Of a stretch of 64,000 nt of DNA, positions 1 to 64,000 are shown one piece after another. The translations under genes and the position numbers were made by a program. Within the stretch, counting starts at the first letter, position 1. Each line of letters starts with the position of its first letter. This stretch comes from an uncultured Collinsella sp. (GTDB lineage Bacteria > Actinomycetota > Coriobacteriia > Coriobacteriales > Coriobacteriaceae): NCBI GenBank assembly GCA_958435545.1, contig CAUBGU010000001.1, forward strand, positions 1 through 64,000. Reading direction: 5' to 3'. The notes under the pieces were generated by a model. That model was not told the origin of the DNA. It ran no database searches and saw only the letters and a list, made by a program, of their open reading frames with translations.

Positions 1-2
1 GT

Positions 3-179
3 ACCATTCGCGCCGTGGCAGCAACCAAGGAAGAAGCTGAGCGCCTGGACACCAAGCCTGGCTCTCCCCTGCTCGAGCTCGCCCAGATTGGCTTTTTGGA
101 CAGCGGCGCCGCCTTTGAGTATTCGATCTCGCGCAACGTTGGCGACCGCTTTGAGTTGCACAACGTAACGTTGGCATAG
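3..179 (+). CDS. GntR-family regulator, C-terminal UTRA fragment (partial)
   Basis: The frame is open from the left edge to a TAG at 177-179; the 5' part lies outside the window. The visible 58 residues read like the end of a UTRA effector-binding domain: a PLLELAQIGF strand followed by AFEYSISRNVGDRFEL, close to the usual family ending in which a beta hairpin carries an E-Y/F-S pattern and a conserved R. GntR/HutC-family UTRA domains bind small molecules, often sugar phosphates, and control adjacent metabolic genes. manA follows 73 bp downstream on the same strand, so a link to sugar metabolism is possible but inferred. Confidence 0.7.
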   Translation, partial: TIRAVAATKEEAERLDTKPGSPLLELAQIGFLDSGAAFEYSISRNVGDRFELHNVTLA

Positions 180-252
180 GTTTTTGTAGTCATGCGGGCG
201 CTCGCTTTGAGCTGTTTTGTGCAGCGCCCGCGCAACACAATGGGGTATGAAT

Positions 253-1185
253 ATGTCCGATTTGATTAAACTGACGCCGATCTTCCACGAGAAGATCTGG
301 GGCGGCCGCCAGCTCGAAACCGTATTTGGCTACGACATTCCCGAGGGTCCCATCGGTGAGTGCTGGGCCATCTCGGCCCATCCCAACGGTGACTGCCAGA
401 TTGCGGAGGGCCCGTATGCCGGCCACACGCTTTCATGGCTGTGGGCCGAGCACCGCGAGCTCTTTGGCAATTGCGAGGGCAAGGAGTTCCCGCTGCTCAT
501 TAAGATTCTGGATGCCAAGGACGACCTTTCGATCCAGATTCATCCCAACGACGAGTACGCCGCCGAGCACGAGAACGGCAGCCTGGGTAAAACCGAGTGT
601 TGGTACGTGCTGGATTGCGAGCCCGGCGCCACGATCATCGTCGGCCAGCGTGCTAAAGACCGCGCAGAAGCCGCACAGATGATCAAGGACGGCCGCTGGG
701 ACAACATGCTCAACGTACTGCCGATCCACAAGGGCGACTTTTTCCAGATTGATTCCGGTACCGTTCACGCCATCAAGGCCGGCACGCTCATTTTGGAAAC
801 GCAGCAGTCGTGCGACGTGACGTATCGCCTGTACGATTACGACCGCCCCGGCACCGACGGCAAACTGCGTCCCCTGCACATTGAGCAGAGCCTCGACTGC
901 ATAAACTTTGACGCTCAGGCTCCGACCGACGGCACGGTGACCGCGCCCGAGGTGGATGGCGTGACCGAGCTCGAGTCTGGCTCCCACTACACCGTCGATC
1001 GCGTGCGCGTCGACGGCAGCAAGACCCTCGACCAGCGCTGGCCCTTCATGTGCCTGTCAGTCATCGACGGGGAAGGCATCGTCTGCGGCGACCCCGTCCA
1101 CAAGGGAAGCCACCTGCTGGCCCCGAGCACCGTCAGCTCCATCGACCTCGAAGGCAAGATGGAACTGATCATCAGCCACCTGTAG
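253..1185 (+). CDS. manA: Mannose-6-phosphate isomerase, class I (cupin)
   Basis: Converts mannose-6-phosphate and fructose-6-phosphate, feeding mannose into glycolysis or supplying mannose-6-phosphate for glycans. The 310-residue product has the short bacterial ManA architecture: FHEKIWGGRQL near the N terminus, the metal-binding IQIHPND around residue 97, a conserved GKTECWYVL segment, and a second cupin motif SGTVHAIKAGTLILETQQ around 170-190. The start at 253 is chosen over 247 and 217 because GGGG at 242-245 is correctly spaced for 253 and too close to 247. A UTRA-type regulator lies upstream. A long palindrome begins 17 nt after the stop. Confidence 0.9.
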   Translation: MSDLIKLTPIFHEKIWGGRQLETVFGYDIPEGPIGECWAISAHPNGDCQIAEGPYAGHTLSWLWAEHRELFGNCEGKEFPLLIKILDAKDDLSIQIHPNDEYAAEHENGSLGKTECWYVLDCEPGATIIVGQRAKDRAEAAQMIKDGRWDNMLNVLPIHKGDFFQIDSGTVHAIKAGTLILETQQSCDVTYRLYDYDRPGTDGKLRPLHIEQSLDCINFDAQAPTDGTVTAPEVDGVTELESGSHYTVDRVRVDGSKTLDQRWPFMCLSVIDGEGIVCGDPVHKGSHLLAPSTVSSIDLEGKMELIISHL

Positions 1186-1202
1186 GTCACCGGTCCCCAA
1201 GC

Positions 1203-1335
1203 GCTCGTCGGGACGGGGCGCGGGGGTTTGGTCGCCTGCTCGGACAGTCCTGCTCGCACGGAGAGCACATTAAGTGCTCTCCGGCTCGTGCGGAACTCGC
1301 GATCGACCAAACCCCCGCGCCCCGTCCCGACGAGC
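1203..1335 (+). repeat. Long palindromic post-gene element, copy A
   Basis: Two perfect 32-bp inverted arms (1203-1234 and 1304-1335) enclose a 69-nt core. The core contains a smaller hairpin, GGAGAGCAC-ATTAA-GTGCTCTCC (about 1260-1282), flanked by conserved blocks starting CCTGCTCGG and ending GAACTCGCGAT. Copy B at 3441-3570 has the same core in the opposite orientation, but its outer arms are unrelated in sequence. The element begins 17 nt after the manA stop. A run of U does not follow it, so it is not a canonical intrinsic terminator. Function unknown; an mRNA 3'-end or structure-dependent mobile element is possible. Confidence 0.85.
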
Positions 1336-1368
1336 CTCTGGCTAGTTACGACAATCAAAAAGCAACAA

Positions 1369-1402
1369 GGGGCTCCCCCGCTCATCAAACGGGAGAGCCC
1401 CT
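1369..1402 (-). terminator. Intrinsic terminator of the nucleotidyltransferase/HTH operon
   Basis: A hairpin with arms AGGGGCTCCCCC and GGGAGAGCCCCT is followed, on the minus strand, by a T-rich stretch ending in TTTTTG. It lies 26 bp past the stop of the 1428-2195 gene. A nearly identical hairpin sits in the same orientation at 3320-3349, so the two are direct repeats flanking the gene pair. Confidence 0.7.
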
Positions 1403-1427
1403 CGCCATACATAACGAATCAAGGTGC

Positions 1428-2195
1428 CTATAGGTAGACCTTTTCGAGAAACGATAATGTGTCCTGAAGACGTGCTCTCTCTTTACGATCGGTCTGCCGA
1501 TTTACATAAGAAGAAAAGTCCGCAAAGAAGTCTCCGGCATCAGCCCTCATTTGCTCTATTAGCTCCAAGCGAGCCGAAGGCGGCAACAAACCCGCAAGTC
1601 GAACAATATCCGAGCGATGCTTTCGTCGATCTTTATCGTTGCAATGGCGCCCTTCTTCATAGCTCCTATTGATATCAATGTGTGCACGCATCTTGAGGGG
1701 AATGATATGGAGCGCATCGAGCAACGTAATGCCCTCTACGTTCGTTGCGTTGTCGCGAATAAATTCGTAGTAGCCATCGTCGAGAATAATTGCCGAAAGA
1801 CTTGATACGGCCCCGTCAAAGGAAAGAGGTGCCACTTCGCTCGTTTCATCTTCGAGCACAAAATCAGGATGTCGGGCAAATAGCTCAATTTGGCCGGGAT
1901 AGTCTAGGACTTGCCTTGATCCTTCGGGCAAACAGAACCGATAGTAAGTGCACCTTCCATCGCCGACCTTTCCAGTCTCATATCCGGCAGCTTTGATAAA
2001 TGCCCACAATGCAGTGGCGAATTCAACGCCTTTCCCATCAACAATTACGACGACATCCAAGTCTTCAGTAGCTCTAAACGAATCGCCCTCATTGTCAAAT
2101 AGAACGCTGCAGGCCCCTCCACCAATAAGGACGTAACCGCCTTTACAGCCGCTCATGGCATCGGCAAATCGCTCTATTCCCCTCACTTTTGACAT
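1428..2195 (-). CDS. Nucleotidyltransferase-fold protein, probable toxin of a type IV-like TA pair
   Basis: The 255-residue product shows the minimal nucleotidyltransferase signature near its N terminus: YVLIGGGACSVLF followed by ATEDLDVVVIV, which matches the hG[G/S]...D-x-D pattern of AbiEii/MNT-type enzymes. A helical C-terminal half follows. I chose ATG at 2195 because the upstream part of the open frame (to 2291) overlaps the partner gene and is unlike protein. The gene overlaps the end of the HTH gene by 13 bp, indicating translational coupling. By analogy to AbiE this subunit would transfer nucleotides to an RNA or protein target, kept in check by its partner. That role is inferred; the sequence is not a close AbiEii match like the one at 53 kb. 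Confidence 0.6.
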   Translation of the reverse strand: MSKVRGIERFADAMSGCKGGYVLIGGGACSVLFDNEGDSFRATEDLDVVVIVDGKGVEFATALWAFIKAAGYETGKVGDGRCTYYRFCLPEGSRQVLDYPGQIELFARHPDFVLEDETSEVAPLSFDGAVSSLSAIILDDGYYEFIRDNATNVEGITLLDALHIIPLKMRAHIDINRSYEEGRHCNDKDRRKHRSDIVRLAGLLPPSARLELIEQMRADAGDFFADFSSYVNRQTDRKERARLQDTLSFLEKVYL

Positions 2196-3205
2196 ATCGT
2201 CCTCCTGAGCTGTTCGACCGCGTCGAGCAGACGATCTTCTTTGTAATCTGCTTTTGCGCAAGCAACGTATAAGGAAAACGGGTCGACACACTGCAAACCA
2301 GTCGCGTCAAAACTAATATCGGACGGCGCGTCCACGGGATACGACCAGACCTCAATCACAACTGCCGCCGGTTCGTACCACTGAGCCTCCAGCCATCTGT
2401 CGCCCATATGCTCTTTCAAGGCCTCTAGCTGATATTTTTCGAGAGCAATGGTTGGAGCAGAGTCTTCATGGGCAAGGTCGGACATATAGCTAAGGGCAGA
2501 CACACCGGAAAGCAGCGCATCAACGGCACGTAGCTCTGTTCTCTCGATAACCTTCTTGAGCCGGATTCGCTCTAAAACTGGCGTGCGAAGATAGTCCTCA
2601 AACCCATCTAGCAACGTCTCGGTCGACAGCCCGGCGTCACACAATATACGCTTTTTGCCGTCCCGCATAATCAACCCAGGAGCTATAGCGGCGATTTCCG
2701 AAAGATAGCCGCTGACGCTTGCCGCGCTTTTGCCACACAGACGCGCTAGGTCGCCGGCGGAGCAGTCAACCCATCGTCCCGCAATGAGATTTAGGACGAT
2801 TCGTTGAGATTGGGACGAAAGCGGAGCAGCGGGAGAAGCACCCAGCACTTCATCGGAAATAACGGCTCCGATAAACGGCAGGAACGCATTTCGCTCATCT
2901 CGGATATATGCGATTCCCTCCGAAGAAAGCGCGCGCATAAAACCTAAATCCATAGCATCCCAGCAAATTGCCACCGGACGAGCATCTAACGTAAGCACTG
3001 CATTGACGAGATTTCGCGCCGAAATGACACTGGGCGGTTCTTTAGGTTCCGCAACAATAAAACGGCCCTGCTCAGACATGCCAAGCCGTGCCAAGCGAAG
3101 CGAATACCGTTCAAGATACATGCGAGGAATCTGCATCTCAACTGGCTCCGGGTCGATGGCGAGCTCTAAAGAGAAGAGTCTTTTTGGGAGACAATTTAGC
3201 AGCAT
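2183..3205 (-). CDS. Winged-HTH protein paired with the nucleotidyltransferase (antitoxin/regulator-like)
   Basis: The 340-residue protein has a helix-turn-helix around residues 180-215 (AGDLARLCGKSAASVSGYLSEI followed by a wing RDGKKRIL) between two larger domains I do not recognise. The C-terminal part (LEAQWYEPAAVVIEVWSYPVD) resembles the sensor halves of AbiEi-like or MarR-like proteins only loosely. ATG at 3205 is preferred over the in-frame TTG at 3211 (AAAGGG lies upstream). A good promoter with an inverted repeat over the -10 lies directly upstream, which fits autoregulation. It is the first gene of a two-gene operon with the nucleotidyltransferase. Confidence 0.55.
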   Translation of the reverse strand: MLLNCLPKRLFSLELAIDPEPVEMQIPRMYLERYSLRLARLGMSEQGRFIVAEPKEPPSVISARNLVNAVLTLDARPVAICWDAMDLGFMRALSSEGIAYIRDERNAFLPFIGAVISDEVLGASPAAPLSSQSQRIVLNLIAGRWVDCSAGDLARLCGKSAASVSGYLSEIAAIAPGLIMRDGKKRILCDAGLSTETLLDGFEDYLRTPVLERIRLKKVIERTELRAVDALLSGVSALSYMSDLAHEDSAPTIALEKYQLEALKEHMGDRWLEAQWYEPAAVVIEVWSYPVDAPSDISFDATGLQCVDPFSLYVACAKADYKEDRLLDAVEQLRRTICQK

Positions 3206-3222
3206 GTCCAATCACCCTTTTC

Positions 3223-3280
3223 ATTTCAGTTACATTTTAGTATCTATCTGAAATTATACTGAATCGTATAAAACGCTCAA
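3223..3280 (-). promoter_or_regulatory. Promoter and operator-like inverted repeat of the HTH/nucleotidyltransferase operon
   Basis: On the minus strand TTGAGC (3275-3280) and TATAAT (3253-3258) are separated by 16 bp. The heptamers ATTTCAG (3223-3229) and CTGAAAT (3248-3254) form an inverted repeat that overlaps the -10 and the start of the transcript, a classic position for a repressor site. The first gene starts at 3205. Confidence 0.65.
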
Positions 3281-3319
3281 TCCCTAAAGTCATAAGAAAC
3301 AATCCAAACGCAATAAAGA

Positions 3320-3349
3320 GGCTCCCCCGCTCATCAAATGGGAGAGCCC
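3320..3349 (-). terminator. Terminator hairpin, second copy of the 1369-1402 repeat
   Basis: The hairpin GGCTCCCCC...GGGAGAGCC is identical over most of its length, including the loop CTCATCAAA, to the one at 1369-1402, and has the same orientation. A T-rich tail follows on the minus strand. It is placed to end transcription coming from pcrA and the palindrome at 3441-3570. Confidence 0.6.
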
Positions 3350-3440
3350 CTACTCACATCTATTTTTCTATCAGCCCACCCGGCTCTCCAGATCAAAAAG
3401 CGAACGAGAAAAGCGACGTTCGTCCAGCAACGTTACCCAA

Positions 3441-3570
3441 GGACCTGGGCGGGCGTATGGGGCAACATCGATCGCGAGTTCCGCACGCAAAGGAGGCCAC
3501 TTAATGTGGCCTCCGTCTTGCGCAGGACTGCCCGAGCAGGCGATGTTGCCCCATACGCCCGCCCAGGTCC
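3441..3570 (-). repeat. Long palindromic post-gene element, copy B
   Basis: Perfect 30-bp inverted arms (3441-3470 and 3541-3570) enclose a 70-nt core that matches the reverse complement of the copy A core: ATCGCGAGTTCCGCACG at one edge and CAGGACTGCCCGAGCAGG at the other. The inner hairpin differs by compensatory changes (GGAGGCCAC/GTGGCCTCC here, GGAGAGCAC/GTGCTCTCC in copy A) and keeps the loop. Relative to transcription it lies 7 nt after the pcrA stop, as copy A follows manA. The arms have no similarity to the copy A arms. Confidence 0.85.
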
Positions 3571-3577
3571 GCCGGGA

Positions 3578-6478
3578 TCACGACAGCTTGACGATCGGAG
3601 CAAAGCCCTTCATCAGCTTTTTGGTCTGGCCGGTTTTTTCGAACTGGACCTCGATCATGTCTCCGGTGACCGAGATCACGGTACCCGTGCCAAAGGTCTT
3701 GTGGCTCACGGTATCGCCCGCGGCAAAGTCCTGCGACGCGCTGGCGCGATCAACCTTGCGCTCCACCGTCGGGGACACCTTGGACGAGGGCTTTTTGGCT
3801 CGCGGTGTGCCCGAGCCAAAGGTCGAGGCAACACGGCCAGCGTCGGGCGAGACCCCACGATGGCGCTCGGTCCCGTAACTGCTGCCACCAAAGAAATCGT
3901 CAAAGCTCGATCCGCCACGCGAACCGGAACCGCCGGTCGAGCGCGTATGCGAACCAAATACCTTGCCGCCATACATATCCGAACCCATGCCCGAGCCAAA
4001 GGTGCCGTGACGGTCGCCGCGCTTCTCCCAACCCGTGCCTTCAAAACCGGCAGAACCGATACCGCTAAACTCGATATCCTCAAACGGAATCTCGTTGAGG
4101 AAGCGCGAGCGCGGGTTGGCAGAGGTCGAGCCGTAGGTGCGACGCGTGGCCGCATAGGTCAGGAACAGGCGCTTACGGGCACGCGTGATGGCGACGTAGG
4201 CCAGGCGACGCTCCTCCTCGAGCTTGCCCGGGTCATCGCTGCCGCCAAAGTCGTGCACGTGCGGGAAGATGCCCTCCTCCATGCCGGCCACGAACACTGC
4301 CGGGAACTCCAGGCCCTTGGCGGAGTGGATGGTCATCATGGTGATGGCATGCGTCTCGCCGGCCAGGGAATCCAAGTCAGAGCGCAGGGCCAGCCACTCC
4401 ATGAGTGCCGGCAGCGCTTTACAGGTGAGCGGGCCGTAGGTGCGCTCGATCTCGTCGGCATGTACGACACCCGCCGGCATCTCCGTCGGCGCGGCATACG
4501 CGTTGCCCGCGATGGCGGCGGCCAGGGCATCCTGCGGCGAGAGCGCCGGGGCGGCTAGGCTATCGAGCGGATTGGAACCTGCAGCATCGCGCGCGCCGAC
4601 GAGTGCCTCAAACGAGGATGCCGGGGCGGACGGTCCCGGTTTGGGCGCGGGCGCGCTCACCACGACGGGCTCGGGCTCGGCGCCGGCAGGCACGTCGGCA
4701 ACACCGGCTGCGCGCAGCTCTTCTAAGCTCTCGAGCGTGCCCTCGATATCCTCGTGCGTTTCCTCAAATTCGGCAGCGACGCCCAGAAATTCCTGGATAT
4801 TCTCGGCACGGCTCTCGGACTCCATGGTGCCCTCGGCGCGAAACGCCTGCAGCAGGCCCGTCTTATCGACAATCATCTCGACAACGTCCTTGAGCTCGCC
4901 GTCCATGCGGCGGCCCTCGCGCACCAGCGAGACAAAGCTCGACAGGCCGTTGCGCACCTTGGCGCTAAACATGCCGGTTTCGGCGCACGCGATCTCGCAA
5001 GCCTGGAAGAACGAGCAACGGTTGTCGCGCGCCAGCTGCTCGATCTTTTGGATCGAGGTGGAGCCGATGCCACGGCGCGGTGTGTTGATGACGCGCTTGA
5101 CGCTCATCTCGTCGGCCGGGTTCACGATCATCTTAAGGTAGGCCATGACGTCGCGGATCTCGGCACGGTCGAAGAATCGCGTGCCGCCCACGATCTTGTA
5201 GGGCACGCCCGCGCGCAGGAACATATCTTCGAGGATACGCGACTGGGCGTTGGTGCGATAGAACACGGCGATATCGTCATAGCTCGTGCCTTTGGCATGC
5301 AGCTTCTCGATCTCGCCGGCAATCCAGCGGCCCTCGTCGCGCTCATCGCTTGCCTGGAAGGCCTGGATCTTCTCGCCATCGCCCTCGGCCGTAAACAGGC
5401 GCTTGTCCTTGCGCTGCGAGTTGTGGCGCACCACGGCGTTGGCGGCGCTCAGGATATGGCCCGTGGAGCGGTAGTTCTGCTCCAGCTTAACGGTCTTGCA
5501 GTTTTTAAAGTCCTGCTCAAAGTCCAGGATGTTGGTGATGTCGGCGCCACGCCAGCTATAAATGGACTGGTCATCGTCGCCCACGACCATGAGGTTTTGG
5601 TACTTGGCGGCCAGCAGGTTGGCGATTTCGTACTGGACGTGGTTGGTGTCCTGATACTCGTCGACGCTAATGTAGCGGAAGCGCTCTTGGTACTTATCGA
5701 GCACCTCGGGGCGGGTGCGCAGCAGCTCGAGCGCGCGCACGAGCAGGTCGTCGAAGTCCATCGCATTGGCGGCGCGCAGGCGGCGTTCCAGCTCCAGGTA
5801 GACTTGCGCGGCCTTTTTGTCGTTGGGGCTATCGGCGCTCTTGAGCATGTCCTCGGGGCCGATCATGGCGTTTTTGGCCGAGCTGATCTTGCTGCGGATC
5901 ATGTTGATGGGGAACTGCTTTTGCTCGATGCCGAGCGCCTGCATAATGTCACGCACCATGCGCTTTGAGTCATCGTCATCGTAGATGGTGAACTGACCGG
6001 TATAACCCAGCAGGTCGGCGTCCTCACGCAGCATGCGCACGCACATGGCATGGAAGGTGCACACCCACATGCCGCGGGTGCCGCTGGGAATGAGCGCCGC
6101 CAGACGCTCGCGCATCTCTGCCGCGGCCTTGTTGGTAAACGTAATGGCAAGAACCTGCCAAGGCTTAACACCCAGGTCGCCGAGCATATGTGCGATGCGG
6201 AAGGTCAAGACGCGGGTCTTGCCCGAGCCGGCGCCGGCGAGCACCAGCAACGGGCCCTCGGTGGACAGGACCGCCTCGCGCTGGGCGGGATTAAGGCTGT
6301 CGATGTCGACGAGCGGCTTGGCGGGCTTGGGCGCCGGCGCGGGAGCGTCGTAGATGTCGAGCGGAACGAGCTCGGGCTCCGGCGCAGCGGGGGCGGTGTA
6401 TGTATCGAGCGGCACGGGTTCCGGCGTGGGCGGCACGGGTACCGCGGCGTTCTTTTCCCAGGGCAAGGGCTGGGTCAT
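3578..6478 (-). CDS. pcrA: UvrD/PcrA-type ATP-dependent DNA helicase
   Basis: SF1A 3'-5' helicase acting in repair and plasmid/replication-fork processing. Motifs are in order: Q motif LNPAQREAV, Walker A GPLLVLAGAGSGKTRVL, TFTNKAAAEMRERL (Ia), VDEYQDTNHVQYE (II), VGDDDQSIYSWRGAD (III), LEQNYRST (IV), MTIHSAKGLEFPAVFVAGMEEGIFP (V) and EERRLAYVAITRARKRLFL (VI). The C terminus has the Tudor-like PcrA tail GDTVSHKTFGTGTVISV. At 966 residues it is about 200 longer than typical: there is a Pro/Ala-rich N-terminal extension with PLDTY/PLDIYDAP repeats and an Ala/Pro-rich insertion around residues 590-680. GAGGAG upstream supports ATG 6478 over the longer frame. Confidence 0.95.
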   Translation of the reverse strand: MTQPLPWEKNAAVPVPPTPEPVPLDTYTAPAAPEPELVPLDIYDAPAPAPKPAKPLVDIDSLNPAQREAVLSTEGPLLVLAGAGSGKTRVLTFRIAHMLGDLGVKPWQVLAITFTNKAAAEMRERLAALIPSGTRGMWVCTFHAMCVRMLREDADLLGYTGQFTIYDDDDSKRMVRDIMQALGIEQKQFPINMIRSKISSAKNAMIGPEDMLKSADSPNDKKAAQVYLELERRLRAANAMDFDDLLVRALELLRTRPEVLDKYQERFRYISVDEYQDTNHVQYEIANLLAAKYQNLMVVGDDDQSIYSWRGADITNILDFEQDFKNCKTVKLEQNYRSTGHILSAANAVVRHNSQRKDKRLFTAEGDGEKIQAFQASDERDEGRWIAGEIEKLHAKGTSYDDIAVFYRTNAQSRILEDMFLRAGVPYKIVGGTRFFDRAEIRDVMAYLKMIVNPADEMSVKRVINTPRRGIGSTSIQKIEQLARDNRCSFFQACEIACAETGMFSAKVRNGLSSFVSLVREGRRMDGELKDVVEMIVDKTGLLQAFRAEGTMESESRAENIQEFLGVAAEFEETHEDIEGTLESLEELRAAGVADVPAGAEPEPVVVSAPAPKPGPSAPASSFEALVGARDAAGSNPLDSLAAPALSPQDALAAAIAGNAYAAPTEMPAGVVHADEIERTYGPLTCKALPALMEWLALRSDLDSLAGETHAITMMTIHSAKGLEFPAVFVAGMEEGIFPHVHDFGGSDDPGKLEEERRLAYVAITRARKRLFLTYAATRRTYGSTSANPRSRFLNEIPFEDIEFSGIGSAGFEGTGWEKRGDRHGTFGSGMGSDMYGGKVFGSHTRSTGGSGSRGGSSFDDFFGGSSYGTERHRGVSPDAGRVASTFGSGTPRAKKPSSKVSPTVERKVDRASASQDFAAGDTVSHKTFGTGTVISVTGDMIEVQFEKTGQTKKLMKGFAPIVKLS

Positions 6479-6810
6479 GGGCGACTCCTCATCTGACGGA
6501 CGGCGCGCCTGCGGGCGGCGCCATAGTTTGAGCCGTACCAGTATACCGAGCCGCGCGGACACCGACGCAAATCACACCACGACTCCGTCCGCCACAATCG
6601 GGCCCGCCCAGCGGATTTGGCGCAATGGGGTCAGGTTACTTTGCACCAATCTATTGGCAATCACGAAACCGCCGATGTCATGGCAGCAGCAGCGAGCGGC
6701 GGCCAGGGCGAACAAATTGGCATGAAAAGAGGGCGGCATAGACCTTTTGGTCATGCCACCCCCTTTGAATGACAAGTTGTCGCTCTGGTCGCCGCGCAGC
6801 GTCAACCAAG
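6479..6810. other. Intergenic region between uppP and pcrA with a possible repeat relic
   Basis: I find no convincing gene here. Positions 6627-6646 read GGGGTCAGGTTACTTTGCAC, a phrase of the kind seen at edges of IS200-like/REP-associated sequences; that resemblance is from memory and weak. A terminator hairpin for uppP lies at 6735-6757. Confidence 0.35.
6735..6757 (-). terminator. Putative terminator of uppP
   Basis: The hairpin GGCATAGACC-TTTT-GGTCATGCC lies 54 bp beyond the uppP stop, and a CTCTTTTC tract follows on the minus strand. Confidence 0.45.
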
Positions 6811-7785
6811 TTACAGGCCGAGCATAGGCTCCAGGACAAAGAAGTACGCGAGCACCACGATGCCCAGGATGATGCGATAGACGCCGAAGCACTTGAAGTC
6901 GTGACGGCGGACGAAGCCCATAAGCCACTTGATGGCAATGAGCGACACCACAAAGGCGACGATGCAGCCCACGCCCAGGATGGCGATCTCGTTGGTGCCG
7001 AAAGTACCGCCCTTAATAAAGTACTTGACCAGCTTGAGCGCGCTCGCGCCAAACATGACGGGAATGGCCAGGAAGAACGTAAACTTGGACGCCACCGAAC
7101 GCGTGCAGCCCAAAAGCAGGCCGCCGATGATCGTGGAGCCGGAGCGCGATGTGCCCGGAATCAGCGAAAGCACCTGGAAGCAACCGATACCCAGCGCGGT
7201 CTTCCAGCTCAGATCCTCGAGCGTAGTGATGGAGCCAAAGTCCAAGCTATCGTCATCGTCTGCGGCGGCAGTCGCAGCGGGCGCGGCAAAATGCGCACCG
7301 GCGGGACGTCCGCCCGCCACCACAGCACGCGAACCAAACGAACCGGCAAGAGCAGCCTGGTCGCGCTTGTTCGCGCGCCAGTTCTCGATCACGATAAACA
7401 GCACGCCGTACACAATGAGCGCCAGCGCCACGACGGGAGCATTGTAGAAATGCTCCTCCATCCAGTCGTTGAGCGGCAGGCCGATCGCCGCGGCGGGAAT
7501 GCAGCCGAGCACAATCTTGCCCCACAGCACCCAGGTGTCGCGACGGCCCTCCTTGCCCTTGCTGGGCGAGAACGGATTGAGCTCATGGAAGAACAGCACA
7601 CAGACGGCCAGAATGGCGCCGAGCTGAATCACGACCAGGAACATATTCCAGAACGTCTCGCTCACGTTCATCTTGACGAACTCGTCCACCAAGATCATGT
7701 GACCGGTCGACGAAACAGGCAGCCATTCGGTGATGCCCTCGACCAGGCCCATGAAGGCAGATTTTAGAAGCTCGATGATATCCAA
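6811..7785 (-). CDS. uppP: Undecaprenyl-diphosphatase (BacA/UppP family)
   Basis: Integral membrane enzyme that recycles undecaprenyl pyrophosphate to the monophosphate carrier for peptidoglycan synthesis; it also confers bacitracin tolerance. Signatures: EGITEWLPVSSTGHM near the N terminus and PGTSRSGSTIIGGLLLG in the second half, with about eight membrane helices. The start is taken as TTG at 7785, because GAGGGGG is correctly spaced before it and the product then begins MDIIELLK, the family consensus. A GTG at 7806 lacks a good ribosome site. The protein is about 50 residues longer than usual because of an Ala/Asp-rich loop (AAPAATAAADDDDS) between helices around residues 145-195. Confidence 0.93.
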   Translation of the reverse strand: MDIIELLKSAFMGLVEGITEWLPVSSTGHMILVDEFVKMNVSETFWNMFLVVIQLGAILAVCVLFFHELNPFSPSKGKEGRRDTWVLWGKIVLGCIPAAAIGLPLNDWMEEHFYNAPVVALALIVYGVLFIVIENWRANKRDQAALAGSFGSRAVVAGGRPAGAHFAAPAATAAADDDDSLDFGSITTLEDLSWKTALGIGCFQVLSLIPGTSRSGSTIIGGLLLGCTRSVASKFTFFLAIPVMFGASALKLVKYFIKGGTFGTNEIAILGVGCIVAFVVSLIAIKWLMGFVRRHDFKCFGVYRIILGIVVLAYFFVLEPMLGL

Positions 7786-8032
7786 AGGGACCCCCTCGTT
7801 AGACACCCGCCGATATTGTTCTGCGGACGGTGCGGGCGATGTCCCATTATCAACCGTTCGGGCGCGTCTGCGCCCACCCTTACCAAAAAACTCGTCCGTT
7901 CACAGAATTGCGAGCGGTCAAACCCAAATCCTTGGGTATAACTGCAACAAGATAAAGTGTTCGGCGGCCAACGCGCCCGCGCCCGCCCGATGCACGAGCC
8001 CCGCGCCCGTGCGATAGACCAAGGAGGAAACC

Positions 8033-8470
8033 ATGAACGAGGGCTACACCAAGGTATTTGTTTCACTCGATGGTACTGAGCAGCAGGATTTTGTGCTCGC
8101 ACGCGCCATCAAGGTCGCCGCGAACAACGGCGCCAAGCTAATCATCGGCCACGTTATCGATTCCACGGCGCTCGAGAGCGCCGGTTCCTATCCGGTCGAT
8201 CTGGTCAACGGCCTAGAGGAGGCATTTAAGAACTCCATCGCCAAGCAGCTCGAAGAGGCCAAGGCCAATCCCAATATTCCCGAGGTCGAGGTCATGATTC
8301 GCGCCGGCCGTATTCGCGAGACGCTCAAGGACGAGATGCTCGACGTGGTCAAGCCCGACCTGGTACTCTGCGGCGCACGCGGCCTGTCCTCGATCAAGTA
8401 CGCGCTCCTGGGTTCGATTTCGACGTTCCTGCTACGCAACACCGACTGCGACATCTTGGTCGTGAAGTAG
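8033..8470 (+). CDS. Universal stress protein (UspA family)
   Basis: Single-domain 145-residue Usp. The N-terminal strand KVFVSLDGTEQQDFVLARAI has the family's acidic residue after strand 1. The C-terminal nucleotide-binding motif G-2x-G-9x-G-S is intact in CGARGLSSIKYALLGSIST, so ATP binding is likely. AGGAGG lies before the ATG. Such proteins respond to starvation or redox stress in the cytoplasm; no specific partner is evident. A palindromic element and then an intrinsic terminator follow. Confidence 0.92.
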   Translation: MNEGYTKVFVSLDGTEQQDFVLARAIKVAANNGAKLIIGHVIDSTALESAGSYPVDLVNGLEEAFKNSIAKQLEEAKANPNIPEVEVMIRAGRIRETLKDEMLDVVKPDLVLCGARGLSSIKYALLGSISTFLLRNTDCDILVVK

Positions 8471-8483
8471 CGTTGCTCCCACC

Positions 8484-8576
8484 GGCCGCGGGGCCTGCGG
8501 GGTTTCCACGGGCACGTCCTCGCCGCGTTGCGGCTGCGGGATGTGCCCTTAGGAAACCCCTCCCGGCCCCGCGGCC
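8484..8576 (+). repeat. Post-gene imperfect palindrome, copy C
   Basis: Arms of about 24 nt, GGCCGCGGGGCC..GGGGTTTCC (8484-8507) and its near-complement at 8552-8576, enclose a smaller inverted repeat GGGCAC...GTGCCC. It starts 13 nt after the usp stop. The layout matches copies A, B and D (long arms, inner hairpin, placed just after a stop codon), but the core sequence is not shared. Confidence 0.65.
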
Positions 8577-8617
8577 TTCGCAGCCTTACTTCAACGAGTT
8601 GTCTGATAGAAAAATGG

Positions 8618-8643
8618 CGTGCCGCCCCGTTTGGGGCGGCACG
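8618..8643 (+). terminator. Intrinsic terminator between usp and the convergent kinase gene
   Basis: A perfect 11-bp stem CGTGCCGCCCC/GGGGCGGCACG with loop GTTT is followed by TTTTGTTT on the plus strand; AAAA precedes it, so it can work in both directions. Confidence 0.85.
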
Positions 8644-8692
8644 TTTTGTTTGGACTGCACGTTTTTGTTATGGGAGATTCATTTGAGCCTCA

Positions 8693-8759
8693 TAGCTGTG
8701 TTCACGTTCGGAAACATAGCGCCAGTTGCCTTAGCTAAGTTCACGTTCGGGAACATAGC
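8693..8759. repeat. Two 28-bp direct repeats, 39-bp period
   Basis: The units at 8693-8720 and 8732-8759 both read TAGCTnnGTTCACGTTCGG followed by (A/G)AACATAGC, with three differences. They lie 25 bp downstream of the kinase stop and beyond the terminator. No gene explains them. A protein-binding site or remnant of a small repeat array are options. Confidence 0.6.
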
Positions 8760-8783
8760 CGTCCGCACCGCAAGACGGCCCGG

Positions 8784-9827
8784 CTACTCAAAGTATTGGA
8801 ATTTGTTGGTTGAGAAGGCAAACGTGACGACAAAGCCTTCGCCGGAGTCGGATGCTGCGGTGACGTCGATGCCCATCTTGGAGCACAGGCGCGCCACCAG
8901 GTAGAGGCCAATACCTGTTGCACGCTTGGTGGTGCGGCCGTTATCGCCGGTAAAGCCCTTCTCGAACACGCGCGGCAGGTCGGCCGCGCTCACGCCGCAG
9001 CCGTTGTCCGCGACGGTGAGCTCAATGCGTTCGCTCGCCAGGCCCTCGTCCAGCAACGCGCCCGAAAACACGATCTTTGCGCCGTCCTCACGCGCATATT
9101 TAATGCTGTTCTGAATGAGCTGGCCCAGAATAAACTCGAGCCACTTCTCGTCGGTAAAGACCTCGAAGTCGAGGTTCTCGCACACCGGGGCCACGTGCGC
9201 CGCAATGAGCTCGCGCGCGTTGGCTTTAATCGCGCCCGTCACCAAGGTCTTGAGATCCCAGCGGCGAATCAGGTAGTCGCGTTCCACAACTTCCGAGCGC
9301 GCGTAGTACAGCGCCTGGTCGATATAGCGCTCCACGCGAGCCAACTCACGGCCCAGGTCATCCACACGAGACAGGTCGTCTTCGCTGCCATCCAGGTTTT
9401 CCAAAATTAGATGAGCCGCCGCCAGGGGCAGTTTGGCCTCGTGGACCCAGCTCTCGATATAGTCGCGATAGTCATCGGTCTGACGCCGGCCTTCGGCAAC
9501 CTCGTCGCAAGCGGCTTTGCCCACCCGGCGCAAGACCTCGTACTCGAGCTCGCCCTCGGCATAGGTCGGGCATTGCACCATCTCCTGCACCCATGCGGGG
9601 CTCTCGAGCTCCTCGGCCGCGCGCTCCAGCTGACGCAGAAAACGGCGGCGACGCGCGTACTCGACCACGATGCTGAGCATACCAAAGATAAAGGAAACGC
9701 CGACCGCCACGACCACAATAGATGTCGAAGCACCGGCGACCGTCAGCACAAAGCAGCTCAGCAGCACGCCGCACGTCCACACGGCGACGGGAAGCAATGC
9801 ATCTTTAAAGAATTTGCCAAACGACAT
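8784..9827 (-). CDS. BceS/VraS-like intramembrane-sensing histidine kinase
   Basis: 347 residues. Two N-terminal membrane helices (about residues 10-55, LPVAVWTCGVLLSCFVLTV and SIVVVAVGVSFIFGMLSIVV) are separated by only a few residues, so there is no extracellular sensor domain. That is the hallmark of BceS-type kinases, which sense cell-envelope stress via a transporter. The H-box histidine is in SWVHEAKLPLAAA, the N-box is GQLIQNSIKYAR, and G-boxes are VADNGCGVS and ATGIGLYLVARL. The gene follows its response regulator by 9 bp. No ABC transporter of the usual Bce type is adjacent. Confidence 0.88.
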   Translation of the reverse strand: MSFGKFFKDALLPVAVWTCGVLLSCFVLTVAGASTSIVVVAVGVSFIFGMLSIVVEYARRRRFLRQLERAAEELESPAWVQEMVQCPTYAEGELEYEVLRRVGKAACDEVAEGRRQTDDYRDYIESWVHEAKLPLAAAHLILENLDGSEDDLSRVDDLGRELARVERYIDQALYYARSEVVERDYLIRRWDLKTLVTGAIKANARELIAAHVAPVCENLDFEVFTDEKWLEFILGQLIQNSIKYAREDGAKIVFSGALLDEGLASERIELTVADNGCGVSAADLPRVFEKGFTGDNGRTTKRATGIGLYLVARLCSKMGIDVTAASDSGEGFVVTFAFSTNKFQYFE

Positions 9828-9836
9828 AGCCGGCCC

Positions 9837-10508
9837 CTAGACCGAATAGCCTTGGCCGCGATGCGTCGTCAAATACCCCTTGATGCCGATTTTTTCGAGC
9901 GTGGTGCGCAGGCGGTTGATGTTGACGGTGAGCGTATTGTCGTCCACAAAGGCGTCGGAGTCCCACAGGTCCTGCATGATGGCCGAGCGCGAAACAATCT
10001 TGCCCGCGCGACTCAGAAGCAGTGAGAGGATACGCAGTTCGTTTTTGGTGAGCTCGGTGCTAGTGCCGGTTTGCGTGTTGGTGACCATTGAGCGGGCGAG
10101 GTCGAGCTCCAGCCCCTTGTGGACAAGTGTACTGCGCTCGCCTGCCGCCGCGGTGCGACGCAGCAGTGCGTTGATGCGCGCCACAAGCACGCGCGCGCTG
10201 TAGGGCTTGGGAACAAAGTCGTCCGCGCCGAGCGTCATGGCCATGACTTCGTCGATCTCGGTCGTGCGCGACGTGAGAACGATGATGGGGACCTCGGATT
10301 CGCGACGGACCTCATGGCAGATGTGCTGGCCGTCTTTGACAGGGAGCGTGAGATCGAGCAGCACCAGGTCGGGCGCGGCGGCGAGAATATCGCGCGAGAC
10401 ATGCTCAAACGATTCGCAGGCCTCGATTTCAAACCCGGCGCGGGCAAGGATGTCGACAAGCTCACGACGAATGGGCTCGTCGTCCTCAACGACATAAATC
10501 AGCGCCAT
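9837..10508 (-). CDS. OmpR-family response regulator partner of the BceS-like kinase
   Basis: 223 residues. The receiver domain begins MALIYVVEDDEPIRRELVD; the phosphoacceptor Asp is in DLVLLDLTLPVKDG and the conserved Lys in DDFVPKPYSARVLVARI. The winged helix (ELTKNELRILSLLLS...DDNTLTVNINRLRTTLEKIG) ends in the canonical YLTTHRGQGYSV. ATG 10508 is favoured by GGGAGG 6-7 nt upstream. Co-transcribed with the kinase. Confidence 0.92.
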   Translation of the reverse strand: MALIYVVEDDEPIRRELVDILARAGFEIEACESFEHVSRDILAAAPDLVLLDLTLPVKDGQHICHEVRRESEVPIIVLTSRTTEIDEVMAMTLGADDFVPKPYSARVLVARINALLRRTAAAGERSTLVHKGLELDLARSMVTNTQTGTSTELTKNELRILSLLLSRAGKIVSRSAIMQDLWDSDAFVDDNTLTVNINRLRTTLEKIGIKGYLTTHRGQGYSV

Positions 10509-10626
10509 GTGTCCTCCCATTTCGCGTAACTTGCACCTTCCACACCATTATGCCCACGGCGTCGCAGCGATACGACCCCGTGGGCACCTAAATGACAAAA
10601 GTGTTCGGTAGCCTTGAGAGAAAATA

Positions 10627-10655
10627 GGGGCCTCGGTCCTAAACCGATCGGCCCC
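10627..10655 (-). terminator. Terminator after the aminotransferase operon
   Basis: The stem GGGGCCTCGGT/ACCGATCGGCCCC is followed on the minus strand by TATTTTCTC. It lies 21 bp past the aminotransferase stop. Confidence 0.75.
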
Positions 10656-10675
10656 ATCACTTCGATCTCGAGCCT

Positions 10676-11806
10676 CTACTCGAGCGTACGCATGTACGCA
10701 GAAATGGCATCCAGGCCCTTCTGCAGGTCGTCGGTGTTATCGGAGTATGCATAGCCGATGCGCATGCTCTTGGGCTCCTCGAAGCAATCGCCCGGGGTGA
10801 CGAGTGCGCCGGACTTCTTAATCATGTCGATGCAGAACGTCCTGGAGTCGATGTCGTAGTCGTAATACACGAGCGCGGTGGTACCCGCCTCGGGCTTGAC
10901 GAACGACAGGTGCGGCTCGCTCTCGACCCATTTCTCCAGAACAGCAAGGTTCTGACGGACGATGCGACGGCTGCGCTCAAGGATCACGGAAGCGTTGCCC
11001 AGAATCAGCTCCGCCACCGTCTCGCTGAATATGCCGGCGGAAATCAGGTTGTAGTCGCGATGCGAGAGCAGCGCGCGGCGAAGTTCCGGGCTCTTGGTGA
11101 CCGCCCAGCCCAGACGCAGGCCGGCGAACGACCAGACCTTGGACATGGATGCGGTGACGACGGCCTTGTCGTACAGGTCGATCACGGACTCGCAGTACTC
11201 ATCCGTCTGAGTAAGCAGACGGTAGACCTCGTCGCAGAGCACCCACGCGTCGTGTTTGCGCGCAACCTCGACAATCGCCTTGAGCGTATCGGTGTCGAGC
11301 AGGGCGCCCGTGGGGTTGTCCGGGTTATTGATGCAGATGAGCTTGGTATCGTCGGTCACCAGGGCATCAAGCGCGTCAACGTCGACGTGGTAACCGTTCT
11401 TACGATCGAGCTGAAGGATATCGACCTTCGCACCGCACATCTCGGGAATCGAGTAAAGCTGCTGGTAGGTGGGCTTGACGGAGACTACGTGATCGCCCGG
11501 TTCGACAAGCGTGGAAATAACCAGGGAGTTGGCACCGGTCGCGCCGTGCGTGGGCACGATATGCCCGGGCTCGACCGTCTTATAGAGACGCGCGACCCCC
11601 TCGAGGAAGCCGGGCTGCCCCTCGATGTCTCCGTAGGTGAATCGGCGCGAGCACAGGCTATCGAGCCACGCCTTCTTGTCGGTGTTCGTAAGCTCGAACA
11701 GCTGGTCGAGCGTGAGGGAGTAGACGCACGTCTCCGCAACGTTGTAGGTGCACTTGGTCTCCCACTCGTTCATCCACTGCTCGACGGCAAAATCCTTGAT
11801 CTGCAT
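10676..11806 (-). CDS. Class I/II PLP-dependent aminotransferase (capreomycidine-synthase-like group)
   Basis: 376 residues, fold type I. The PLP-phosphate and Schiff-base regions are clear: THGATGANSLVIS (cofactor contact), INNPDNPTGALLD, WVLCDEVYRLL (Asp to pyridine N), and the lysine in TASMSKVWSFAGLRLGW. Substrate unknown. The gene is 24 bp downstream of an ornithine-cyclodeaminase-family gene and apparently co-transcribed, so the pair may process one amino acid. A PucR-type regulator is divergent, which suggests inducible catabolism. Confidence 0.8.
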   Translation of the reverse strand: MQIKDFAVEQWMNEWETKCTYNVAETCVYSLTLDQLFELTNTDKKAWLDSLCSRRFTYGDIEGQPGFLEGVARLYKTVEPGHIVPTHGATGANSLVISTLVEPGDHVVSVKPTYQQLYSIPEMCGAKVDILQLDRKNGYHVDVDALDALVTDDTKLICINNPDNPTGALLDTDTLKAIVEVARKHDAWVLCDEVYRLLTQTDEYCESVIDLYDKAVVTASMSKVWSFAGLRLGWAVTKSPELRRALLSHRDYNLISAGIFSETVAELILGNASVILERSRRIVRQNLAVLEKWVESEPHLSFVKPEAGTTALVYYDYDIDSRTFCIDMIKKSGALVTPGDCFEEPKSMRIGYAYSDNTDDLQKGLDAISAYMRTLE

Positions 11807-11830
11807 TGTCGTTTCCTTTCCTTGACTTTC

Positions 11831-12865
11831 TTACAGCTCCACCACGGTACCCAGCCCCGCCTCGACGGCGCGGTCGTAGGCGATTTTCGATGCCGAAAGG
11901 TCCTGAACGGCGATGCCCGACGTATCGAACACCGTCACCTGCTCGTCATCCGAACGCCCCGTAGCCGTGCCGGCGATGACTTCGCCGAGCTCCGCTTTGA
12001 TGTCCTCGGGCGTGATGGCGCCCTCGGCAACCGGAATCTCCAGTTCACCGGACGCGACCGATTGCTCGCGGTCGTCGACGTAAACAGCGGCGCGGGCGAC
12101 AAGCGCCGAGGCGAGCTCCTGCTTGCCGGGCATGTCGGCACCGACGCAGGAGATATGCGTACCGGGGCGCACCCATGCATCGGGGATGATGGGCTTGGTC
12201 GCCGGCGTGATCGTCACGATGATGTCGGCCTCTGCCGCGGCACCTTGGCCGTCGGCCGTCGCCTCGATGGAATAGGTGGATGCCTCGCGAGCATGCTCGC
12301 AGGCGCCCAAGATATGGGCGACCTCGTCACGCATGCGCTCGACGCGGGCCTCGGGCGCGGCATCGGAAACCGGCTCCCACACCTTGACCTCGCTCACTTT
12401 GGGACAGGCGGCGAGCACGCCCGCCACCATATAGGTGCTCATATGGCCGGCACCCGCAACAAGCAGTTTGGACGCATCCTCCCGAGCCAGCCACTTGGCA
12501 CCGAGCGCAGCGGCGGCACCGGTGCGAAGCCCAGTGACAGCGGAGGCATTAAGCAGCGCCAGCGGCTCGCCCGTCGCGTTGTCGCACAGCAGCGTGGTGC
12601 CAAAGATCTCGGGCAGCCCCTTTTTGGGATTCTGAGAGAACCAAGCAGTGAGTTTGAGGCCGAAGAGACCGCTTCCCGCCAACTCGCCCGAGCGGATATC
12701 CATATCGGCCACGCCGGGTTCGAACTGCTCATATACCATCGGCCACGCAACACCCTTGCCCGTTGCCTTCTGGCGATATGCCTCCTCCACAGCAGCGATT
12801 GCATCCTCGATTGTCAGCACCTTGGAAACTTCCTCGGCCGATAGCACCACCATCTGCCCCATCAT
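11831..12865 (-). CDS. Ornithine cyclodeaminase/mu-crystallin family protein
   Basis: 344 residues with an NAD(P)-binding Rossmann core. Diagnostic segments are LPEIFGTTLLCDNATGEPLALLNASAVTGLRTGAAAALG, LLVAGAGHMSTYMVAGVLA (dinucleotide-binding) and VGADMPGKQEL. The family includes ornithine and lysine cyclodeaminases, alanine dehydrogenases and ketimine reductases, and members cannot be told apart by eye. AAAGGAG precedes the start; three nearby ATGs (12865, 12862, 12853) leave the exact start uncertain. First gene of a two-gene operon with the aminotransferase. Confidence 0.82.
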   Translation of the reverse strand: MMGQMVVLSAEEVSKVLTIEDAIAAVEEAYRQKATGKGVAWPMVYEQFEPGVADMDIRSGELAGSGLFGLKLTAWFSQNPKKGLPEIFGTTLLCDNATGEPLALLNASAVTGLRTGAAAALGAKWLAREDASKLLVAGAGHMSTYMVAGVLAACPKVSEVKVWEPVSDAAPEARVERMRDEVAHILGACEHAREASTYSIEATADGQGAAAEADIIVTITPATKPIIPDAWVRPGTHISCVGADMPGKQELASALVARAAVYVDDREQSVASGELEIPVAEGAITPEDIKAELGEVIAGTATGRSDDEQVTVFDTSGIAVQDLSASKIAYDRAVEAGLGTVVEL

Positions 12866-13079
12866 CGCTCCTTTCAGCGAAAGCTATACGTTGCTTCACT
12901 GTACGGTTTAGTAATGATGCCGCCAAGGATTATTTCTTGTTGGAATCTACAACGATTCTCGATCTGATTTTTCGTTCTATCAGCTGATATTTGAACTATT
13001 TCTCGCATGAAAGGCATACGGATGTGCGATTATCCTATTTATACCTGTACTTATTGTAGTGATTTACAAGGTGATGTTG
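12866..13079. promoter_or_regulatory. Divergent control region between the amino-acid operon and the PucR regulator
   Basis: The 214-bp gap is AT-rich compared with its flanks and must hold both promoters. I see no unambiguous -35/-10 pair or strong inverted repeat to name as the operator. The divergent arrangement is typical for a regulator that controls the neighbouring operon and itself. Confidence 0.5.
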
Positions 13080-14261
13080 ATGCTATACACCATCTCGGAC
13101 TTCTCACGGGAATATGAGGGGTCGGTCCGTCTAATCGCCGGCAGCGACGGCGTCTCGCGTGCCGTCTCCGGCGTCGGGATCCTCGATTATGAACTCATGC
13201 CTGGCCTCAAGAACAAGTACCAGCGCGTCAACTTCAGCTCAGACGAGATCGTCCTTAGCACCTTCCTCTATGCGAAGGACGACCCGTACCTCATCACTGA
13301 AGCCGTGAAATACCTCGTCGCCAAGGGAACGAGCGGTCTTATCATCAAAAACGTCCTGCACATCCCGATTCCCGACCAAGCCATCCGCTACGCCAACGCG
13401 CGGCACTACCCGGTCTTTCTCACGACCGACGACTCACTGTTCTTTGACGGCGTCATCTATGAGGTCAAACGGCATATCGAGCAGCTCGCGTCCATCGACT
13501 TCGCGCAGCGCGAGATCGATGCCCTAAGGACAGATGTATCGCCTGAGTCCATCTGCCGACGCATCCGAGGCCTCAAACCGTCATTTCTGGACGAAGCGGT
13601 CGCCCTGTTCGCATCGTTTGCAGAGCCCCTCGACCCGCGTACGTTTTTGCAAATCGAACGTCTCTGTGCAAAATCGACCCTCGCCGGATGCCACAACATG
13701 CTGGCACCCTATGACGGAGGTTTGTTATTCGTAGCGACAAGTGACTCGGAGCAGACGCTCGATGTGGAGCGAATCGTGCAGGCGCTCACGGAGCTCATCG
13801 AGACTAGCGGTATCGACGGCGGAGCGGAAGGGCTCGGCATCAGCGATATTCTGTTTGGAGACGAGGCGGTGGCGCAGGCGATCTCGCAGGCGATTTACGC
13901 ACAGCGCCTATCTTGTCAACGAGCCGAGGGCCCCATCCGCTATGCGCAGCTCGGCATCCTGAGAACCGTGATGCCTTTTGCGGAAACCCCGGAGATGCGG
14001 TCGTTCTCGGAGGCGATTCTCTCGCCGATACGCGAGCACGACAGCGAGCATGGCAGTGAGTTGGAATCCACGCTCGCCGCATTCATCGAGAACGACCGAC
14101 GTATCGAGCAAACCGCCAAGCAGACCAGCCAGCACCCGAACACGATTCGATATCGCCTCGATAAGGTGACAGCTCTCACCGGGCTGAGCTACAAATGCGC
14201 CCCGGAGATGGAGCAGCTGTCGCTCGCCTACGCCATCGAACGCGCTCGCTCGCTTCAGTAA
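13080..14261 (+). CDS. PucR-family transcriptional regulator
   Basis: 393 residues. The N-terminal purine-catabolism-regulator-like domain is recognisable (LIAGSDGVSRAVSGVGILDYELM...EIVLSTFLYAKDD...GLIIKNVLHIPIPDQAIRYA). The C terminus has the HTH_30 motif (AFIENDRRIEQTAKQTSQHPNTIRYRLDKV) used by PucR/CdaR activators. ATG 13080 is preferred over GTG 13059 and ATG 13074, as CAAGGTG lies 6 nt before it. It is divergent from the aminotransferase/cyclodeaminase operon and is the likely local regulator, though the effector is unknown. Confidence 0.85.
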   Translation: MLYTISDFSREYEGSVRLIAGSDGVSRAVSGVGILDYELMPGLKNKYQRVNFSSDEIVLSTFLYAKDDPYLITEAVKYLVAKGTSGLIIKNVLHIPIPDQAIRYANARHYPVFLTTDDSLFFDGVIYEVKRHIEQLASIDFAQREIDALRTDVSPESICRRIRGLKPSFLDEAVALFASFAEPLDPRTFLQIERLCAKSTLAGCHNMLAPYDGGLLFVATSDSEQTLDVERIVQALTELIETSGIDGGAEGLGISDILFGDEAVAQAISQAIYAQRLSCQRAEGPIRYAQLGILRTVMPFAETPEMRSFSEAILSPIREHDSEHGSELESTLAAFIENDRRIEQTAKQTSQHPNTIRYRLDKVTALTGLSYKCAPEMEQLSLAYAIERARSLQ

Positions 14262-14279
14262 GCCCGCCCCGCCTTGAGG

Positions 14280-14990
14280 TTAGGAGCGGCGGGCGCGGAG
14301 CTTTTCGTAGCCTTCGGAGAAGAAGGCGACCGTGGCGGCGTCGGCCTCGGCGGCGTCCGTCTCGGTTGCGGGGACCACGCCGTGCTCGTCGCTCACCAGG
14401 AACAGCGCGCCCTTAAGCTGCGCGGGAATATCTACGCGCGTGACCGGAATGCCCTTGGTCTGGGCCAGCTGCTCAATGAGCGTCGCCGTGCCGCACAGGC
14501 ACTCGTCCGCCGGCGCCACAAAGGCGAGCTCGCCGTTGTTGACGGCAGCGAGCAGCTCGGGCGCCACGCCGGTCTCGTCGGCCTCGGAGCGAGCCTCGGC
14601 GGAACGGGCACGCAGCGCCTTGGCCGACGTATCGGCTAGTGGCTCGTACTCCCCCACCGTCATGGCGGCGTTGCCGTTAACGTCGATCACCAGCATGAGC
14701 ACACCGTCGTATGCGGTGTAATCACCCTCGGCAAGCGACCACTCAACGTGTTGTTTGGCCCAGCTGAGCATGTTGTGGGTAAGCGGCTCGCCCTGCACCA
14801 GGCGCTCGGACAGCGCGCGAATGTGGCGGTTGAGCATGGGCACCTTTTTGTTGGACATGCGCCAACGGCAGACAAGCGCGGGCTTGTCGAGCGTAAACTT
14901 CTCGACCGCCTCCTGATTGGCGCAAAAGTCCTCGTACGCACGCTGATCCTCGGCATTGCCAAACAGCTCGGCATCATCAATCTGGGGCAT
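14280..14990 (-). CDS. Conserved-looking hypothetical protein (236 aa)
   Basis: I do not recognise a family. The product is soluble, acidic and Ala/Glu-rich. It has an N-terminal helical region with MSNKKVPMLNRHIRALSERL, a central strand-rich part (YDGVLMLVIDVNGNAAMTVGEYEPL) and a C-terminal part with VVPATETDAAEADAATVAFFSEGYEKLRA. ATG 14990 is chosen because AAAGGT lies 6 nt upstream; an in-frame ATG at 15014 lacks a site. The preceding minus-strand gene is purH, separated by a terminator, so it is probably its own transcription unit. Confidence 0.65.
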   Translation of the reverse strand: MPQIDDAELFGNAEDQRAYEDFCANQEAVEKFTLDKPALVCRWRMSNKKVPMLNRHIRALSERLVQGEPLTHNMLSWAKQHVEWSLAEGDYTAYDGVLMLVIDVNGNAAMTVGEYEPLADTSAKALRARSAEARSEADETGVAPELLAAVNNGELAFVAPADECLCGTATLIEQLAQTKGIPVTRVDIPAQLKGALFLVSDEHGVVPATETDAAEADAATVAFFSEGYEKLRARRS

Positions 14991-15031
14991 GGTTGTACCT
15001 TTCGTGTTAGTCATTCCGTCCTCTTATACCA

Positions 15032-15066
15032 AAAAGACGGCCCTCCAAACGGAGCGACCGTCTTTT
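15032..15066 (-). terminator. Intrinsic terminator of purH
   Basis: A perfect 9-bp outer stem AAAAGACGG/CCGTCTTTT contains an inner pairing CCTCC/GGAG. On the minus strand the stem ends in TTTTT. It lies 170 bp past the purH stop, beyond palindrome D and the 10-bp inverted repeat at 15108-15135 (TTAATGGGAT/ATCCCATTAA). Confidence 0.75.
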
Positions 15067-15137
15067 GCGGAGATTATTTTGACGATACGGCCAGGCGACC
15101 GATCGGCTTAATGGGATAGAACAACATCCCATTAAGG

Positions 15138-15235
15138 GTTTTCCAAGTGCCCGAGATTGCCCCGAAAGAGGAGCGCCGCGTACTAAATGTACGCAAGCGA
15201 CGGTTTGAGGGGCAAGGTCGGGTGCTTGGGAAAGC
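15138..15235 (-). repeat. Long palindromic post-gene element, copy D
   Basis: Imperfect arms of about 26 nt (15138-15163 and 15209-15235) enclose a 45-nt core with the inner hairpin GCGTAC-ATTTA-GTACGC (minus-strand reading, 15178-15194). It starts 2 nt after the purH stop. The geometry (arms, inner 6-9-bp hairpin, ATTWA loop, immediate post-stop position) matches copies A and B, although arms and core flanks differ. Confidence 0.7.
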
Positions 15236-15237
15236 CT

Positions 15238-16845
15238 CTAGTGCCTAAAATGCCTGGCCCCCGTGAAGACCATCGCAATGCCATGCTCGTTGCAGGCCTG
15301 GACGCTCTCGTCGTCGCGCTTGGAGCCGCCGGGCTGGATGATGCAGGTCACGCCGTGCGCGGCAAGCACGTCGACGTTGTCGCGGAACGGGAAGAACGCG
15401 TCGCTTGCACAGGCAAAGCCGCCCTTCTCCACGCCCTCGCGCTCGCAGAAGTCCTCGGCGCGCTCGCAGGCAAGCAGTGCGGAGTCAACGCGGTTGGGCT
15501 GACCCGGGCCCATGCCAATGCCGGCCTTGCCCTTGGAAACCAAGATGGCGTTGGACTTAACGCCCTTGCAGACCTTCCAGGCAAACTCGAGCTCGGCCAT
15601 CTCGGCGTCGGTGGGCTTGCGGTCAGTGGGGAACGTAAAGGTCGCGGGATCCTCGGTCACGTGGTCGACCTCCTGCACCAGCATGCCGCCGTCGACGGAG
15701 CGCAGCTCCACCTGGGCGCCGTGGTCCACGCCGCCGGTGGCCAGCACGCGCAGGTTGGGGCGCTTGGCCATGCGCTCGAGCGCCTCGGCAGTGTAGCTCG
15801 GGGCGATGATAACCTCGACGAATTGCTTGTTCTGATCGGCAAAGTGCTCAACCAGATCAAAGGGAACCTCGCGGTTGCAGGCGATGATGCCGCCAAAGGC
15901 GCTCTTGGGATCGCAGGCGAAGGCGCGGTCGTAGGCGGCCGTGATGTCCTCGGCCACGGCGGAGCCGCAGGGGTTCTGATGCTTGAGGATCACGCAGGCC
16001 GGCTCGTCGAACTCGCGGACCAGGTTCCAAGCGGCGTCGGCATCCAGATAGTTGTTGTAGCTGAGCGGCTTGCCCTGGATCTGCTCGGAGCCCACGAGCG
16101 GGAACTGCGAGCTCGCGGTATTCTCGCAGCCCTCGGCAAAGCGATAGACCGTGGCCTTTTGCTGCGGGTTCTCGCCATAGCGCAGGTCGTCGACCTTCTC
16201 CAGCGAGATCTCGAGCTTGGCAGAGGTGTCCGCCACGTCGCTTGCCTGGGCGGCAAGCCAACGGGAGATAGCCGTGTCGTAGGCGGCGGTGGTCTGGTAG
16301 ACCTTCACCTGCAGGCGACGACGGGTGGAAAGCGTGGTGCAGCCACCGGTCTCGTGCATCTCGGCCAGGACGGCATCATAGTCGTCCGGGTCTGAGATGA
16401 CGGTAACACTCGTGGCGTTCTTGGCGGCAGAGCGCAGCATGGAGGGACCGCCGATGTCGATGTGCTCGATGGCATCCGCAAAGGTGACCTCGGGGTTGGC
16501 GACGGTCTTCTCGAACTCGTACAGGTTGACGACGACCAGATCGATCAGCTTAATGCCGTGCTGAGCGGCCTCCTGCATGTGCTGCTCGGAATCGCGGCGG
16601 GCCAGCAGCGCGCCGTGAACCTTGGGGTGCAGGGTCTTAACGCGGCCGTCCATCATCTCGGGATAGCCCGTGAACTCCTCGATGGGGGTTACGGGGACGC
16701 CCGCGTCCTCGATGGCACGAGCCGTGCCGCCCGTAGAGATGATCTCGACGCCAAAGTCATCGACCAGCGTCCGTGCGAAATCGACGACGCCCGTCTTATC
16801 GGTAACCGAGATCAACGCGCGTGCGATCTTCACATCAGATCCCAT
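15238..16845 (-). CDS. purH: Bifunctional AICAR transformylase / IMP cyclohydrolase
   Basis: Catalyses the last two steps of purine synthesis: formylation of AICAR, then ring closure to IMP. The N-terminal MGS-like cyclohydrolase begins [20 protein letters not shown] and includes [39 protein letters not shown] and NLYEFEKT. The transformylase domain has [48 protein letters not shown] and SDAFFPFRD, and the end [11 protein letters not shown] is canonical. 535 residues, normal length. AGGAGG precedes ATG 16845. Confidence 0.97.
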
Positions 16846-17122
16846 GCAGTCCTCCTGTCTGGTACGCCGCCGTGCTCTGTGAGTCGGTGATACGTCGATC
16901 TGCAGCGCTCGCGCAGCGGCATTGAAAATACTGATTTAATGTAGCGCATCGAGCGCATCGATGCACCCCGCAACGGGCGCATGTGCAGAAAAAGTTTGCA
17001 CGCGGAGGGGATGGGCACAGCACCGGGCACGGTGAGTTCATGGAACACAGGGGCACCATAATTAGATGCCAATGGCGTGGTAGAACTGTGCTCGATATGC
17101 ATCCGCAAAAGAAAGAGGCACC

Positions 17123-17764
17123 ATGGTCTCGCGGGTTCTCTACCGACCGTTTGATACCGAAGACTTCGACGCCATCGCGCTGATTCTGCAGCAGCTTTGG
17201 CATAACAATTCGGATAACGATGAGTACAACCGCCTTGAGGCCGCGTGCGACCTCGCCTACTGCCTTTCGTCGTCGACGTTTTCACAGGTTGCCGTAATCG
17301 ACGGTCAGGCGCGTGGCATTTCGCTCGCGCGTGCGGGACAGAGCTCCGGCGCCACTATCAACGAGCATTGGATGGATACCGAACGCGCGCTGCTATCGCA
17401 GATGCGTGAGCTGGAGCCTGATGCCTGCGCCGAGTATCTCTCGTTTGTGCGCGCAACCATCCGAACCAACAACCGCCTGCTCGAGAGCAGCCCGTTGCCG
17501 CACGACAACGAGGTCACGCTGCTTGCCGTGGATCGCGATGTCCATGGCCTGGGCGTTGGCACGGTTCTGCTCGATGCCGCGGTCTCGCACCTATCCTCGC
17601 TTGGAGCGACGAGGGCGCACCTGTACACCGACTCCAACTGCTCGTGGAAGTTCTACGAGCTGCATGGCTTTAAGCGCACGGCCACGCACCGCGCCAACCG
17701 CGAAGAGCGCCGTCACGACATGCCGCGCGAAAGCTTCCTCTACGAACTCGACCTAACAGCCTAG
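17123..17764 (+). CDS. GNAT-family N-acetyltransferase
   Basis: 213 residues. The acetyl-CoA-binding motif A is visible as LLAVDRDVHGLGVGTVLLDAAVSHL (R/Q-x-x-G-x-G/A core as HGLGVG), followed by motif B LYTDSNCSWKFYELHGFKRT. The N-terminal third is the variable substrate side. The substrate cannot be inferred. AAAGAGG lies upstream of the ATG. Single gene, convergent with the DUF2207 gene. Confidence 0.85.
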   Translation: MVSRVLYRPFDTEDFDAIALILQQLWHNNSDNDEYNRLEAACDLAYCLSSSTFSQVAVIDGQARGISLARAGQSSGATINEHWMDTERALLSQMRELEPDACAEYLSFVRATIRTNNRLLESSPLPHDNEVTLLAVDRDVHGLGVGTVLLDAAVSHLSSLGATRAHLYTDSNCSWKFYELHGFKRTATHRANREERRHDMPRESFLYELDLTA

Positions 17765-17779
17765 GCCCAGCAGCCATAC

Positions 17780-17821
17780 CTAGTCATTTAGGAACGTCCC
17801 CAGTGACTAGTCGTTGGGGAC
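17780..17821. repeat. Interlocked inverted repeats downstream of the GNAT gene
   Basis: CTAGTCA (17780-17786) pairs with TGACTAG (17804-17810), and GTCCCCA (17796-17802) pairs with TGGGGAC (17815-17821), so two alternative hairpins overlap. The GGGGAC phrase recalls the REP-like sequence at 19987-20009. Possible terminator or REP-type relic. Confidence 0.45.
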
Positions 17822-17847
17822 AGTCTTCGTAGGTAGCGCATAAAAAA

Positions 17848-17889
17848 GGGATGGGCTTCCCCCGACGGCTGTCGAGAAAAGCCCATCCC
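17848..17889 (-). terminator. Terminator of the DUF2207 gene
   Basis: The perfect 11-bp stem GGGATGGGCTT/AAGCCCATCCC is followed on the minus strand by TTTTTTAT, 15 bp past the stop. Confidence 0.85.
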
Positions 17890-17903
17890 ATAATTTACGA
17901 CCG

Positions 17904-19847
17904 CTAGAACGTTCCGCCGCCGCCTCCGCCGACGCCGCCGCCTCCGCCGCCCGAGAAGCCGCCGCCTCCGCCGCCGCTCGAGCTGTCGGAGCTCGATGCC
18001 AGCTCACGGATGCTCTCGTGATACACGCCGTCGAACGAATCCATCGGCGACTCGTTGCCGTAATGATGGTAGTACCACCAGTAGCAGGGGTAATTGTCGT
18101 AGAAACCGTCGGCCTCGCGCACCTCGGGAGGAACAGCCTCGGCAAGCTGACGCAGGACTTCCTTGGAAACACCCAGCGCCGCACCCATCACCAGAAGTTT
18201 ATTCCACAGTACCAGATCGCCCGGAACGGCTTCCTTTAGGCGCGTGAAATCCTCAAGCCAATGCTTGAGCGCCTTGCAGCGAGCCGCCACCTCGGCGCCC
18301 TCCGGCGTAAAGCGGCGGAACGTAAGGCCCACGCCGATACCCACCAGCACAATCGGCACCGAGATAACCGCGGCAGTAATGTTCGCCTGTGCGCCATCGG
18401 TAAAGAAGATGGATCCCACGGGAACAAAGGCAATCAGGATACCAAGAACCAGGCAAAACACCATTGCAACAATGCCGTCCGAGGCAACGTACTCGCTATC
18501 GGCCAGCTTGCCCTTAACAGTGTTCTGATAGTCCTCGAGCTTGTCGCCCACGGGTGTAGCGTGCTGCTTGACGTAGCGCTGCAGCTCGTCGAACGTGCGC
18601 GAGCGATCGCCGTTCTCGTCAGGCTTAGCACCGGCGAAGAAGACCTTGAGCACCATGTGGTCAATGCCCTTGGCCGACTTCCAGCCCGCATCACTCACCG
18701 TCACGCGATACGTCTGCTCTTCTTTTTCACGCCCCAACAGACCCTTCTTGGCCTTGGTCACGGTCGCCTGCTCCAGTTTGATCACACGGTCGTCAGTGAG
18801 CTTCATGAGCGTGGCGATATATGCCTGATCGGGCACCTCGTTCCAGCTCATGAGGGCCGAAAGCACGGCGGGATGGTCGGCCGAAGGCACATCGCGGAAA
18901 TATTCGTCCTGGAAAAGCGGCTTGGGCTTGCGCTTGCGCAGCTTGAGCATAACGATTGTGCCGGTAAAGGCCACCGCCGCAACAACACTTAGCACGGCAA
19001 GTGCATTGGCAATCATGCGAGCGTGAGCGCGGCGGGCGTTAGCTTCGTCGGCCCATTCCTTCTCTTCACTCAGGATCGTTGACATGCGCTCTTCGCCCGC
19101 GGCGGCAAGCTGCGGCACCCAGTCGCTGGGGAAGGCGATGCGTGCCTCGGCGAATTCGCCCTGATGCACGCAGGGAATGGTATAGGTGACCATGGGCTCG
19201 TCCTCATCGAGCGACACGTCGCCCGTCAGCGGACCGTGGCCCCATGCGCGGAAGTTATCGCCTTTGACGGCCGCCGTCCCGGCAGCGGCATTTGCGAAGC
19301 GCACTTCCATCTCGACATCGTCGGAATCCGCAGACCAGCCGTCACCCACGAACTTCCAGTAGAGCTCGGCGGTATCGGCCCAGTTCATAACCGCACCGGT
19401 CATGGTGTAGCTCACGTAATAGATCGCGCTATCGCCGCTCTCGTGGGGGCTGAAAACCTTGATCTTTACGCCGTCACCAGTCTGCTCGACCGTATAGACG
19501 CCAGAGTCACCCTTGTTCGCGCTATCGACTTTGTTGAACGCGGTGTCCTCCTCCTCGACGCTCAGCACATCGACACCCGCCGTACCGCCCTGCTGGTTGG
19601 TGCCCGTATTGATCTCCCAAAACACGCCGTTGATGTCGTCATCGAAATCAAACTGGCGCCCCTCGACAACGGTCAGCGAGCCGTCGGCCTCGACCGTGGC
19701 GCCGATATAGGTTTGGGTCATGGAGTAGCCGTCGGCGTGCGCGGCGACAGGCAGCAGCAACAACGCGAGCGCGACGAGCACGCAGACGGAAGCGAATCGC
19801 GCAAACAGGCAGCGCTGCCGACAAGTATTGGCAACGGGGGCGTTCAT
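17904..19847 (-). CDS. DUF2207-type membrane protein with Gly-rich tail
   Basis: 647 residues. A signal peptide (ASVCVLVALALLLLPVAAHADG) is followed by an extracytoplasmic beta-rich DUF2207 domain (IGATVEADGSLTVVEGRQFDF...IYYVSYTMTGAV). A membrane helix follows at about residue 280 (ALAVLSVVAAVAFTGTIVMLKL), then a cytoplasmic part and two further helices (IVAMVFCLVLGILIAFVPVGSIFF, ITAAVISVPIVLVGIGVGLTF). A Ser/Gly repeat tail (GGGGGGFSGGGGGG) ends the protein, as is common in this family. ATG 19847 has AAAGGATG upstream; longer in-frame starts to 19916 do not. Function of the family is unknown. Confidence 0.82.
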   Translation of the reverse strand: MNAPVANTCRQRCLFARFASVCVLVALALLLLPVAAHADGYSMTQTYIGATVEADGSLTVVEGRQFDFDDDINGVFWEINTGTNQQGGTAGVDVLSVEEEDTAFNKVDSANKGDSGVYTVEQTGDGVKIKVFSPHESGDSAIYYVSYTMTGAVMNWADTAELYWKFVGDGWSADSDDVEMEVRFANAAAGTAAVKGDNFRAWGHGPLTGDVSLDEDEPMVTYTIPCVHQGEFAEARIAFPSDWVPQLAAAGEERMSTILSEEKEWADEANARRAHARMIANALAVLSVVAAVAFTGTIVMLKLRKRKPKPLFQDEYFRDVPSADHPAVLSALMSWNEVPDQAYIATLMKLTDDRVIKLEQATVTKAKKGLLGREKEEQTYRVTVSDAGWKSAKGIDHMVLKVFFAGAKPDENGDRSRTFDELQRYVKQHATPVGDKLEDYQNTVKGKLADSEYVASDGIVAMVFCLVLGILIAFVPVGSIFFTDGAQANITAAVISVPIVLVGIGVGLTFRRFTPEGAEVAARCKALKHWLEDFTRLKEAVPGDLVLWNKLLVMGAALGVSKEVLRQLAEAVPPEVREADGFYDNYPCYWWYYHHYGNESPMDSFDGVYHESIRELASSSDSSSGGGGGGFSGGGGGGVGGGGGGTF

Positions 19848-19986
19848 AGGCACATCCTTTGTCTGTAAAACCAACATCGCCATTGTCCCACGTTTGCGGG
19901 CACACATGACGAACATCTAGGCGACCGGAGTGCCAAACGGGATGAAAGTCACGCCCGCACCCCGACACTTGGAAAACGATCTATTG

Positions 19987-20009
19987 GGGACGGAGGAAAA
20001 CGGATCATT
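19987..20009 (+). repeat. REP-like 23-mer, copy 1
   Basis: The 23-bp sequence beginning GGGACGGAGGAAAACGG is repeated, reverse-complemented and with one change, at 23658-23680. In both places flanking CGATC/GATCCG half-sites make it partly palindromic. Probably a dispersed repeat. Confidence 0.6.
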
Positions 20010-20232
20010 GGGTTGAACCGACAGACAGCAACAAATTTGTTGTTTAGGACGCTCTTTGGCCGAATCCCGCGCCAACAATAGATACCACTTCACAGCTCCG
20101 TCACAGGTGTAGCGGCTTTGTGTGGGCTCGGCATGCGCTGATTGAGCCACCAGTCGAGGGGCATAAAGCAGTTGAGCGAAAACGGTTTGCCCCTTTGCCG
20201 TTCGCTCGAGGATCATGTCCCCCTTTTCCGCG

Positions 20233-20268
20233 GAAACCCCGGCAGTTGCGAAGAGCTGCCGGGGTTTC
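20233..20268 (+). terminator. Orphan intrinsic terminator
   Basis: A 13-bp perfect stem GAAACCCCGGCAG/CTGCCGGGGTTTC with a GC-rich core is followed by TGTTGTC on the plus strand. No recognisable gene ends before it in either direction. Confidence 0.55.
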
Positions 20269-20391
20269 TGTTGTCTAAGGTGCCAAGTTGACGGACAGGA
20301 ATTAAAGCACCGAGTCTGCAGCCCGCCATACGCAATGCGGGGCCTCGACAACTTGCGGACCACAGTGACGCCTCCCCATCGCGCCCCGCGC

Positions 20392-20407
20392 TATACTCGT
20401 CCGCATG
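20392..20407 (+). promoter_or_regulatory. Probable leaderless start of gluQ
   Basis: TATACT (20392-20397) lies exactly 7 nt before ATG 20405 and no Shine-Dalgarno sequence is present, which fits a transcript beginning at the start codon. A clear -35 is not visible. Confidence 0.4.
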
Positions 20408-21415
20408 GATATCAAAACACGCAACATAGCAACGCCCGCCGCGGATGCGCCAACGACGCAGCCCGCCTCCGTTCCCGCGCCCGTCGTGGGGCGCTTTGCC
20501 CCGTCGCCATCGGGCCGCATGCACCTGGGCAACGTGTTCAGCTGCCTCTGCTCGTGGCTTTCGGCCCGCAGCCAAGGCGGCAGCATTGTGTTGCGCATCG
20601 AGGACCTGGACGATCGCTGTAAGCGCCCGGAACTTGCCGCTCAACTGATTGACGACCTGGCCTGGCTAGGGCTTGAGTGGGACGAAGGCCCCTACTACCA
20701 GCACGATCGCCTCGACCTGTACGAGAGCGCCTTGCGCCAGCTGCAGGGCGCTGGCCTCACCTACCCCTGTTTTTGCACGCGCGCCGAGCTCCACGCCGCG
20801 AGCGCGCCGCACGCCAGCGACGGCACGCCCATCTACCGCGGCGCCTGCCGAGGCCTTTCGGCCGAAGAGGTCGCCCGCCGCAGTGCCCTGCGCGCCCCGG
20901 CCACGCGCCTGCGCGTGCCCGCCGTCGACGACCTCGCAGACGATGTGGTCGAATTCGTGGACCGCACGTACGGGGCCCAATGCGAGGCACTCGCCACCGA
21001 ATGCGGCGACTTTTTGGTGCGCCGCAGCGACGGCGTGTTTGCCTACCAGCTGGCCGTGGTGGTCGACGACGCCGCCATGGGTGTTACCGAGGTCGTGCGC
21101 GGATGCGACCTGCTGGGCTCCACGCCGCGCCAAATCTACCTGCAGCATCTGCTGGGACTTCCCACGCCGCACTACGCGCATATTCCGCTGCTCATGTCGC
21201 CGGACGGCCGCCGCCTTTCCAAGCGCGATCGCGATCTGGACCTGGGCGAGCTCCGCGCCCGCTTTGGCACACCCGAGGCATTGCTGGGCTGGCTCGCCGG
21301 GCAAACGGGCATCGCACCGGACACCACACCGCGCTCTGCCAAGCAGCTGGTCGAATACTTTAGCTGGGACGTCATCCGTGCGCATCGCGAGAACATCACT
21401 GTAACTGCCGAGTAG
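20405..21415 (+). CDS. gluQ: Glutamyl-Q tRNA(Asp) synthetase (GluRS-like, no anticodon-binding domain)
   Basis: 336 residues with only the class I catalytic half of a glutamyl-tRNA synthetase. The HIGH-like motif is GRFAPSPSGRMHLGN, followed by LRIEDLDDR. A zinc site typical of GluQ is present (CFC at YPCFCTRAEL, then IYRGACR). The KMSKS equivalent is RRLSKRDRDLDLGEL. In characterised bacteria this enzyme glutamylates queuosine in tRNA-Asp. The first about 25 residues are a Thr/Ala/Pro-rich extension. The start at 20405 fits a leaderless message. Confidence 0.9.
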   Translation: MDIKTRNIATPAADAPTTQPASVPAPVVGRFAPSPSGRMHLGNVFSCLCSWLSARSQGGSIVLRIEDLDDRCKRPELAAQLIDDLAWLGLEWDEGPYYQHDRLDLYESALRQLQGAGLTYPCFCTRAELHAASAPHASDGTPIYRGACRGLSAEEVARRSALRAPATRLRVPAVDDLADDVVEFVDRTYGAQCEALATECGDFLVRRSDGVFAYQLAVVVDDAAMGVTEVVRGCDLLGSTPRQIYLQHLLGLPTPHYAHIPLLMSPDGRRLSKRDRDLDLGELRARFGTPEALLGWLAGQTGIAPDTTPRSAKQLVEYFSWDVIRAHRENITVTAE

Positions 21416-21430
21416 CCAAACGCCTCGCCC

Positions 21431-22156
21431 CTACGCAACATCCCAGGGCTGGAGTTCGTCGCCCAGGCGAACGATGCAGTCGTAGAGCACGGTGTGGCGC
21501 TCGGCCGGGTTGGCATCCCGATGGAAATGCCCGTAGTACCAGCGTTTGTAATCCAAGTGGTCTTCCAGCTCATCGAAAAATGCCGTAAGCCGATCAACGG
21601 CGGGGTAATTCCAGCCGGGTGCCGGATAAAGCGTGGGCGAAAGCATGCGCGTAGAGCAGGTGTGGGTGATCACGTAGTCGACCTTCCAGCCCACGCTGTC
21701 GAGCTTTGCCCGCGCCTCCTCAAAGTTGCGCTCGTCCGGCAGCTCCTGTGGCCACCAGCTGGAATACGGTATGCGGTATTCCTTGTCCACGCTCGTGGCA
21801 CCGCCCATAGTAAAGATCGTTGAGTCATCGAGCTCAAAAACCTCGCCGCGCGTCAGGCGTCGGATGGGAGAGGTATCCGATAGGCGCTGCGTCAGCCCAC
21901 CGTGCCACAACTCCATGGGGCGCTCCGCCCAATGATCGAAACGCTCGTGGTTGCCGTCGACGAACAGCGCGGTATAGGGACGCGATTCCAGCCAGGCGAT
22001 GTCGGCGCACTCCTCGGCAGAGAAATCCCACGGAAAGCCAAAGTCGCCCGCGACGATGAGATAGTCGTCGCTCGTCAGGCTATCCCCAAGGTCCCAATCG
22101 CGCAGCTTTTGCATGTCGAGGCCGCCGTGAATATCGCCCGTCACATAGACCGTCAT
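21431..22156 (-). CDS. Calcineurin-like metallophosphoesterase
   Basis: 241 residues. Metal ligands are arranged as in the family: TGDIHGG (D-x-H), VAGDFGFPWD (GD), VDGNHERFD (GNHE) and a distal YVITHTCS and YYGHFHRDANP (GHxH-like). It overlaps the upstream phosphoesterase gene by 4 bp (ATGA), so both are made from one message. Substrate unknown; related proteins are annotated as general phosphodiesterases. Confidence 0.88.
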   Translation of the reverse strand: MTVYVTGDIHGGLDMQKLRDWDLGDSLTSDDYLIVAGDFGFPWDFSAEECADIAWLESRPYTALFVDGNHERFDHWAERPMELWHGGLTQRLSDTSPIRRLTRGEVFELDDSTIFTMGGATSVDKEYRIPYSSWWPQELPDERNFEEARAKLDSVGWKVDYVITHTCSTRMLSPTLYPAPGWNYPAVDRLTAFFDELEDHLDYKRWYYGHFHRDANPAERHTVLYDCIVRLGDELQPWDVA

Positions 22157-22791
22157 CGGATCACCACTTCCCTCTTATAACTTTCGAGATCGTGCTCGAC
22201 CTGCTCGTCGCCCGTGGCATTGACCCACCACGGCCATTTAACGCAACACATCGGCTCGTCTACCTGCGCAAACCAAGCTTTGAGCTCCTCCAAGCTCACC
22301 GGGGCGTAGCTGTTGGCGTCCACGCCCACGTCATAGCGCAGCAGTCCCTGCCTGCGGTTGAACTCGTTGTATGCGCCGCCGCAACTGTGGATATGCCCGT
22401 GCAAATGCCAGCTGCCGTGCGACATGCCCTGCCAGTCGACCATGGGATAGTGGCTCAGCACGATTTTTTGGCAGTTGATCTTGAGCGCGCAAATGGGCGG
22501 CTCGACGATAAAAGCATCCGCTACCGCAGGCTGCGTCCAGTCTTTGTCGTGGTTGCCGGGCAGCAGATGGACGCGCTTGCAGGCAATGCTTTTGCGCAGC
22601 TCGTAGGCGTCTTGGACCGTCATCTTAAAGCTAAAGTCACCCAAGATGTAGAGCTCGTCATCCGCAGCAACCTTGCTGTTAATGTTGGCGACCATGGCAT
22701 CGTTCATCTGCGCAACAGTCGACCAAGGCCTATCGCTAAGCCGTAGCATGTTCTCGTGTCCAAAGTGAGTATCGCCGGTAAACCAGATCAC
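22153..22791 (-). CDS. Calcineurin-like metallophosphoesterase, second gene of coupled pair
   Basis: 212 residues: WFTGDTHFGHENML (D-x-H), ILGDFSF (GD), LLPGNHD (GNHD), IVLSHYPM and WHLHGHIHS (GHxH). The GTG at 22791 is chosen because AGGAGG is spaced 5 nt before it and it leads straight into VIWFTGDTHFG; the ATG at 22821 has no site. Related in sequence to the downstream gene only at family level. The tight coupling suggests a shared task. Confidence 0.88.
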   Translation of the reverse strand: MIWFTGDTHFGHENMLRLSDRPWSTVAQMNDAMVANINSKVAADDELYILGDFSFKMTVQDAYELRKSIACKRVHLLPGNHDKDWTQPAVADAFIVEPPICALKINCQKIVLSHYPMVDWQGMSHGSWHLHGHIHSCGGAYNEFNRRQGLLRYDVGVDANSYAPVSLEELKAWFAQVDEPMCCVKWPWWVNATGDEQVEHDLESYKREVVIR

Positions 22792-22831
22792 GGGGACCTC
22801 CTGTTGCTGCGGGGTATCCATCCCTTAGGGC

Positions 22832-23071
22832 TTACCCCTCGTTCTTCCATCCAAACGGGTCGAGCACCCAAAAAATCAGATCGAGTACGCCGCCGGTCAT
22901 CATGGCGCCGGCAAGGGCCATGCAAACGTGCAGGGAACTGGCACTTCGGAGCACGTCGAATGGCCCCAGAACAGCCAGCAGCGCGACCGCTGCGCCGGCA
23001 AGGCACAACGCGAGGCACGGCCCCGCGTCCTTGACGCACTTCTTTGCGAGATGCTTGGTGTTATCGCTCAT
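22832..23071 (-). CDS. Small membrane protein (79 aa)
   Basis: Begins MSDNTKHLAKKCVKDAG, then two predicted helices (CLALCLAGAAVALLAVLGPF and CMALAGAMMTGGVLDLIFWVL), ending in a polar tail. AAGGAG lies upstream of ATG 23071; the earlier ATG at 23110 has no support. No family recognised. It ends 40 bp before the phosphoesterase pair on the same strand and may share its message. Confidence 0.6.
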   Translation of the reverse strand: MSDNTKHLAKKCVKDAGPCLALCLAGAAVALLAVLGPFDVLRSASSLHVCMALAGAMMTGGVLDLIFWVLDPFGWKNEG

Positions 23072-23224
23072 TGGTATCGAACTCCTTAGAGGATCGTTGT
23101 TTGGGTACATGCCGCCGCGGCAGAGCAGGGCGGCAGGGTAAGTGTCCCATGCCGTGCGGACACGTTTTTAAACCCATGTATCCGCAGGGACCCATGTCCT
23201 TGCAGAACACCCCCGAAGAATCGT

Positions 23225-23581
23225 CTAAGCCGCTGGCGGGCAACATACTGAACAGGGGGTCTTTCCTCGTTTGAGCGCGGTCGCCAGTGGCACGCTTGTT
23301 CTAATGGCATTTTGAGGAAGGTTTTTGCATCCCCCAGAACGGTGATAAATCTTGCCGTTCTTGATGACGATCACCTTGGTTTTTGAAGCAGCCACGCTGC
23401 GGGACTTGATGGGCGCATCCGCCTTTTGACGAGCCGGTGCCGTTTTCCGAGGCCAGCCTCTCGGAAAATCAGAATCGCAGAATCGATTGATGTAGCTGTC
23501 GAAACATCCATCGAACAGCAGCCCCGTTGCCAAGCCCGCCATGAACCCACAGGCAATCGCGGCCTCTCCTCTAATTTGCAT
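23225..23581 (-). CDS. Small membrane-anchored protein with Cys-pair zinc-ribbon-like C terminus
   Basis: 118 residues. One N-terminal hydrophobic segment (ACGFMAGLATGLLF) is followed by a basic linker and a C-terminal module KIYHRSGGCKNLP...ALKRGKTPCSVCCP. The H-x3-C...G-x-x-P-C-x-x-C layout is like the Ada-type zinc-binding module found in some exported or competence-related small proteins. The assignment is by pattern only. AGGGAG lies before the ATG. Monocistronic. Confidence 0.55.
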   Translation of the reverse strand: MQIRGEAAIACGFMAGLATGLLFDGCFDSYINRFCDSDFPRGWPRKTAPARQKADAPIKSRSVAASKTKVIVIKNGKIYHRSGGCKNLPQNAIRTSVPLATALKRGKTPCSVCCPPAA

Positions 23582-23615
23582 ATGTCCCTCCTTAATTAAT
23601 CTTGAAGATAAAAGC

Positions 23616-23654
23616 GGCGCGCGCCGCAGGACCCATGCCCTTGCGGCGCGCGCC
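23616..23654 (-). terminator. Terminator of the CAP-domain surface protein
   Basis: A 13-bp perfect stem GGCGCGCGCCGCA/TGCGGCGCGCGCC is followed on the minus strand by GCTTTTATC, shortly after the stop at 23680. Confidence 0.75.
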
Positions 23655-23657
23655 GAA

Positions 23658-23680
23658 AATGATCCGCTTTCCTCCGTCCC
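23658..23680 (-). repeat. REP-like 23-mer, copy 2
   Basis: The reverse complement matches 19987-20009 with one substitution. Its edge provides the last base of the surface protein's TAG stop codon, so the repeat abuts a coding sequence. Confidence 0.55.
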
Positions 23681-26600
23681 TAACGGATCAGCTGGCGGCG
23701 CTTGTCGGACAGGAAGACGCCGGCGGCAACCAGGACCGTGCCTCCAATTACGAACGTCTCGCCCAGCAGGTTGGACACGTCGCCCGTGGCGGGCATCGTC
23801 GTCTGCTGCGTGGTGGCCTCGGACGCCGAGGTCATGTGCTTGGCCTGGTACGCCACCTGCGTCGCAGGCTGAGTCTGCTCGCCATTCCCGCGCTCGGCGG
23901 CCTCTTGGCGAGCGATCTCGGCGTTGAGCTCGACAATAGCCTGGTCGAGCTCGGCCTTGGCGGCGGTATAGTTGGCAAGCGCCTCCAAGTAGGCAGGTGC
24001 CACAGCATCCGTCGCAGCAACGGCAGCGTCGAGCTCAATCTTGGCAGCTGCGGCGCGCTCGGCGGCATCGTGGGCTGCAGCGATCTTAGCGTTGAGCGCC
24101 TCATCCGCATCGTTGGCACGGCCGCTAGCGATGGCGTCGGCAAGGTTGATCCTGCGCAGGCGGGCAACCGCGGCGGCAGAAGCATCGCGATCAGCGGTCG
24201 CATCCGTTACGGCGTCGTCCGCCGCAGTCACGCCAGACTCGGCATCGGTCTTCGCCGAAGCCGCTGCCTCAACAGCAGCATCGGCAGCGGCCTTGTCCTC
24301 CGTCGCCTGAGCAAGCGCCGCGGCGGCATCATGTAGCTGAGCCGCACGAGCAGCAGCCGCGACGGATGCGGCCTGAGCCGCGGTCACAGCCGTGCCGGCA
24401 CCGCTCGCAGCAGCCTGGGCGGCAACAAGCTCGGCCTGGGCAGCAGCGACGTCGGCATCTGCCTGGCCTGCCGCACCCTGCGCGGCATTCACTGCAGCCT
24501 GCGCGTCAGCCTGAACGGCACGCGCCCCCTCGAGCACCGCCGAGGCCGCATCAAATGCACGCTGAGCAGCGGCAACGTCGGCAGAGTACGCAGCCAGCTC
24601 GTCCTGGGCGGCAGCAAGCGCGCTCTCCTTGTCGCCAACGCCGGCGCGAGCGGCATCCAGCGCACGCCGGGCAGCGGCAGCCTTGCCCTTGGCGACATCG
24701 AGTTCATCAGACTTGGCAGTCACGACACTCTGCGCCGCGGTAACCGCAGCGCTGGCAGCGTCCACGTCGGCGCGGGCATCAGCCACGGCACGCGCAGCGG
24801 CCTCAGCCGCGGCCTGCTTCTCCCCCACGGCAGCCTGGGCATCCGAGGCCCCAGCGGCAGCAGCGTCAACATCGGCGGCAGCAGCATCGACTTGAGCCTG
24901 CCTTGCAGCGGCGGCCTGCGACGCGGCGCTCACCTTGCCGCCAGCCTGCGCAGCCGCGCCCTGAGCGGCAGAAAGCTCCTGACGAGCCGCGTCCACGCCC
25001 TGCCCAGGATTTGCCAACGAGTCACACCACGCATTAAGCGCAGCCTCGTATTCGGCAACCGTCATCGGATTGGCGGCATTCGTGTACCATCCTCCAGACA
25101 TAGAGAACGTCTGCGCCTGCGTAAGCCAACGGTTCATCGTCCCGCGCGTGCAAACCCCCATACCCGTTACGGTGTAATCGGGATCGATCACATTCATGTA
25201 GTGACCGACTGTATGCACGCTCCCGCCATGCGCAGCCACGTAGCGATCGATTTCGTCGCCATGCTGCTCGTAGAAATCAAAAGCAGCCTTTCCCGTAAGG
25301 CCCGTCGCTCCCAGCGTAGCCGCAGCGCGGTCAAAGACGGCCTTCTCCTGATCGACCCACTGGATGAACGGGTCGCTTCCGTAGTTCCACGCCACGTTTT
25401 CGCCCACGTTGAACTGCATGGCGTGCGCAGTCTTGGTATCGGAGAAATTCGCATCGGCAATCGCGGTCGCCATCATGGCATACGTCACCTTGAGCTCACC
25501 CAGGCCAACGCTCGCACGATACTTGTTGCACGCCTTGAGCCACACAATCGCTTGCTTCATGTTGGTCAGACTCGTCGCGTCAACCTCCTCGCCCACCTTG
25601 GTGAGGCTGGCATATTTGCAGTTGAGAATCAGGTCCGCCGCATCGTCGGCACCCACGCTCTTAAAGAACGCAATGGCGCCCTGGCGGTAGTTTTCCGCCG
25701 AGGCGTTCGCCGTAGCCTGAGCGGCGTCGAGCTTGGCCTGCGCTTGAGCTACAGCCTGATCGGCCTGCTGCTTTTGAGCCTTTGCCTGGTCGAGCGCCTT
25801 GTCGGCAGCGTTCTTCTCGTCCTTAGCGGCCGAGAGCTTGGCCTGAGCGTCGGCCAGCGCCGCAAGCGCATTGGCATGCTCGGCCTTAGCCTGATCGACG
25901 GCGGCGTCTGCCGCGGTCGCAGCAGCCGTGGCAGCGTCCAACTTGGACTGCGCGTCAGCCGCAGCCTGCTGCTGGACGGCGAGCGCCTGCTGAGCAGCCT
26001 GCACCTCACCCTCGGCAGTGGTCACTTCCTGCGAGGCAGCAGCGAGTTCGCCCTCGCGCTGCGCCTGGACCGACTTGGCGGCGTCCAGCGCGGCAGCGGC
26101 GGCGTCCACCTTGGCCTTGGCAGCCTCGTACTCCGGGCCCGCGGCACCCTGCTCGGCACGGTCGAGATCGGCCTTGGCGGCATCATAGCTCGCCTGAGCG
26201 GCATTCACATCCTTATCGGCCGCATCCTTTGCCTGCTGAGCTGCCGAAAGCTTGCCTTGCGCGTCCTACTGTTTGGCCGCGGCGGCATCAACGCCAGCCT
26301 GGGCATTCGAAAGCCTGACCTGCGCGTCGGCGGCCTGCTGCTTTGCCTGCTCCAGCTCGCTCGCGGCCTGCTCGGCAGCGGCCTGAGCCGCGGCAACAGC
26401 CTCGGGCGTGGCATCGGCAGCAGCGGCCTGCGCGGACTTGAGCGCAGCCTGGGCATCGTCGGCGGTCTTCTGGGCAGCGGTCAGGGCTTCACCCTTGTCC
26501 GTCAGATCCCTCTTTGCGGCATCGAGTGCAGCTTGAGCGTCCTCGAGCGCCTTCACGTCCGCATCGGCCTTGTCCTGCGCGGCACCCATCTGCTGCTCCA

Positions 26601-27030
26601 GCTCGGCCGAAGCTGCAGAAGCGGCAGCGTCGCTTGTGCCACGGGCCGCATCGTAGGCGCTCTGAGCCTGCTGCTGGTTGGCAGCGGCGGCGTCGTAAGG
26701 AGCGGCGGCCGCATCCAAATCGGCCTTGGCAGCAGCGGCCTTAGCGCGAGCCGCATCGACCGCAGCCTGCAGGTTGGCGACCTTCTGCACCGCTGACACC
26801 GTGCCCGCGCCAGCGCTAGCAGCAGCCGCGCTCGTCAACGGAGACAGCACCGCAGCCGGCTTCGCAGTAGCGTCGGCACCGTTCGCACCCTGCGCCACCG
26901 CAGTCAGCGGAGACAGCAGCGACCCGCCCGTCATGGCGATCGTTGCCGCAGCAACTGTCGCCATACGCCCGGCGGCCTTCGCCTTACCCGCAGCGCCGCC
27001 ATTGATGTTCTTGTTCACGTTCTTGCTCAT
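23680..27030 (-). pseudogene. Large Ala-rich coiled-coil CAP-domain surface protein with MPATG sorting signal, split by an in-frame TAG
   Basis: A single reading frame of 1,117 codons runs from ATG 27030 (AAGGAA upstream) to TAG 23680, interrupted only by TAG at 26266-26268 (codon 255). Order: basic N terminus and signal peptide (VAAATIAMTGGSLLSPLTAVAQG), long Ala-rich heptad-like coiled coil, a CAP/SCP-like domain around codons 445-675 (VGENVAWN, FYEQHGDEIDRYVAAHGG, HYMNVIDPDYTVTGMGVC), a second coiled-coil stretch, then MPATGDVSNLL, a membrane helix and RRQLIR. The sorting signal implies cell-wall attachment by sortase. As read, only a secreted 254-residue fragment would be made from the first part. 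A Gln or Lys codon changed to TAG, a sequencing error, or readthrough are all possible. Low-complexity composition alone does not explain it, as both halves are in the same frame. Confidence 0.85.
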
Positions 27031-27149
27031 TGCCGATTCCTTCCCACGATGAGCTGATGTTTGACACATAATCGATCCAATATGCCCCGCTAAAAAGAGG
27101 TGATAACGGGGTAATTAAATCGGAGGAGTTGGAGACAAGCCCACATCCA

Positions 27150-27344
27150 TCAGCGGATGCCGAGCTCATACTCCCGCTCGCGCTCAATATCATTCAGGTA
27201 CTCATAATCTTCGGAGCTAAGCTCTAGATCATCTTGAGCGAACATGTAGTTCTCGGCCTTAGAACCAATACTGCAACCGTAGATGGTATTGAGATCGATA
27301 TGGTCGGTATTGTCGTTGTAAAGGGGGAAAATTCTGCTGGTCAT
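27150..27344 (-). CDS. Small acidic hypothetical protein (64 aa)
   Basis: Begins MTSRIFPLYNDNTDHID and ends in a charged helix (SSEDYEYLNDIEREREYELG). GAGAGG lies about 9 nt before ATG 27344. No hydrophobic segment and no known family. Base composition is lower in GC than the neighbours. It sits alone between the surface protein and the PIWI-like operon, so horizontal acquisition is possible. Confidence 0.45.
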   Translation of the reverse strand: MTSRIFPLYNDNTDHIDLNTIYGCSIGSKAENYMFAQDDLELSSEDYEYLNDIEREREYELGIR

Positions 27345-27497
27345 GCTCAAGTACCTCTCAACATAAACTGAAAACTCGTTTGCTTGGTCTCTTTTTGAGA
27401 CCCCATCTGATGTGCTATGGCTGCAGTATATGTTCTCCCCTTTTACAATGCAAGCGTAATTTCAAAAAGTTCTAGGAGCGATAATTGCGCAACACCA

Positions 27498-29393
27498 TCA
27501 CTTGTCGCCACCGCCATCCTCTACCGCGCCCTCACGCGCAGCGCACTCGTTGAGATACTTGACCGGAATCGGCCACACGGACGGAGCCTTATAGCGCGAA
27601 AGGCCTATGTTGGCCAGCTGAACCAACAACTCAGACAAATCATCGCCGTCGAGTACCTCAATCGAACGCACGTGAATCGCAGTCGCCATATCCTCCTGGG
27701 TGCCGTTGTTGACGCCCACAAAATAGCAAGTCTTGCCCGCACGCTCGAACGTTCCAATGCCGTAATAAGGCGAGTTGTAGCTCTCGAAAATCTCTTTCTT
27801 ACGCCCTGCTTTGCCTGTGAGCTGATGCTCACCCACCAGGGCCATAAAGTTATTGGAAAACGTCGTCAGTCCCGTATCCCGCACGCGCGCAAGCATAGAC
27901 TGCCCGTCCGCATGCACGTCAAAGACATAGGCGCCCTTATCGAGTTTGCCGTCCGCGGTCAGCAGATCGAGCTCCATCTCGTCCTCGGGACCATCCTCTG
28001 CCGAATGTGAGGCATAGCGCATGCCCCCATCCGCGCCAATCGCCAACGTAGCGATACGCGAATCCAGCTCAATCTTGTCCTTTGTTTTATGCGGCACATC
28101 GACCAAGCCACACACCGTCACCGACTCAATATCCAAAGCATCAAGATCAAACGCCGTCACCCGCTCGTCGACAACATCCTGCTTTACCAGCAGTTCTTTG
28201 AGCATGGCGCCCAGGATCGCCTCTTGCGCATTGCGATCCTTTTGCTTTGGCGCCACCTTAAACAGTGGCTCGCACACATCCGGTGTCACGTGCTGTTCCA
28301 CCACGCCAGCATGTAAGGCATAGCCGTCGTCCTCAGCAACCTCATTGGGCACAACGACAAGGTTCAGCGCCCGCGAATCCACGGCCCTTCCGCCATACGT
28401 TGCGCGAACGCCCCACGAGGAATCGTTAAGTCGATCGGCCAGCTGGCGCGCCACTTCGGCAAGCCCATTGCGCGCAAACGACACCACGATTCGCTGCCCC
28501 GCCATGCGCTCCGCAACCACGCGCGCGTACTCATCACCCTTGAGCACCTCGTAGAAACTCTTACGCGGGTATTCCATGAGCGTCACCCGGGCGAAGTCGC
28601 TGTAACGGCGTTCGAGAATCTGCAGCTCTCGATACAAAATGCCCTTCTTGGTATAGGCGACCTTGTCCGCCTGGGCCGAGAACGTCAGATCACGGCGCTT
28701 GGACGGCTTGTCGCCCTTGGCTCGGCGCAGGATGTACTCGTCTTTTTGTTCGTGGGCAAGCACCATCGTCGCCACGGGCGATAGCCTGTAGCCCACTTGG
28801 CTCTTAATCTTTTCGAGCTCTTTCTCGTCACCTTGTGCCCTGCCAATAAGCACACGGCGCTTGGTAAACGTCCGAATCTTAAGATCAAAGGTGCAATCCT
28901 CATCGATAACGATTTCAACCGTTTCGATCTTGGCAGGTCCCCTTCCGTCGCTTTCGACAGCATCGCGGCGGGCACCCTTGGCGCTAATGACATACAGGTG
29001 CCCGGTGTCATTGGGAACTTCGTCCTCAATCCCCTCAAACTGAGAGCAGGAGTTGAACAGCAAGCGGAGCGCAACGTAATCGTCCAACTCGTTCCAATTA
29101 GTTTTAATCGGAACTATCTGCTCCTGATAAAGCGAGGCATTAAGGTCGCCCGTCTGCACGCCCGCTTTGACCATCAGAAAGACGCGGTTGTCTGCAAGCT
29201 GCGTGAGCGCGACGACCTTGCCCGTCTGGCACACATCGGCCATAAAGTTCGCCACGGCATGCTTGCCCGCATCGCCGACGTTGCACCAAAAGACCGAGTA
29301 GCGCTCCTCGGCAGCAGCGGCATCGAGCTGCAACACGAGCTCTGATACGGCGATGTCTCCCAAACCGCACGGCTGGTTATGCTTCGATTGCAC
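27498..29393 (-). CDS. Predicted PIWI-like protein (pPIWI-RE-type, divergent)
   Basis: 631 residues, GTG start at 29393 with GGAGG upstream, overlapping the helicase stop by 17 bp. I infer a MID-PIWI relationship from the pattern in the C-terminal two thirds: an alternating stretch ALNLVVVPNEVAEDD leading to VVEQHVTPD and a helix AILGAMLKELLV, as in MID domains; then strands VTVCGLVDV and RIATLAIGADGG, and a C-terminal end SVWPIPVKYLNECA resembling the LP-(I/V)-(K/H) end of PIWI proteins. The usual DEDX catalytic residues are not obvious, as expected for the PIWI-RE group. Known PIWI-RE loci pair with a DinG-type helicase and a restriction-fold nuclease, matching the next gene. This is by-eye fold recognition, so confidence is moderate. 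Confidence 0.45.
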   Translation of the reverse strand: MQSKHNQPCGLGDIAVSELVLQLDAAAAEERYSVFWCNVGDAGKHAVANFMADVCQTGKVVALTQLADNRVFLMVKAGVQTGDLNASLYQEQIVPIKTNWNELDDYVALRLLFNSCSQFEGIEDEVPNDTGHLYVISAKGARRDAVESDGRGPAKIETVEIVIDEDCTFDLKIRTFTKRRVLIGRAQGDEKELEKIKSQVGYRLSPVATMVLAHEQKDEYILRRAKGDKPSKRRDLTFSAQADKVAYTKKGILYRELQILERRYSDFARVTLMEYPRKSFYEVLKGDEYARVVAERMAGQRIVVSFARNGLAEVARQLADRLNDSSWGVRATYGGRAVDSRALNLVVVPNEVAEDDGYALHAGVVEQHVTPDVCEPLFKVAPKQKDRNAQEAILGAMLKELLVKQDVVDERVTAFDLDALDIESVTVCGLVDVPHKTKDKIELDSRIATLAIGADGGMRYASHSAEDGPEDEMELDLLTADGKLDKGAYVFDVHADGQSMLARVRDTGLTTFSNNFMALVGEHQLTGKAGRKKEIFESYNSPYYGIGTFERAGKTCYFVGVNNGTQEDMATAIHVRSIEVLDGDDLSELLVQLANIGLSRYKAPSVWPIPVKYLNECAAREGAVEDGGGDK

Positions 29394-32300
29394 GGCCGAT
29401 CGCCTCCATCATCTCCAAATTGATTGCACCGTCGGCGGCCATATAAGGAACGGAGAACACAGTCCCCTCAGCATCGAGTGCCTTGGGCACGCACTCAAGC
29501 GCTGCCTCATCAGCCAAAACGTTGACGATTAGCAGGCGTTTCGCCCCAACCTTTTGAGCCTTCGCCCTAAAGCGCTCGGCATCCGACGCCTCGCGACCGT
29601 CGCGAACATAAGCGATATAGGCACCGATGCGATAGTGCTTAAAATCGATCCATACCCCGGTCGTGTTGCCAGCAGCATCGAGCACCTCAAAGTCGCCACC
29701 TGTCTCGGCGTGTGCCGCATCGCCACGCGTAAGCGAATAGCGGCCGTCGTAATATGCCTCAAAGATTGCCCTTCCGGCAGATTCTCCCAGCTCACCCAGG
29801 TAGACCGCCTGGAACATATAGGGCGTCATGTGCGCCGTCGCCGCCGGCTGCAGCGTTGTGGGCACCCCGTCGCTCGACCAACGCTCACGCACTTCGCGAA
29901 TTGACAGCAGCTCGGGTACGCGCGCCGCCGCCTGGCTCACCTGGCGAACCGTCGCGCCCTTTAAGCCCTCCTTGCAGTGGCAACGATCCTCCAGACGAGC
30001 AGCAATCTGCTCGACGGGCTCACCATCGTAGCTAGGGAATTCAAAGTGCGGCACCTTGCATGCCCCGCCTTCTGCATAGGCATAGCCATTTGCAGCATGC
30101 GACATGCGCAGCGCGGTACTCCGGCGCTCTGGGTATTGCGCGAGATCTTCCCACGGCAGGCAAAAATGATGCAGGTAAAAGTCGCGCTCGCCATCAAAAG
30201 CAGTGAGATCTTCGTCCCCGGCGTTTAGCGAGGTAACTTTCCACGCCAGCTTTTCGTGCTTTTGCTTGGCAAGGTTGTTCCTAAAGGCGGCAAGGTTCTG
30301 CTGCTTAACGGCAGCGTGTTCCTTGTTGTCCGTCATATGGTTGTTGGCAGCGGCGCAGGCACCAACCACCTGCTCAAGCTCGTAGCCCATCGGCAAATCA
30401 TGCAAGAACGAAAAGTTGCAATCGTTCGCAATCTCGCGGTCGAGCAGCACCTGCACGCAAGGCATCTTTACACTCGTGCGCATCAGGCGACCCACAGCCT
30501 GTGCCACAATGCGAGCGCCTTCGACCTGATAAGAGAGGGTGTCGCGCACCGGCAGGCTCTTATTAACGCCAGATAGAAGCATCCGTACGTTCCGGCGCTT
30601 TTGAGTAAACGGAACCTCGCCGCGCGCTACCAGTTCCTCCTGCTCCACCACGCCAAGTAGCGCCTGCTGGACAAACTTATTTGAGTTGATCTCCACTCCC
30701 CAGGTCAAACGACTTGTGGGCGACTCGATATATAAGAAATCAAGATCCATCTTGGGGCGACGGTCGGCATTTTCAAAGCCGCAATCGACCTGATGAACCA
30801 TGTCGCACAGATTCTCCGGCACCTTGTATTTGAGATTCTTGGAAAAGCCACCGGCCGAAAGATTGATAAACATCAGGGTCGGCTGGCCCAGCTCGAGACG
30901 TTTTTGAGCGCCACGCCAACCTGCATCCCATTCCGCAGCGTTAAAGCACGGCACCATGTCCTTGGCGGCCTCAAGCGATTTCTCGTACGACATCTCGGGG
31001 CACTTGATGTTTCTAATCACCAGCTCCGCGACAATCTCGCGCGCAAGATCCAGCGCCAGACTATTGAATTCGCCATGGTTTCCCATGTGGCGCGTGGTAA
31101 AAACGGCTCCCGCCCGTTGCTCGTTACGCGCCACACCACGGGCCCAAGTACTCACGGCAACAAGCGTCTTGCTCAGGCGCTTCAGCTCAAACTCGATGCT
31201 CTTGGCGTCGCTCACGCCCACCCTGTCAGCAATCTTTAAGCGCAAGCGCACCGCAAGTCCCTCACTCACGCCAATCCCGTCAAAGAACCGCATCGCGCGC
31301 TCGTACACCTCGTCGGGCGACACAATGATGCCGCCAAAGGCGCCGCCTGCCAGCGCGACCATGCCGGCAATTTCCTTGGACTCATCCACCCAGGCAATAT
31401 CGACGTCGTACTCCTTCGCAGCCTGTTTGTTAAACAGCTTAGTCTGTCGCACGATTTCCTGGTTGAGCTCGCCAATCCAAGCGTCCTTGCGAACCACGCC
31501 ATGAACCTCGTCAAGGTAATCGAGGTTGAAGTTTTTGACGGTCGGCGCACTCCATGTTGCGCTCATGCACACGCAAGGCGCTTTGGCGGCAATGGAGGCA
31601 AGGTAGGCCTCGGGCATGCGCTCAATGCCGTGGCTGGTTAGGTACGTGGTAAACATGTGCTCGATGGTGGTTTCCATCACTAGATAATCGACACCACGCG
31701 CATACATCGAGTCGTCGGCGGCATCGATCTCGTCATTCTTGCGATCTTTAAAGAACAGCGCCAGCATCAACGAATCCCAAAAATACTTCTCGCTGGTCTG
31801 GTTGTTCCTAATGCCCAGGGCATCGATGATGTTCTTGCGCGAAAGGTCGTCCTTGTACGAAATGCTGCCGTAGTACAGCTTGTCCATAAGCGTGGCGCAA
31901 CGGGCGAGATGACCCACCACCATCCTGACCAGACCGCGTGCACGACGCACCGCCTTGCTGACGGTTTGCTGCCCACTCCCTCCGCGAGTGATAATCATAT
32001 TGCGAGTACCGCCCTCATTGAGTTTGAAGCGCAACGGATTCGCCGAGTTGTCGCCCACCGAAATATCGTCGCTGCCAAACAGATGTCGACCGGAGAGCTG
32101 CTCTTCTTTCGCCTCGTCAGACAGCGCAAAAGGCGGACGCAGTTTCATGTCCTTAATACAAGAGGCGAGTGCCTTTTGAATTTTCTTGGCATCCTTGGCG
32201 ATTTCTTCGGCATCTTCCTCTACGCTCGCCCGCGAAACCCTGTTCCTCTCGGCGTTTGACCCTTTGTGATCGCCCGACGTGGAAGCGTGCGTATAGACCG

Positions 32301-33309
32301 CCATCCATTGATCTCGATTCCCCAGTAGCAAGGGGTCCACCACACCGCCGTTAAAATGACGATCGAGGATACGCAATACTTCGTCCGGTTGAAACGTCAC
32401 GGGATCGTCTGTCAGCGTCGACAGTATGTCGGCCTTCATGTGGTCGATTTCATCAAAGATAAACAGGCCCTTCTCGGCAGCCATTGCGTTAAAGAGCACA
32501 ACGCCTGCACCGGTCACTGTATCGATCCTATTGATGAGCTTTTGCGGTGTCAGGGCAATCACATGCGGTATGCTCTCGTCATTGAGCAGGGCAGACGGCC
32601 AAATCTGGGGGATCACCTCCATGCCGCGCGTGATGTTTTTGAGCTCGTGGCTCACAGCCCAACGCAAGCTCGCATCCGCCGACGATAGCTTGTCGCGAAG
32701 GGCGGGGGTCAAACGGTCTGCAACACCTCCCAGACGATTTCGAGTGTCAAGGATGCCCAAAAGGTCATCGGCGATCTCCATCGCGTTGCCCCACGCTCGC
32801 TTAATGATGCGATGAGAGCTCTCGTCGTCCGCCTCGATGGGACACGGAATGTCGCGCACGCCCACGGCGCCCTTACCGCGCGTAGTCTCAATCCAATGCA
32901 GGATGTTATCGCCCGCACGCGGAAGATCGAACACCATGCGCTGCGCGGCATCGCCATCCATGCCCTGTTCAACCAGCAATTTGCGCACGCTCGCAACGTA
33001 GTTGTCGCGGTTGTCCTTACCCGGCACCACAAACACCAGGTAACGACGGCCCGGGCACTTGTTAAAACAGCCCGAATCGTCCCAGTCACCGGCGATGAGG
33101 TCGGCTGTGACCTGCTCGGCCGTATAGTTTTTACCCGAGCCCGTCGTGGCGCCCAAAAAGTACAGGCCATTGTTGCCCTGATCCTTGGGGGCAAACAGCG
33201 CACGCTCAAAAAACTCGCGCATCGCCTTTTGACGTGCAAGATAGGGAGCGAGCTCCTTGTCGTCCGCAGACGACGGATTCGATTGGCAGTTGAGATCCCA
33301 CATAGCCAT
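29377..33309 (-). CDS. Large SF2 helicase with C-terminal PD-(D/E)XK-like nuclease region
   Basis: 1,310 residues, ATG 33309 with GGAGG 7 nt upstream (an in-frame TTG at 33315 is less likely). Walker A: YFLGATTGSGKNYTAEQ near residue 55. Walker B: GLFIFDEIDHMKADIL near 290. Motif III: CVCMSATWSAPT near 590. Motif VI: IVAQAVGRLMRTSVKM near 960, similar to the Q-x-x-GR-x-x-R of DinG/XPD helicases. The last 160 residues hold LGELGESAGRAIFEAYY, GGDFEVLDAAG and GVWIDFKHYR, a plausible E...D...D-x-K nuclease core. It is the likely effector of the downstream PIWI-like protein, with which it is translationally coupled. Confidence 0.7.
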   Translation of the reverse strand: MAMWDLNCQSNPSSADDKELAPYLARQKAMREFFERALFAPKDQGNNGLYFLGATTGSGKNYTAEQVTADLIAGDWDDSGCFNKCPGRRYLVFVVPGKDNRDNYVASVRKLLVEQGMDGDAAQRMVFDLPRAGDNILHWIETTRGKGAVGVRDIPCPIEADDESSHRIIKRAWGNAMEIADDLLGILDTRNRLGGVADRLTPALRDKLSSADASLRWAVSHELKNITRGMEVIPQIWPSALLNDESIPHVIALTPQKLINRIDTVTGAGVVLFNAMAAEKGLFIFDEIDHMKADILSTLTDDPVTFQPDEVLRILDRHFNGGVVDPLLLGNRDQWMAVYTHASTSGDHKGSNAERNRVSRASVEEDAEEIAKDAKKIQKALASCIKDMKLRPPFALSDEAKEEQLSGRHLFGSDDISVGDNSANPLRFKLNEGGTRNMIITRGGSGQQTVSKAVRRARGLVRMVVGHLARCATLMDKLYYGSISYKDDLSRKNIIDALGIRNNQTSEKYFWDSLMLALFFKDRKNDEIDAADDSMYARGVDYLVMETTIEHMFTTYLTSHGIERMPEAYLASIAAKAPCVCMSATWSAPTVKNFNLDYLDEVHGVVRKDAWIGELNQEIVRQTKLFNKQAAKEYDVDIAWVDESKEIAGMVALAGGAFGGIIVSPDEVYERAMRFFDGIGVSEGLAVRLRLKIADRVGVSDAKSIEFELKRLSKTLVAVSTWARGVARNEQRAGAVFTTRHMGNHGEFNSLALDLAREIVAELVIRNIKCPEMSYEKSLEAAKDMVPCFNAAEWDAGWRGAQKRLELGQPTLMFINLSAGGFSKNLKYKVPENLCDMVHQVDCGFENADRRPKMDLDFLYIESPTSRLTWGVEINSNKFVQQALLGVVEQEELVARGEVPFTQKRRNVRMLLSGVNKSLPVRDTLSYQVEGARIVAQAVGRLMRTSVKMPCVQVLLDREIANDCNFSFLHDLPMGYELEQVVGACAAANNHMTDNKEHAAVKQQNLAAFRNNLAKQKHEKLAWKVTSLNAGDEDLTAFDGERDFYLHHFCLPWEDLAQYPERRSTALRMSHAANGYAYAEGGACKVPHFEFPSYDGEPVEQIAARLEDRCHCKEGLKGATVRQVSQAAARVPELLSIREVRERWSSDGVPTTLQPAATAHMTPYMFQAVYLGELGESAGRAIFEAYYDGRYSLTRGDAAHAETGGDFEVLDAAGNTTGVWIDFKHYRIGAYIAYVRDGREASDAERFRAKAQKVGAKRLLIVNVLADEAALECVPKALDAEGTVFSVPYMAADGAINLEMMEAIGRAIEA

Positions 33310-33627
33310 GGTCAAACCTCCGATTTAGTTGTTACACGTGTTTGATACCATCCCGTGCGGACAAAACTCGCGCTGGGCGGTCAAGGCGGCGGCGTCCATG
33401 CCGCTTGAGAGAAGAAAGAAAGGAAAGAGGAGCAGTCAGCGACTACTCGCACGAAGCGAGCAGTTTCTTAAGATCGCACTCCAACGCCTCGCGCTCTTTG
33501 GCATCGATCACTGCAAGGGCGACACGCATCAGGGATGCATCGGCGGCAGACTCCTGAACCTGGTCGGGGCGCTTGCTAAAGCTTTTCCCGGCAGCCTTCC
33601 GATCGGTCGCGCCGTTCAGTGCGGTGG
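33310..33627. other. Leader region of the helicase gene with a possible 58-codon reading frame
   Basis: Between the helicase and the acidic 206-aa gene a minus-strand frame is open from 33640 to a TAG at 33443. It contains a protein-like helical stretch (RVALAVIDAKEREALECDLK), but its only starts are CTG 33619 or a late ATG, without a ribosome site. It could be a small co-transcribed gene with an unusual start or the relic of a longer one. The remaining 130 bp before the helicase probably carry a promoter or leader, but no clear motif stands out. Confidence 0.4.
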
Positions 33628-34248
33628 CTAAAGATTGTCATCGGACTTTGCGCTGGCTTTGGCCGCCTCTTCGCCCGCGATCAGGTCCTTAACCGTTATA
33701 TACGCACTGTACGTAGCATCCTCGATCTTTTCCAAAACATCATCAGGGTCGCAAGTGCCCCAAGTTTCTTCGAGGACTCGAGCCAATCCCCAAGCAGCGC
33801 TGAGCAGGACGTCAACGTCCTTTAGATCTAAATGATCGACCGTAAAGGGATAGTCCGCGCACTCCAGTAGATACGTGTCAACTGCGCCAATTGCCTCAGC
33901 CACGTATGGCTCAAGATCGCAATGGGGTTGGAGGGCGCACAGCGCCTTGTGCGGATCGGTCGGCTCGATCCAATACAGCGTTGTCGCATCCTCGCATTTC
34001 TCGAGCGGATAACGCTCAACCGCCTTCTCCCAACTTTCATACCAAGGATCGGCATCGCCGTCCGTCATCGACCTGCAAAGATCAATCGCCGCAGAAACAG
34101 TCGCACACGAGCATCTATAACTGGCGCCTTTCCTAAAATCATCATTGAGCTCGTCGTCGCCAGACAGCCTCGCCTCCATGATCAGAAACGGGCCGTCATC
34201 ATCTGTAATGCTCATGGGATAGTTGTCACATTCGTAGTACGGATACAT
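33628..34248 (-). CDS. Strongly acidic hypothetical protein (206 aa)
   Basis: Begins MYPYYECDNYPMSITDDDG (GGAG before ATG 34248) and is rich in Asp/Glu throughout. It has six or more Cys residues (SYRCSCATV, EKCEDATTLYW, CALQPHCDLE, LLECADYPF) and a C-terminal helical part. No family recognised. It precedes the helicase/PIWI-like pair on the same strand. Small acidic proteins beside defence effectors can be inhibitors, DNA mimics or sensors, but nothing in the sequence proves that here. Confidence 0.6.
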   Translation of the reverse strand: MYPYYECDNYPMSITDDDGPFLIMEARLSGDDELNDDFRKGASYRCSCATVSAAIDLCRSMTDGDADPWYESWEKAVERYPLEKCEDATTLYWIEPTDPHKALCALQPHCDLEPYVAEAIGAVDTYLLECADYPFTVDHLDLKDVDVLLSAAWGLARVLEETWGTCDPDDVLEKIEDATYSAYITVKDLIAGEEAAKASAKSDDNL

Positions 34249-34276
34249 TTTGTCTCCAATCAACCGTTCGGTCACA

Positions 34277-34603
34277 TTAACAAGCAATATCAAAACCGCG
34301 CTCACGCGGAGGGTTGTCGTCCTCGATCCATTCGAGCCCGTCGTTCTCATCGATTCCGGCATCGGGGACTGACGACCATCTGAACTCGAAACCAAGCTGG
34401 TCAAGCTCATCGACTCGCTCACTGATTACTCCGTACGCATCCAACGCATTCTCGAAATCCTCCGAAGACACATAGCCGCGCTCGCACTGCTTGCGCATCT
34501 GGTGCAAACGACCCATGGCGGCAGCGATGATCTCGCGAAGAACGATAACCTCGCGCTCGCATACATCGATGTTTCCTTTGTTGAGCTTGATGCAATCGGA
34601 CAT
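34277..34603 (-). CDS. Small acidic helical protein (108 aa)
   Basis: Begins MSDCIKLNKGNIDVCEREVIVLREIIAAAMGRL (first 20 residues define the start; GGGAGG lies 6 nt before ATG 34603). The middle is a long amphipathic helix pair and the tail is acidic (DENDGLEWIEDDNPP). Unknown family. It ends 28 bp before the 206-aa acidic gene and is likely the first gene of the operon that continues to the helicase and PIWI-like genes. It is divergent from the 720-aa gene across a 109-bp promoter region. Confidence 0.6.
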   Translation of the reverse strand: MSDCIKLNKGNIDVCEREVIVLREIIAAAMGRLHQMRKQCERGYVSSEDFENALDAYGVISERVDELDQLGFEFRWSSVPDAGIDENDGLEWIEDDNPPRERGFDIAC

Positions 34604-34712
34604 AACGGCCTCCCTGGTTTTAAGCCTTTTCGCTTGATTCCATTGAACAGCCGCAAACAGCCGCGTAATATGACTTTTATCGGGTTTTAAATTTTGGCTG
34701 TTTGGAGCATTA

Positions 34713-36875
34713 ATGCTTGATTCCGAACAAGAGCCGTTTAGCTGGGGTTTCGAGGCTGGCTTTCTTCGCTCTCCCGTCAATCCCCGCATGCTTCTTCTTA
34801 ACAGAACGCCAGAGATTGATTGCGCCGATGACGGAAACGCAACCGGCAATGCAAGCGCATGGAATCTCGTCTCCGTAGCCAACGACCTATTACGCGTCGA
34901 CTTAAGCTCGCTTTTCAACGAGATTGGGGGCCACTTTCGTGAGCGAGCAAAATTGCGCTTTTACATCGATTTGCAGAACGCCATTCGTCAGCCCCCTGCT
35001 CCCCACGATGCGCAACACGCTTCGATGGACTACGCAGCCGAACCAGACCATGACGACTGGCTCGATCCAGACGATTCCGACCAAGAGTCCGCGCAAGCAG
35101 AATTGAACGAAGCCGAAATCGAAGTCAACCTTCAAAAACAAAAGGAACGCGACCTCGATTTCTTTGCTCCGATATTCGATAAAGCCATTACGCGCCATGC
35201 ACACGGAGAGATATCTGGCATGGCCAGGTATCTCCTTGAAAATGTCTGCAGGCAGTGTGTCATGAACATCACAGCGATTCCCGACTATCGCTATTACAGC
35301 TGCTGGATGAACAACAACGCTATTGAGTGCAACGAAATCAACCGCCTGTACCGCGCGGTGATCACGACATCGGCCCAACTCAATAAGCAAGAAATGGCGT
35401 CCCTCTTCAGCTCCTATCTCAAGCTCGTGTCGAACGACATGGACATTACAACTACCAACGGCAAGACCGGGCTAACAGAACCGGTGCCGTATAAACGCGA
35501 CAATCCAAGAGACAACTATCCAAAGGTCAACTCGCAGATAGAAACAGCTTGCGTTTGCACCAATACCGATCTCTTTCGAGCGCTTCTCATTGTTTTTTAT
35601 CAGGAATGTCTGGAGCTTGCCCCGCTGCTTAAAAACACCGAGGCACCTAGCCTGCTCGCGCAAAACGAAGAGTTTTTCCCAGCCGCCATCAAAACAAGCG
35701 ACCCGCGACAATTTCGATTATTCGATAATCAGCTGCCGGCAATCATCCGCTTTGGCGACGCTTTTGCATACGCAGCCAAAAAGCACTTGCCCGGAAACGA
35801 AACGGCTCAAAAGCTCGAAGAACATTTGAGCGATATAAAACGCATGAATAGCGCCCCCTTTATGCAGGCGTTTCGCAAGAACTATCTCGAGGCTATGCGC
35901 GAGAACCAAATCTACGCAAATGGAGACTTCCATACGCATGCAGAGCTTAACGACCAGGAAAACCTCAATAGGCTCGTAAGGCTTCAAGCTGTTATTGCAA
36001 AGGCAGGAGAGCTTTACTTCACCGAAGAGGAATGTTCCTTTGCAAGCCTTTATGCCCGCATCCTCCACGAGCTGCTGCTGTGCGGCATTATGCCGATAAC
36101 ATGCCAAACCTGTGGTTCGCTCTTTTTTCCGACCGGCCCTAACAGCAAGTACTGCGATCGATATAACGCGGCGACCAAGCTCTATTGCAACCCGCGGCAC
36201 AACGCCAAAAAACATCTTGGTCGCAAATCACCCCGCGACGTCGCACTCAATATACGGAGAAAAGCCGGCACGGCATACGAAAAGGGTTTAACGGATTGTG
36301 CCCACTATTTTGACAGCCTTGGCAATTTTGTTCTCGATGGTCTTGGCCCAACATACCAAGCGAGCGACCTAATTTCCGACGAGCTCTATGCGGCATGGCT
36401 GTCTATCGTCAACCAGCCCAATTGCAGGACAAAAATCAGGCGACCAGATAGGAACGGTTTTCCATACCCCGTACTGTGGTACGGATTCATCCTCAATGGC
36501 ATACAGTATGTACAAGTCGAGTTTCCCGAAGCCGAGTACCCGGCGCTTTTTGAACGCTTGAGCCAGCTCGCCGAAAGCCCGCAATCAAAGTGCACGCTGA
36601 AGCACAAGGGACCCGGCGAGCACCCATACAGCTCATGGCTTATCAAGTTATACGAGTTGTTGGAGATCATTGCGCAAATTAATAGCGCCGACCAGGTGGC
36701 AAAGCCCATTCCATTGCTTGGAATAGATAGGGACGATTGTGTCTCGACCGACCCGACCGCCCAAGGCACACGGAGCGCGCCCGACGCATGCGTCTACAGC
36801 ACCGGCACGATAGATAGCCTTAGCTTTACCGTGTATACGAAGGGATATGACCCGGAAAAGCGGGAACGAGCCTGA
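34713..36875 (+). CDS. DUF6076-like protein with C-terminal zinc finger (720 aa)
   Basis: Large soluble protein, GGAG before ATG 34713. The N-terminal 150 residues are acidic (HDDWLDPDDSDQES) and are followed by a long helical region. A Cys cluster around residues 465-500, ITCQTCGSLFFPTGPNSKYC followed by YCNPRHNAKKH, forms a treble-clef or CGNR-like zinc finger. The C-terminal 200 residues end in TVYTKGYDPEKRERA. It resembles proteins annotated DUF6076 in gut bacteria; that name is from memory. Lower GC than the core genes. Divergent from the acidic-gene/helicase operon. Function unknown; abortive-infection-type roles are a guess. Confidence 0.6.
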   Translation: MLDSEQEPFSWGFEAGFLRSPVNPRMLLLNRTPEIDCADDGNATGNASAWNLVSVANDLLRVDLSSLFNEIGGHFRERAKLRFYIDLQNAIRQPPAPHDAQHASMDYAAEPDHDDWLDPDDSDQESAQAELNEAEIEVNLQKQKERDLDFFAPIFDKAITRHAHGEISGMARYLLENVCRQCVMNITAIPDYRYYSCWMNNNAIECNEINRLYRAVITTSAQLNKQEMASLFSSYLKLVSNDMDITTTNGKTGLTEPVPYKRDNPRDNYPKVNSQIETACVCTNTDLFRALLIVFYQECLELAPLLKNTEAPSLLAQNEEFFPAAIKTSDPRQFRLFDNQLPAIIRFGDAFAYAAKKHLPGNETAQKLEEHLSDIKRMNSAPFMQAFRKNYLEAMRENQIYANGDFHTHAELNDQENLNRLVRLQAVIAKAGELYFTEEECSFASLYARILHELLLCGIMPITCQTCGSLFFPTGPNSKYCDRYNAATKLYCNPRHNAKKHLGRKSPRDVALNIRRKAGTAYEKGLTDCAHYFDSLGNFVLDGLGPTYQASDLISDELYAAWLSIVNQPNCRTKIRRPDRNGFPYPVLWYGFILNGIQYVQVEFPEAEYPALFERLSQLAESPQSKCTLKHKGPGEHPYSSWLIKLYELLEIIAQINSADQVAKPIPLLGIDRDDCVSTDPTAQGTRSAPDACVYSTGTIDSLSFTVYTKGYDPEKRERA

Positions 36876-36880
36876 TGTAG

Positions 36881-36900
36881 CGGCTTCGAGCGAAGCCGCC
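36881..36900 (+). terminator. Possible terminator of the 720-aa gene
   Basis: The compact perfect hairpin GCGGCTTCG-AG-CGAAGCCGC starts 5 nt after the stop. No T-run follows, so termination strength is uncertain. Confidence 0.4.
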
Positions 36901-36901
36901 G

Positions 36902-37208
36902 GTCACGGGGTGGCACCGGGGCGCGGACGCCGCGGGCCATTGGGAGCAACCCTCCTCCGCTACCTGCGCGACGTGGCAGCGCCGCTGCGTCGTCCCTGTC
37001 GCCGAACATCGTCCTGAAGGCGCGGGCGGGTGTCCATGAACAGCCGCGCCCGCACTAGCCTGGGGGACAGCCGCCCCGCCACCAGCAGTGCGCCGGCACG
37101 CCTCGGCACCGCCAGGGTCTCCGCCTCCACGGGCAGGGCAACTTTCTCGATGACCTCGGCAGAGCACACGCCCGACAGGTCAACCCCGTTGTAGACGATT
37201 GGCCTCAT
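36902..37208 (-). pseudogene. Remnant of a phage tail (distal-tail/Dit-like) gene
   Basis: On the minus strand the frame from ATG 37208 begins MRPIVYNGVDLSGV and continues VEAETLAVPRRAGALLVAGR, then LSPRLVRARLFMD. This matches the N-terminal pattern of siphovirus distal-tail proteins (short strand, NGVDLS, then a V-P-G-R-x-GA-like turn and L-x-PR strand). After about 60 residues the frame degenerates, and similarity is not recoverable, suggesting frameshift or truncation. It is isolated between the 720-aa gene and the restriction operon. GC is high. Confidence 0.5.
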
Positions 37209-37264
37209 GCGTTGCCCCTCGCGCGCCCGTAGGTGTTACCGCTACTCTGAAAATGACCAGATGA

Positions 37265-39700
37265 TCACCCAACAATCTTTGGCGAGTGGGGGCTGAACGC
37301 ATCGTTGCCGTTCTGTTCATCCACCGCCCTGCGCCCCAGGCTTAAGGGTTCTGCCGCGTCATCTTCCACCCGCACGGACAGGACATAGTAGAAGTCGGCA
37401 CCCTGATTCCCACGATCCCGCACGTAGCCAAGGTCGGCCAGGCGGTCGGCCAGCTCGTCCCTCGAAACCAGCTCATTCGAGGTTATGCGACACGCCACAG
37501 GCTCGATCTCGTAGGTGTTCGTCTGGCTTATGGCGTTCCGATAGAAGCGGAACCACGACGTGCGGAAGAGATCCTTATGGTGCGAGTAGACATGCCCGTC
37601 CTTAATGGCATAGAAGTAGAAGAGAAAGCGCCCGCCCTTGCGGAGCCTGCCGCTGCTTTCGAGAAAGTGATAGTAGTCATCGGGAGAGTCCCCTCGAATG
37701 TAGCCAATCACGAACGATTCGCCACCATGCCCGTAGGAGTCGCTATCCGTCTTGCCCGCGCTTGGAGGCTCAGCCACAACCATTTCGGTGAAGTAGCTCA
37801 GCCGGTTCAGCCGCGTATTGCTTGCCGTGTTCTCGCCGATGACCTTCTCTATGAAATCGCGCAACGCATTCTCTGCCGTCCTGCTGATGCTCGGCTTCAT
37901 GGCGAAAGCGCCGACACCCGGCAAAATCTCCTCGAAGAGCCGGAATTGGCCCTTCTCGCCCGTTTCGCCCGACCCCGGATAAAGCACGTAGCTGCCAACC
38001 GTACGCCGTATCGCGTCGTTGTACGTGTGCATCTTCAGCAGGTCACCGCGCTTGTAGGTGTTCGTGGTGGAGGCCGCCTTCTCCTCGTTAAGTTCCTCGC
38101 GCTCTGCCTCCTCGGTGCCCACATCCTTGCCGACAAGCCCCGTCAAGTCGGTGATGCGGTACTTGGCGTCGAAGTGGACGAATGCAACAGCTCCATCTTG
38201 CACTGCGGCTCGCTCGTTTGTATAAGCATCCGGGAATATCGCGAGCGTGTAGTCGGGTCTGAACGGTCTCGAGTACGAACCCTCGTAACGAGTGGCATGA
38301 AAGTCACGGGGCGAGAAGGTGCGGTTGTAGTAGAGGTTTACCTTCGCGCCGCACTGCGCAATCTGGAATGACTGGCAGGAGCGTACGCCCTGCTTGAGGG
38401 ATATTGACAGCCCACCGTCGGGATTCGTCCCGATAAATGGGTGGTCATCGGTGCTTATCGGCTCGCACCCCTCGATCCCCCTTACGATGTCGTACAGCTC
38501 AAAGAAGATCCAGTACTCGTAGAGGAGGGCCACATTCTTCGATTCGCCCTCGTAGATGTCATCCTTGCCCTTCCAGTCGAGCTGCAGCGCCATATCGAGC
38601 ATGGAATATGCGAAGAAGATCTGCGAGTATCCCTCGCGCTTCTGCAACACCTGGTTGTTCTGAGGCATCATCTGCAGGGTGCCGACATCGTCGAAGAAGG
38701 CGTCGCTGAGTATCGTATCCAGCATGGCGTGCAGCGCGGCGGCTTCGCGATAACACTCCGTCTGCCGAGTATCGCCCTTCTCGGCATCCAGGACAGTCAT
38801 CAGAGAGGTGCAGATCCGGTCAATCTCATGCAGGGCAAATTTCACAAACCGATTGGCGGGCGTGTCGAGCAGGTCGTACTTGCGCGTGACGCTGACCATC
38901 TGGGGGAGGTAGACGCCTCCCGCATCGCCGCCGCAGTTCAAGCGCGTCCACATCCGGCTGTTCGAGAAGGGGTTCGTATAAAACCTCCGGGACGGCATGC
39001 CAGCCCCAACCGACCGCAGCTCGTCCTCGTGATCCAGCGTCCTATCAGGGTTCCTCTTTATCGCCTCGAAGAGGGCTTGGAGGTTCGGTTCGTAGCAGAA
39101 CTGCCGCAGGAAGACGAACTGCTCAAGCAGCGTCTCGCGATTCTCGTCGGCTTGCTTGTAAACGTTCGACGTGGAGCCCGAGTAGTCAAGGAGCAGCGCA
39201 GCGCACCTTGCGGCAAGCTCCTCGGTGAGCTCGATGTAATCGTCTTCATAGCCAATCTTGAGCGGGACGACTTCGAACTGTAGCATCGGCGCATCAGCTT
39301 CCTCGCCGAATCGAATCCTCGAACGCCCGAGATAGTTCACGAACTGGAAGGTGACACTATTGCCGTTTCTGTCGCACCTGATATTCTTGCCTTCGTTTTG
39401 GAACGAGGCGCGAGGATGCAGGCCACCATCAGGGGTCCGCTCGTATTCGAGCACATAACATGTGGTTTCGTTGATTCGAAGCGTGGGACTCCCGTCAAGA
39501 CCGTCCTTGACGGCGAAGGCTGGTGTTGAACCAGCGCCATTCTGGGATGCTTCCGGCTTGAGACCGAAACACGTCAGCCCGGTTAGCCCGGTCTGCTGTT
39601 CCTCGTCCCAATCGACTCGGTCATGCGCACCGCTCTGGTAGAGCCTGGCTATTGTTCTTCCATCCGCTGCAAAGCGGATTGCGCCGATGCTGCCGTCCAT
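37265..39700 (-). CDS. LlaJI-type R2/McrC-like DUF2357 nuclease subunit
   Basis: 811 residues. The middle contains the PD-(D/E)XK core of DUF2357/PDDEXK_7 proteins: LLYEYWIFFELYDIV (E), SRPFRPDYTLAIFPD (D) and VHFDAKYRITDL (D-x-K). N-terminal half is the DUF2357-like part; the C-terminal 140 residues (FLESSGRLRKGGRFLFYFYAIKD onward) form a separate domain whose duplicate fragment lies at 44270-44681. Gene order two methyltransferases, McrB-like ATPase, this gene, with 3-bp spacing to the ATPase, is the LlaJI arrangement, in which this subunit is the nuclease. Confidence 0.8.
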   Translation of the reverse strand: MDGSIGAIRFAADGRTIARLYQSGAHDRVDWDEEQQTGLTGLTCFGLKPEASQNGAGSTPAFAVKDGLDGSPTLRINETTCYVLEYERTPDGGLHPRASFQNEGKNIRCDRNGNSVTFQFVNYLGRSRIRFGEEADAPMLQFEVVPLKIGYEDDYIELTEELAARCAALLLDYSGSTSNVYKQADENRETLLEQFVFLRQFCYEPNLQALFEAIKRNPDRTLDHEDELRSVGAGMPSRRFYTNPFSNSRMWTRLNCGGDAGGVYLPQMVSVTRKYDLLDTPANRFVKFALHEIDRICTSLMTVLDAEKGDTRQTECYREAAALHAMLDTILSDAFFDDVGTLQMMPQNNQVLQKREGYSQIFFAYSMLDMALQLDWKGKDDIYEGESKNVALLYEYWIFFELYDIVRGIEGCEPISTDDHPFIGTNPDGGLSISLKQGVRSCQSFQIAQCGAKVNLYYNRTFSPRDFHATRYEGSYSRPFRPDYTLAIFPDAYTNERAAVQDGAVAFVHFDAKYRITDLTGLVGKDVGTEEAEREELNEEKAASTTNTYKRGDLLKMHTYNDAIRRTVGSYVLYPGSGETGEKGQFRLFEEILPGVGAFAMKPSISRTAENALRDFIEKVIGENTASNTRLNRLSYFTEMVVAEPPSAGKTDSDSYGHGGESFVIGYIRGDSPDDYYHFLESSGRLRKGGRFLFYFYAIKDGHVYSHHKDLFRTSWFRFYRNAISQTNTYEIEPVACRITSNELVSRDELADRLADLGYVRDRGNQGADFYYVLSVRVEDDAAEPLSLGRRAVDEQNGNDAFSPHSPKIVG

Positions 39701-39703
39701 AGG

Positions 39704-41575
39704 CTAGATGAAGCTCGCATACTGCACGTTATCGAGTTTCGCTGCCATCTGGCTTATCTTAACGGAGCTCAGCTCGCCATCGCATATGTCTTTCAGGCTT
39801 TTAAGCAGATTGCCGATCTCACGCTTGTTACCATGGAGCTTCGGCAGCACCTTCTGGACAATCTGCTCATCGACAGAACGCTCGAGTTCGTAGTTCTCGC
39901 CGTCAAGCTCGTGCGCGGCATTAACGTACATTCGCACTTCGCGCACGGTGCGGAAGGCAAACTCATAGCCGCATTTCTCCAGCTCTTCATACAGCTTGTC
40001 GAACTTCTCGAAGATGGCGTTAGCATCATCTTCGCTGATGTAATTGGCTCCCTCCCATATGTCCTTGGCGAGACGCAGAAAAGCCTGGGGGACGCCGGAA
40101 GCTGCGACGGCAACGTCCGGCGCATCCTCGATGGCTTTGAACCCTGCGAGGACTTCGGCCTTCGACGGCTTGAACTCTATGACGTTTGCCCTGTCGAGCA
40201 CCTTGGGGCTAAACATGTAAGTGGTCTCATCGATGTTCACGGTGCCGACAACGAACAGGTTCTGCGGATAGGGCAGCCTGTCAGCACCGCCATCGCCGTA
40301 CCCATCAAGCACGATGAGGTTATCCTCGCCGATGGTCTCCATGTGGCTGAGGAAGTCTGAGAAATACCGCTCGACATGGCTCAGGTTCATCTCGTCGAGG
40401 ATGAGGAAATACGGAACCTCGGGGTTAGCGTTGGCCCGTTCGATGAGTCTCAGTATGCCGGTCTCTTCGTACGCGCCTTTGCCGCCGTCTGCAATCGGGT
40501 TGAAGAAGCCCAGCACCTTGGTGTTGTCGGTCCAGTCGGCACCGACCGGGACGAGCAACCAGTTTGGCTCCCCGTCTTCATCCAAGACCTCAAGGTACTT
40601 TGCAAAACGCTTGGAAATCCGCGTCTTGCCTGTTCCGCTGTTGCCAGCAAGGATGACAAAGGGCTTTGCCAGTAGTGACGTGATGTAGCGCCTGGAGAAG
40701 TCGGTTTTAAATTCAGCTGGAAGGTTGTTTAGCTGAAAAGTCCTCTTCTCTCTGCTTGATGCTTTCGATGAATTCTTTGCAGCAAGGTCGATTAGTTGAT
40801 GCATTGCGGGCAGCACGTCATCGCCTTGTTCGTAGTCGATGCCCTCTTCGGCAATCAATTGGCTCGCTATGAGGTTTCGCATGAACTCAGCCACGCTGTA
40901 ATCAAACTCAAGTTTCCCTGCGTAAACGTCAGCGAAATACTTGAATGCCGTGGTCAGGCTACCAGCCCTCATCTTGCATCCGCGATTGCAAAGGGCAATA
41001 AGATCGTCAATTCTCGACTTGTAGTCGTAATCTATCGCACCCGAAAACTGCCCGTCTTTGTATCTGCTTCCAGTGGCGAAGAAGAGTTTCGTTAGCTCCA
41101 AGATATATGCATCTTCGGAGACGCCCACAGGCTTTACTTCGGCTGCATCCATCCAGAATGTCCTTTCCGCAAAACCGTCCTCTTGCAACGGCGATGAATC
41201 GTTTACTTTGCCCGTCACTGGCAACAACAGCAGTGCGGCAAACAAGTTGCCGACATTTGGACGCTTTGCCCCGTCTCCTTGTATTTGCACACGTACTTTT
41301 CCGCCTTTTTTTGCAACGGGATAACGCGTGCCAAGGGAGACAACTTGCCCAGTAGAGGGTACGACTACTTCCAAGATGATTGCGTGTCCGATAATGTCAA
41401 CTGCAGTCAGCGTATCCCCGTTTGCAAGAGAGCCTGAACCTTTGAGTTCGTACTGTCCAGCACCACCTTGTCCAACTGTTCTCCCGCAAACGGATAGCGT
41501 ATTCTCGCTATATATAGAATTCGGAATGGGATAGCTCAAATTCCATTCATCGACAAAGGACATGGCAACCACCAC
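39704..41575 (-). CDS. McrB-like AAA+ ATPase/GTPase, LlaJI-type R1 subunit
   Basis: 623 residues. Walker A PFVILAGNSGTGKTRISKRF near residue 320. Walker B and the McrB signature are in FLILDEMNLSHVERYFSDFLSH near 410, then VVGTVNIDETTYMFSPKVLDRANVIEF (sensor 1 and arginine region). The N-terminal 300 residues carry a probable DNA-binding domain, as in LlaJI R1 and McrB. In McrBC-type enzymes this subunit recognises DNA, hydrolyses nucleotide, translocates and activates the nuclease. Only 2 bp separate it from the methyltransferase gene and 3 bp from the nuclease gene. Confidence 0.85.
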   Translation of the reverse strand: MVVAMSFVDEWNLSYPIPNSIYSENTLSVCGRTVGQGGAGQYELKGSGSLANGDTLTAVDIIGHAIILEVVVPSTGQVVSLGTRYPVAKKGGKVRVQIQGDGAKRPNVGNLFAALLLLPVTGKVNDSSPLQEDGFAERTFWMDAAEVKPVGVSEDAYILELTKLFFATGSRYKDGQFSGAIDYDYKSRIDDLIALCNRGCKMRAGSLTTAFKYFADVYAGKLEFDYSVAEFMRNLIASQLIAEEGIDYEQGDDVLPAMHQLIDLAAKNSSKASSREKRTFQLNNLPAEFKTDFSRRYITSLLAKPFVILAGNSGTGKTRISKRFAKYLEVLDEDGEPNWLLVPVGADWTDNTKVLGFFNPIADGGKGAYEETGILRLIERANANPEVPYFLILDEMNLSHVERYFSDFLSHMETIGEDNLIVLDGYGDGGADRLPYPQNLFVVGTVNIDETTYMFSPKVLDRANVIEFKPSKAEVLAGFKAIEDAPDVAVAASGVPQAFLRLAKDIWEGANYISEDDANAIFEKFDKLYEELEKCGYEFAFRTVREVRMYVNAAHELDGENYELERSVDEQIVQKVLPKLHGNKREIGNLLKSLKDICDGELSSVKISQMAAKLDNVQYASFI

Positions 41576-41577
41576 AA

Positions 41578-42465
41578 TTAATCTGCTGCATAGTCAGCTA
41601 TGCATCTAGCAACGTACTCAGCAAGCTTAACTGGCACGGCATTGCCAATCGCCTGCTCAATGTCTGTCTTGGACCCGACAAACTCAAACTCTTCGGGGAA
41701 GGTTTGCAGATAGCTGCGCTCCTTGTATGTTAAGGCTCTCACACCTTCAGAAATATCAGCCTTGTCGGCATGATGCCTCTTATATGCTGGCGGTATCGGA
41801 CGGTTGGTGCCTCGTACCGTTACCGCTGGCTCGTCAATCGTGAAGACGCCCCTACGCTGGAAGTTGCGTGGATGCATGTAGAAGTATTGCGTGCCGAGCG
41901 AATCGCCAAGGTAATCCCTGACGGTCATCTGCTTGTCGCTCAGCCTTGAATCCAAGAGTTCGCCGAGAAAGTCATCTTTATCACCAAGATGACCGACAAG
42001 GATAAAGCGCCTGCGAATCTGAGGCACACCACATAGACTGGCGTTGAGGACGCGCCTCGTGAGACCGTATCCAGCATTGCGGAATATTTCCAGCGCCTCG
42101 GGCAGGACGTCCATCCGCTCGATATTGTAAACATTCTCCATGACGAACCACTCGGGTCTGACGTCCCGAACTATCTCAGCATATCGGATGGTGAGATTGG
42201 CCCTTTTGCCGCGCTGTCTGGCGCCCGCAATGGAGAAGTCCTGGCAAGGGGGGCCACCGATTATCATCGACGGCGAATACTCTTCAATTTTCGGGACCGC
42301 TTCCGCATCGTAAAGATCGTATTTGAATGCCGGGTGGTCGAAGTTTGCCGAATAGATGTCGACAGCCGCCTGCCAGTTATCAAACGCCGCCTTTATGTTG
42401 AAGCCCGCATTCTGGAATCCGAGCGACATACCGCCGCATCCCGAGAAAAGATCAACGCAGTCCAT
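41578..42465 (-). CDS. C5-cytosine DNA methyltransferase (second of a pair)
   Basis: 295 residues, complete set of C5 motifs: I DLFSGCGGMSLGFQNAG, IV GGPPCQDFSIAGARQRG with the catalytic Cys, VI VMENVYNI, VIII QIRRRFILVG, target-recognition region, IX YKERSYLQTFPEEF and X QAIGNAVPVKLAEYVARCI. It overlaps the upstream methyltransferase by 14 bp. Two methyltransferases are used in LlaJI-like systems because the recognition site is asymmetric and each modifies one strand. Confidence 0.93.
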   Translation of the reverse strand: MDCVDLFSGCGGMSLGFQNAGFNIKAAFDNWQAAVDIYSANFDHPAFKYDLYDAEAVPKIEEYSPSMIIGGPPCQDFSIAGARQRGKRANLTIRYAEIVRDVRPEWFVMENVYNIERMDVLPEALEIFRNAGYGLTRRVLNASLCGVPQIRRRFILVGHLGDKDDFLGELLDSRLSDKQMTVRDYLGDSLGTQYFYMHPRNFQRRGVFTIDEPAVTVRGTNRPIPPAYKRHHADKADISEGVRALTYKERSYLQTFPEEFEFVGSKTDIEQAIGNAVPVKLAEYVARCIADYAAD

Positions 42466-43390
42466 CGCTCACATCCCTCCTGTACTCTAGTAGCGCTCGT
42501 GCAACGTAGGTGGCAAGGTTTACCGGTACGGCGTTGCCCACCATCTGGTTGATATCCGTCTTACTCCCAAAGAACTTGAAAGACTCCGGGAAAGTCTGGA
42601 TCCTACTGCGTTCCTTTGGAGTCAAGCACCGGGCTTGACTGAGGTCCGCCGCGTCGTTGGGGTGAAGCTTGTAGTTCGGCGGTATCGGCCTGTCCACACC
42701 ACGAATAGTGACCGAGGGCTCGTCGATGCTGAAGATGGCCCGCCTCGTGTAGCTTCGCGGAATTCTGAAGTAGTAATCAATTCCAAGCTCGTTACCGAGA
42801 TACTCACGAATTGTCATCTGATGGTCAGAAAGGCCCTTCTCAAGATATGGGTCGAGGAACCCGTCGGGCGCCCCAAGGCATCCGATCAAGAAGTATCTCT
42901 TGCGAGCTTGGGGGACCCCGCACAGGCTTGCATCCATCACTCGCCCACTCAAGCCATAACCCTGCGCTTTGAGGGTGGCCCGAATCGCTTCCATGGATTT
43001 GCTCGTTCGAACGCGTGGGACGTTCTCCATAACGATGAAGCGAGGCTTGCACCTCGCGATGATCTCGGCATATCTAACAGAGAGGATTGCGCGCCCACCA
43101 TCCTCGGATCTCTTGCCGGCCTGCGAGAAATCCTGACAAGGAGGCCCGCCGATGATGATATCCGGAGCGAAGCCGGCAACTTCCTCGGATACGGAAACGT
43201 CGGAGAGATCCCTTTTGAAAACAGGATGCTGGAAGTTAGCGCGATAGACATCAATGGCAGCGTCCCAATTGTCGTAGGCAGCCACAACATTGACGCCAGC
43301 CTTTTCGAAGCCGAGGGACATTCCGCCGCAGCCGGCGAAAAGGTCAACTGCCGTTATGTTCCTCTCGTTTTCCACGCGCTCGGTCTCCAT
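42452..43390 (-). CDS. C5-cytosine DNA methyltransferase (first of a pair)
   Basis: 312 residues from ATG 43390, chosen because the frame upstream (to 43645) is not protein-like and motif I follows directly: ITAVDLFAGCGGMSLGF. Others: GGPPCQDFSQAGKRS (IV), VMENVPRV (VI), QARKRYFLIG (VIII), KERSRIQTFPESF (IX), QMVGNAVPVNLATYVAR (X). About half of its residues match the second enzyme, so the pair likely arose by duplication, with divergence in the recognition region. First gene of the four-gene restriction operon. A TATAAT at 43416-43421 lies 25 bp upstream on the minus strand. Confidence 0.92.
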   Translation of the reverse strand: METERVENERNITAVDLFAGCGGMSLGFEKAGVNVVAAYDNWDAAIDVYRANFQHPVFKRDLSDVSVSEEVAGFAPDIIIGGPPCQDFSQAGKRSEDGGRAILSVRYAEIIARCKPRFIVMENVPRVRTSKSMEAIRATLKAQGYGLSGRVMDASLCGVPQARKRYFLIGCLGAPDGFLDPYLEKGLSDHQMTIREYLGNELGIDYYFRIPRSYTRRAIFSIDEPSVTIRGVDRPIPPNYKLHPNDAADLSQARCLTPKERSRIQTFPESFKFFGSKTDINQMVGNAVPVNLATYVARALLEYRRDVSDGLR

Positions 43391-44269
43391 TTCGATAGAT
43401 ACAGACAAATAAATAATTATAATTTCGTTTCTTCCAACATGCTTCAAGATCAGTCGGCAACAGAACAAATCCAGTTGTAACGCTTCGCCCGGACAAGAAT
43501 CGCTCGTGCTCGATTCGAGCTTATTGCCGCCCAGCAGGGCAACCACTGTCGCATGCTCGCCCGTCAGAGGCCGTCCGCGCCGCATCCGCGTCCGCTCCGG
43601 ATGCCGCGCCGGGTCGGTCGTGCCGCGGACCGTCCCTCGCGGCACGCACCCTCCGCTCCCGCGAAAACCCGTTCAACACAAAGGCTTTTAGGTATAGCCT
43701 TATTGCTGTACGCCACGAAGTTCCCGCCCACTCACGCCCTCGCTGCCAAACGAATACGCATCCCTCTCTCTTCTATGGATGCAACGCTGCCGAAATATAA
43801 ATCGACTCATGCGATCGCTCTCCGACCTCAGCTGAAACGTTTCAGAGCGCAACAATCTTGAACCTCGATCCACCCTCCAGACAAACCTCCTCAGTTCATC
43901 CATTACTATCGAAAAGATCTTCCATGAATTTTGACGGCCTGTTTCAGCTGTAATGGAAATAAAAACCAGCTTTTCGAAGTCGGCGCCACAACCAGGCAAG
44001 CATTTCCGAAATCGCAGCATCACATCGCTCGATATAAGTAATTTGCTACTGGTGCAACGGCCCCGAGCACCGTTCCCGCGCGACTCTATCGCAAATACGT
44101 TGCTTAGAACAGGGCACTGCCACATTTCAGCAAGCCAATCCGAATCCTCGTTTGGTCGGGAGATAGTCCAATTACCCTTTAAATATCATATCGTTGTGGT
44201 ATTCAATAAACTCAGCTCGTGGGGCAAATCGCTTCGGAAGCGTAATCGGCTCTCCGTTGTAGCGCCACA
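43391..44269. other. 879-bp gap between the restriction operon and the decayed nuclease copy
   Basis: No confident gene. The minus-strand promoter of the methyltransferase operon lies at its left edge. A minus frame starting near 43586 reads MRRGRPLTGEHATVV, like the first turn of a ribbon-helix-helix antitoxin, but it does not continue and runs into the methyltransferase frame. Open stretches at 43700-44125 (minus) and 43953-44270 (plus) have no recognisable features. The region looks decayed. Confidence 0.45.
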
Positions 44270-44681
44270 AATTTACCGCTTCCTTGAAAGTAGCGGCAGG
44301 CTAAACGAGGGCGGTGAGTTCCTTTTCTACTTCTACGCCATTAAGGACGGGCACGTGTACTCCCATCATAAAGATCTCTTTCGTACGACCCATTTCCGCT
44401 TCTACAGGAACGCAATCAGCGAGACAAACACTTACGAACTTGAACCCATGCTTTGCAAGGTGAAGGCTAACGAGCTGGTTTCGAGAGACGAACTAGCCGA
44501 CCGGCTGGCCGCCATTGGTTACGAGCGGAATCGTGGGAGCCAGGGGGCGGACTTCCACTACGTGCTTAGCGTGGAGGTCGAGAACGCTGCAGTTGTGCCG
44601 CTGAGTCTCGCGTGCGGATTGGTCGACGGGCAGAACGGCAACGATGCTTTCAGCCCGCACTCGCCGAAGTTGGTGGGATAA
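44270..44681 (+). pseudogene. C-terminal fragment of a DUF2357/R2-type nuclease
   Basis: The plus-strand frame from about 44270 encodes YRFLESSGRLNEGGEFLFYF and about 115 more residues, ending QNGNDAFSPHSPKLVG. It parallels the last 140 residues of the R2 subunit (FLESSGRLRKGGRFLFYFYA ... QNGNDAFSPHSPKIVG) at roughly 75-80 percent by eye. No catalytic core precedes it. It lies 40 bp upstream of the SIR2 gene, on the opposite strand to the intact operon. It is either a relic of a second, related restriction system or of a recombination event. Confidence 0.8.
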
Positions 44682-44720
44682 CATTTCACGAGCATGTCGA
44701 TTGGTACAGGAGGAAAGATT

Positions 44721-46301
44721 ATGGACGAGAGAATCAAATCGATAATCCACAAAGCTGTTGATGATGCCGGGCGTTATCCGTTTCTCTTCATCGGCTCTGG
44801 CCTCTCCCGTCGTTACTGCGGCACGCCGGGATGGGAGGGGCTGCTTTCGGATATCTGCGCCGAGGTGCTTGACGACCCATATGCCTTCGCGCGCTTCAAG
44901 AGCCAGGCGAAGATTGCTGTCCAGAACGGCGAGGTCGAGTCCGAACTGCCGTACGTTGCCACGCTCATGGAAAGCGAAGTAAACCACGAGCTCTTTGCAT
45001 CGGATGAATTCGCTGCCTTCCGCGAAGATCACAGTGACGAGCTTACCGGGGACGCTTCGCCCATGAAGATCTACGTCGCAGATAAGATCGCGAGAGCTCG
45101 TCTCGTCGAGAGCGCCGAAACTGAGAAGCTGGCGAAGGCGGGCAGGGAAAAAGTTGCCGGCATCATCACCACGAATTATGACTGTATGTGTGAGACCCTA
45201 TTCCCTGGTTTCACGACCTACGTCGGAGAAAGCGACCTCCTGTTCTCTGACCAGGCTTTCTCTCAGGAGATATACAAGATCCATGGCTCAGTCTCGAGGG
45301 CGGGAAGCATCGTCCTGACCAGCGCTGACTATGCGGAGTTCGCGCAGAAGAGGAAGTATCTCTCGGCGAAGCTGCTCACCCTCTTCGTCGAGTATCCCGT
45401 CATCTTCCTCGGTTATTCGATTCAAGACGAGAACATCAGGTCGATACTGGGTGACATCTGCGAATGCCTACCAGATGACAAGCTCAAACGGCTGGGCAAG
45501 CGGCTCATCTTCGTTCAGCACGCAACCGACACCTCTGTTGGCGAGATTGCTATGAGTTTCGGTGGCCGTACGCTTTCGATGACGAAGATCACCACGGATG
45601 ACTTCGAGTCGATCTACGATGCGATGCGCAGCTTCCGGAAAATGTATAGCACGCGATTTATCCGCGAGTTGAGGGGCAGCGTGTTCAGGCTTGCGGAGCA
45701 TATCGACCCGAGTTCCGACATCATCGTCTCAGGGATAGACAATGTCCTCAACGACCTTGACCCGGACCAGAAGATCGTCATCGGCCTGTCGGTGTCACCA
45801 AGTAGCATCGGAAAGCCGATTTCACCTGAAGATATCTTCGAGGACATCGTGCTCGATAACCTTCGCTATGACCCAAAGTTCATCGTCGAGAACTACCTCA
45901 ACATGTACGTGCGCCAACGGCCCAACAACATGCCTGTCTTCAAGTACACGCGCGGACTCGGTGGAGAGGTCGGTAAGGACATAGCGACTTATCTCCCAAC
46001 GCTCACCTCGATTGATAGCTATCGAAGCGAAACGTTCCGCAAATCGATGCCTGCGACTCGTCGCAGATTCGAAGGGTCGCTGAGCATAAAGGGCCTTGCG
46101 AATGCATGCGCGCCAAAGAGCCCGTTCGCGTTCATCCCGTGCCTTTCAGAGGAAGAGATGGACGTCGACGACTTGGAAGCGTTGCTGAAGCGGGCACTGG
46201 CTGACGTGGGAAACGACCCTGCCAAGAAGAGGGCTCTGTTGAAAGATTCGCATTATCGGAAGTGCGTCCGCATCTACGACTTCTTGCGCTATGGAAAGTA
46301 G
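44721..46301 (+). CDS. SIR2-domain protein, probable NADase defence effector
   Basis: 526 residues, ATG 44721 with AGGAGG upstream. The N-terminal half is a SIR2-like domain: FLFIGSGLSRRYCGTPGW (NAD-binding GSG), IITTNYDCMCETLF (TNYD) and the catalytic His in YKIHGSVSRAG. A third NAD-contact strand VIFLGYSIQDENIRSIL follows. The C-terminal 250 residues are a separate helical domain without recognisable motifs. Standalone SIR2 proteins of this size are known antiphage effectors that degrade NAD on infection. Its position between a restriction operon and other defence-like genes supports such a role. Confidence 0.82.
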   Translation: MDERIKSIIHKAVDDAGRYPFLFIGSGLSRRYCGTPGWEGLLSDICAEVLDDPYAFARFKSQAKIAVQNGEVESELPYVATLMESEVNHELFASDEFAAFREDHSDELTGDASPMKIYVADKIARARLVESAETEKLAKAGREKVAGIITTNYDCMCETLFPGFTTYVGESDLLFSDQAFSQEIYKIHGSVSRAGSIVLTSADYAEFAQKRKYLSAKLLTLFVEYPVIFLGYSIQDENIRSILGDICECLPDDKLKRLGKRLIFVQHATDTSVGEIAMSFGGRTLSMTKITTDDFESIYDAMRSFRKMYSTRFIRELRGSVFRLAEHIDPSSDIIVSGIDNVLNDLDPDQKIVIGLSVSPSSIGKPISPEDIFEDIVLDNLRYDPKFIVENYLNMYVRQRPNNMPVFKYTRGLGGEVGKDIATYLPTLTSIDSYRSETFRKSMPATRRRFEGSLSIKGLANACAPKSPFAFIPCLSEEEMDVDDLEALLKRALADVGNDPAKKRALLKDSHYRKCVRIYDFLRYGK

Positions 46302-46496
46302 GAAGTCCCCCAACCTTCACCAATAGTCCGGGCAACGGCATCCGAACCTAGATCCAGTTGGGGGACATGCTCCCGAACTATGCACGGTTTCCCGCGCAAA
46401 GCTAGTTTAGCAAAGAAATGTGGAGATTGGCGGTTGGGCGCTTGAGATTCCTGCCAACTGCCGCACCCCTTGAATATCAACTTCATCCGAACACCT

Positions 46497-46532
46497 CCCA
46501 AATTCATCCGTACATGTACGGATGAATTTGGG
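46497..46532. repeat. Perfect 36-bp palindrome
   Basis: The sequence is symmetric about the centre of TACATGTA over its whole 36 bp, starting CCCAAATTCATCCGTACATG. It lies 54 bp before a small ATG frame with a good ribosome site, and contains no run of T beyond the stem. A strong dimeric operator or a mobile-element end are possible. Confidence 0.75.
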
Positions 46533-46585
46533 AATCCGATACCCTGAGGGCCGGGTCGGCCGGCCCCGGGAGATCGGAGGACGCC

Positions 46586-46672
46586 ATGTCCGGAAAGAGC
46601 GGGAAGGGCGCCGCGAGGGCGGTCCCGAGGGCCCACGGCAGGCGATCGGCGATTTCATGCAACTACGGCTGA
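46586..46672 (+). pseudogene. Short 28-codon reading frame, probable truncated gene head
   Basis: GGAGG at 46576-46580 is well placed before ATG 46586. The product MSGKSGKGAARAVPRAHGRR ends after 28 residues and runs into the 3' end of the convergent membrane-protein gene. Codon choice is very GC-rich compared with its surroundings. Together with the 36-bp palindrome it looks like the 5' end of a transposase or phage-type gene whose remainder was lost. Family not identified. Confidence 0.35.
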
Positions 46673-47100
46673 AGTGTCTTTATGTGGTTCAGCGCACCCA
46701 ACAGTACCGTTTGATTTCGCTCAAAGCATAAACGAAACCATGCATATATTCCCAAGGCAATCAGGCATGGCGTCACGAAAACCCCGGCAGCGATTGAATT
46801 GTTGCCCGCCCATGCAGACAGACACCCTCCGACCGTAAGTGAGATGATCATGCTGATCACGCTGGGGGCCCAACTCGTATAATGCACCCCACTCACCGCC
46901 TGTTCGACTATTTCGCATTTCTTTTTCAGGCTAATGTCCTCATCCACTTCACCAAGAGAAAAGTCCACTCCCGAAATTAAATCGAGCAATTCAGCCTCAC
47001 TGTAGCCGCCTTCCTTGAATCTTTTAATGAAGAAACCTCCTGGTCCAGGCCCACAGATAGGACGGTTTACACGAAACAGTTCCTTATAGGCGATTCCCAT
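46663..47100 (-). CDS. Small membrane protein with two central helices (145 aa)
   Basis: AAGGAG precedes ATG 47100. N-terminal about 65 residues are cytoplasmic and acidic (DLISGVDFSLGEVDEDISLKK), then two helices separated by a short turn (VISMIISLTVGGCLSAWAG and IAAGVFVTPCLIALGIYAWF), and a short basic tail. No family recognised. Low GC. It is convergent with the short 46586 frame and separated by 87 bp from the end of the unknown 273-aa gene. Confidence 0.55.
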   Translation of the reverse strand: MGIAYKELFRVNRPICGPGPGGFFIKRFKEGGYSEAELLDLISGVDFSLGEVDEDISLKKKCEIVEQAVSGVHYTSWAPSVISMIISLTVGGCLSAWAGNNSIAAGVFVTPCLIALGIYAWFRLCFERNQTVLLGALNHIKTLQP

Positions 47101-47187
47101 TGTTAACTCCTTAAAGTGCAGATGCTATTTACGCTATCGTTCTATCATTTCGTCCGGACAGATTTTTATCGGACCGTCGGCAACCGT

Positions 47188-48006
47188 TCACAAGGACATC
47201 CCGTTCAGTAACTCCCCGCGCTCCTCATACCCGCGCTCGAGCTTCTTCCCAAGCTCCGCAGCGCAGCGCTTCGTTTCCTCGGCAAACAGGTCATCGATAG
47301 CCCTGTCAATCCGCGTGCAAGTCTGCCGATGCTCGTCCTTCCAGGGCAGGTTGAGTCCCAAACTCGCGTCCCAATAGCCGCCGAGTTTGGCGTTAATTAC
47401 TTCCTCGGGATACAGCACGTCGCGGCGAATGTCCTCAACTACATCGTCCTCGTCCATATCGCAGGCCGCATCGCCCTGCTCGAGGAACTTGCGCAGCTCC
47501 TTTTGCGCCCGGATGTTGTTCAGCATGCGAACACACACCACGGCCAAAAAGCGATAACGTTCGCATAGATCCCACTTGCCTTCGAGCCATACGCGAAAGC
47601 CCAGCATTTCGCTCGCGGACTCATCATCCATCAGGATCAATTCCCACGGAAGCACATTGGCGAGTGCGTCCTCCCCCAGCCTTTGCACGCCGTCGCGCAT
47701 AAAGATGCACGGCTCCACGTCGTAATAGCCAAAACCGTGGCCCGCATCGCGACGATTGATGACATGCTTGGGCAACAGGATGATCTTGTCGCTGGGCTCG
47801 GGATCTATCTTCCGCAGCTTTTTGACCTTGCGGCGGGCGCGCTTTAGGCTGCGTTCGCTATCGCCACGGCCGCGGCCGTCCGGCTTGCCGCCGTATCGAA
47901 GGGCAACCTCACGCGCCAGGATCTTTGTGTCCGCAGCGCACAGCAGGTCGCTCACGGTGGGCAGGTCTTCCCACTCAATGCCATCGACGTCCCAAATCCT
48001 GTTCAT
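47188..48006 (-). CDS. Hypothetical protein in the ClpP/VirD4-like cluster (272 aa)
   Basis: Starts MNRIWDVDGIEWEDLPTVSD at ATG 48006, with AAAGAGG upstream; an alternative ATG at 48072 would add 22 residues. The N-terminal 100 residues have a basic stretch (ERSLKRARRKVKKLRK), and the C-terminal part is helical and acidic. No catalytic motif is seen. It lies 74 bp after the clpP-like gene on the same strand and is likely the last gene of that group. Role unknown. Confidence 0.55.
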   Translation of the reverse strand: MNRIWDVDGIEWEDLPTVSDLLCAADTKILAREVALRYGGKPDGRGRGDSERSLKRARRKVKKLRKIDPEPSDKIILLPKHVINRRDAGHGFGYYDVEPCIFMRDGVQRLGEDALANVLPWELILMDDESASEMLGFRVWLEGKWDLCERYRFLAVVCVRMLNNIRAQKELRKFLEQGDAACDMDEDDVVEDIRRDVLYPEEVINAKLGGYWDASLGLNLPWKDEHRQTCTRIDRAIDDLFAEETKRCAAELGKKLERGYEERGELLNGMSL

Positions 48007-48080
48007 GTTCAACCTCTTTCTGGCTGTGAATTTACGCACTTGTTCGCCCTGCACAACGTACTTGTAAGGCATGCGCCCCG

Positions 48081-48683
48081 CTAGAGCGCCTTCTTGCTGG
48101 GCGCAATCACCTCGTCCACCAGGCCCAGCTCCAGAGCGCGCCTGGCGTTGCACCAGCAGTCGCGCTCGGTGAGCTCGTGGAACTCCTGGGCGCTCAGGTT
48201 GCCATGCTCGGCCAGCAGCTCGTCCAGCTCGGCGCGCATGGCCGCTGTATGCTGGGCCACGATCTCGATATCGGTCTGCTGCGCCATGCCCATGCCGCCC
48301 ATCAGTTGGTGGATGAGCACCTGCGTGTGGCGGTACACCTGACGGTGGTCGCCGCAGGCCAAGATCACCGCGGCCATCGAGGCCACGACGCCCTCGCCCA
48401 CCGTGATCACGGGGCAATCGAGCGACTGCATGGTGTCGATGAGCGCCAGCCCCGCCGTGACGCTGCCGCCCGGGCTGTTGATGATGAGGGTGATGGGCTC
48501 GGTCGCACTTTGATGCTCCAGCACCAGCATGGACTTAATAAGGCCGTTGCAGGTCGCATCGTTGACCTCGCCCTCCAGCAGCAGCACACGGCTGTTGAGC
48601 AGTTCGCTTGCCATATCGACAGCGGCAACACGGCCGTCCTTGGACTTCTTTATGATGCTGGGCTCACGATACATAACGGGCAT
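48081..48683 (-). CDS. ClpP-family serine protease (paralog in accessory cluster)
   Basis: 200 residues. Catalytic triad in context: Ser in GEGVVASMAAVILACG, His in HTQVLIHQLMGGM, Asp in the ERDCWCNARRALELGLVDEV segment. LIINSPGGSVTAGLALIDTM is the substrate-strand region. The N-terminal segment (MPVMYREPSIIKKSKDGR) differs from housekeeping ClpP, and the sequence looks divergent. No Clp ATPase gene is adjacent. Its neighbours are a VirD4-like ATPase gene and two unknown genes, so it may be a cluster-specific protease. AAGGGA precedes the ATG. Confidence 0.85.
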   Translation of the reverse strand: MPVMYREPSIIKKSKDGRVAAVDMASELLNSRVLLLEGEVNDATCNGLIKSMLVLEHQSATEPITLIINSPGGSVTAGLALIDTMQSLDCPVITVGEGVVASMAAVILACGDHRQVYRHTQVLIHQLMGGMGMAQQTDIEIVAQHTAAMRAELDELLAEHGNLSAQEFHELTERDCWCNARRALELGLVDEVIAPSKKAL

Positions 48684-48729
48684 GGCAATTCCCTTCTAAA
48701 CGGAATCGGTAAGGAGGCAAAAACTGGAC

Positions 48730-48760
48730 CGCACGGCTTACGACTAACGGAAGCCGTGCG
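48730..48760 (-). terminator. Hairpin between the TraG-like and ClpP-like genes
   Basis: The perfect 10-bp stem CGCACGGCTT/AAGCCGTGCG is followed on the minus strand by GTCCAGTTTTTG. It would reduce readthrough from the ATPase gene into clpP and suggests separate or attenuated expression. Confidence 0.55.
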
Positions 48761-48798
48761 ACAAAACATGCAAGATGGGGTACACAAAGCTGCAAGGG

Positions 48799-50283
48799 CT
48801 AATCCCTCAGCCACTTGGCAGCATTGGGATGATCGGCGCAAAAGTACTTCTTGGCGCGGAAGGGACGCATGCCGGTCACCTTGACCAGGCAATCGGTGCG
48901 GGGCATAAGCCCAACCTCGCCTGGGGTCATCACGCAACCGCGCACATCTACGGCAGTGCGCTCGGCGCCCACGTACTTGGTGCCCAAAACCGACTCGCCA
49001 CACAGTTCGCTTATGTAGTTCTGCGTCGCGATGTTGCTGCCGCCGCCCATATAGACCAAACTATCGCAGTTATCGAGGATGGTAAGCGCCGTGGATTTGC
49101 CGTACACGACATCGAGCTGGCTCAGCGATTGCGCACACATCAAAAAGCTAATGCCGCGACTGCGCACAGTCGCAATGCTGCGCTCAAAATCGGGGATGCG
49201 GCCCACATTGGGAAACTCATCGAGCACAAACTGCACGCGACGCTGCAAATGGCCGCTGGGGCTGGCATCGGCACGGCGCTGGGCAAGGTTAAACAGCTGC
49301 TTAAGGGCAACGTTCGCAAGCCATGCATTAGCCGAATCGTTGTCGCTCACCTTAAGATCGATCATGCGCTTGCCCTCGTCAATACGATCAAGACGCATCT
49401 CGTCATTCTCAAAAACGCGCATGAGCTGAGGCGTCTTAAGCCGCGAGATAGTTGCATTGAGCGTGATCAGAATACTCTTAAGCGTCCTATCTGCCGCACC
49501 TCGAAAATCGCGATACTGCTCAACGCCATACAGATCAGCGTTCTCCGCACCAAACTTATCGAGAAACTCCCTGGACTCCACCTCTTCTACAAGGTAGTCC
49601 AACGGGAATCGCCCCTCACCATCTCCCGTAACCTTGATGAGCGCAGCCAGTTTAAAGACGTTGTTCATCTTAAGGTAGCGGCGCGGGGCATTGGGGTCCT
49701 CACCCGGCGTAAGGGTGCCGGCAAGGGTCTCCAGGAGGAACAGGATTCCAACAATCGCTCGAAGCAGCAGGTCGCTCGCGTTATTCCAGAACGGATCATA
49801 CCTAAGGCTACGGCCGTCAGGATCGACCCCCTCCATGATTGCCGCCACTGTGGTGGGGATATCCTCGACATCCATCACGTAACGCAGAGGGTCGTATCCG
49901 GCCGACTGCTCGGGATTAACAGTATCGAGAACCGTTACCTCGTAGCCGTCCTCTTCAAAGCCTTTCCCCGTACGGCGCAGCAGCTCACCCTTGGTGTCTG
50001 TGACCACATAACAGCATTCGTGGTGATTGAGCAGGTTGGGCAAAATGAAACTCGCCGTTTTGCCGCTGCCGGTACCTCCAAAGGCAAAAACATTGTTGGA
50101 CACACTCGTCTCCCAATGCTTGTCGTCCTCGTAGAACGCCACCGTGGCACCCTGCGCCAGGATCACGTCGCGCTGCTCATCGCCGGACGACAGCGCCCGC
50201 ATCTCCTCCTTAGTCGCCCACTTCTTGGTCTGATACTCCGTTTGCTGCGCGGCCTCGTAGCCGTACATCTTGATGACTGGCAT
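48799..50283 (-). CDS. TraG/VirD4-like ATPase without membrane anchor
   Basis: 494 residues. Walker A is NVFAFGGTGSGKTASFILPN; TDTKGELLRRTG and GYDPLRYVMDVEDI are typical TraG/VirD4 segments, and Walker B is QFVLDEFPNVGRIPDFERSI, followed by LMCAQSLSQLD. Type IV coupling proteins usually start with two membrane helices, but none is present here: the protein starts MPVIKMYGYEAAQQTEYQTK. No relaxase or other mating-pair genes are found nearby. It is thus either a remnant of a conjugative element or an ATPase reused in another system. Confidence 0.85.
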   Translation of the reverse strand: MPVIKMYGYEAAQQTEYQTKKWATKEEMRALSSGDEQRDVILAQGATVAFYEDDKHWETSVSNNVFAFGGTGSGKTASFILPNLLNHHECCYVVTDTKGELLRRTGKGFEEDGYEVTVLDTVNPEQSAGYDPLRYVMDVEDIPTTVAAIMEGVDPDGRSLRYDPFWNNASDLLLRAIVGILFLLETLAGTLTPGEDPNAPRRYLKMNNVFKLAALIKVTGDGEGRFPLDYLVEEVESREFLDKFGAENADLYGVEQYRDFRGAADRTLKSILITLNATISRLKTPQLMRVFENDEMRLDRIDEGKRMIDLKVSDNDSANAWLANVALKQLFNLAQRRADASPSGHLQRRVQFVLDEFPNVGRIPDFERSIATVRSRGISFLMCAQSLSQLDVVYGKSTALTILDNCDSLVYMGGGSNIATQNYISELCGESVLGTKYVGAERTAVDVRGCVMTPGEVGLMPRTDCLVKVTGMRPFRAKKYFCADHPNAAKWLRD

Positions 50284-50320
50284 GGCGTGACCCCTTTCTT
50301 GTCCGTGGCGTTAGTGGTTG

Positions 50321-51238
50321 TTAAGCAATGCGATCGTCGCCGTCGTCCTCATTGAGCTGTGCCGAGTGCGGCGACTTGGTCGCGTGACCGATCAGGCGCT
50401 CGGCCTGCGCCAGATAACTCTCGCGAGCAGCAGTTGAGACCGTTGTGTCGCCCAGGTACGCAAGCAGTGCATGGATCATCAGCTTGTCAAGCAGGTCGTA
50501 ATCTTTATGATGCTTGATATTGAGGAGATAGCGATTTTCGAGTCCGTGTACTTTGTTGGTCAAATCGATTTCCATCTTTTCCTCCATGTAATAAAAAGTG
50601 TGTCGTTCGTCCAAAAGTGCCTCAAACGGGCGTTTGACGCATAACTCAAAGTTGAAACGCGGACTCGTATCGAACACGCGTCGCTGCACCTTGAGGTAGC
50701 GCTTATAAAACATGACGGCATCATCTTCATCCGCCGTAAAGCCACGCGATCCATCGCGGTGCAGCCGGTCGCATGGCTTTCTGCCATCGGTATGGCGCAC
50801 GAAGGAGGACGGGATATAGGCACCCTGCTTGGTGCTGTACTTCATCCCTGTCGCAACTTCCTCGAACAAGAGAACACCAGCCGATTTAAAGCCCGCAGTA
50901 CGCCCGTGCCTAAACATACTCACCACAGTCGCTACACTGCCTATGCGGCTATCGCGCGGGGGAAAATACAGTGGCAGCAAAGCGAGTGTCGCGGCAGTCA
51001 AAAGTTCGCGGGCCTCGTGTACATCGGCTCGATACTGCTCGGGCACCAGCCCGGGAATATCGGGCGAGCGCTCTTCCAGCACGCCAACGAGCGATTTAGC
51101 CAGGCGCTCGACGTTCTTCTCGCCGCAGTACGGACACGGAAGAGACCGTTCTACCTTTCCGTTCATTTCGCACATGTCGCGGAGATCCTCGTCGATCGCA
51201 CTGAGGAATGCCTCGTAGATGTTGTCCCGTTTCTTCAT
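50321..51238 (-). CDS. Hypothetical protein with CxxC zinc-ribbon (305 aa)
   Basis: First gene of the cluster, 37 bp ahead of the TraG-like gene. A CPYCGEKN knuckle lies near residue 35. The rest is alpha/beta with SFVRHTDGRKPCDRLH and a long helical C terminus (DLLDKLMIHALLAYLG); the end is acidic. It could be replication- or transfer-related, but I recognise no domain. RBS GAAAGAAA is weak at ATG 51238. Confidence 0.55.
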   Translation of the reverse strand: MKKRDNIYEAFLSAIDEDLRDMCEMNGKVERSLPCPYCGEKNVERLAKSLVGVLEERSPDIPGLVPEQYRADVHEARELLTAATLALLPLYFPPRDSRIGSVATVVSMFRHGRTAGFKSAGVLLFEEVATGMKYSTKQGAYIPSSFVRHTDGRKPCDRLHRDGSRGFTADEDDAVMFYKRYLKVQRRVFDTSPRFNFELCVKRPFEALLDERHTFYYMEEKMEIDLTNKVHGLENRYLLNIKHHKDYDLLDKLMIHALLAYLGDTTVSTAARESYLAQAERLIGHATKSPHSAQLNEDDGDDRIA

Positions 51239-51527
51239 GAATGTTTCTTTCTATCCGGTTTCGGGTGTTTGGTGTAAGTCTGTTCTAAGTTTTAGAATGC
51301 TCTGAGGTATGGATGATGACAATCGACCTAACCTGCAGCTTCGTTAGTGAAATCACCCTGCTTGATAGCGCGGTTTGCCTAAAGGCTGTGTAGCGATTGC
51401 ATCAAGCAGTTGGTATTGAGTTGGTTTTGGATTGCTTCGAGGATAGCACAGTAGGCTGTTCTCGTCATTAGAAATTTCTAAATTTTTCTGCTATTATATA
51501 GCCCACCAAGAAGAAAGGGCTCTATAC
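51239..51527 (+). promoter_or_regulatory. Promoter region of the methylase-like gene with palindromic operator
   Basis: Between divergent genes. TATTAT (51492-51497) is a good -10 for the plus-strand gene. The perfect 14-bp palindrome TTAGAAATTTCTAA (51468-51481) overlaps the expected -35, a typical repressor site. The AT-rich stretch contrasts with the GC-rich flanks. Confidence 0.55.
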
Positions 51528-52961
51528 ATGCGTGAAACAACATCATTGCCACGTCTCACCGCCGCCGCCCTCTCGCGCGCGCTTAACCTAGAACAAGGCA
51601 GCCGCCTACTCACCGTTCGCCTACCTGGCGCCATCGGCTGCGAGGCGCTTCGTGAATGCTTCAGGCTGAACGGCAACGGCGTACCTAATATTTGCGAACT
51701 TGAGCCCGGCAAGCAGAACACGGGCAATGACAACGCGGCGCCGGTGTTTATCGATGCCACAGCTTGCGTTCGCAAACGTTTTCGCGAAATCAACAGCGCA
51801 TGTGAGGCGCTCATTAATGATCTGGAGCCTGGCTACCTGGGCTTCTGCGATTGGGAGGCCTATCTCTGGTGCCTGTATGCACTAGCCCTCTCCGGTCGTA
51901 CTCGAGCCGCCGTACTGCTGCCGTTCGAGTCTTTGGACAACGCCGAGCAGGCACGCGCGATTCTGTTGCGCGAGGGGCTCGTCGAAAGCGTCCTATATCA
52001 CCCGCTCGCCGAATCTCCGATGCACGGCATGTACGCACTTATTGTATTGTCGACGGGAAATCGCAGCGTTTCATTCCGCAATGCCGCCACGCCCATGCCA
52101 CGCCTTCGGTTTGCCGACGGGGCTCGCTACCCCAATCTTCCCTTGGCTTTCTCCCCTGACTGGAGCGGCATCGAGTGCGACTCACGCAAAACGGTTTCCA
52201 TTGAAACCGTCGAGCTCGAAACGCGCAAGCTACTCCAACACCACGCCGCGCTCTCCAAAGGCAGGGTTGGCCTGATCTCCGTAGCTCAAAACTACAGCGC
52301 AACGCTCGGCGACAGCTTTATGCGCGTGGTGCCGTTTATGCCCCGAGACAGCACCACCTCGGATGACATCGACGCTGTCGAGGTGCGCCGCATTTCATCT
52401 CAGGATTTCCGCAACGGCTATTTGCTGCCCAAGGATGTTGCGGAAGGCGCGTCGGAGCTGGATTCCGAACCTGTAAAGGTAAGTCCAGACGTGTTGGCTC
52501 GTTACGAGCTTCGTTGCGGCGATATCGTCATGCCGCGCATACTCGGTCGTTACGGCGCGTCGAACCTACTTGTGGTCGGCATCGATGATGCAAAGCAGCA
52601 TCTAGTTGCCTCGCACAACACCACCGCCATTCGCCCGGCGATTCCAACGATGACCGACGAGGAGCGCATGGTGTATGCAGAGATGGTCGCGGCGTACCTC
52701 ACCGACGGCCATGGGTCCATAGTTTTGCAGGTATTGTCCGACAATCAGTACAGCCACGCCATCCGCCCTACCGATCTGTTCGAGATCGAAGTCCCACCAG
52801 CACTCGACCCGCGTACGCGCGAGTATAGCGAATCCATCAATCGCTTTGCCGAGGTCGTAAGGGCCAAGAAACAAGCCGAGGCCGCTGTCGCCCAAGCCCA
52901 GCGCAACCTCGAAGCCGCAAAGAAGGCCGTTACTCAGGTGGTCGACCAGGCCTGTGAGTAG
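51528..52961 (+). CDS. N6-methylase-like protein without catalytic motifs, fused to HsdS-like recognition half
   Basis: 477 residues, AAAGGG before ATG 51528. Residues about 110-190 (SGRTRAAVLLPFESLDN, ILLREGLVESVLYHPLAESPM and YALIVLSTGNRSVSF) match the late part of type I N6-adenine methylases (the LP-x-x-x-L ... LL-x-x-G-L-V-E-x-V-I-x-L ... LVLS pattern). The SAM-binding DP-x-x-G-S-G and the NPP(Y/F) motifs are missing, and the N terminus is too short for them. Residues about 240-450 resemble a single HsdS target-recognition domain (DIVMPRILGRYGASNLLVV) with a C-terminal coiled coil (AKKQAEAAVAQAQRNLEAAK). No HsdR or HsdM gene is adjacent. Role unclear; a DNA-binding regulator or partial defence component is possible. 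Confidence 0.6.
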   Translation: MRETTSLPRLTAAALSRALNLEQGSRLLTVRLPGAIGCEALRECFRLNGNGVPNICELEPGKQNTGNDNAAPVFIDATACVRKRFREINSACEALINDLEPGYLGFCDWEAYLWCLYALALSGRTRAAVLLPFESLDNAEQARAILLREGLVESVLYHPLAESPMHGMYALIVLSTGNRSVSFRNAATPMPRLRFADGARYPNLPLAFSPDWSGIECDSRKTVSIETVELETRKLLQHHAALSKGRVGLISVAQNYSATLGDSFMRVVPFMPRDSTTSDDIDAVEVRRISSQDFRNGYLLPKDVAEGASELDSEPVKVSPDVLARYELRCGDIVMPRILGRYGASNLLVVGIDDAKQHLVASHNTTAIRPAIPTMTDEERMVYAEMVAAYLTDGHGSIVLQVLSDNQYSHAIRPTDLFEIEVPPALDPRTREYSESINRFAEVVRAKKQAEAAVAQAQRNLEAAKKAVTQVVDQACE

Positions 52962-52988
52962 CGCATACATAGGCAGTAGAAACGTCTT

Positions 52989-53023
52989 AAGCCGGCGGCA
53001 GGAACTAATCCTGCCGCCGGCTT
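52989..53023. terminator. Bidirectional terminator between the methylase-like gene and abiEii
   Basis: A perfect 15-bp stem AAGCCGGCGGCAGGA/TCCTGCCGCCGGCTT with a 5-nt loop separates two convergent genes. Flanking A/T tracts are short. Confidence 0.8.
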
Positions 53024-53034
53024 AACTATCTAGC

Positions 53035-53925
53035 CTATTCCCATCCCGTGGTCTGAGGATTCCATTTGCGCACATTCGCCGAATGATTAAAGCACGGTGT
53101 ATACAACCGATTGACGACCCCTTCTGCCCCAGCAATGTTCCCCGCGAGATCAAGTACCCCCGCCTGCCTCGCCATCTTTATGTACTGCGCAGAACCATTT
53201 TGTTTCCACCAGAGAGGCGCCACGAACTCTTCCGGCATTGCCACCTTGCGGGCAGATGCTTCTTTCTCGACCCTCTCGACAAGCGTAGTCCCATCGACGA
53301 AGCAAGTTTTCGCGTACACCAAGATGTCGACTATATCCTTGATTCGCGAAGAGGCACGGCCCTCATGCATCTCTACCATTGCGAGCAATTTATCTGCAAG
53401 GGCACTCTCCACTCGGCATACTCGATAGTCGCAGACTGGGAGCCCCTCAATATTCAAACGATCGATCGGCGCAAGAACCTCAGGCTCAAGTCCCCGCACT
53501 TCATCAATTACCAAGTCAATTGAAATTGGCTGCAGCTTCTTGGTTCCCATAAAGGGGGTGAACCACACCTTCGCACCACACCGATACTCATCTTCTTTTT
53601 TGATCTGCTCTGCACGATCAAAGACAAACGAAACGAAATCCTCCAGATCAATCGAAGCCGCCCGCGCCAGATCGGCAACAGCCTCTTCGAGGCTCTCCTC
53701 TTGAGCAACCAAGTCAATATCTCTTGTGACACGCGCATCGAGTGTTCGCGCCAGGACGCTTTGGCCACCCTTGAGTACAAAGCGGCCGTCATCTTCTGAA
53801 AAAACGCGACATAGGAAGCGATGAAAGTAGAAACCGACGATCGCCCGATTAGTATCCATCGGCGATTCTCTTGCGGCATCCCTAACAGCCATCTCCAGTG
53901 CGGCAGGTGTTTTGTACTTCACCAT
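53035..53925 (-). CDS. AbiEii-type nucleotidyltransferase toxin
   Basis: 296 residues, GGAGG before ATG 53925. The GSX-D-x-D core is clear: FVLKGGQSVLARTLDARVTRDIDLV, with the later catalytic-site segment ISIDLVIDEVRG and a conserved ADKLLAMVE helix (ESALADKLLAM). This is the DUF1814 nucleotidyltransferase of AbiE systems, which inactivates a target RNA by nucleotide addition and stops phage replication or growth. It follows the antitoxin gene by 15 bp. Homologous in role, not in close sequence, to the pair at 1.4-3.2 kb. Confidence 0.88.
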   Translation of the reverse strand: MVKYKTPAALEMAVRDAARESPMDTNRAIVGFYFHRFLCRVFSEDDGRFVLKGGQSVLARTLDARVTRDIDLVAQEESLEEAVADLARAASIDLEDFVSFVFDRAEQIKKEDEYRCGAKVWFTPFMGTKKLQPISIDLVIDEVRGLEPEVLAPIDRLNIEGLPVCDYRVCRVESALADKLLAMVEMHEGRASSRIKDIVDILVYAKTCFVDGTTLVERVEKEASARKVAMPEEFVAPLWWKQNGSAQYIKMARQAGVLDLAGNIAGAEGVVNRLYTPCFNHSANVRKWNPQTTGWE

Positions 53926-53940
53926 GTCCTCCGTTTTTCA

Positions 53941-54564
53941 TTACTCGTTCAGCGCCGTCAACAAGGGCATCATCAACTCGCGTCGTTTGGCGGTTTTAGA
54001 GTTCTCCTCTACAAGATCTTTCAGCCGCTGTATCTCGAGCCCTCGCCCAAGCGCGTCGTTATAGGCATCGATAATTAATGAGGGGTCCTCGCAATCGAGG
54101 CAAAGATCAACAAGCGTGCGCTCGGGTTTAGTTACCGGCAGGCCGTCGAGCCAGACGATGTCCTGCTCAGCGATCTCGCGCTTTGCAAAAGAAAGGGATT
54201 CGTTTCTCGTATTGATGCGCATGGGCGCGGTCATCCTGTAGGGGGACAGATAGAAATCGCCCATTTGCTGTAGGTTCGCCGCTGTCGTACCGCTCACGGC
54301 GATGCCATCCCACTGGCGTTTTCTCTCCCACGCGCAAAGGGAGGGATTGGTGAGTTTCCAAAAAGCGTTGAGCTCGTCAGTGTCTCGGCGCTGCGTGCCC
54401 GACATCCGGTAGGCGCCGTGGCATATCCGTTCAAGACGCCCCACGCGGCATGAGTGTGCCAGCGCATCTCGAGAGATGTCCATACGAGCCGCCTGGGCTG
54501 TGGTGAACACGCCCTCACTCTCGGAAAGCTCGCTTATCGCCGTTATGTTGCTAAAGTACTTCAT
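53941..54564 (-). CDS. AbiEi-type antitoxin/autoregulator
   Basis: 207 residues from ATG 54564. N-terminal winged helix (SESEGVFTTAQAARMDISRDALAHSCRVGRLERICHGAYRM) is the AbiEi HTH with the typical R/G-x-Y turn, followed by the AbiEi_4-like C-terminal domain (GIAVSGTTAANLQQMGD, LDGLPVTKPERTLVDLCLD, LKDLVEENSKTAKRRELM). No Shine-Dalgarno site precedes the ATG, but a promoter places the transcript start at the ATG, so translation is probably leaderless. It represses its own operon in studied AbiE systems. Confidence 0.85.
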   Translation of the reverse strand: MKYFSNITAISELSESEGVFTTAQAARMDISRDALAHSCRVGRLERICHGAYRMSGTQRRDTDELNAFWKLTNPSLCAWERKRQWDGIAVSGTTAANLQQMGDFYLSPYRMTAPMRINTRNESLSFAKREIAEQDIVWLDGLPVTKPERTLVDLCLDCEDPSLIIDAYNDALGRGLEIQRLKDLVEENSKTAKRRELMMPLLTALNE

Positions 54565-54599
54565 GTTGCAATTGTAGGATATTCTCATGCTTTTGCAAC
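54565..54599 (-). promoter_or_regulatory. Leaderless promoter of the abiE operon overlapped by an inverted repeat
   Basis: On the minus strand TTGCAA (54593-54598), 16 bp, TACAAT (54571-54576), then 6 nt to ATG 54564, so transcription should begin at or next to the start codon. The inverted repeat GTTGCAA/TTGCAAC (54565-54571 and 54593-54599) covers both promoter hexamers and is a good candidate for the AbiEi binding site. Confidence 0.6.
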
Positions 54600-54683
54600 G
54601 TGATTTTGATTCCCTATGACCGGCGTGCTTTGCGTACCCCTTTTCTGCCACCACTTTGTCATCGGCCCACCATCCCCTGCTAT

Positions 54684-54865
54684 CGAGGTCTAATACTTTT
54701 CCGCGAAGTGAACGTCTGTTTTTGGACCCCTGGAGCATCCGCATTTTTCAACGGCATAAACGCAGGATTCTGGCATCAAAGCCGCAGGAAACGGCACCCG
54801 AAAAGTGTCGATGCTTCGGGGGTCCGTTTTCACTCATTCACTTCTCGGAAAAGTATTAGACCTCG
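54684..54865. mobile_element. Fold-back MITE, copy 1 (about 180 bp)
   Basis: Terminal inverted repeats of about 29 bp start CGAGGTCTAATACTTTTCCG and end with its near-complement GAAAAGTATTAGACCTCG. A second inner inverted pair (GGACCCCTGGAGCATC / GATGCTTCGGGGGTCC) makes most of the element a hairpin. No coding sequence. A second copy is at 57764-57945. It lies 120 bp upstream of the abiEi start. The flanks do not show an obvious target duplication. Confidence 0.85.
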
Positions 54866-54974
54866 CTGTCAGCCGTCCCAAAGATCAGACTGCACCTCCT
54901 TCACGCCACGCAAAACCTGCCTTTTCTGCCCCCGCCCGCCTCCGCGCCACCCAAAAACTCATCCACTATTAATC

Positions 54975-55002
54975 TTGGCTCAAGAATCGCTTAATCTATA
55001 AC
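54975..55002 (+). promoter_or_regulatory. Putative promoter of the DUF4342/two-component operon
   Basis: TTGGCT (54975-54980) and TATAAC (54997-55002) are 16 bp apart, 119 bp ahead of the first gene. The segment up to the ATG also contains a hairpin at about 55073-55095 (CGCCCGGGC/GCCCGGCG). Confidence 0.45.
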
Positions 55003-55120
55003 CTGCACTATAGAGTTCGACCAAGGGCGGGGCGGCACCGCGCAACGCAGGCCGCCGAACGCAACGCTCGCGCCCGGGCAGATAGCCCGGCGTCGCGCCC
55101 ATCGAACGAAAGGACAGGTC

Positions 55121-55663
55121 ATGGACGACCTCGAAAAAGTTGAAACCATCCGCACCAAGTACAACGTGAGCTACACCGATGCCAAGGCGGCGCTCGACGC
55201 TGCCGACGGCAACGTTCTGGATGCCATCATTTGGCTCGAGTCGCAGGGCAAGACACAGACCACGTCGGCGCACGCCGCCACCGAGTCCGCGCCGGTCGAC
55301 GAGCCCTCGGCCGAGATGGTCGCCGCGCAGGCAGCCTACGAAAAGTCGAGCGAAAAGACCGACTTCTCCAAGAAGATGGACAGCGTGTGGGAGTACCTCA
55401 AAAAGCTCTTCCGCCTGAGCCTGGACACCAAGTTTATCGCCACGCGCCGCGATGCGATCATCCTCAACATCCCCATCCTGATTCCCATCGTCGCCCTGTT
55501 TGCCTGGGGCGCCACGATATGGCTGATGCTGATTGGTCTGTTCTTTGGCATGCGCTACCGTATCGACAGCGACGGCGACGTGCCCGGCAGCATCAACAAC
55601 CTGATGGATCACGCCGCCGATGCCGCGGACGGCATCAAGCAAAATCTGAACGACGACAAGTAA
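55121..55663 (+). CDS. DUF4342 membrane protein with N-terminal UBA-like domain
   Basis: 180 residues, GAAAGGA before ATG 55121. Residues about 3-42 (LEKVETIRTKYNVSYTDAKAALDAADGNVLDAIIWLE) are a UBA/TS-N-like three-helix bundle. A Ser/Ala/Pro-rich linker follows, then the DUF4342 region with one or two membrane helices (IILNIPILIPIVALFAWGATIWLMLIGLFFGM). Upstream of a response regulator and kinase by 18 bp; the three genes form an operon, so this protein may be an accessory of that signalling pathway. Confidence 0.78.
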   Translation: MDDLEKVETIRTKYNVSYTDAKAALDAADGNVLDAIIWLESQGKTQTTSAHAATESAPVDEPSAEMVAAQAAYEKSSEKTDFSKKMDSVWEYLKKLFRLSLDTKFIATRRDAIILNIPILIPIVALFAWGATIWLMLIGLFFGMRYRIDSDGDVPGSINNLMDHAADAADGIKQNLNDDK

Positions 55664-55681
55664 TCGCAGACGGGGGCACGC

Positions 55682-56467
55682 ATGGCACGGATCCTTATCG
55701 TAGAGGACGAGGAGAAAATCGCCCGCTTTGTGACGCTCGAACTGGAGCACGAGGGCTACCAGGTGGAGCACGCCGCCGATGGCCGCACCGCCGTTGACCT
55801 GGCGCTGGAGCGCGACTACGATCTGATTCTGCTCGATGTGCTGTTGCCGCAGCTCAACGGCATGGAGGTCCTGCGGCGTGTCCGCAAGCACAAGGACGTG
55901 CCGGTGATCATGGTCACCGCGCGCGATGCTGTGATGGACAAGGTGGCCGGGCTCGATGCCGGCGCTGACGATTACCTGACCAAGCCGTTTGCGATTGAGG
56001 AGTTGTTCGCACGGATCCGTGTGGCACTGAAGCGCTCGGAGGCCGTGCGGACGGCTTCGGGCGTTGGCGGCGCCGGCGTCAGGGCGGGTATGGCGGGCGG
56101 CGCGGGCGAGAGCGCCGTTGCGATTCCCCCGGCCAGCAACTCGACCCAGGCCTCCGCTTCACCCTCCCCTGCCACGCTCACCGTGGGCTCGGTTGCGCTC
56201 GACCCCGACCGCCGCGAAGTCACGGTCGGCGGCTCGCCCATCGCGCTCACGGCCCGCGAGTTCGACGTCCTCGCCCTGCTTATGGCACATGCCGGCACCG
56301 TGCTCACGCGCGAGCGCATCGTGCACGAGGCACTGGGCTACGAATACGTAGGAGACACCAACAACGTCGACGTACACATCGCGCACCTGCGCGCCAAGAT
56401 CGAAGACGCCGGCGGTGCCCGCATCATCCAAACTGTGCGCGGGGTGGGCTATGTCTGTCGCGCGTAA
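55682..56467 (+). CDS. OmpR-family response regulator
   Basis: 261 residues. Receiver domain ARILIVEDEEKIARFVTLEL with the phosphoacceptor in YDLILLDVLLPQLNG and Lys in DYLTKPFAIEELFARI. The winged helix is VTVGGSPIALTAREFDVLALL...YVGDTNNVDVHIAHLRAKIED, ending RIIQTVRGVGYVCRA. The linker is expanded with a Gly/Ala/Ser-rich stretch of about 35 residues (GVGGAGVRAGMAGGAGES). GGGGGCACGC upstream is weak. It overlaps the kinase start by 17 bp. Confidence 0.93.
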   Translation: MARILIVEDEEKIARFVTLELEHEGYQVEHAADGRTAVDLALERDYDLILLDVLLPQLNGMEVLRRVRKHKDVPVIMVTARDAVMDKVAGLDAGADDYLTKPFAIEELFARIRVALKRSEAVRTASGVGGAGVRAGMAGGAGESAVAIPPASNSTQASASPSPATLTVGSVALDPDRREVTVGGSPIALTAREFDVLALLMAHAGTVLTRERIVHEALGYEYVGDTNNVDVHIAHLRAKIEDAGGARIIQTVRGVGYVCRA

Positions 56468-57746
56468 CGCCGAGACCAAGCGCGTCACCTCCATCGCCCG
56501 CGCCATCAACTGGAGCTACATGTGGCGCCGCTTGGTGAGCTACGTCTGGCTCGATCTGTTGCTGGTGGTGATTGCGGCGGCGATCCTCGTCTATGGATAC
56601 AACCAGACGCTGCCCGACAGCGCGTTTACCGCAGGCTGGATTCCCGGCGCCACCGTTCACGGCATGTCGCTGACGCCCGCGCGCGGCTGGGACCTGACAA
56701 CGCTCACCTACACCGTCGAGCTTGCGCGCACCAGCAAGACCTTCCCCCTCGCGCAGGACCTCGTCACGCTATGGCCTCTCTACCTTGTCGTTGTGGGTTG
56801 GCAGGTCATCAGCGTGCTCAACATGCTCGGCGGCGCGAGGCGCGTGCGCCGCACCATGGCGCCGCTCAACGACCTGGCTTTGCGCGTGGACGAGCTCGGC
56901 CGCATGCAGCTCTCCGGCGGCAAGATGGAAACGCTGGAGCAGGCCATCGAGCGAGCAAGCGTCGATTCGCCGAGCGTCACCACTGGCGACGCCGACCTGG
57001 CGAGCATCGAGGTCGCGCTCAACCGCCTGCTGCGCCAGATGCAAGAGGCCAAGCTGCAGCAGATGCGCTTTGTCAACGATGCGAGTCACGAGCTGCGCAC
57101 GCCCATCGCGGTAATTCAGGGCTACGTAAACATGCTCGACCGCTGGGGCAAAGACGACCCGGCCGTGCTGGCAGAGTCCATCGCCTCGCTCAAGGCCGAA
57201 AGCGAGCACATGCAGGAGCTCGTGGAACAACTGCTGTTTTTGGCACGCGGAGATGCCGGCCGCACCGTGCTGCGGCGCGTGAATACCAACCTGGCTGCAC
57301 TGGTCGGCGAGGTGTGCGAGGAATCGCAGATGATTGATGCCGGGCACACATATCGGCTGGCTTTTGACGCTGCGTTTGCCAGCGACCCGCGCTGCGACGC
57401 GTCCGTCGATGTCGCGCTCGTGAAGCAGGCTCTGCGCGTGATCGTGCAAAACGCCGCTAAGTATTCGGACGCGGGAACGACCGTCACATTTGGCATAACA
57501 CCCGAAGCGGGCACGGGCGCGGTCGACATAGCCGTTGAAGACGAGGGCATCGGCATGAACCAGGAATCCGCAGCTCACGCGTTCGAGCGGTTCTACCGTG
57601 CCGACAACGCGCGCGATGTCGGCGCACAGGGTTCGGGCCTGGGGCTCGCCATTGCCAAGTGGATTGTCGACAGCCACGGCGGCGTCATCGGTGTGACCTC
57701 GGTCGAAGGGGTCGGCAGCCGCTTTACGATTCGCCTGCCGCGGTAG
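56451..57746 (+). CDS. Membrane-bound sensor histidine kinase
   Basis: 431 residues from ATG 56451 (GGGGTGGG upstream). Two membrane helices (LVSYVWLDLLLVVIAAAILV and WPLYLVVVGWQVISVLNML) enclose an extracytoplasmic loop of about 60 residues. H-box FVNDASHELRTPIAVIQGYV; N-box LRVIVQNAAKYSD; G-boxes VEDEGIGMN and GSGLGLAIAKWIVDSHGG. A MITE copy begins 18 bp past the stop. Signal unknown. Confidence 0.92.
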   Translation: MSVARNAETKRVTSIARAINWSYMWRRLVSYVWLDLLLVVIAAAILVYGYNQTLPDSAFTAGWIPGATVHGMSLTPARGWDLTTLTYTVELARTSKTFPLAQDLVTLWPLYLVVVGWQVISVLNMLGGARRVRRTMAPLNDLALRVDELGRMQLSGGKMETLEQAIERASVDSPSVTTGDADLASIEVALNRLLRQMQEAKLQQMRFVNDASHELRTPIAVIQGYVNMLDRWGKDDPAVLAESIASLKAESEHMQELVEQLLFLARGDAGRTVLRRVNTNLAALVGEVCEESQMIDAGHTYRLAFDAAFASDPRCDASVDVALVKQALRVIVQNAAKYSDAGTTVTFGITPEAGTGAVDIAVEDEGIGMNQESAAHAFERFYRADNARDVGAQGSGLGLAIAKWIVDSHGGVIGVTSVEGVGSRFTIRLPR

Positions 57747-57763
57747 GAAGCCCCCTCGTGAAT

Positions 57764-57945
57764 CGAGGTCTAATACTTTTCCGCGAAGTGAACGTCTGTT
57801 TTTGGACCCCTGAAGCATCCACATTTTTCGTCGGCAAAATCGCAGGATTCTAGTATCGAAACCGCAGGAAACGACGCCCTTAAAGTGTCAATGCTTCGGG
57901 GATCCGATTTGTCTCGTTCACTTCTCGGAAAAGTATTAGACTTCG
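57764..57945. mobile_element. Fold-back MITE, copy 2 (about 180 bp)
   Basis: Same organisation and roughly 85 percent identity by eye to 54684-54865, in the same orientation. TIRs start CGAGGTCTAATACTTTTCCG and end GAAAAGTATTAGACTTCG; the inner pair GGACCCCTGAAGCATC / GATGCTTCGGGGATCC has a compensating difference. It lies 18 bp after the histidine-kinase stop, so it could also end that message. Confidence 0.85.
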
Positions 57946-57986
57946 GTTTTTTGACCGTTGCAAAAGTCAACCCCTCGGCATAAATA

Positions 57987-58017
57987 AAGGGATAAGGCCA
58001 TGCGGCCCTATCCCTTT
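57987..58017 (-). terminator. Terminator of the EIIB/VOC operon
   Basis: The stem AAGGGATAAGGCC/GGCCCTATCCCTT has loop ATGC, and on the minus strand it ends in TTTATTTA. It lies 25 bp past the VOC stop. Confidence 0.8.
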
Positions 58018-58041
58018 TTGCTAGCTATAGCAGCTTGTACG

Positions 58042-58416
58042 CTACTCGCGGCACAGGTGCACGGCAAAGCCGGCGAACTCGCGCTTAAAGTACACGAGCT
58101 TGGTGCTACCGTCGGGCAGCAGCGCGCGCGACTCCTCGTTGACCTCGAGCCCGCGCTCGGCAAACCACTTCTCGGCCGTATCAATGTCGTTGACGGCAAA
58201 GCCGATGTGGCCCTTGGTGCCACGACCATTCTGCTTCATGACCTCGACCAGCGAATCGTTAAAGTACGAAACCGGGGTCTCGATAACGGGCAGACCCATC
58301 GTCGTCGAGAACAGCTCCGCGATCTCCAGGGCATCGACCGGGTCGGTGGCGTTGATGCCCACGTGAGCGACGCGCATGCCAAAGAGCTCGACCGGGTTGG
58401 CGTTCTGCTCACTCAT
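58042..58416 (-). CDS. VOC-family (glyoxalase/dioxygenase-fold) protein
   Basis: 124 residues from ATG 58416. Fold elements: RVAHVGINATDPVDALEIAELF (first beta-alpha module with His), TKGHIGFAVNDIDTAEKWFAERG (second module) and FKREFAGFAVHLCRE with a late Glu. Metal-binding positions are plausible (H, H, E), so a small metalloenzyme of the isomerase/lyase type is likely, substrate unknown. It follows the PTS EIIB gene by 11 bp. An upstream in-frame extension to 58695 is not protein-like. Confidence 0.82.
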   Translation of the reverse strand: MSEQNANPVELFGMRVAHVGINATDPVDALEIAELFSTTMGLPVIETPVSYFNDSLVEVMKQNGRGTKGHIGFAVNDIDTAEKWFAERGLEVNEESRALLPDGSTKLVYFKREFAGFAVHLCRE

Positions 58417-58427
58417 ACAGTCAGCGC

Positions 58428-58715
58428 CTACTGAGCCATAACGTCGAGGACGGCCTTCTCGGCAGCGACGCGGTTCATGCCGGTCATGAAGGGCACGCCG
58501 CTCACGTACGGGCAGGTGAGGCCCTCGGGGGCAACGGTGGTGGCGATCAGCAGGTCGGCGCCCTCGTCGCAGTAATCCTTGGCCTCGGAGATGGCGCACT
58601 GCACAATCTCGTACTTGTCGGCGTAACCGTTGGCGTCGAGCAGGGTAGCGACCTTCTGGGCAACGAGCGTGGAAGTAGCAGCGCCAGCACCGCAAGCCAA
58701 AACGATCTTCTTCAT
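58428..58715 (-). CDS. PTS EIIB component, galactitol/lactose-type
   Basis: 95 residues. The phospho-Cys motif is near the N terminus: KKIVLACGAGAATSTLVAQKV, with Cys8 as the phosphoacceptor. The rest (EGADLLIATTVAPEGLTCPYV) fits the alpha/beta EIIB fold. No EIIA or EIIC gene is adjacent in either direction, which is unusual. Co-transcribed with a VOC protein. GGGAGA precedes the ATG. Confidence 0.85.
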   Translation of the reverse strand: MKKIVLACGAGAATSTLVAQKVATLLDANGYADKYEIVQCAISEAKDYCDEGADLLIATTVAPEGLTCPYVSGVPFMTGMNRVAAEKAVLDVMAQ

Positions 58716-58878
58716 AGGTAATGTCTCCCTTCGTGGTTTACTTTAGGTAAGTGTACCGCAGCGAGCGATGGCACTCAGCCTCGATGAGCTTTTATGCCAG
58801 TTTGCTTGCGCGCTGCGTATAATACATCTAGTACGTGTTGTCATACCGCTCGCTTTATGAGCGACTAAGGACCCCAAT
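58716..58878 (+). promoter_or_regulatory. Divergent promoter region with TATAAT
   Basis: TATAAT (58818-58823) reads in the direction of the TPR-like gene at 58879; the -35 is not clear. The region also serves the divergent EIIB gene. Confidence 0.4.
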
Positions 58879-59502
58879 ATGCCCGATTCCCGCACCCTCT
58901 GGACCGCCGTCGTCATCATCTGTATCGCCGTGTCGGTGTTCTTTAGCGTCAAAAAACGCACCACGTTTAAGCGCCTGCAGCAGCTTATGGCTGCCAAGCA
59001 GTGGGACGAGTTCGATCGTTTGCTCGATGGCAAACTCACCAGCATGCTGTACCCGCGCTATAACCGCGACTACCTGCGCCTGAACTCCTATCTGCTGCGC
59101 GAGGACCACAAGCGCGCCGACGAGATGTTCGATTTGCTGCTGGGGCTCAACCTGCCCAAAATGCAGCGCGTCGACCTGGTGATCAAGGCTTTTAACTACT
59201 ACGTTGGCCAGGAGGACCGCAAAAAGTCCAAGGAGCTGCTGCACGAGATCGAGGGCTTTGAGGGCGGTCAGGCCGAGGCAGTCGCACACGAATGCCAGCT
59301 GATGTACGACACGATGATCTTGAAGCGCCATAACGACATTCCCGAGCTGGAGCGCATGCTCAAGGAGGCCGGTGACGACAAGGTCAAGAGCTGCCGCCTG
59401 GAATACCTGCTGGCCCTGCAGTACAAGAACAAGGGCGACGAGGCCAAGTTTGCCGAGTACTTGGAAAAGTCAGGCCGGCACTCGATGGCCGTCAACGCGT
59501 AA
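58879..59502 (+). CDS. Membrane-anchored TPR-like helical protein
   Basis: 207 residues. One N-terminal membrane helix (LWTAVVIICIAVSVFFSV) is followed by a cytoplasmic series of helix pairs (DEFDRLLDGKLTSMLYP, YLRLNSYLLREDHKRADEMF, KMQRVDLVIKAFNYYVGQED, DEAKFAEYLEKSG) with the spacing of degenerate TPRs. No enzyme motif. Directly upstream of tRNA-Leu. Function unknown; protein-protein scaffold is likely. Confidence 0.6.
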   Translation: MPDSRTLWTAVVIICIAVSVFFSVKKRTTFKRLQQLMAAKQWDEFDRLLDGKLTSMLYPRYNRDYLRLNSYLLREDHKRADEMFDLLLGLNLPKMQRVDLVIKAFNYYVGQEDRKKSKELLHEIEGFEGGQAEAVAHECQLMYDTMILKRHNDIPELERMLKEAGDDKVKSCRLEYLLALQYKNKGDEAKFAEYLEKSGRHSMAVNA

Positions 59503-59533
59503 CGAACGGCTTGTGCTAGACTTCTAGTCTCAC

Positions 59534-59618
59534 GGGGGCGTGGCGGAATTGGCATACGCAGGAGACTTAAAATCTCTCGCCGCAAGGATTGTGGGTTCGA
59601 GTCCCACCGCCCCTACCA
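59534..59618 (+). tRNA. tRNA-Leu (TAA), CCA encoded
   Basis: The acceptor stem GGGGGCG pairs with CGCCCCT, and a discriminator A precedes an encoded CCA. The anticodon loop is CTTAAAA (anticodon TAA), the T-arm GTGGGTTCGAGTCCCAC is perfect, and a variable arm of class II size (CGCCGCAAGGATT region) is present. 85 nt. The 3' end is duplicated 197 bp downstream. Confidence 0.95.
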
Positions 59619-59630
59619 TGTGATTGCTTA

Positions 59631-59668
59631 CGAGCCCGTGTCCCGTTGGGATGCGGGCTCGTTTCTTT
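59631..59668 (+). terminator. Terminator of tRNA-Leu
   Basis: Stem CGAGCCCG...CGGGCTCG with inner TCCC/GGGA pairing, followed by TTTCTTTT. A diverged copy is at 59827-59864. Confidence 0.85.
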
Positions 59669-59797
59669 TGGACGCCGGCGGGACTCGAACCCGCGAGGGG
59701 GCGAGCACCAGGCGGACGCGCAGCGTCCGCAGCGAGCCGACGAGGGCGCCGGCAGGCGGCCGAAGCCGGTGCGGATTTGCGCAGCAAATACGCGGAC

Positions 59798-59870
59798 GTC
59801 CCACCGCCCCTACCATATGGAGCTTTCGAGCCCGTGTCCCCAAGGGATGCGGGCTTGTTTCTTTTAGATG
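59798..59870 (+). repeat. Duplicate of the tRNA-Leu 3' end and its terminator
   Basis: Positions 59798-59816 repeat 59601-59619 exactly (GTCCCACCGCCCCTACCAT). The following terminator (CGAGCCCGTGTCCC...GGGCTTG, T-run) repeats 59631-59668 with few changes. Between the copies lies GGACTCGAACCCGC, the reverse complement of a tRNA T-arm. The offset is 197 bp. This is what remains when an element that integrates into a tRNA 3' end is lost, or a small tandem duplication. Confidence 0.75.
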
Positions 59871-59964
59871 CCGGTGGGACTCTAAGCTGCGGTGGAATAG
59901 ATCCTGTTTATACCGTTTATCAGCTTATTTAGGAACTATTTCACCGCAACTCAGAGGAAGACGG

Positions 59965-60966
59965 TTAAAGAGCGCTCAGGCTGGGGACCCAGGCGATGGT
60001 GGGGGTCGCGCCGTCGAGAACCTCGTTGATGGTGGCGGCCATGCCGGCAAGCAGGCTGTTCTCGCTTACGGTGAGCGTGTCGTAGCCGCCGGCTCGCATG
60101 AGCTCGCGGATTACCACGGCGCCAGCCAAGATCACGCCCGCGCGTTTGGGCTGCACACCCGGTAGCGCGGCGATGCTGTCCGCGTCCAGCGTGGACATGC
60201 GCTCGATAGCGGCCGAGACCTGCTCCAGCGAAAGCTCGCGCAGGTGCACGAAGCTCGAATCATACGGCTCCAGCTCGTGAACCAGAGCCACCAGCGTAGT
60301 CACCGTGCCGCCCACTGCGACCAAGCGTTCGGCGCGCTCAAAGTCGACAGGCAGACTCTCAAAGTAGCCCGCAAACTGCTCGTTTGCCCATGCGGCAGCG
60401 GCAGCAAGCTCGCCGTCCGCAGGCGGCAGCGCCGAGAAAAACCGCTCCGTCACACGGCGGCAGCCAATGTCCAGCGAGCGCGTCCCTTCTAGCGCAAAGA
60501 CGCCACGCTCCGGCGCATAGACGCCCGTCGCGAGCTCCGTGGATCCGCCACCCGAATCGGCAACAATAATGCGCTCGCCGGCAAAGTCGTGCGCCACGCC
60601 AAAAAACGTCAGGCGTGCCTCGACCTCGCCCGGAATCACCTGCGGTTCGAGCCCCAGCTCGCGCAGGCCGTCCAGCAGCAGGGCGGCATTGGACGCATCG
60701 CGCGCGGCACTCGTGCACGTGGTGCAGATGCACACGGCCCCAAAGGCATGCGCCTCGTCCACAAACATACGACACGCGGCGAGCACACGCTCGACGGCCG
60801 CCTCGCAAAAGCGGCCCGTCGCGTCCACGCCCTCGCCCAAGTCGGTGATCTCGGTATGCTTGGACGATTCCACGATCGCCCCGGCCTCGACCTGCGCTAA
60901 CACCAGTCGCGACGACACTGTTCCCAGGTCGATCGCGGCTACCTTATAGCGTTTGCAATCTGCCAT
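59965..60966 (-). CDS. Ppx/GppA-family exopolyphosphatase/pppGpp phosphatase
   Basis: 333 residues. Actin-fold signatures: AAIDLGTVSSRLVLAQVE (phosphate 1), IIVADSGGGSTELATG (phosphate 2), and LVAVGGTVTTLVAL (adenosine region). The protein has the short form with the N-terminal two domains only, without the C-terminal HD-like part of GppA, as is usual in Actinobacteria. Hydrolyses polyphosphate or pppGpp; the choice is not visible. 20 bp after the DivIC-like gene, likely one operon. Confidence 0.88.
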   Translation of the reverse strand: MADCKRYKVAAIDLGTVSSRLVLAQVEAGAIVESSKHTEITDLGEGVDATGRFCEAAVERVLAACRMFVDEAHAFGAVCICTTCTSAARDASNAALLLDGLRELGLEPQVIPGEVEARLTFFGVAHDFAGERIIVADSGGGSTELATGVYAPERGVFALEGTRSLDIGCRRVTERFFSALPPADGELAAAAAWANEQFAGYFESLPVDFERAERLVAVGGTVTTLVALVHELEPYDSSFVHLRELSLEQVSAAIERMSTLDADSIAALPGVQPKRAGVILAGAVVIRELMRAGGYDTLTVSENSLLAGMAATINEVLDGATPTIAWVPSLSAL

Positions 60967-60986
60967 TGCAGGCTCCCCTCCGGGCG

Positions 60987-61757
60987 CTATTTGCCGTTGG
61001 ACACGACCGTCTGGCCCTCGACACCGTTAAACCCAAACAGCATGTCGAGCGCCTGGATGTACCACGGCGCGTCCTTACCGACGTCTTCGATTTCCTTGGC
61101 AACTTCGCTGGCCTTCTTGGCGTTCGACGACTTCCTGCTCGAAGACGAATCCGAATCGTCGTCCAGGCCCTGCACTTCAATTCTCTTCTCGCCGGGCATC
61201 ACCAGGCCCAAGTCCTCGGATGCCGCGTCCTTGATACCCTCCTCCGAGAGCAGCTTGTCGACGCTTTTCTGCAGCTCGTCGTTGTACTGCTGGCGAATCT
61301 CGACCTGCTTGGCCAAGATATCGTTCGAGCGTTTGGCAACGTAGAGGTCGCGCACGGGAAAGTACAGGCTCACGAGCACCAGGACGACGACAATGCCAAT
61401 AAACAGCCCGCGCTGGGGTCCATGGGTAAAGTCGTAGATCGCCTTGACCACCGCATTGTCGTTGGCGTAGTGCATGAAGTCCGAGCCCGAAAGACGGCTC
61501 GAGGGCCTGGTCGACTTTTCGTGCGTTTGAGCCGAGGGGTGCTGCGTACGCGAAGCATGCGTCGGGGGCGCCGAGCGTGGCGGGCGACCCGTCGACGTAT
61601 TCATTTGAGCACGGGGATGTGAGGCACTTGCCGGACGCTGTGCGCGGCGATCGACACCGGCGTAGTCGGACCCGCCGAGCTGCACGGTAGGTGCGCGGCG
61701 AGGCGACGGCTCGCGCGAACCGGCGGAATAATACCTGTTGTCGTAAATCTGATCCAT
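60987..61757 (-). CDS. DivIC/FtsB-like septum-formation initiator protein
   Basis: 256 residues from ATG 61757. The N-terminal 110 residues are disordered (Arg/Ser/Pro/Thr-rich), followed by a membrane helix (GLFIGIVVVLVLVSLYFPV) and a coiled coil (KRSNDILAKQVEIRQQYNDELQKSVDKLL) leading into EEGIKDAASEDLGLVMPGEK, the FtsB/DivIC hallmark E-R-...-G-x-x-x-P-G. A Ser/Asp-rich tail ends it. Acts in divisome assembly. Confidence 0.82.
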   Translation of the reverse strand: MDQIYDNRYYSAGSREPSPRRAPTVQLGGSDYAGVDRRAQRPASASHPRAQMNTSTGRPPRSAPPTHASRTQHPSAQTHEKSTRPSSRLSGSDFMHYANDNAVVKAIYDFTHGPQRGLFIGIVVVLVLVSLYFPVRDLYVAKRSNDILAKQVEIRQQYNDELQKSVDKLLSEEGIKDAASEDLGLVMPGEKRIEVQGLDDDSDSSSSRKSSNAKKASEVAKEIEDVGKDAPWYIQALDMLFGFNGVEGQTVVSNGK

Positions 61758-61854
61758 GTGCGCCTTGTGCGGTTGAGGTTTGTTTGCGCTAAGTCTTTTA
61801 GTTATAGCACGAGCGCGCGCAACGCCTTCGGCGGCCCTTGCTCGACATAAAAAA

Positions 61855-61880
61855 GGCGCTGAGCCATATGGCCCAGCGCC
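61855..61880 (-). terminator. Intrinsic terminator of eno
   Basis: Stem GGCGCTG...CAGCGCC with AGCC/GGCC inner pairing and a T-run (TTTTTTAT) on the minus strand, 73 bp past the enolase stop. Confidence 0.85.
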
Positions 61881-61952
61881 CAATGGTGCTCAACAGCGCC
61901 CGGCGGGAGCGAGGCGAATCCGAGTCAGCCCCGCCCCGCGCACGCCGTTTGC

Positions 61953-63526
<1,574 letters not shown>

Positions 63527-63611
63527 AAGTTCTGGATATCGTGCAATTTTAAGGGTCTGAAGTTCTGGATATCGTGCATAATCAGGTTATAAAAGTTCTG
63601 GATATCGTGCA
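63527..63611 (+). repeat. Three 19-bp direct repeats at an exact 33-bp period
   Basis: AAGTTCTGGATATCGTGCA occurs perfectly at 63527-63545, 63560-63578 and 63593-63611, with unrelated spacers. A half unit ATCGTGCA precedes at 63519-63526. The array ends 10 bp before the ATG of the next gene. It contains the palindrome GATATC in each unit. Binding site for a multimeric protein, possibly the ATPase itself. Confidence 0.9.
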
Positions 63612-63621
63612 CGAGGTAGCC

Positions 63622-64000
63622 ATGCTTAAACGAAAAGCCTATGACAAACTACTAAAATGGAAGCATGAAAGCGCTGGTAAAACAGCACTTCTTATTGAAG
63701 GAGCCCGCCGCGTCGGCAAGAGCACGCTTGTCCGCACGTTTGGAGAAACCGAATACAAATCCTGCCTTGTCATTGATTTCTTTCAAGCACCTGCCGAAGT
63801 TAAGCAATATTTTGAGGACTATCGCACTGACTTCAACTCGCTCTTCCTCTATCTCTCGGTTTTCTATAACGTCAAACTTTATGAACATGAGACGCTTATC
63901 GTCTTTGACGAGGTCCAGATGTACCCGCAAGCACGCGGACTCATCAAGTATCTCGTTGCAGACGGACGTTACGACTACATCGAAACTGGATCCCTGCTCA
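63622..64000 (+). CDS. AAA_14/DUF4143-type ATP-binding protein (partial)
   Basis: Start at ATG 63622 (GAGG upstream); the frame is open to the window end. Walker A: ALLIEGARRVGKSTLVRTFG near residue 30. Walker B: TLIVFDEVQMYPQARGLIKY, followed by the sensor-1 segment YDYIETGSLL. This is the N terminus of the ATPase family usually followed by a C-terminal DUF4143 nuclease-like domain, common in gut bacteria. Function of the family is poorly known. It carries the triple repeat array in its promoter. Confidence 0.85.
   Translation, partial: MLKRKAYDKLLKWKHESAGKTALLIEGARRVGKSTLVRTFGETEYKSCLVIDFFQAPAEVKQYFEDYRTDFNSLFLYLSVFYNVKLYEHETLIVFDEVQMYPQARGLIKYLVADGRYDYIETGSLL

What the first reader, a model, noticed from the sequence alone, without database searches (positions are those of the whole stretch)
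27498..33309. Candidate PIWI-RE-like module: PIWI-like protein coupled to a helicase-nuclease
A divergent protein with MID/PIWI-type strand and C-terminal patterns is translationally coupled to a 1,310-residue helicase. PIWI-RE loci were predicted as RNA-guided or DNA-restricting systems, and a two-gene fused version in a defence island would be notable.
Basis: inference. Interest (0 to 1): 0.8.

Follow-up and report, generated by a model that had tools for sequence, protein, structure and literature searches.

The report
Divergent DdmDE plasmid-defence operon in Collinsella

Summary
PIWI-RE is the wrong family. The 631 aa structure model matches solved DdmE chains first (six best PDB matches, E 2.5e-21 to 5.2e-13). 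Its profile matches four DdmE-like partners over 588 columns (2.2e-29), and those match solved DdmE (3.1e-44). The large protein's profile matches DdmD (4.1e-11; 5.5e-53 to six relatives). Three PIWI-RE proteins give E 0.27; the RNaseH_pPIWI_RE model rings in 4 of 296 genomes but not in G001, which carries this locus. The likely function, guide-directed plasmid elimination by DdmE recruiting DdmD, is inferred, not tested. It is a divergent lineage (16-20% identity to four other DdmD) that Pfam and NCBIfam miss and PADLOC catches only weakly, with Asn in Walker A in 91 of 91 sequences.

The parts
27498..29393 (-). DdmE-like long Argonaute gene, 631 aa, GTG start
29377..33309 (-). DdmD-like SF2 helicase-nuclease gene, 1,310 aa (1,312 aa if read from TTG 33315; residue numbers below use the 1,312 aa reading)
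   Evidence: PADLOC DdmD 1.2e-6; PDB DdmD 4.1e-11; hhalign 5.5e-53 over columns 44-1296
29377..29393 (-). 17-nt overlap of ddmD end and ddmE start
29403..29407 (-). GGAGG, putative ribosome-binding site of ddmE inside ddmD
33317..33321 (-). GGAGG, putative ribosome-binding site of ddmD
33127..33141 (-). Walker A GSGKN (residues 59-63); Asn63 where five other DdmD-like proteins have Thr or Ser
   Evidence: 91 of 91 sequences of at least 1,250 aa; others
32440..32454 (-). helicase motif II DEIDH (residues 288-292)
   Evidence: D288, E289, D291, H292 in 91 of 91
31555..31563 (-). helicase motif III SAT (residues 585-587)
   Evidence: 91 of 91
30478..30501 (-). helicase motif VI QAVGRLMR (residues 939-946)
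   Evidence: Q939, G942, R943, R946 in 91 of 91
29638..29694 (-). PD-(D/E)XK nuclease motif D1208...D1224-F-K1226
   Evidence: each in 91 of 91; aligns with DFK of the Nostoc DdmD
28182..28322 (-). MID-domain signature: Y358, QH 367-368, KEL 399-401, K404
   Evidence: 112 of 112 sequences; QH and EL.IK also in the four DdmE-like partners
27546..27596 (-). C-terminal PIWI tail (residues 600-616, R...WPIPVKYLNE)
   Evidence: aligned to solved DdmE; similar pattern

Best explanation
A two-gene DdmDE system of a divergent Collinsella lineage. Shown by sequence and model: the 631 aa protein is a DdmE-type long Argonaute and the 1,310 aa protein a DdmD-type SF2 helicase with a C-terminal PD-(D/E)XK nuclease, made from overlapping genes. 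Inferred from the studied DdmDE: DdmE, itself probably unable to cut, carries a short DNA guide, pairs with plasmid DNA and recruits DdmD; DdmD loads on the non-target strand, moves 5' to 3' on ATP and nicks or degrades it, so the plasmid is lost. The source of guides and the targets are unknown.
Against: The PADLOC DdmE model matches only weakly (0.031), direct phmmer to solved DdmE gives 0.21, and A2 against the Nostoc partner alone gives hhalign probability 53% (E 1.4e-4). The PADLOC DdmE model also misses the Nostoc and L. intestinalis partners that serve as bridges. The fit to DdmE is loose (TM about 0.5; rmsd 7.5 over 512 residues). The DdmD C-terminal model is poor (pLDDT 52.7), so one search is weak alone; residues 1-499 were not modelled. 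Walker A has Asn where Thr or Ser is usual. No activity has been measured.
Confidence: 0.9

Rival explanations
1. A PIWI-RE module: PIWI-RE protein with a DinG helicase and REase.
For: PIWI-like fold next to a helicase and nuclease; PIWI-RE genes often cluster with DinG helicases (passages of PMC10991935).
Against: No Pfam family for the 631 aa protein at E<=10 nor for any of the 13 members of A1, window included, at E<=1; hhalign to three PIWI-RE proteins E 0.27 over 51 columns (these are partial at the N-terminus) against 2.2e-29 to DdmE-like proteins; RNaseH_pPIWI_RE rings in 4 of 296 genomes but not in G001.
Confidence: 0.02
2. An ApsAB-type system: the sister kind of anti-plasmid system with an ApsB Argonaute-like protein.
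For: ApsA and DdmD form one broad family (section 11 of PMC11096173), and this lineage is far from the solved DdmDE.
Against: The ApsB motif Y[X]3K...QG...K is not met: K at the fourth place after Y358 in 1 of 112, and Q367 is followed by H in 112 of 112. Best structural matches are DdmE. No ApsA or ApsB sequence was obtained, so closeness was not tested directly.
Confidence: 0.05
3. A DdmDE homologue retuned for another target (phage or integrative element), with guides or trigger unlike those of V. cholerae. This does not exclude the best explanation of what the proteins are.
For: About 20% identity or less to the Nostoc, Persicobacter, Cetobacterium and L. intestinalis pairs, a shorter Argonaute (631 aa against 677-715 aa in solved DdmE) and an invariant Walker A Asn; the neighbours include restriction, SIR2 and AbiE-type genes.
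Against: No direct evidence; the core motifs of both proteins are kept.
Confidence: 0.15

Closest known systems
DdmDE of Lactobacillus casei (PDB 9iw3, 9ixm, 9ix4)
   Same: Best Foldseek match for the Argonaute (2.5e-21); two partners of the same kinds; profile match to both proteins
   Different: DdmE chain 715 aa against 631 aa; 13% identity in the Foldseek alignment
DdmDE of Vibrio cholerae (PDB 9ezy, 8u0j, 8u3k, 9bgk)
   Different: DdmD 1,190-1,220 aa chains against 1,310 aa; DdmE 15-19% identity
DdmDE-like pairs L063 and L064 in another family of the same order
   Same: DdmD by PADLOC at 3.5e-35 and 1.7e-31; DdmE-like partner overlapping by 11 nt (L063) or 6 bases away (L064); they help bridge this lineage to solved DdmE
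   Different: Match the PADLOC DdmD model far better; Walker A keeps Ser (L063) or Thr (L064)
ApsAB of Escherichia coli (PMC11096173)
   Same: Argonaute-like protein plus helicase-nuclease, anti-plasmid (section 11 and passages)
   Different: ApsB MID motif not met here; not compared by sequence
PIWI-RE modules
   Same: PIWI-like protein beside a helicase (passages of PMC10991935)
   Different: No profile relation

Membership tests
DdmDE | DdmE: long Argonaute of the DdmE type | tested here: met
DdmDE | DdmD: SF2 helicase with motifs I, II, III, VI | tested here: met
   motif I is GSGKN, Asn for Thr/Ser
DdmDE | DdmD: C-terminal PD-(D/E)XK nuclease | tested here: met
   D1208, D1224, K1226 in 91 of 91; aligned with DdmD relatives
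DdmDE | two adjacent genes | tested here: met
DdmDE | recognised by the PADLOC DdmD and DdmE models | tested here: inconclusive
   DdmD 1.2e-6, DdmE 0.031
DdmDE | DdmE catalytically inactive | tested here: inconclusive
   D506 and H574 are invariant; I could assign no full DEDX set by eye, but no residue-level superposition was made
DdmDE | binds DNA guides and recruits DdmD | not testable with these tools
   needs biochemistry
DdmDE | eliminates plasmids | not testable with these tools
   needs a plasmid-loss assay
PIWI-RE | matches the pPIWI_RE domain profiles | tested here: not met
   0 Pfam families at E<=10; RNaseH_pPIWI_RE negative in G001, positive in 4 of 296 genomes; hhalign E 0.27
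PIWI-RE | conserved R and E residues in the PIWI domain | not tested
   no alignable profile
PIWI-RE | DinG-type helicase beside it | tested here: not met
   DdmD-type instead; Pfam Helicase_C_2 11.9 bits against a cut-off of 25.3
ApsAB | ApsB MID motif Y[X]3K[X]nQG[X]nK | tested here: not met
   K in 1 of 112, QG in 0 of 112; motif from PMC11096173 section 11
ApsAB | large protein closer to ApsA than to DdmD | not tested
   no ApsA sequence was obtained

The most novel reading that the evidence does not exclude
A separate branch of the DdmD/ApsA family, shaped in gut Collinsella and its kin, whose helicase works with an Asn in place of the Mg-binding Walker A Thr/Ser and whose shortened Argonaute uses another guide or target, so that it is a third type beside DdmDE and ApsAB.
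Probability: 0.15. Interest if true: 0.6.

Novelty: new member of a known kind. Interest (0 to 1): 0.4.

Why it matters
It extends DdmDE, with solved structures from V. cholerae and L. casei, to a divergent lineage in Collinsella (a common gut genus, recalled), where the curated models used here hardly see it, so surveys that rely on them may undercount this system. It could bear on plasmid content in Collinsella (inference). The bridging pairs L063, L064 and the Nostoc plasmid pair offer material for wider DdmD and DdmE profiles. The invariant Walker A Asn makes a question about how DdmD couples ATP to movement testable.

Tried and rejected
PIWI-RE: rejected. Lamassu/SMC genes beside the operon: PADLOC gave LmuB, DndD and JetC at 1.7e-4 to 0.1 for 23680-26208 and 26266-27069, but Pfam finds a CAP domain in the larger (4.3e-4), and the two are pieces of one reading frame that is a single 1,129 aa ORF in L003 (99.7% identical); taken as low-complexity or coiled-coil chance. 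Short Argonaute: the model aligns over residues 12-625 with long Argonautes, so not pursued. Carriage by viruses: 28 and 432 pattern stretches in viral contigs, none confirmed as a relative; none in the phages collection for the Nostoc DdmD. A search with the PADLOC DdmE model found 0 of 296 genomes of the phylum, but its controls did not ring either, so it says nothing. The model of DdmD residues 500-1312 came out poor; viral fold library: no match at E<=0.001. The plasmid hit in L. delbrueckii (L059) is a broken-up fragment and was left out of the alignments. The partner genes of Persicobacter and Cetobacterium were left out of A6; scored afterwards against A6 they gave 22.1 and 2.1 bits, so the second is not shown to be DdmE-like. 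Papers: DdmDE with Collinsella, 0; Collinsella, Argonaute and 'defense systems', 0; one search was too broad to say anything. Four papers on DdmDE named in the reference list seen (PMC11614852, PMC11649018, PMC11795196, PMC11995459) are not held, so the mechanism comes from passages of a review. PMC12904381 (passages) tells the same scheme with the two protein names exchanged in one sentence.

Full report
Observation. The window carries, on the minus strand, a 1,310 aa gene (29377-33309; 1,312 aa from a TTG at 33315) and a 631 aa gene (27498-29393) that overlap by 17 nt. Both have a GGAGG in front of the start, that of the second gene inside the end of the first. The overlap is the same in the two other Collinsella loci L003 and L004. 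The 631 aa protein has 121 and the large one 98 homologues at E<=0.001; the only organism name shown among the 120 listed for the first is Collinsella aerofaciens (P0081), and the two genome-contig loci are Collinsella MAGs.

The large protein is a DdmD-type helicase-nuclease. PADLOC DdmD 1.2e-6; phmmer to PDB 3.2e-7; profile A3 (window and 9 of 98 homologues) to DdmD chains 4.1e-11 to 1.3e-10; A3 to the Nostoc DdmD 1.7e-25; A3 to A7, six DdmD-like relatives, 5.5e-53 over columns 44-1296. PADLOC calls five of those six DdmD (not L. intestinalis). A model of residues 500-1312 was poor (pLDDT 52.7), yet its 10 matches with E<=0.001 are all DdmD. In 91 sequences (window plus 90 of 98 homologues, those of at least 1,250 aa) the motifs GSGKN, DE.DH, SAT, QA.GR..R and D1208, D1224-F-K1226 are kept. 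Asn63 stands in 91 of 91; the five relatives with a readable Walker A have Thr or Ser (Nostoc, Persicobacter, Cetobacterium, L063, L064), of which L064 is degenerate (GERKT), and none was found by the pattern in the annotated L. intestinalis ORF. Identity in the alignment is 16-20% between the window protein and the four plasmid DdmD, and 15-19% between the window Argonaute and their partners.

Conserved guide-pocket candidates. In 112 rows (window plus 111 of the 120 listed, those of at least 590 aa; P0001 is listed as 100% identical to the window) Y358, Q367, H368, K399, K404, D506 and H574 never vary. In the four proteins of A6 the QH and the EL.IK are kept. D506 is not kept in most of the relatives as I read the alignments. 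That the MID residues bind a guide 5' end is inference from other Argonautes (recalled).

Not PIWI-RE. The RNaseH_pPIWI_RE model rings in 4 of 296 genomes of the phylum and not in G001, which carries this operon; its 14 control genomes are silent. Three PIWI-RE proteins from three of those four genomes, read as the long ORFs in the fetched stretches and so cut at the N-terminus, give hhalign E 0.27 over 51 columns. Not ApsAB by the published motif (PMC11096173, section 11 read), though no ApsA or ApsB sequence was at hand.

Context. The small protein is found in 2 of 58 relatives; the DdmD profile rings in 3 of 43 genomes of the genus, 5 of 396 of the class and 1 of 296 of the phylum, so it is patchy. 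I fetched the surrounding region, or part of it, in 12 genomes of the genus and compared DNA pieces over 300 bases. Three carry the operon (G001, G005, G350). Three lack it with matches to both flanks (window about 21-23.6 kb and 54-63 kb): G007 lacks 23,660-53,797, G031 and G004 have about 5 kb of other genes there. G020 runs off its contig, and G008, G025, G012, G015 and G019 match only the left flank, so they say nothing. The G007 junction lies inside the AbiEii gene, so it may be a deletion and not an original empty site. The segment holds, besides ddmDE, a DUF2357/PDDEXK_7 gene, an AAA gene (PADLOC PDC-M26A) and two C5 methylases (an LlaJI-like set, name recalled), a SIR2 gene (PDC-S25) and most of AbiEii. 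So it is a defence island at a variable site. No relative was confirmed in viral contigs.

How it likely works. From passages of a review (PMC12409362): DdmE binds DNA guides, is catalytically inactive, finds plasmid DNA and recruits DdmD, whose dimer opens, loads on the non-target strand, translocates 5' to 3' and cleaves. Homology of both parts makes the same scheme the best guess here. Shown: homology, motifs, gene pairing. Inferred: guide type, recruitment, plasmid loss.

Verdict. A divergent DdmDE, good evidence, known kind. The anti-plasmid role I hold at about 0.75.

Noticed in passing
23680-27069 (-): Two ORFs (842 and 267 aa; CAP domain in the larger) lie in one reading frame that is a single 1,129 aa ORF in L003 (99.7% identical): a gene broken in frame, or a sequence difference.
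   Followed up: partly
37265-43645 (-): DUF2357/PDDEXK_7 protein, AAA ATPase and two C5 methylases in a row: an LlaJI-like restriction set (name recalled).
   Followed up: partly
44694-46301 (+): SIR2 protein matching PADLOC PDC-S25 at 6.2e-140, with a 242 aa ORF of no known family in front.
   Followed up: no
34713-36875 (+): 720 aa protein with a Cys-containing stretch, no Pfam or PADLOC match; about 89% identical DNA in G005.
   Followed up: no
33628-34918 (-): Two overlapping small ORFs (264 and 213 aa) between ddmD and the 720 aa gene, no family match in the libraries tried; ORFs of the same lengths in L003.
   Followed up: no
48081-50283 (-): ClpP-like and TraG/VirD4-like ORFs (by eye, no profile run) near AbiEii at 53035: perhaps traces of a conjugative element.
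   Followed up: no
L064:4054-10236 and L063:2168-7541: DdmDE-like pairs in another family of the order; L064 Walker A reads GERKT, a degenerate form.
   Followed up: partly
L058:4794-8207: L. intestinalis plasmid DdmD-like ORF shows no Walker A by pattern; start may be misplaced or the gene cut.
   Followed up: no
L006, L056, L057: DdmD-like two-gene loci carried on plasmids themselves (Nostoc, Persicobacter, Cetobacterium); perhaps used between plasmids. The Cetobacterium partner is not shown to be DdmE-like.
   Followed up: no
L045:1837-7135, L050:12937-18156: In two genomes lacking ddmDE the same site holds a 431 aa ATPase-like and a 958 aa ORF (named by eye), perhaps another defence set.
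   Followed up: no
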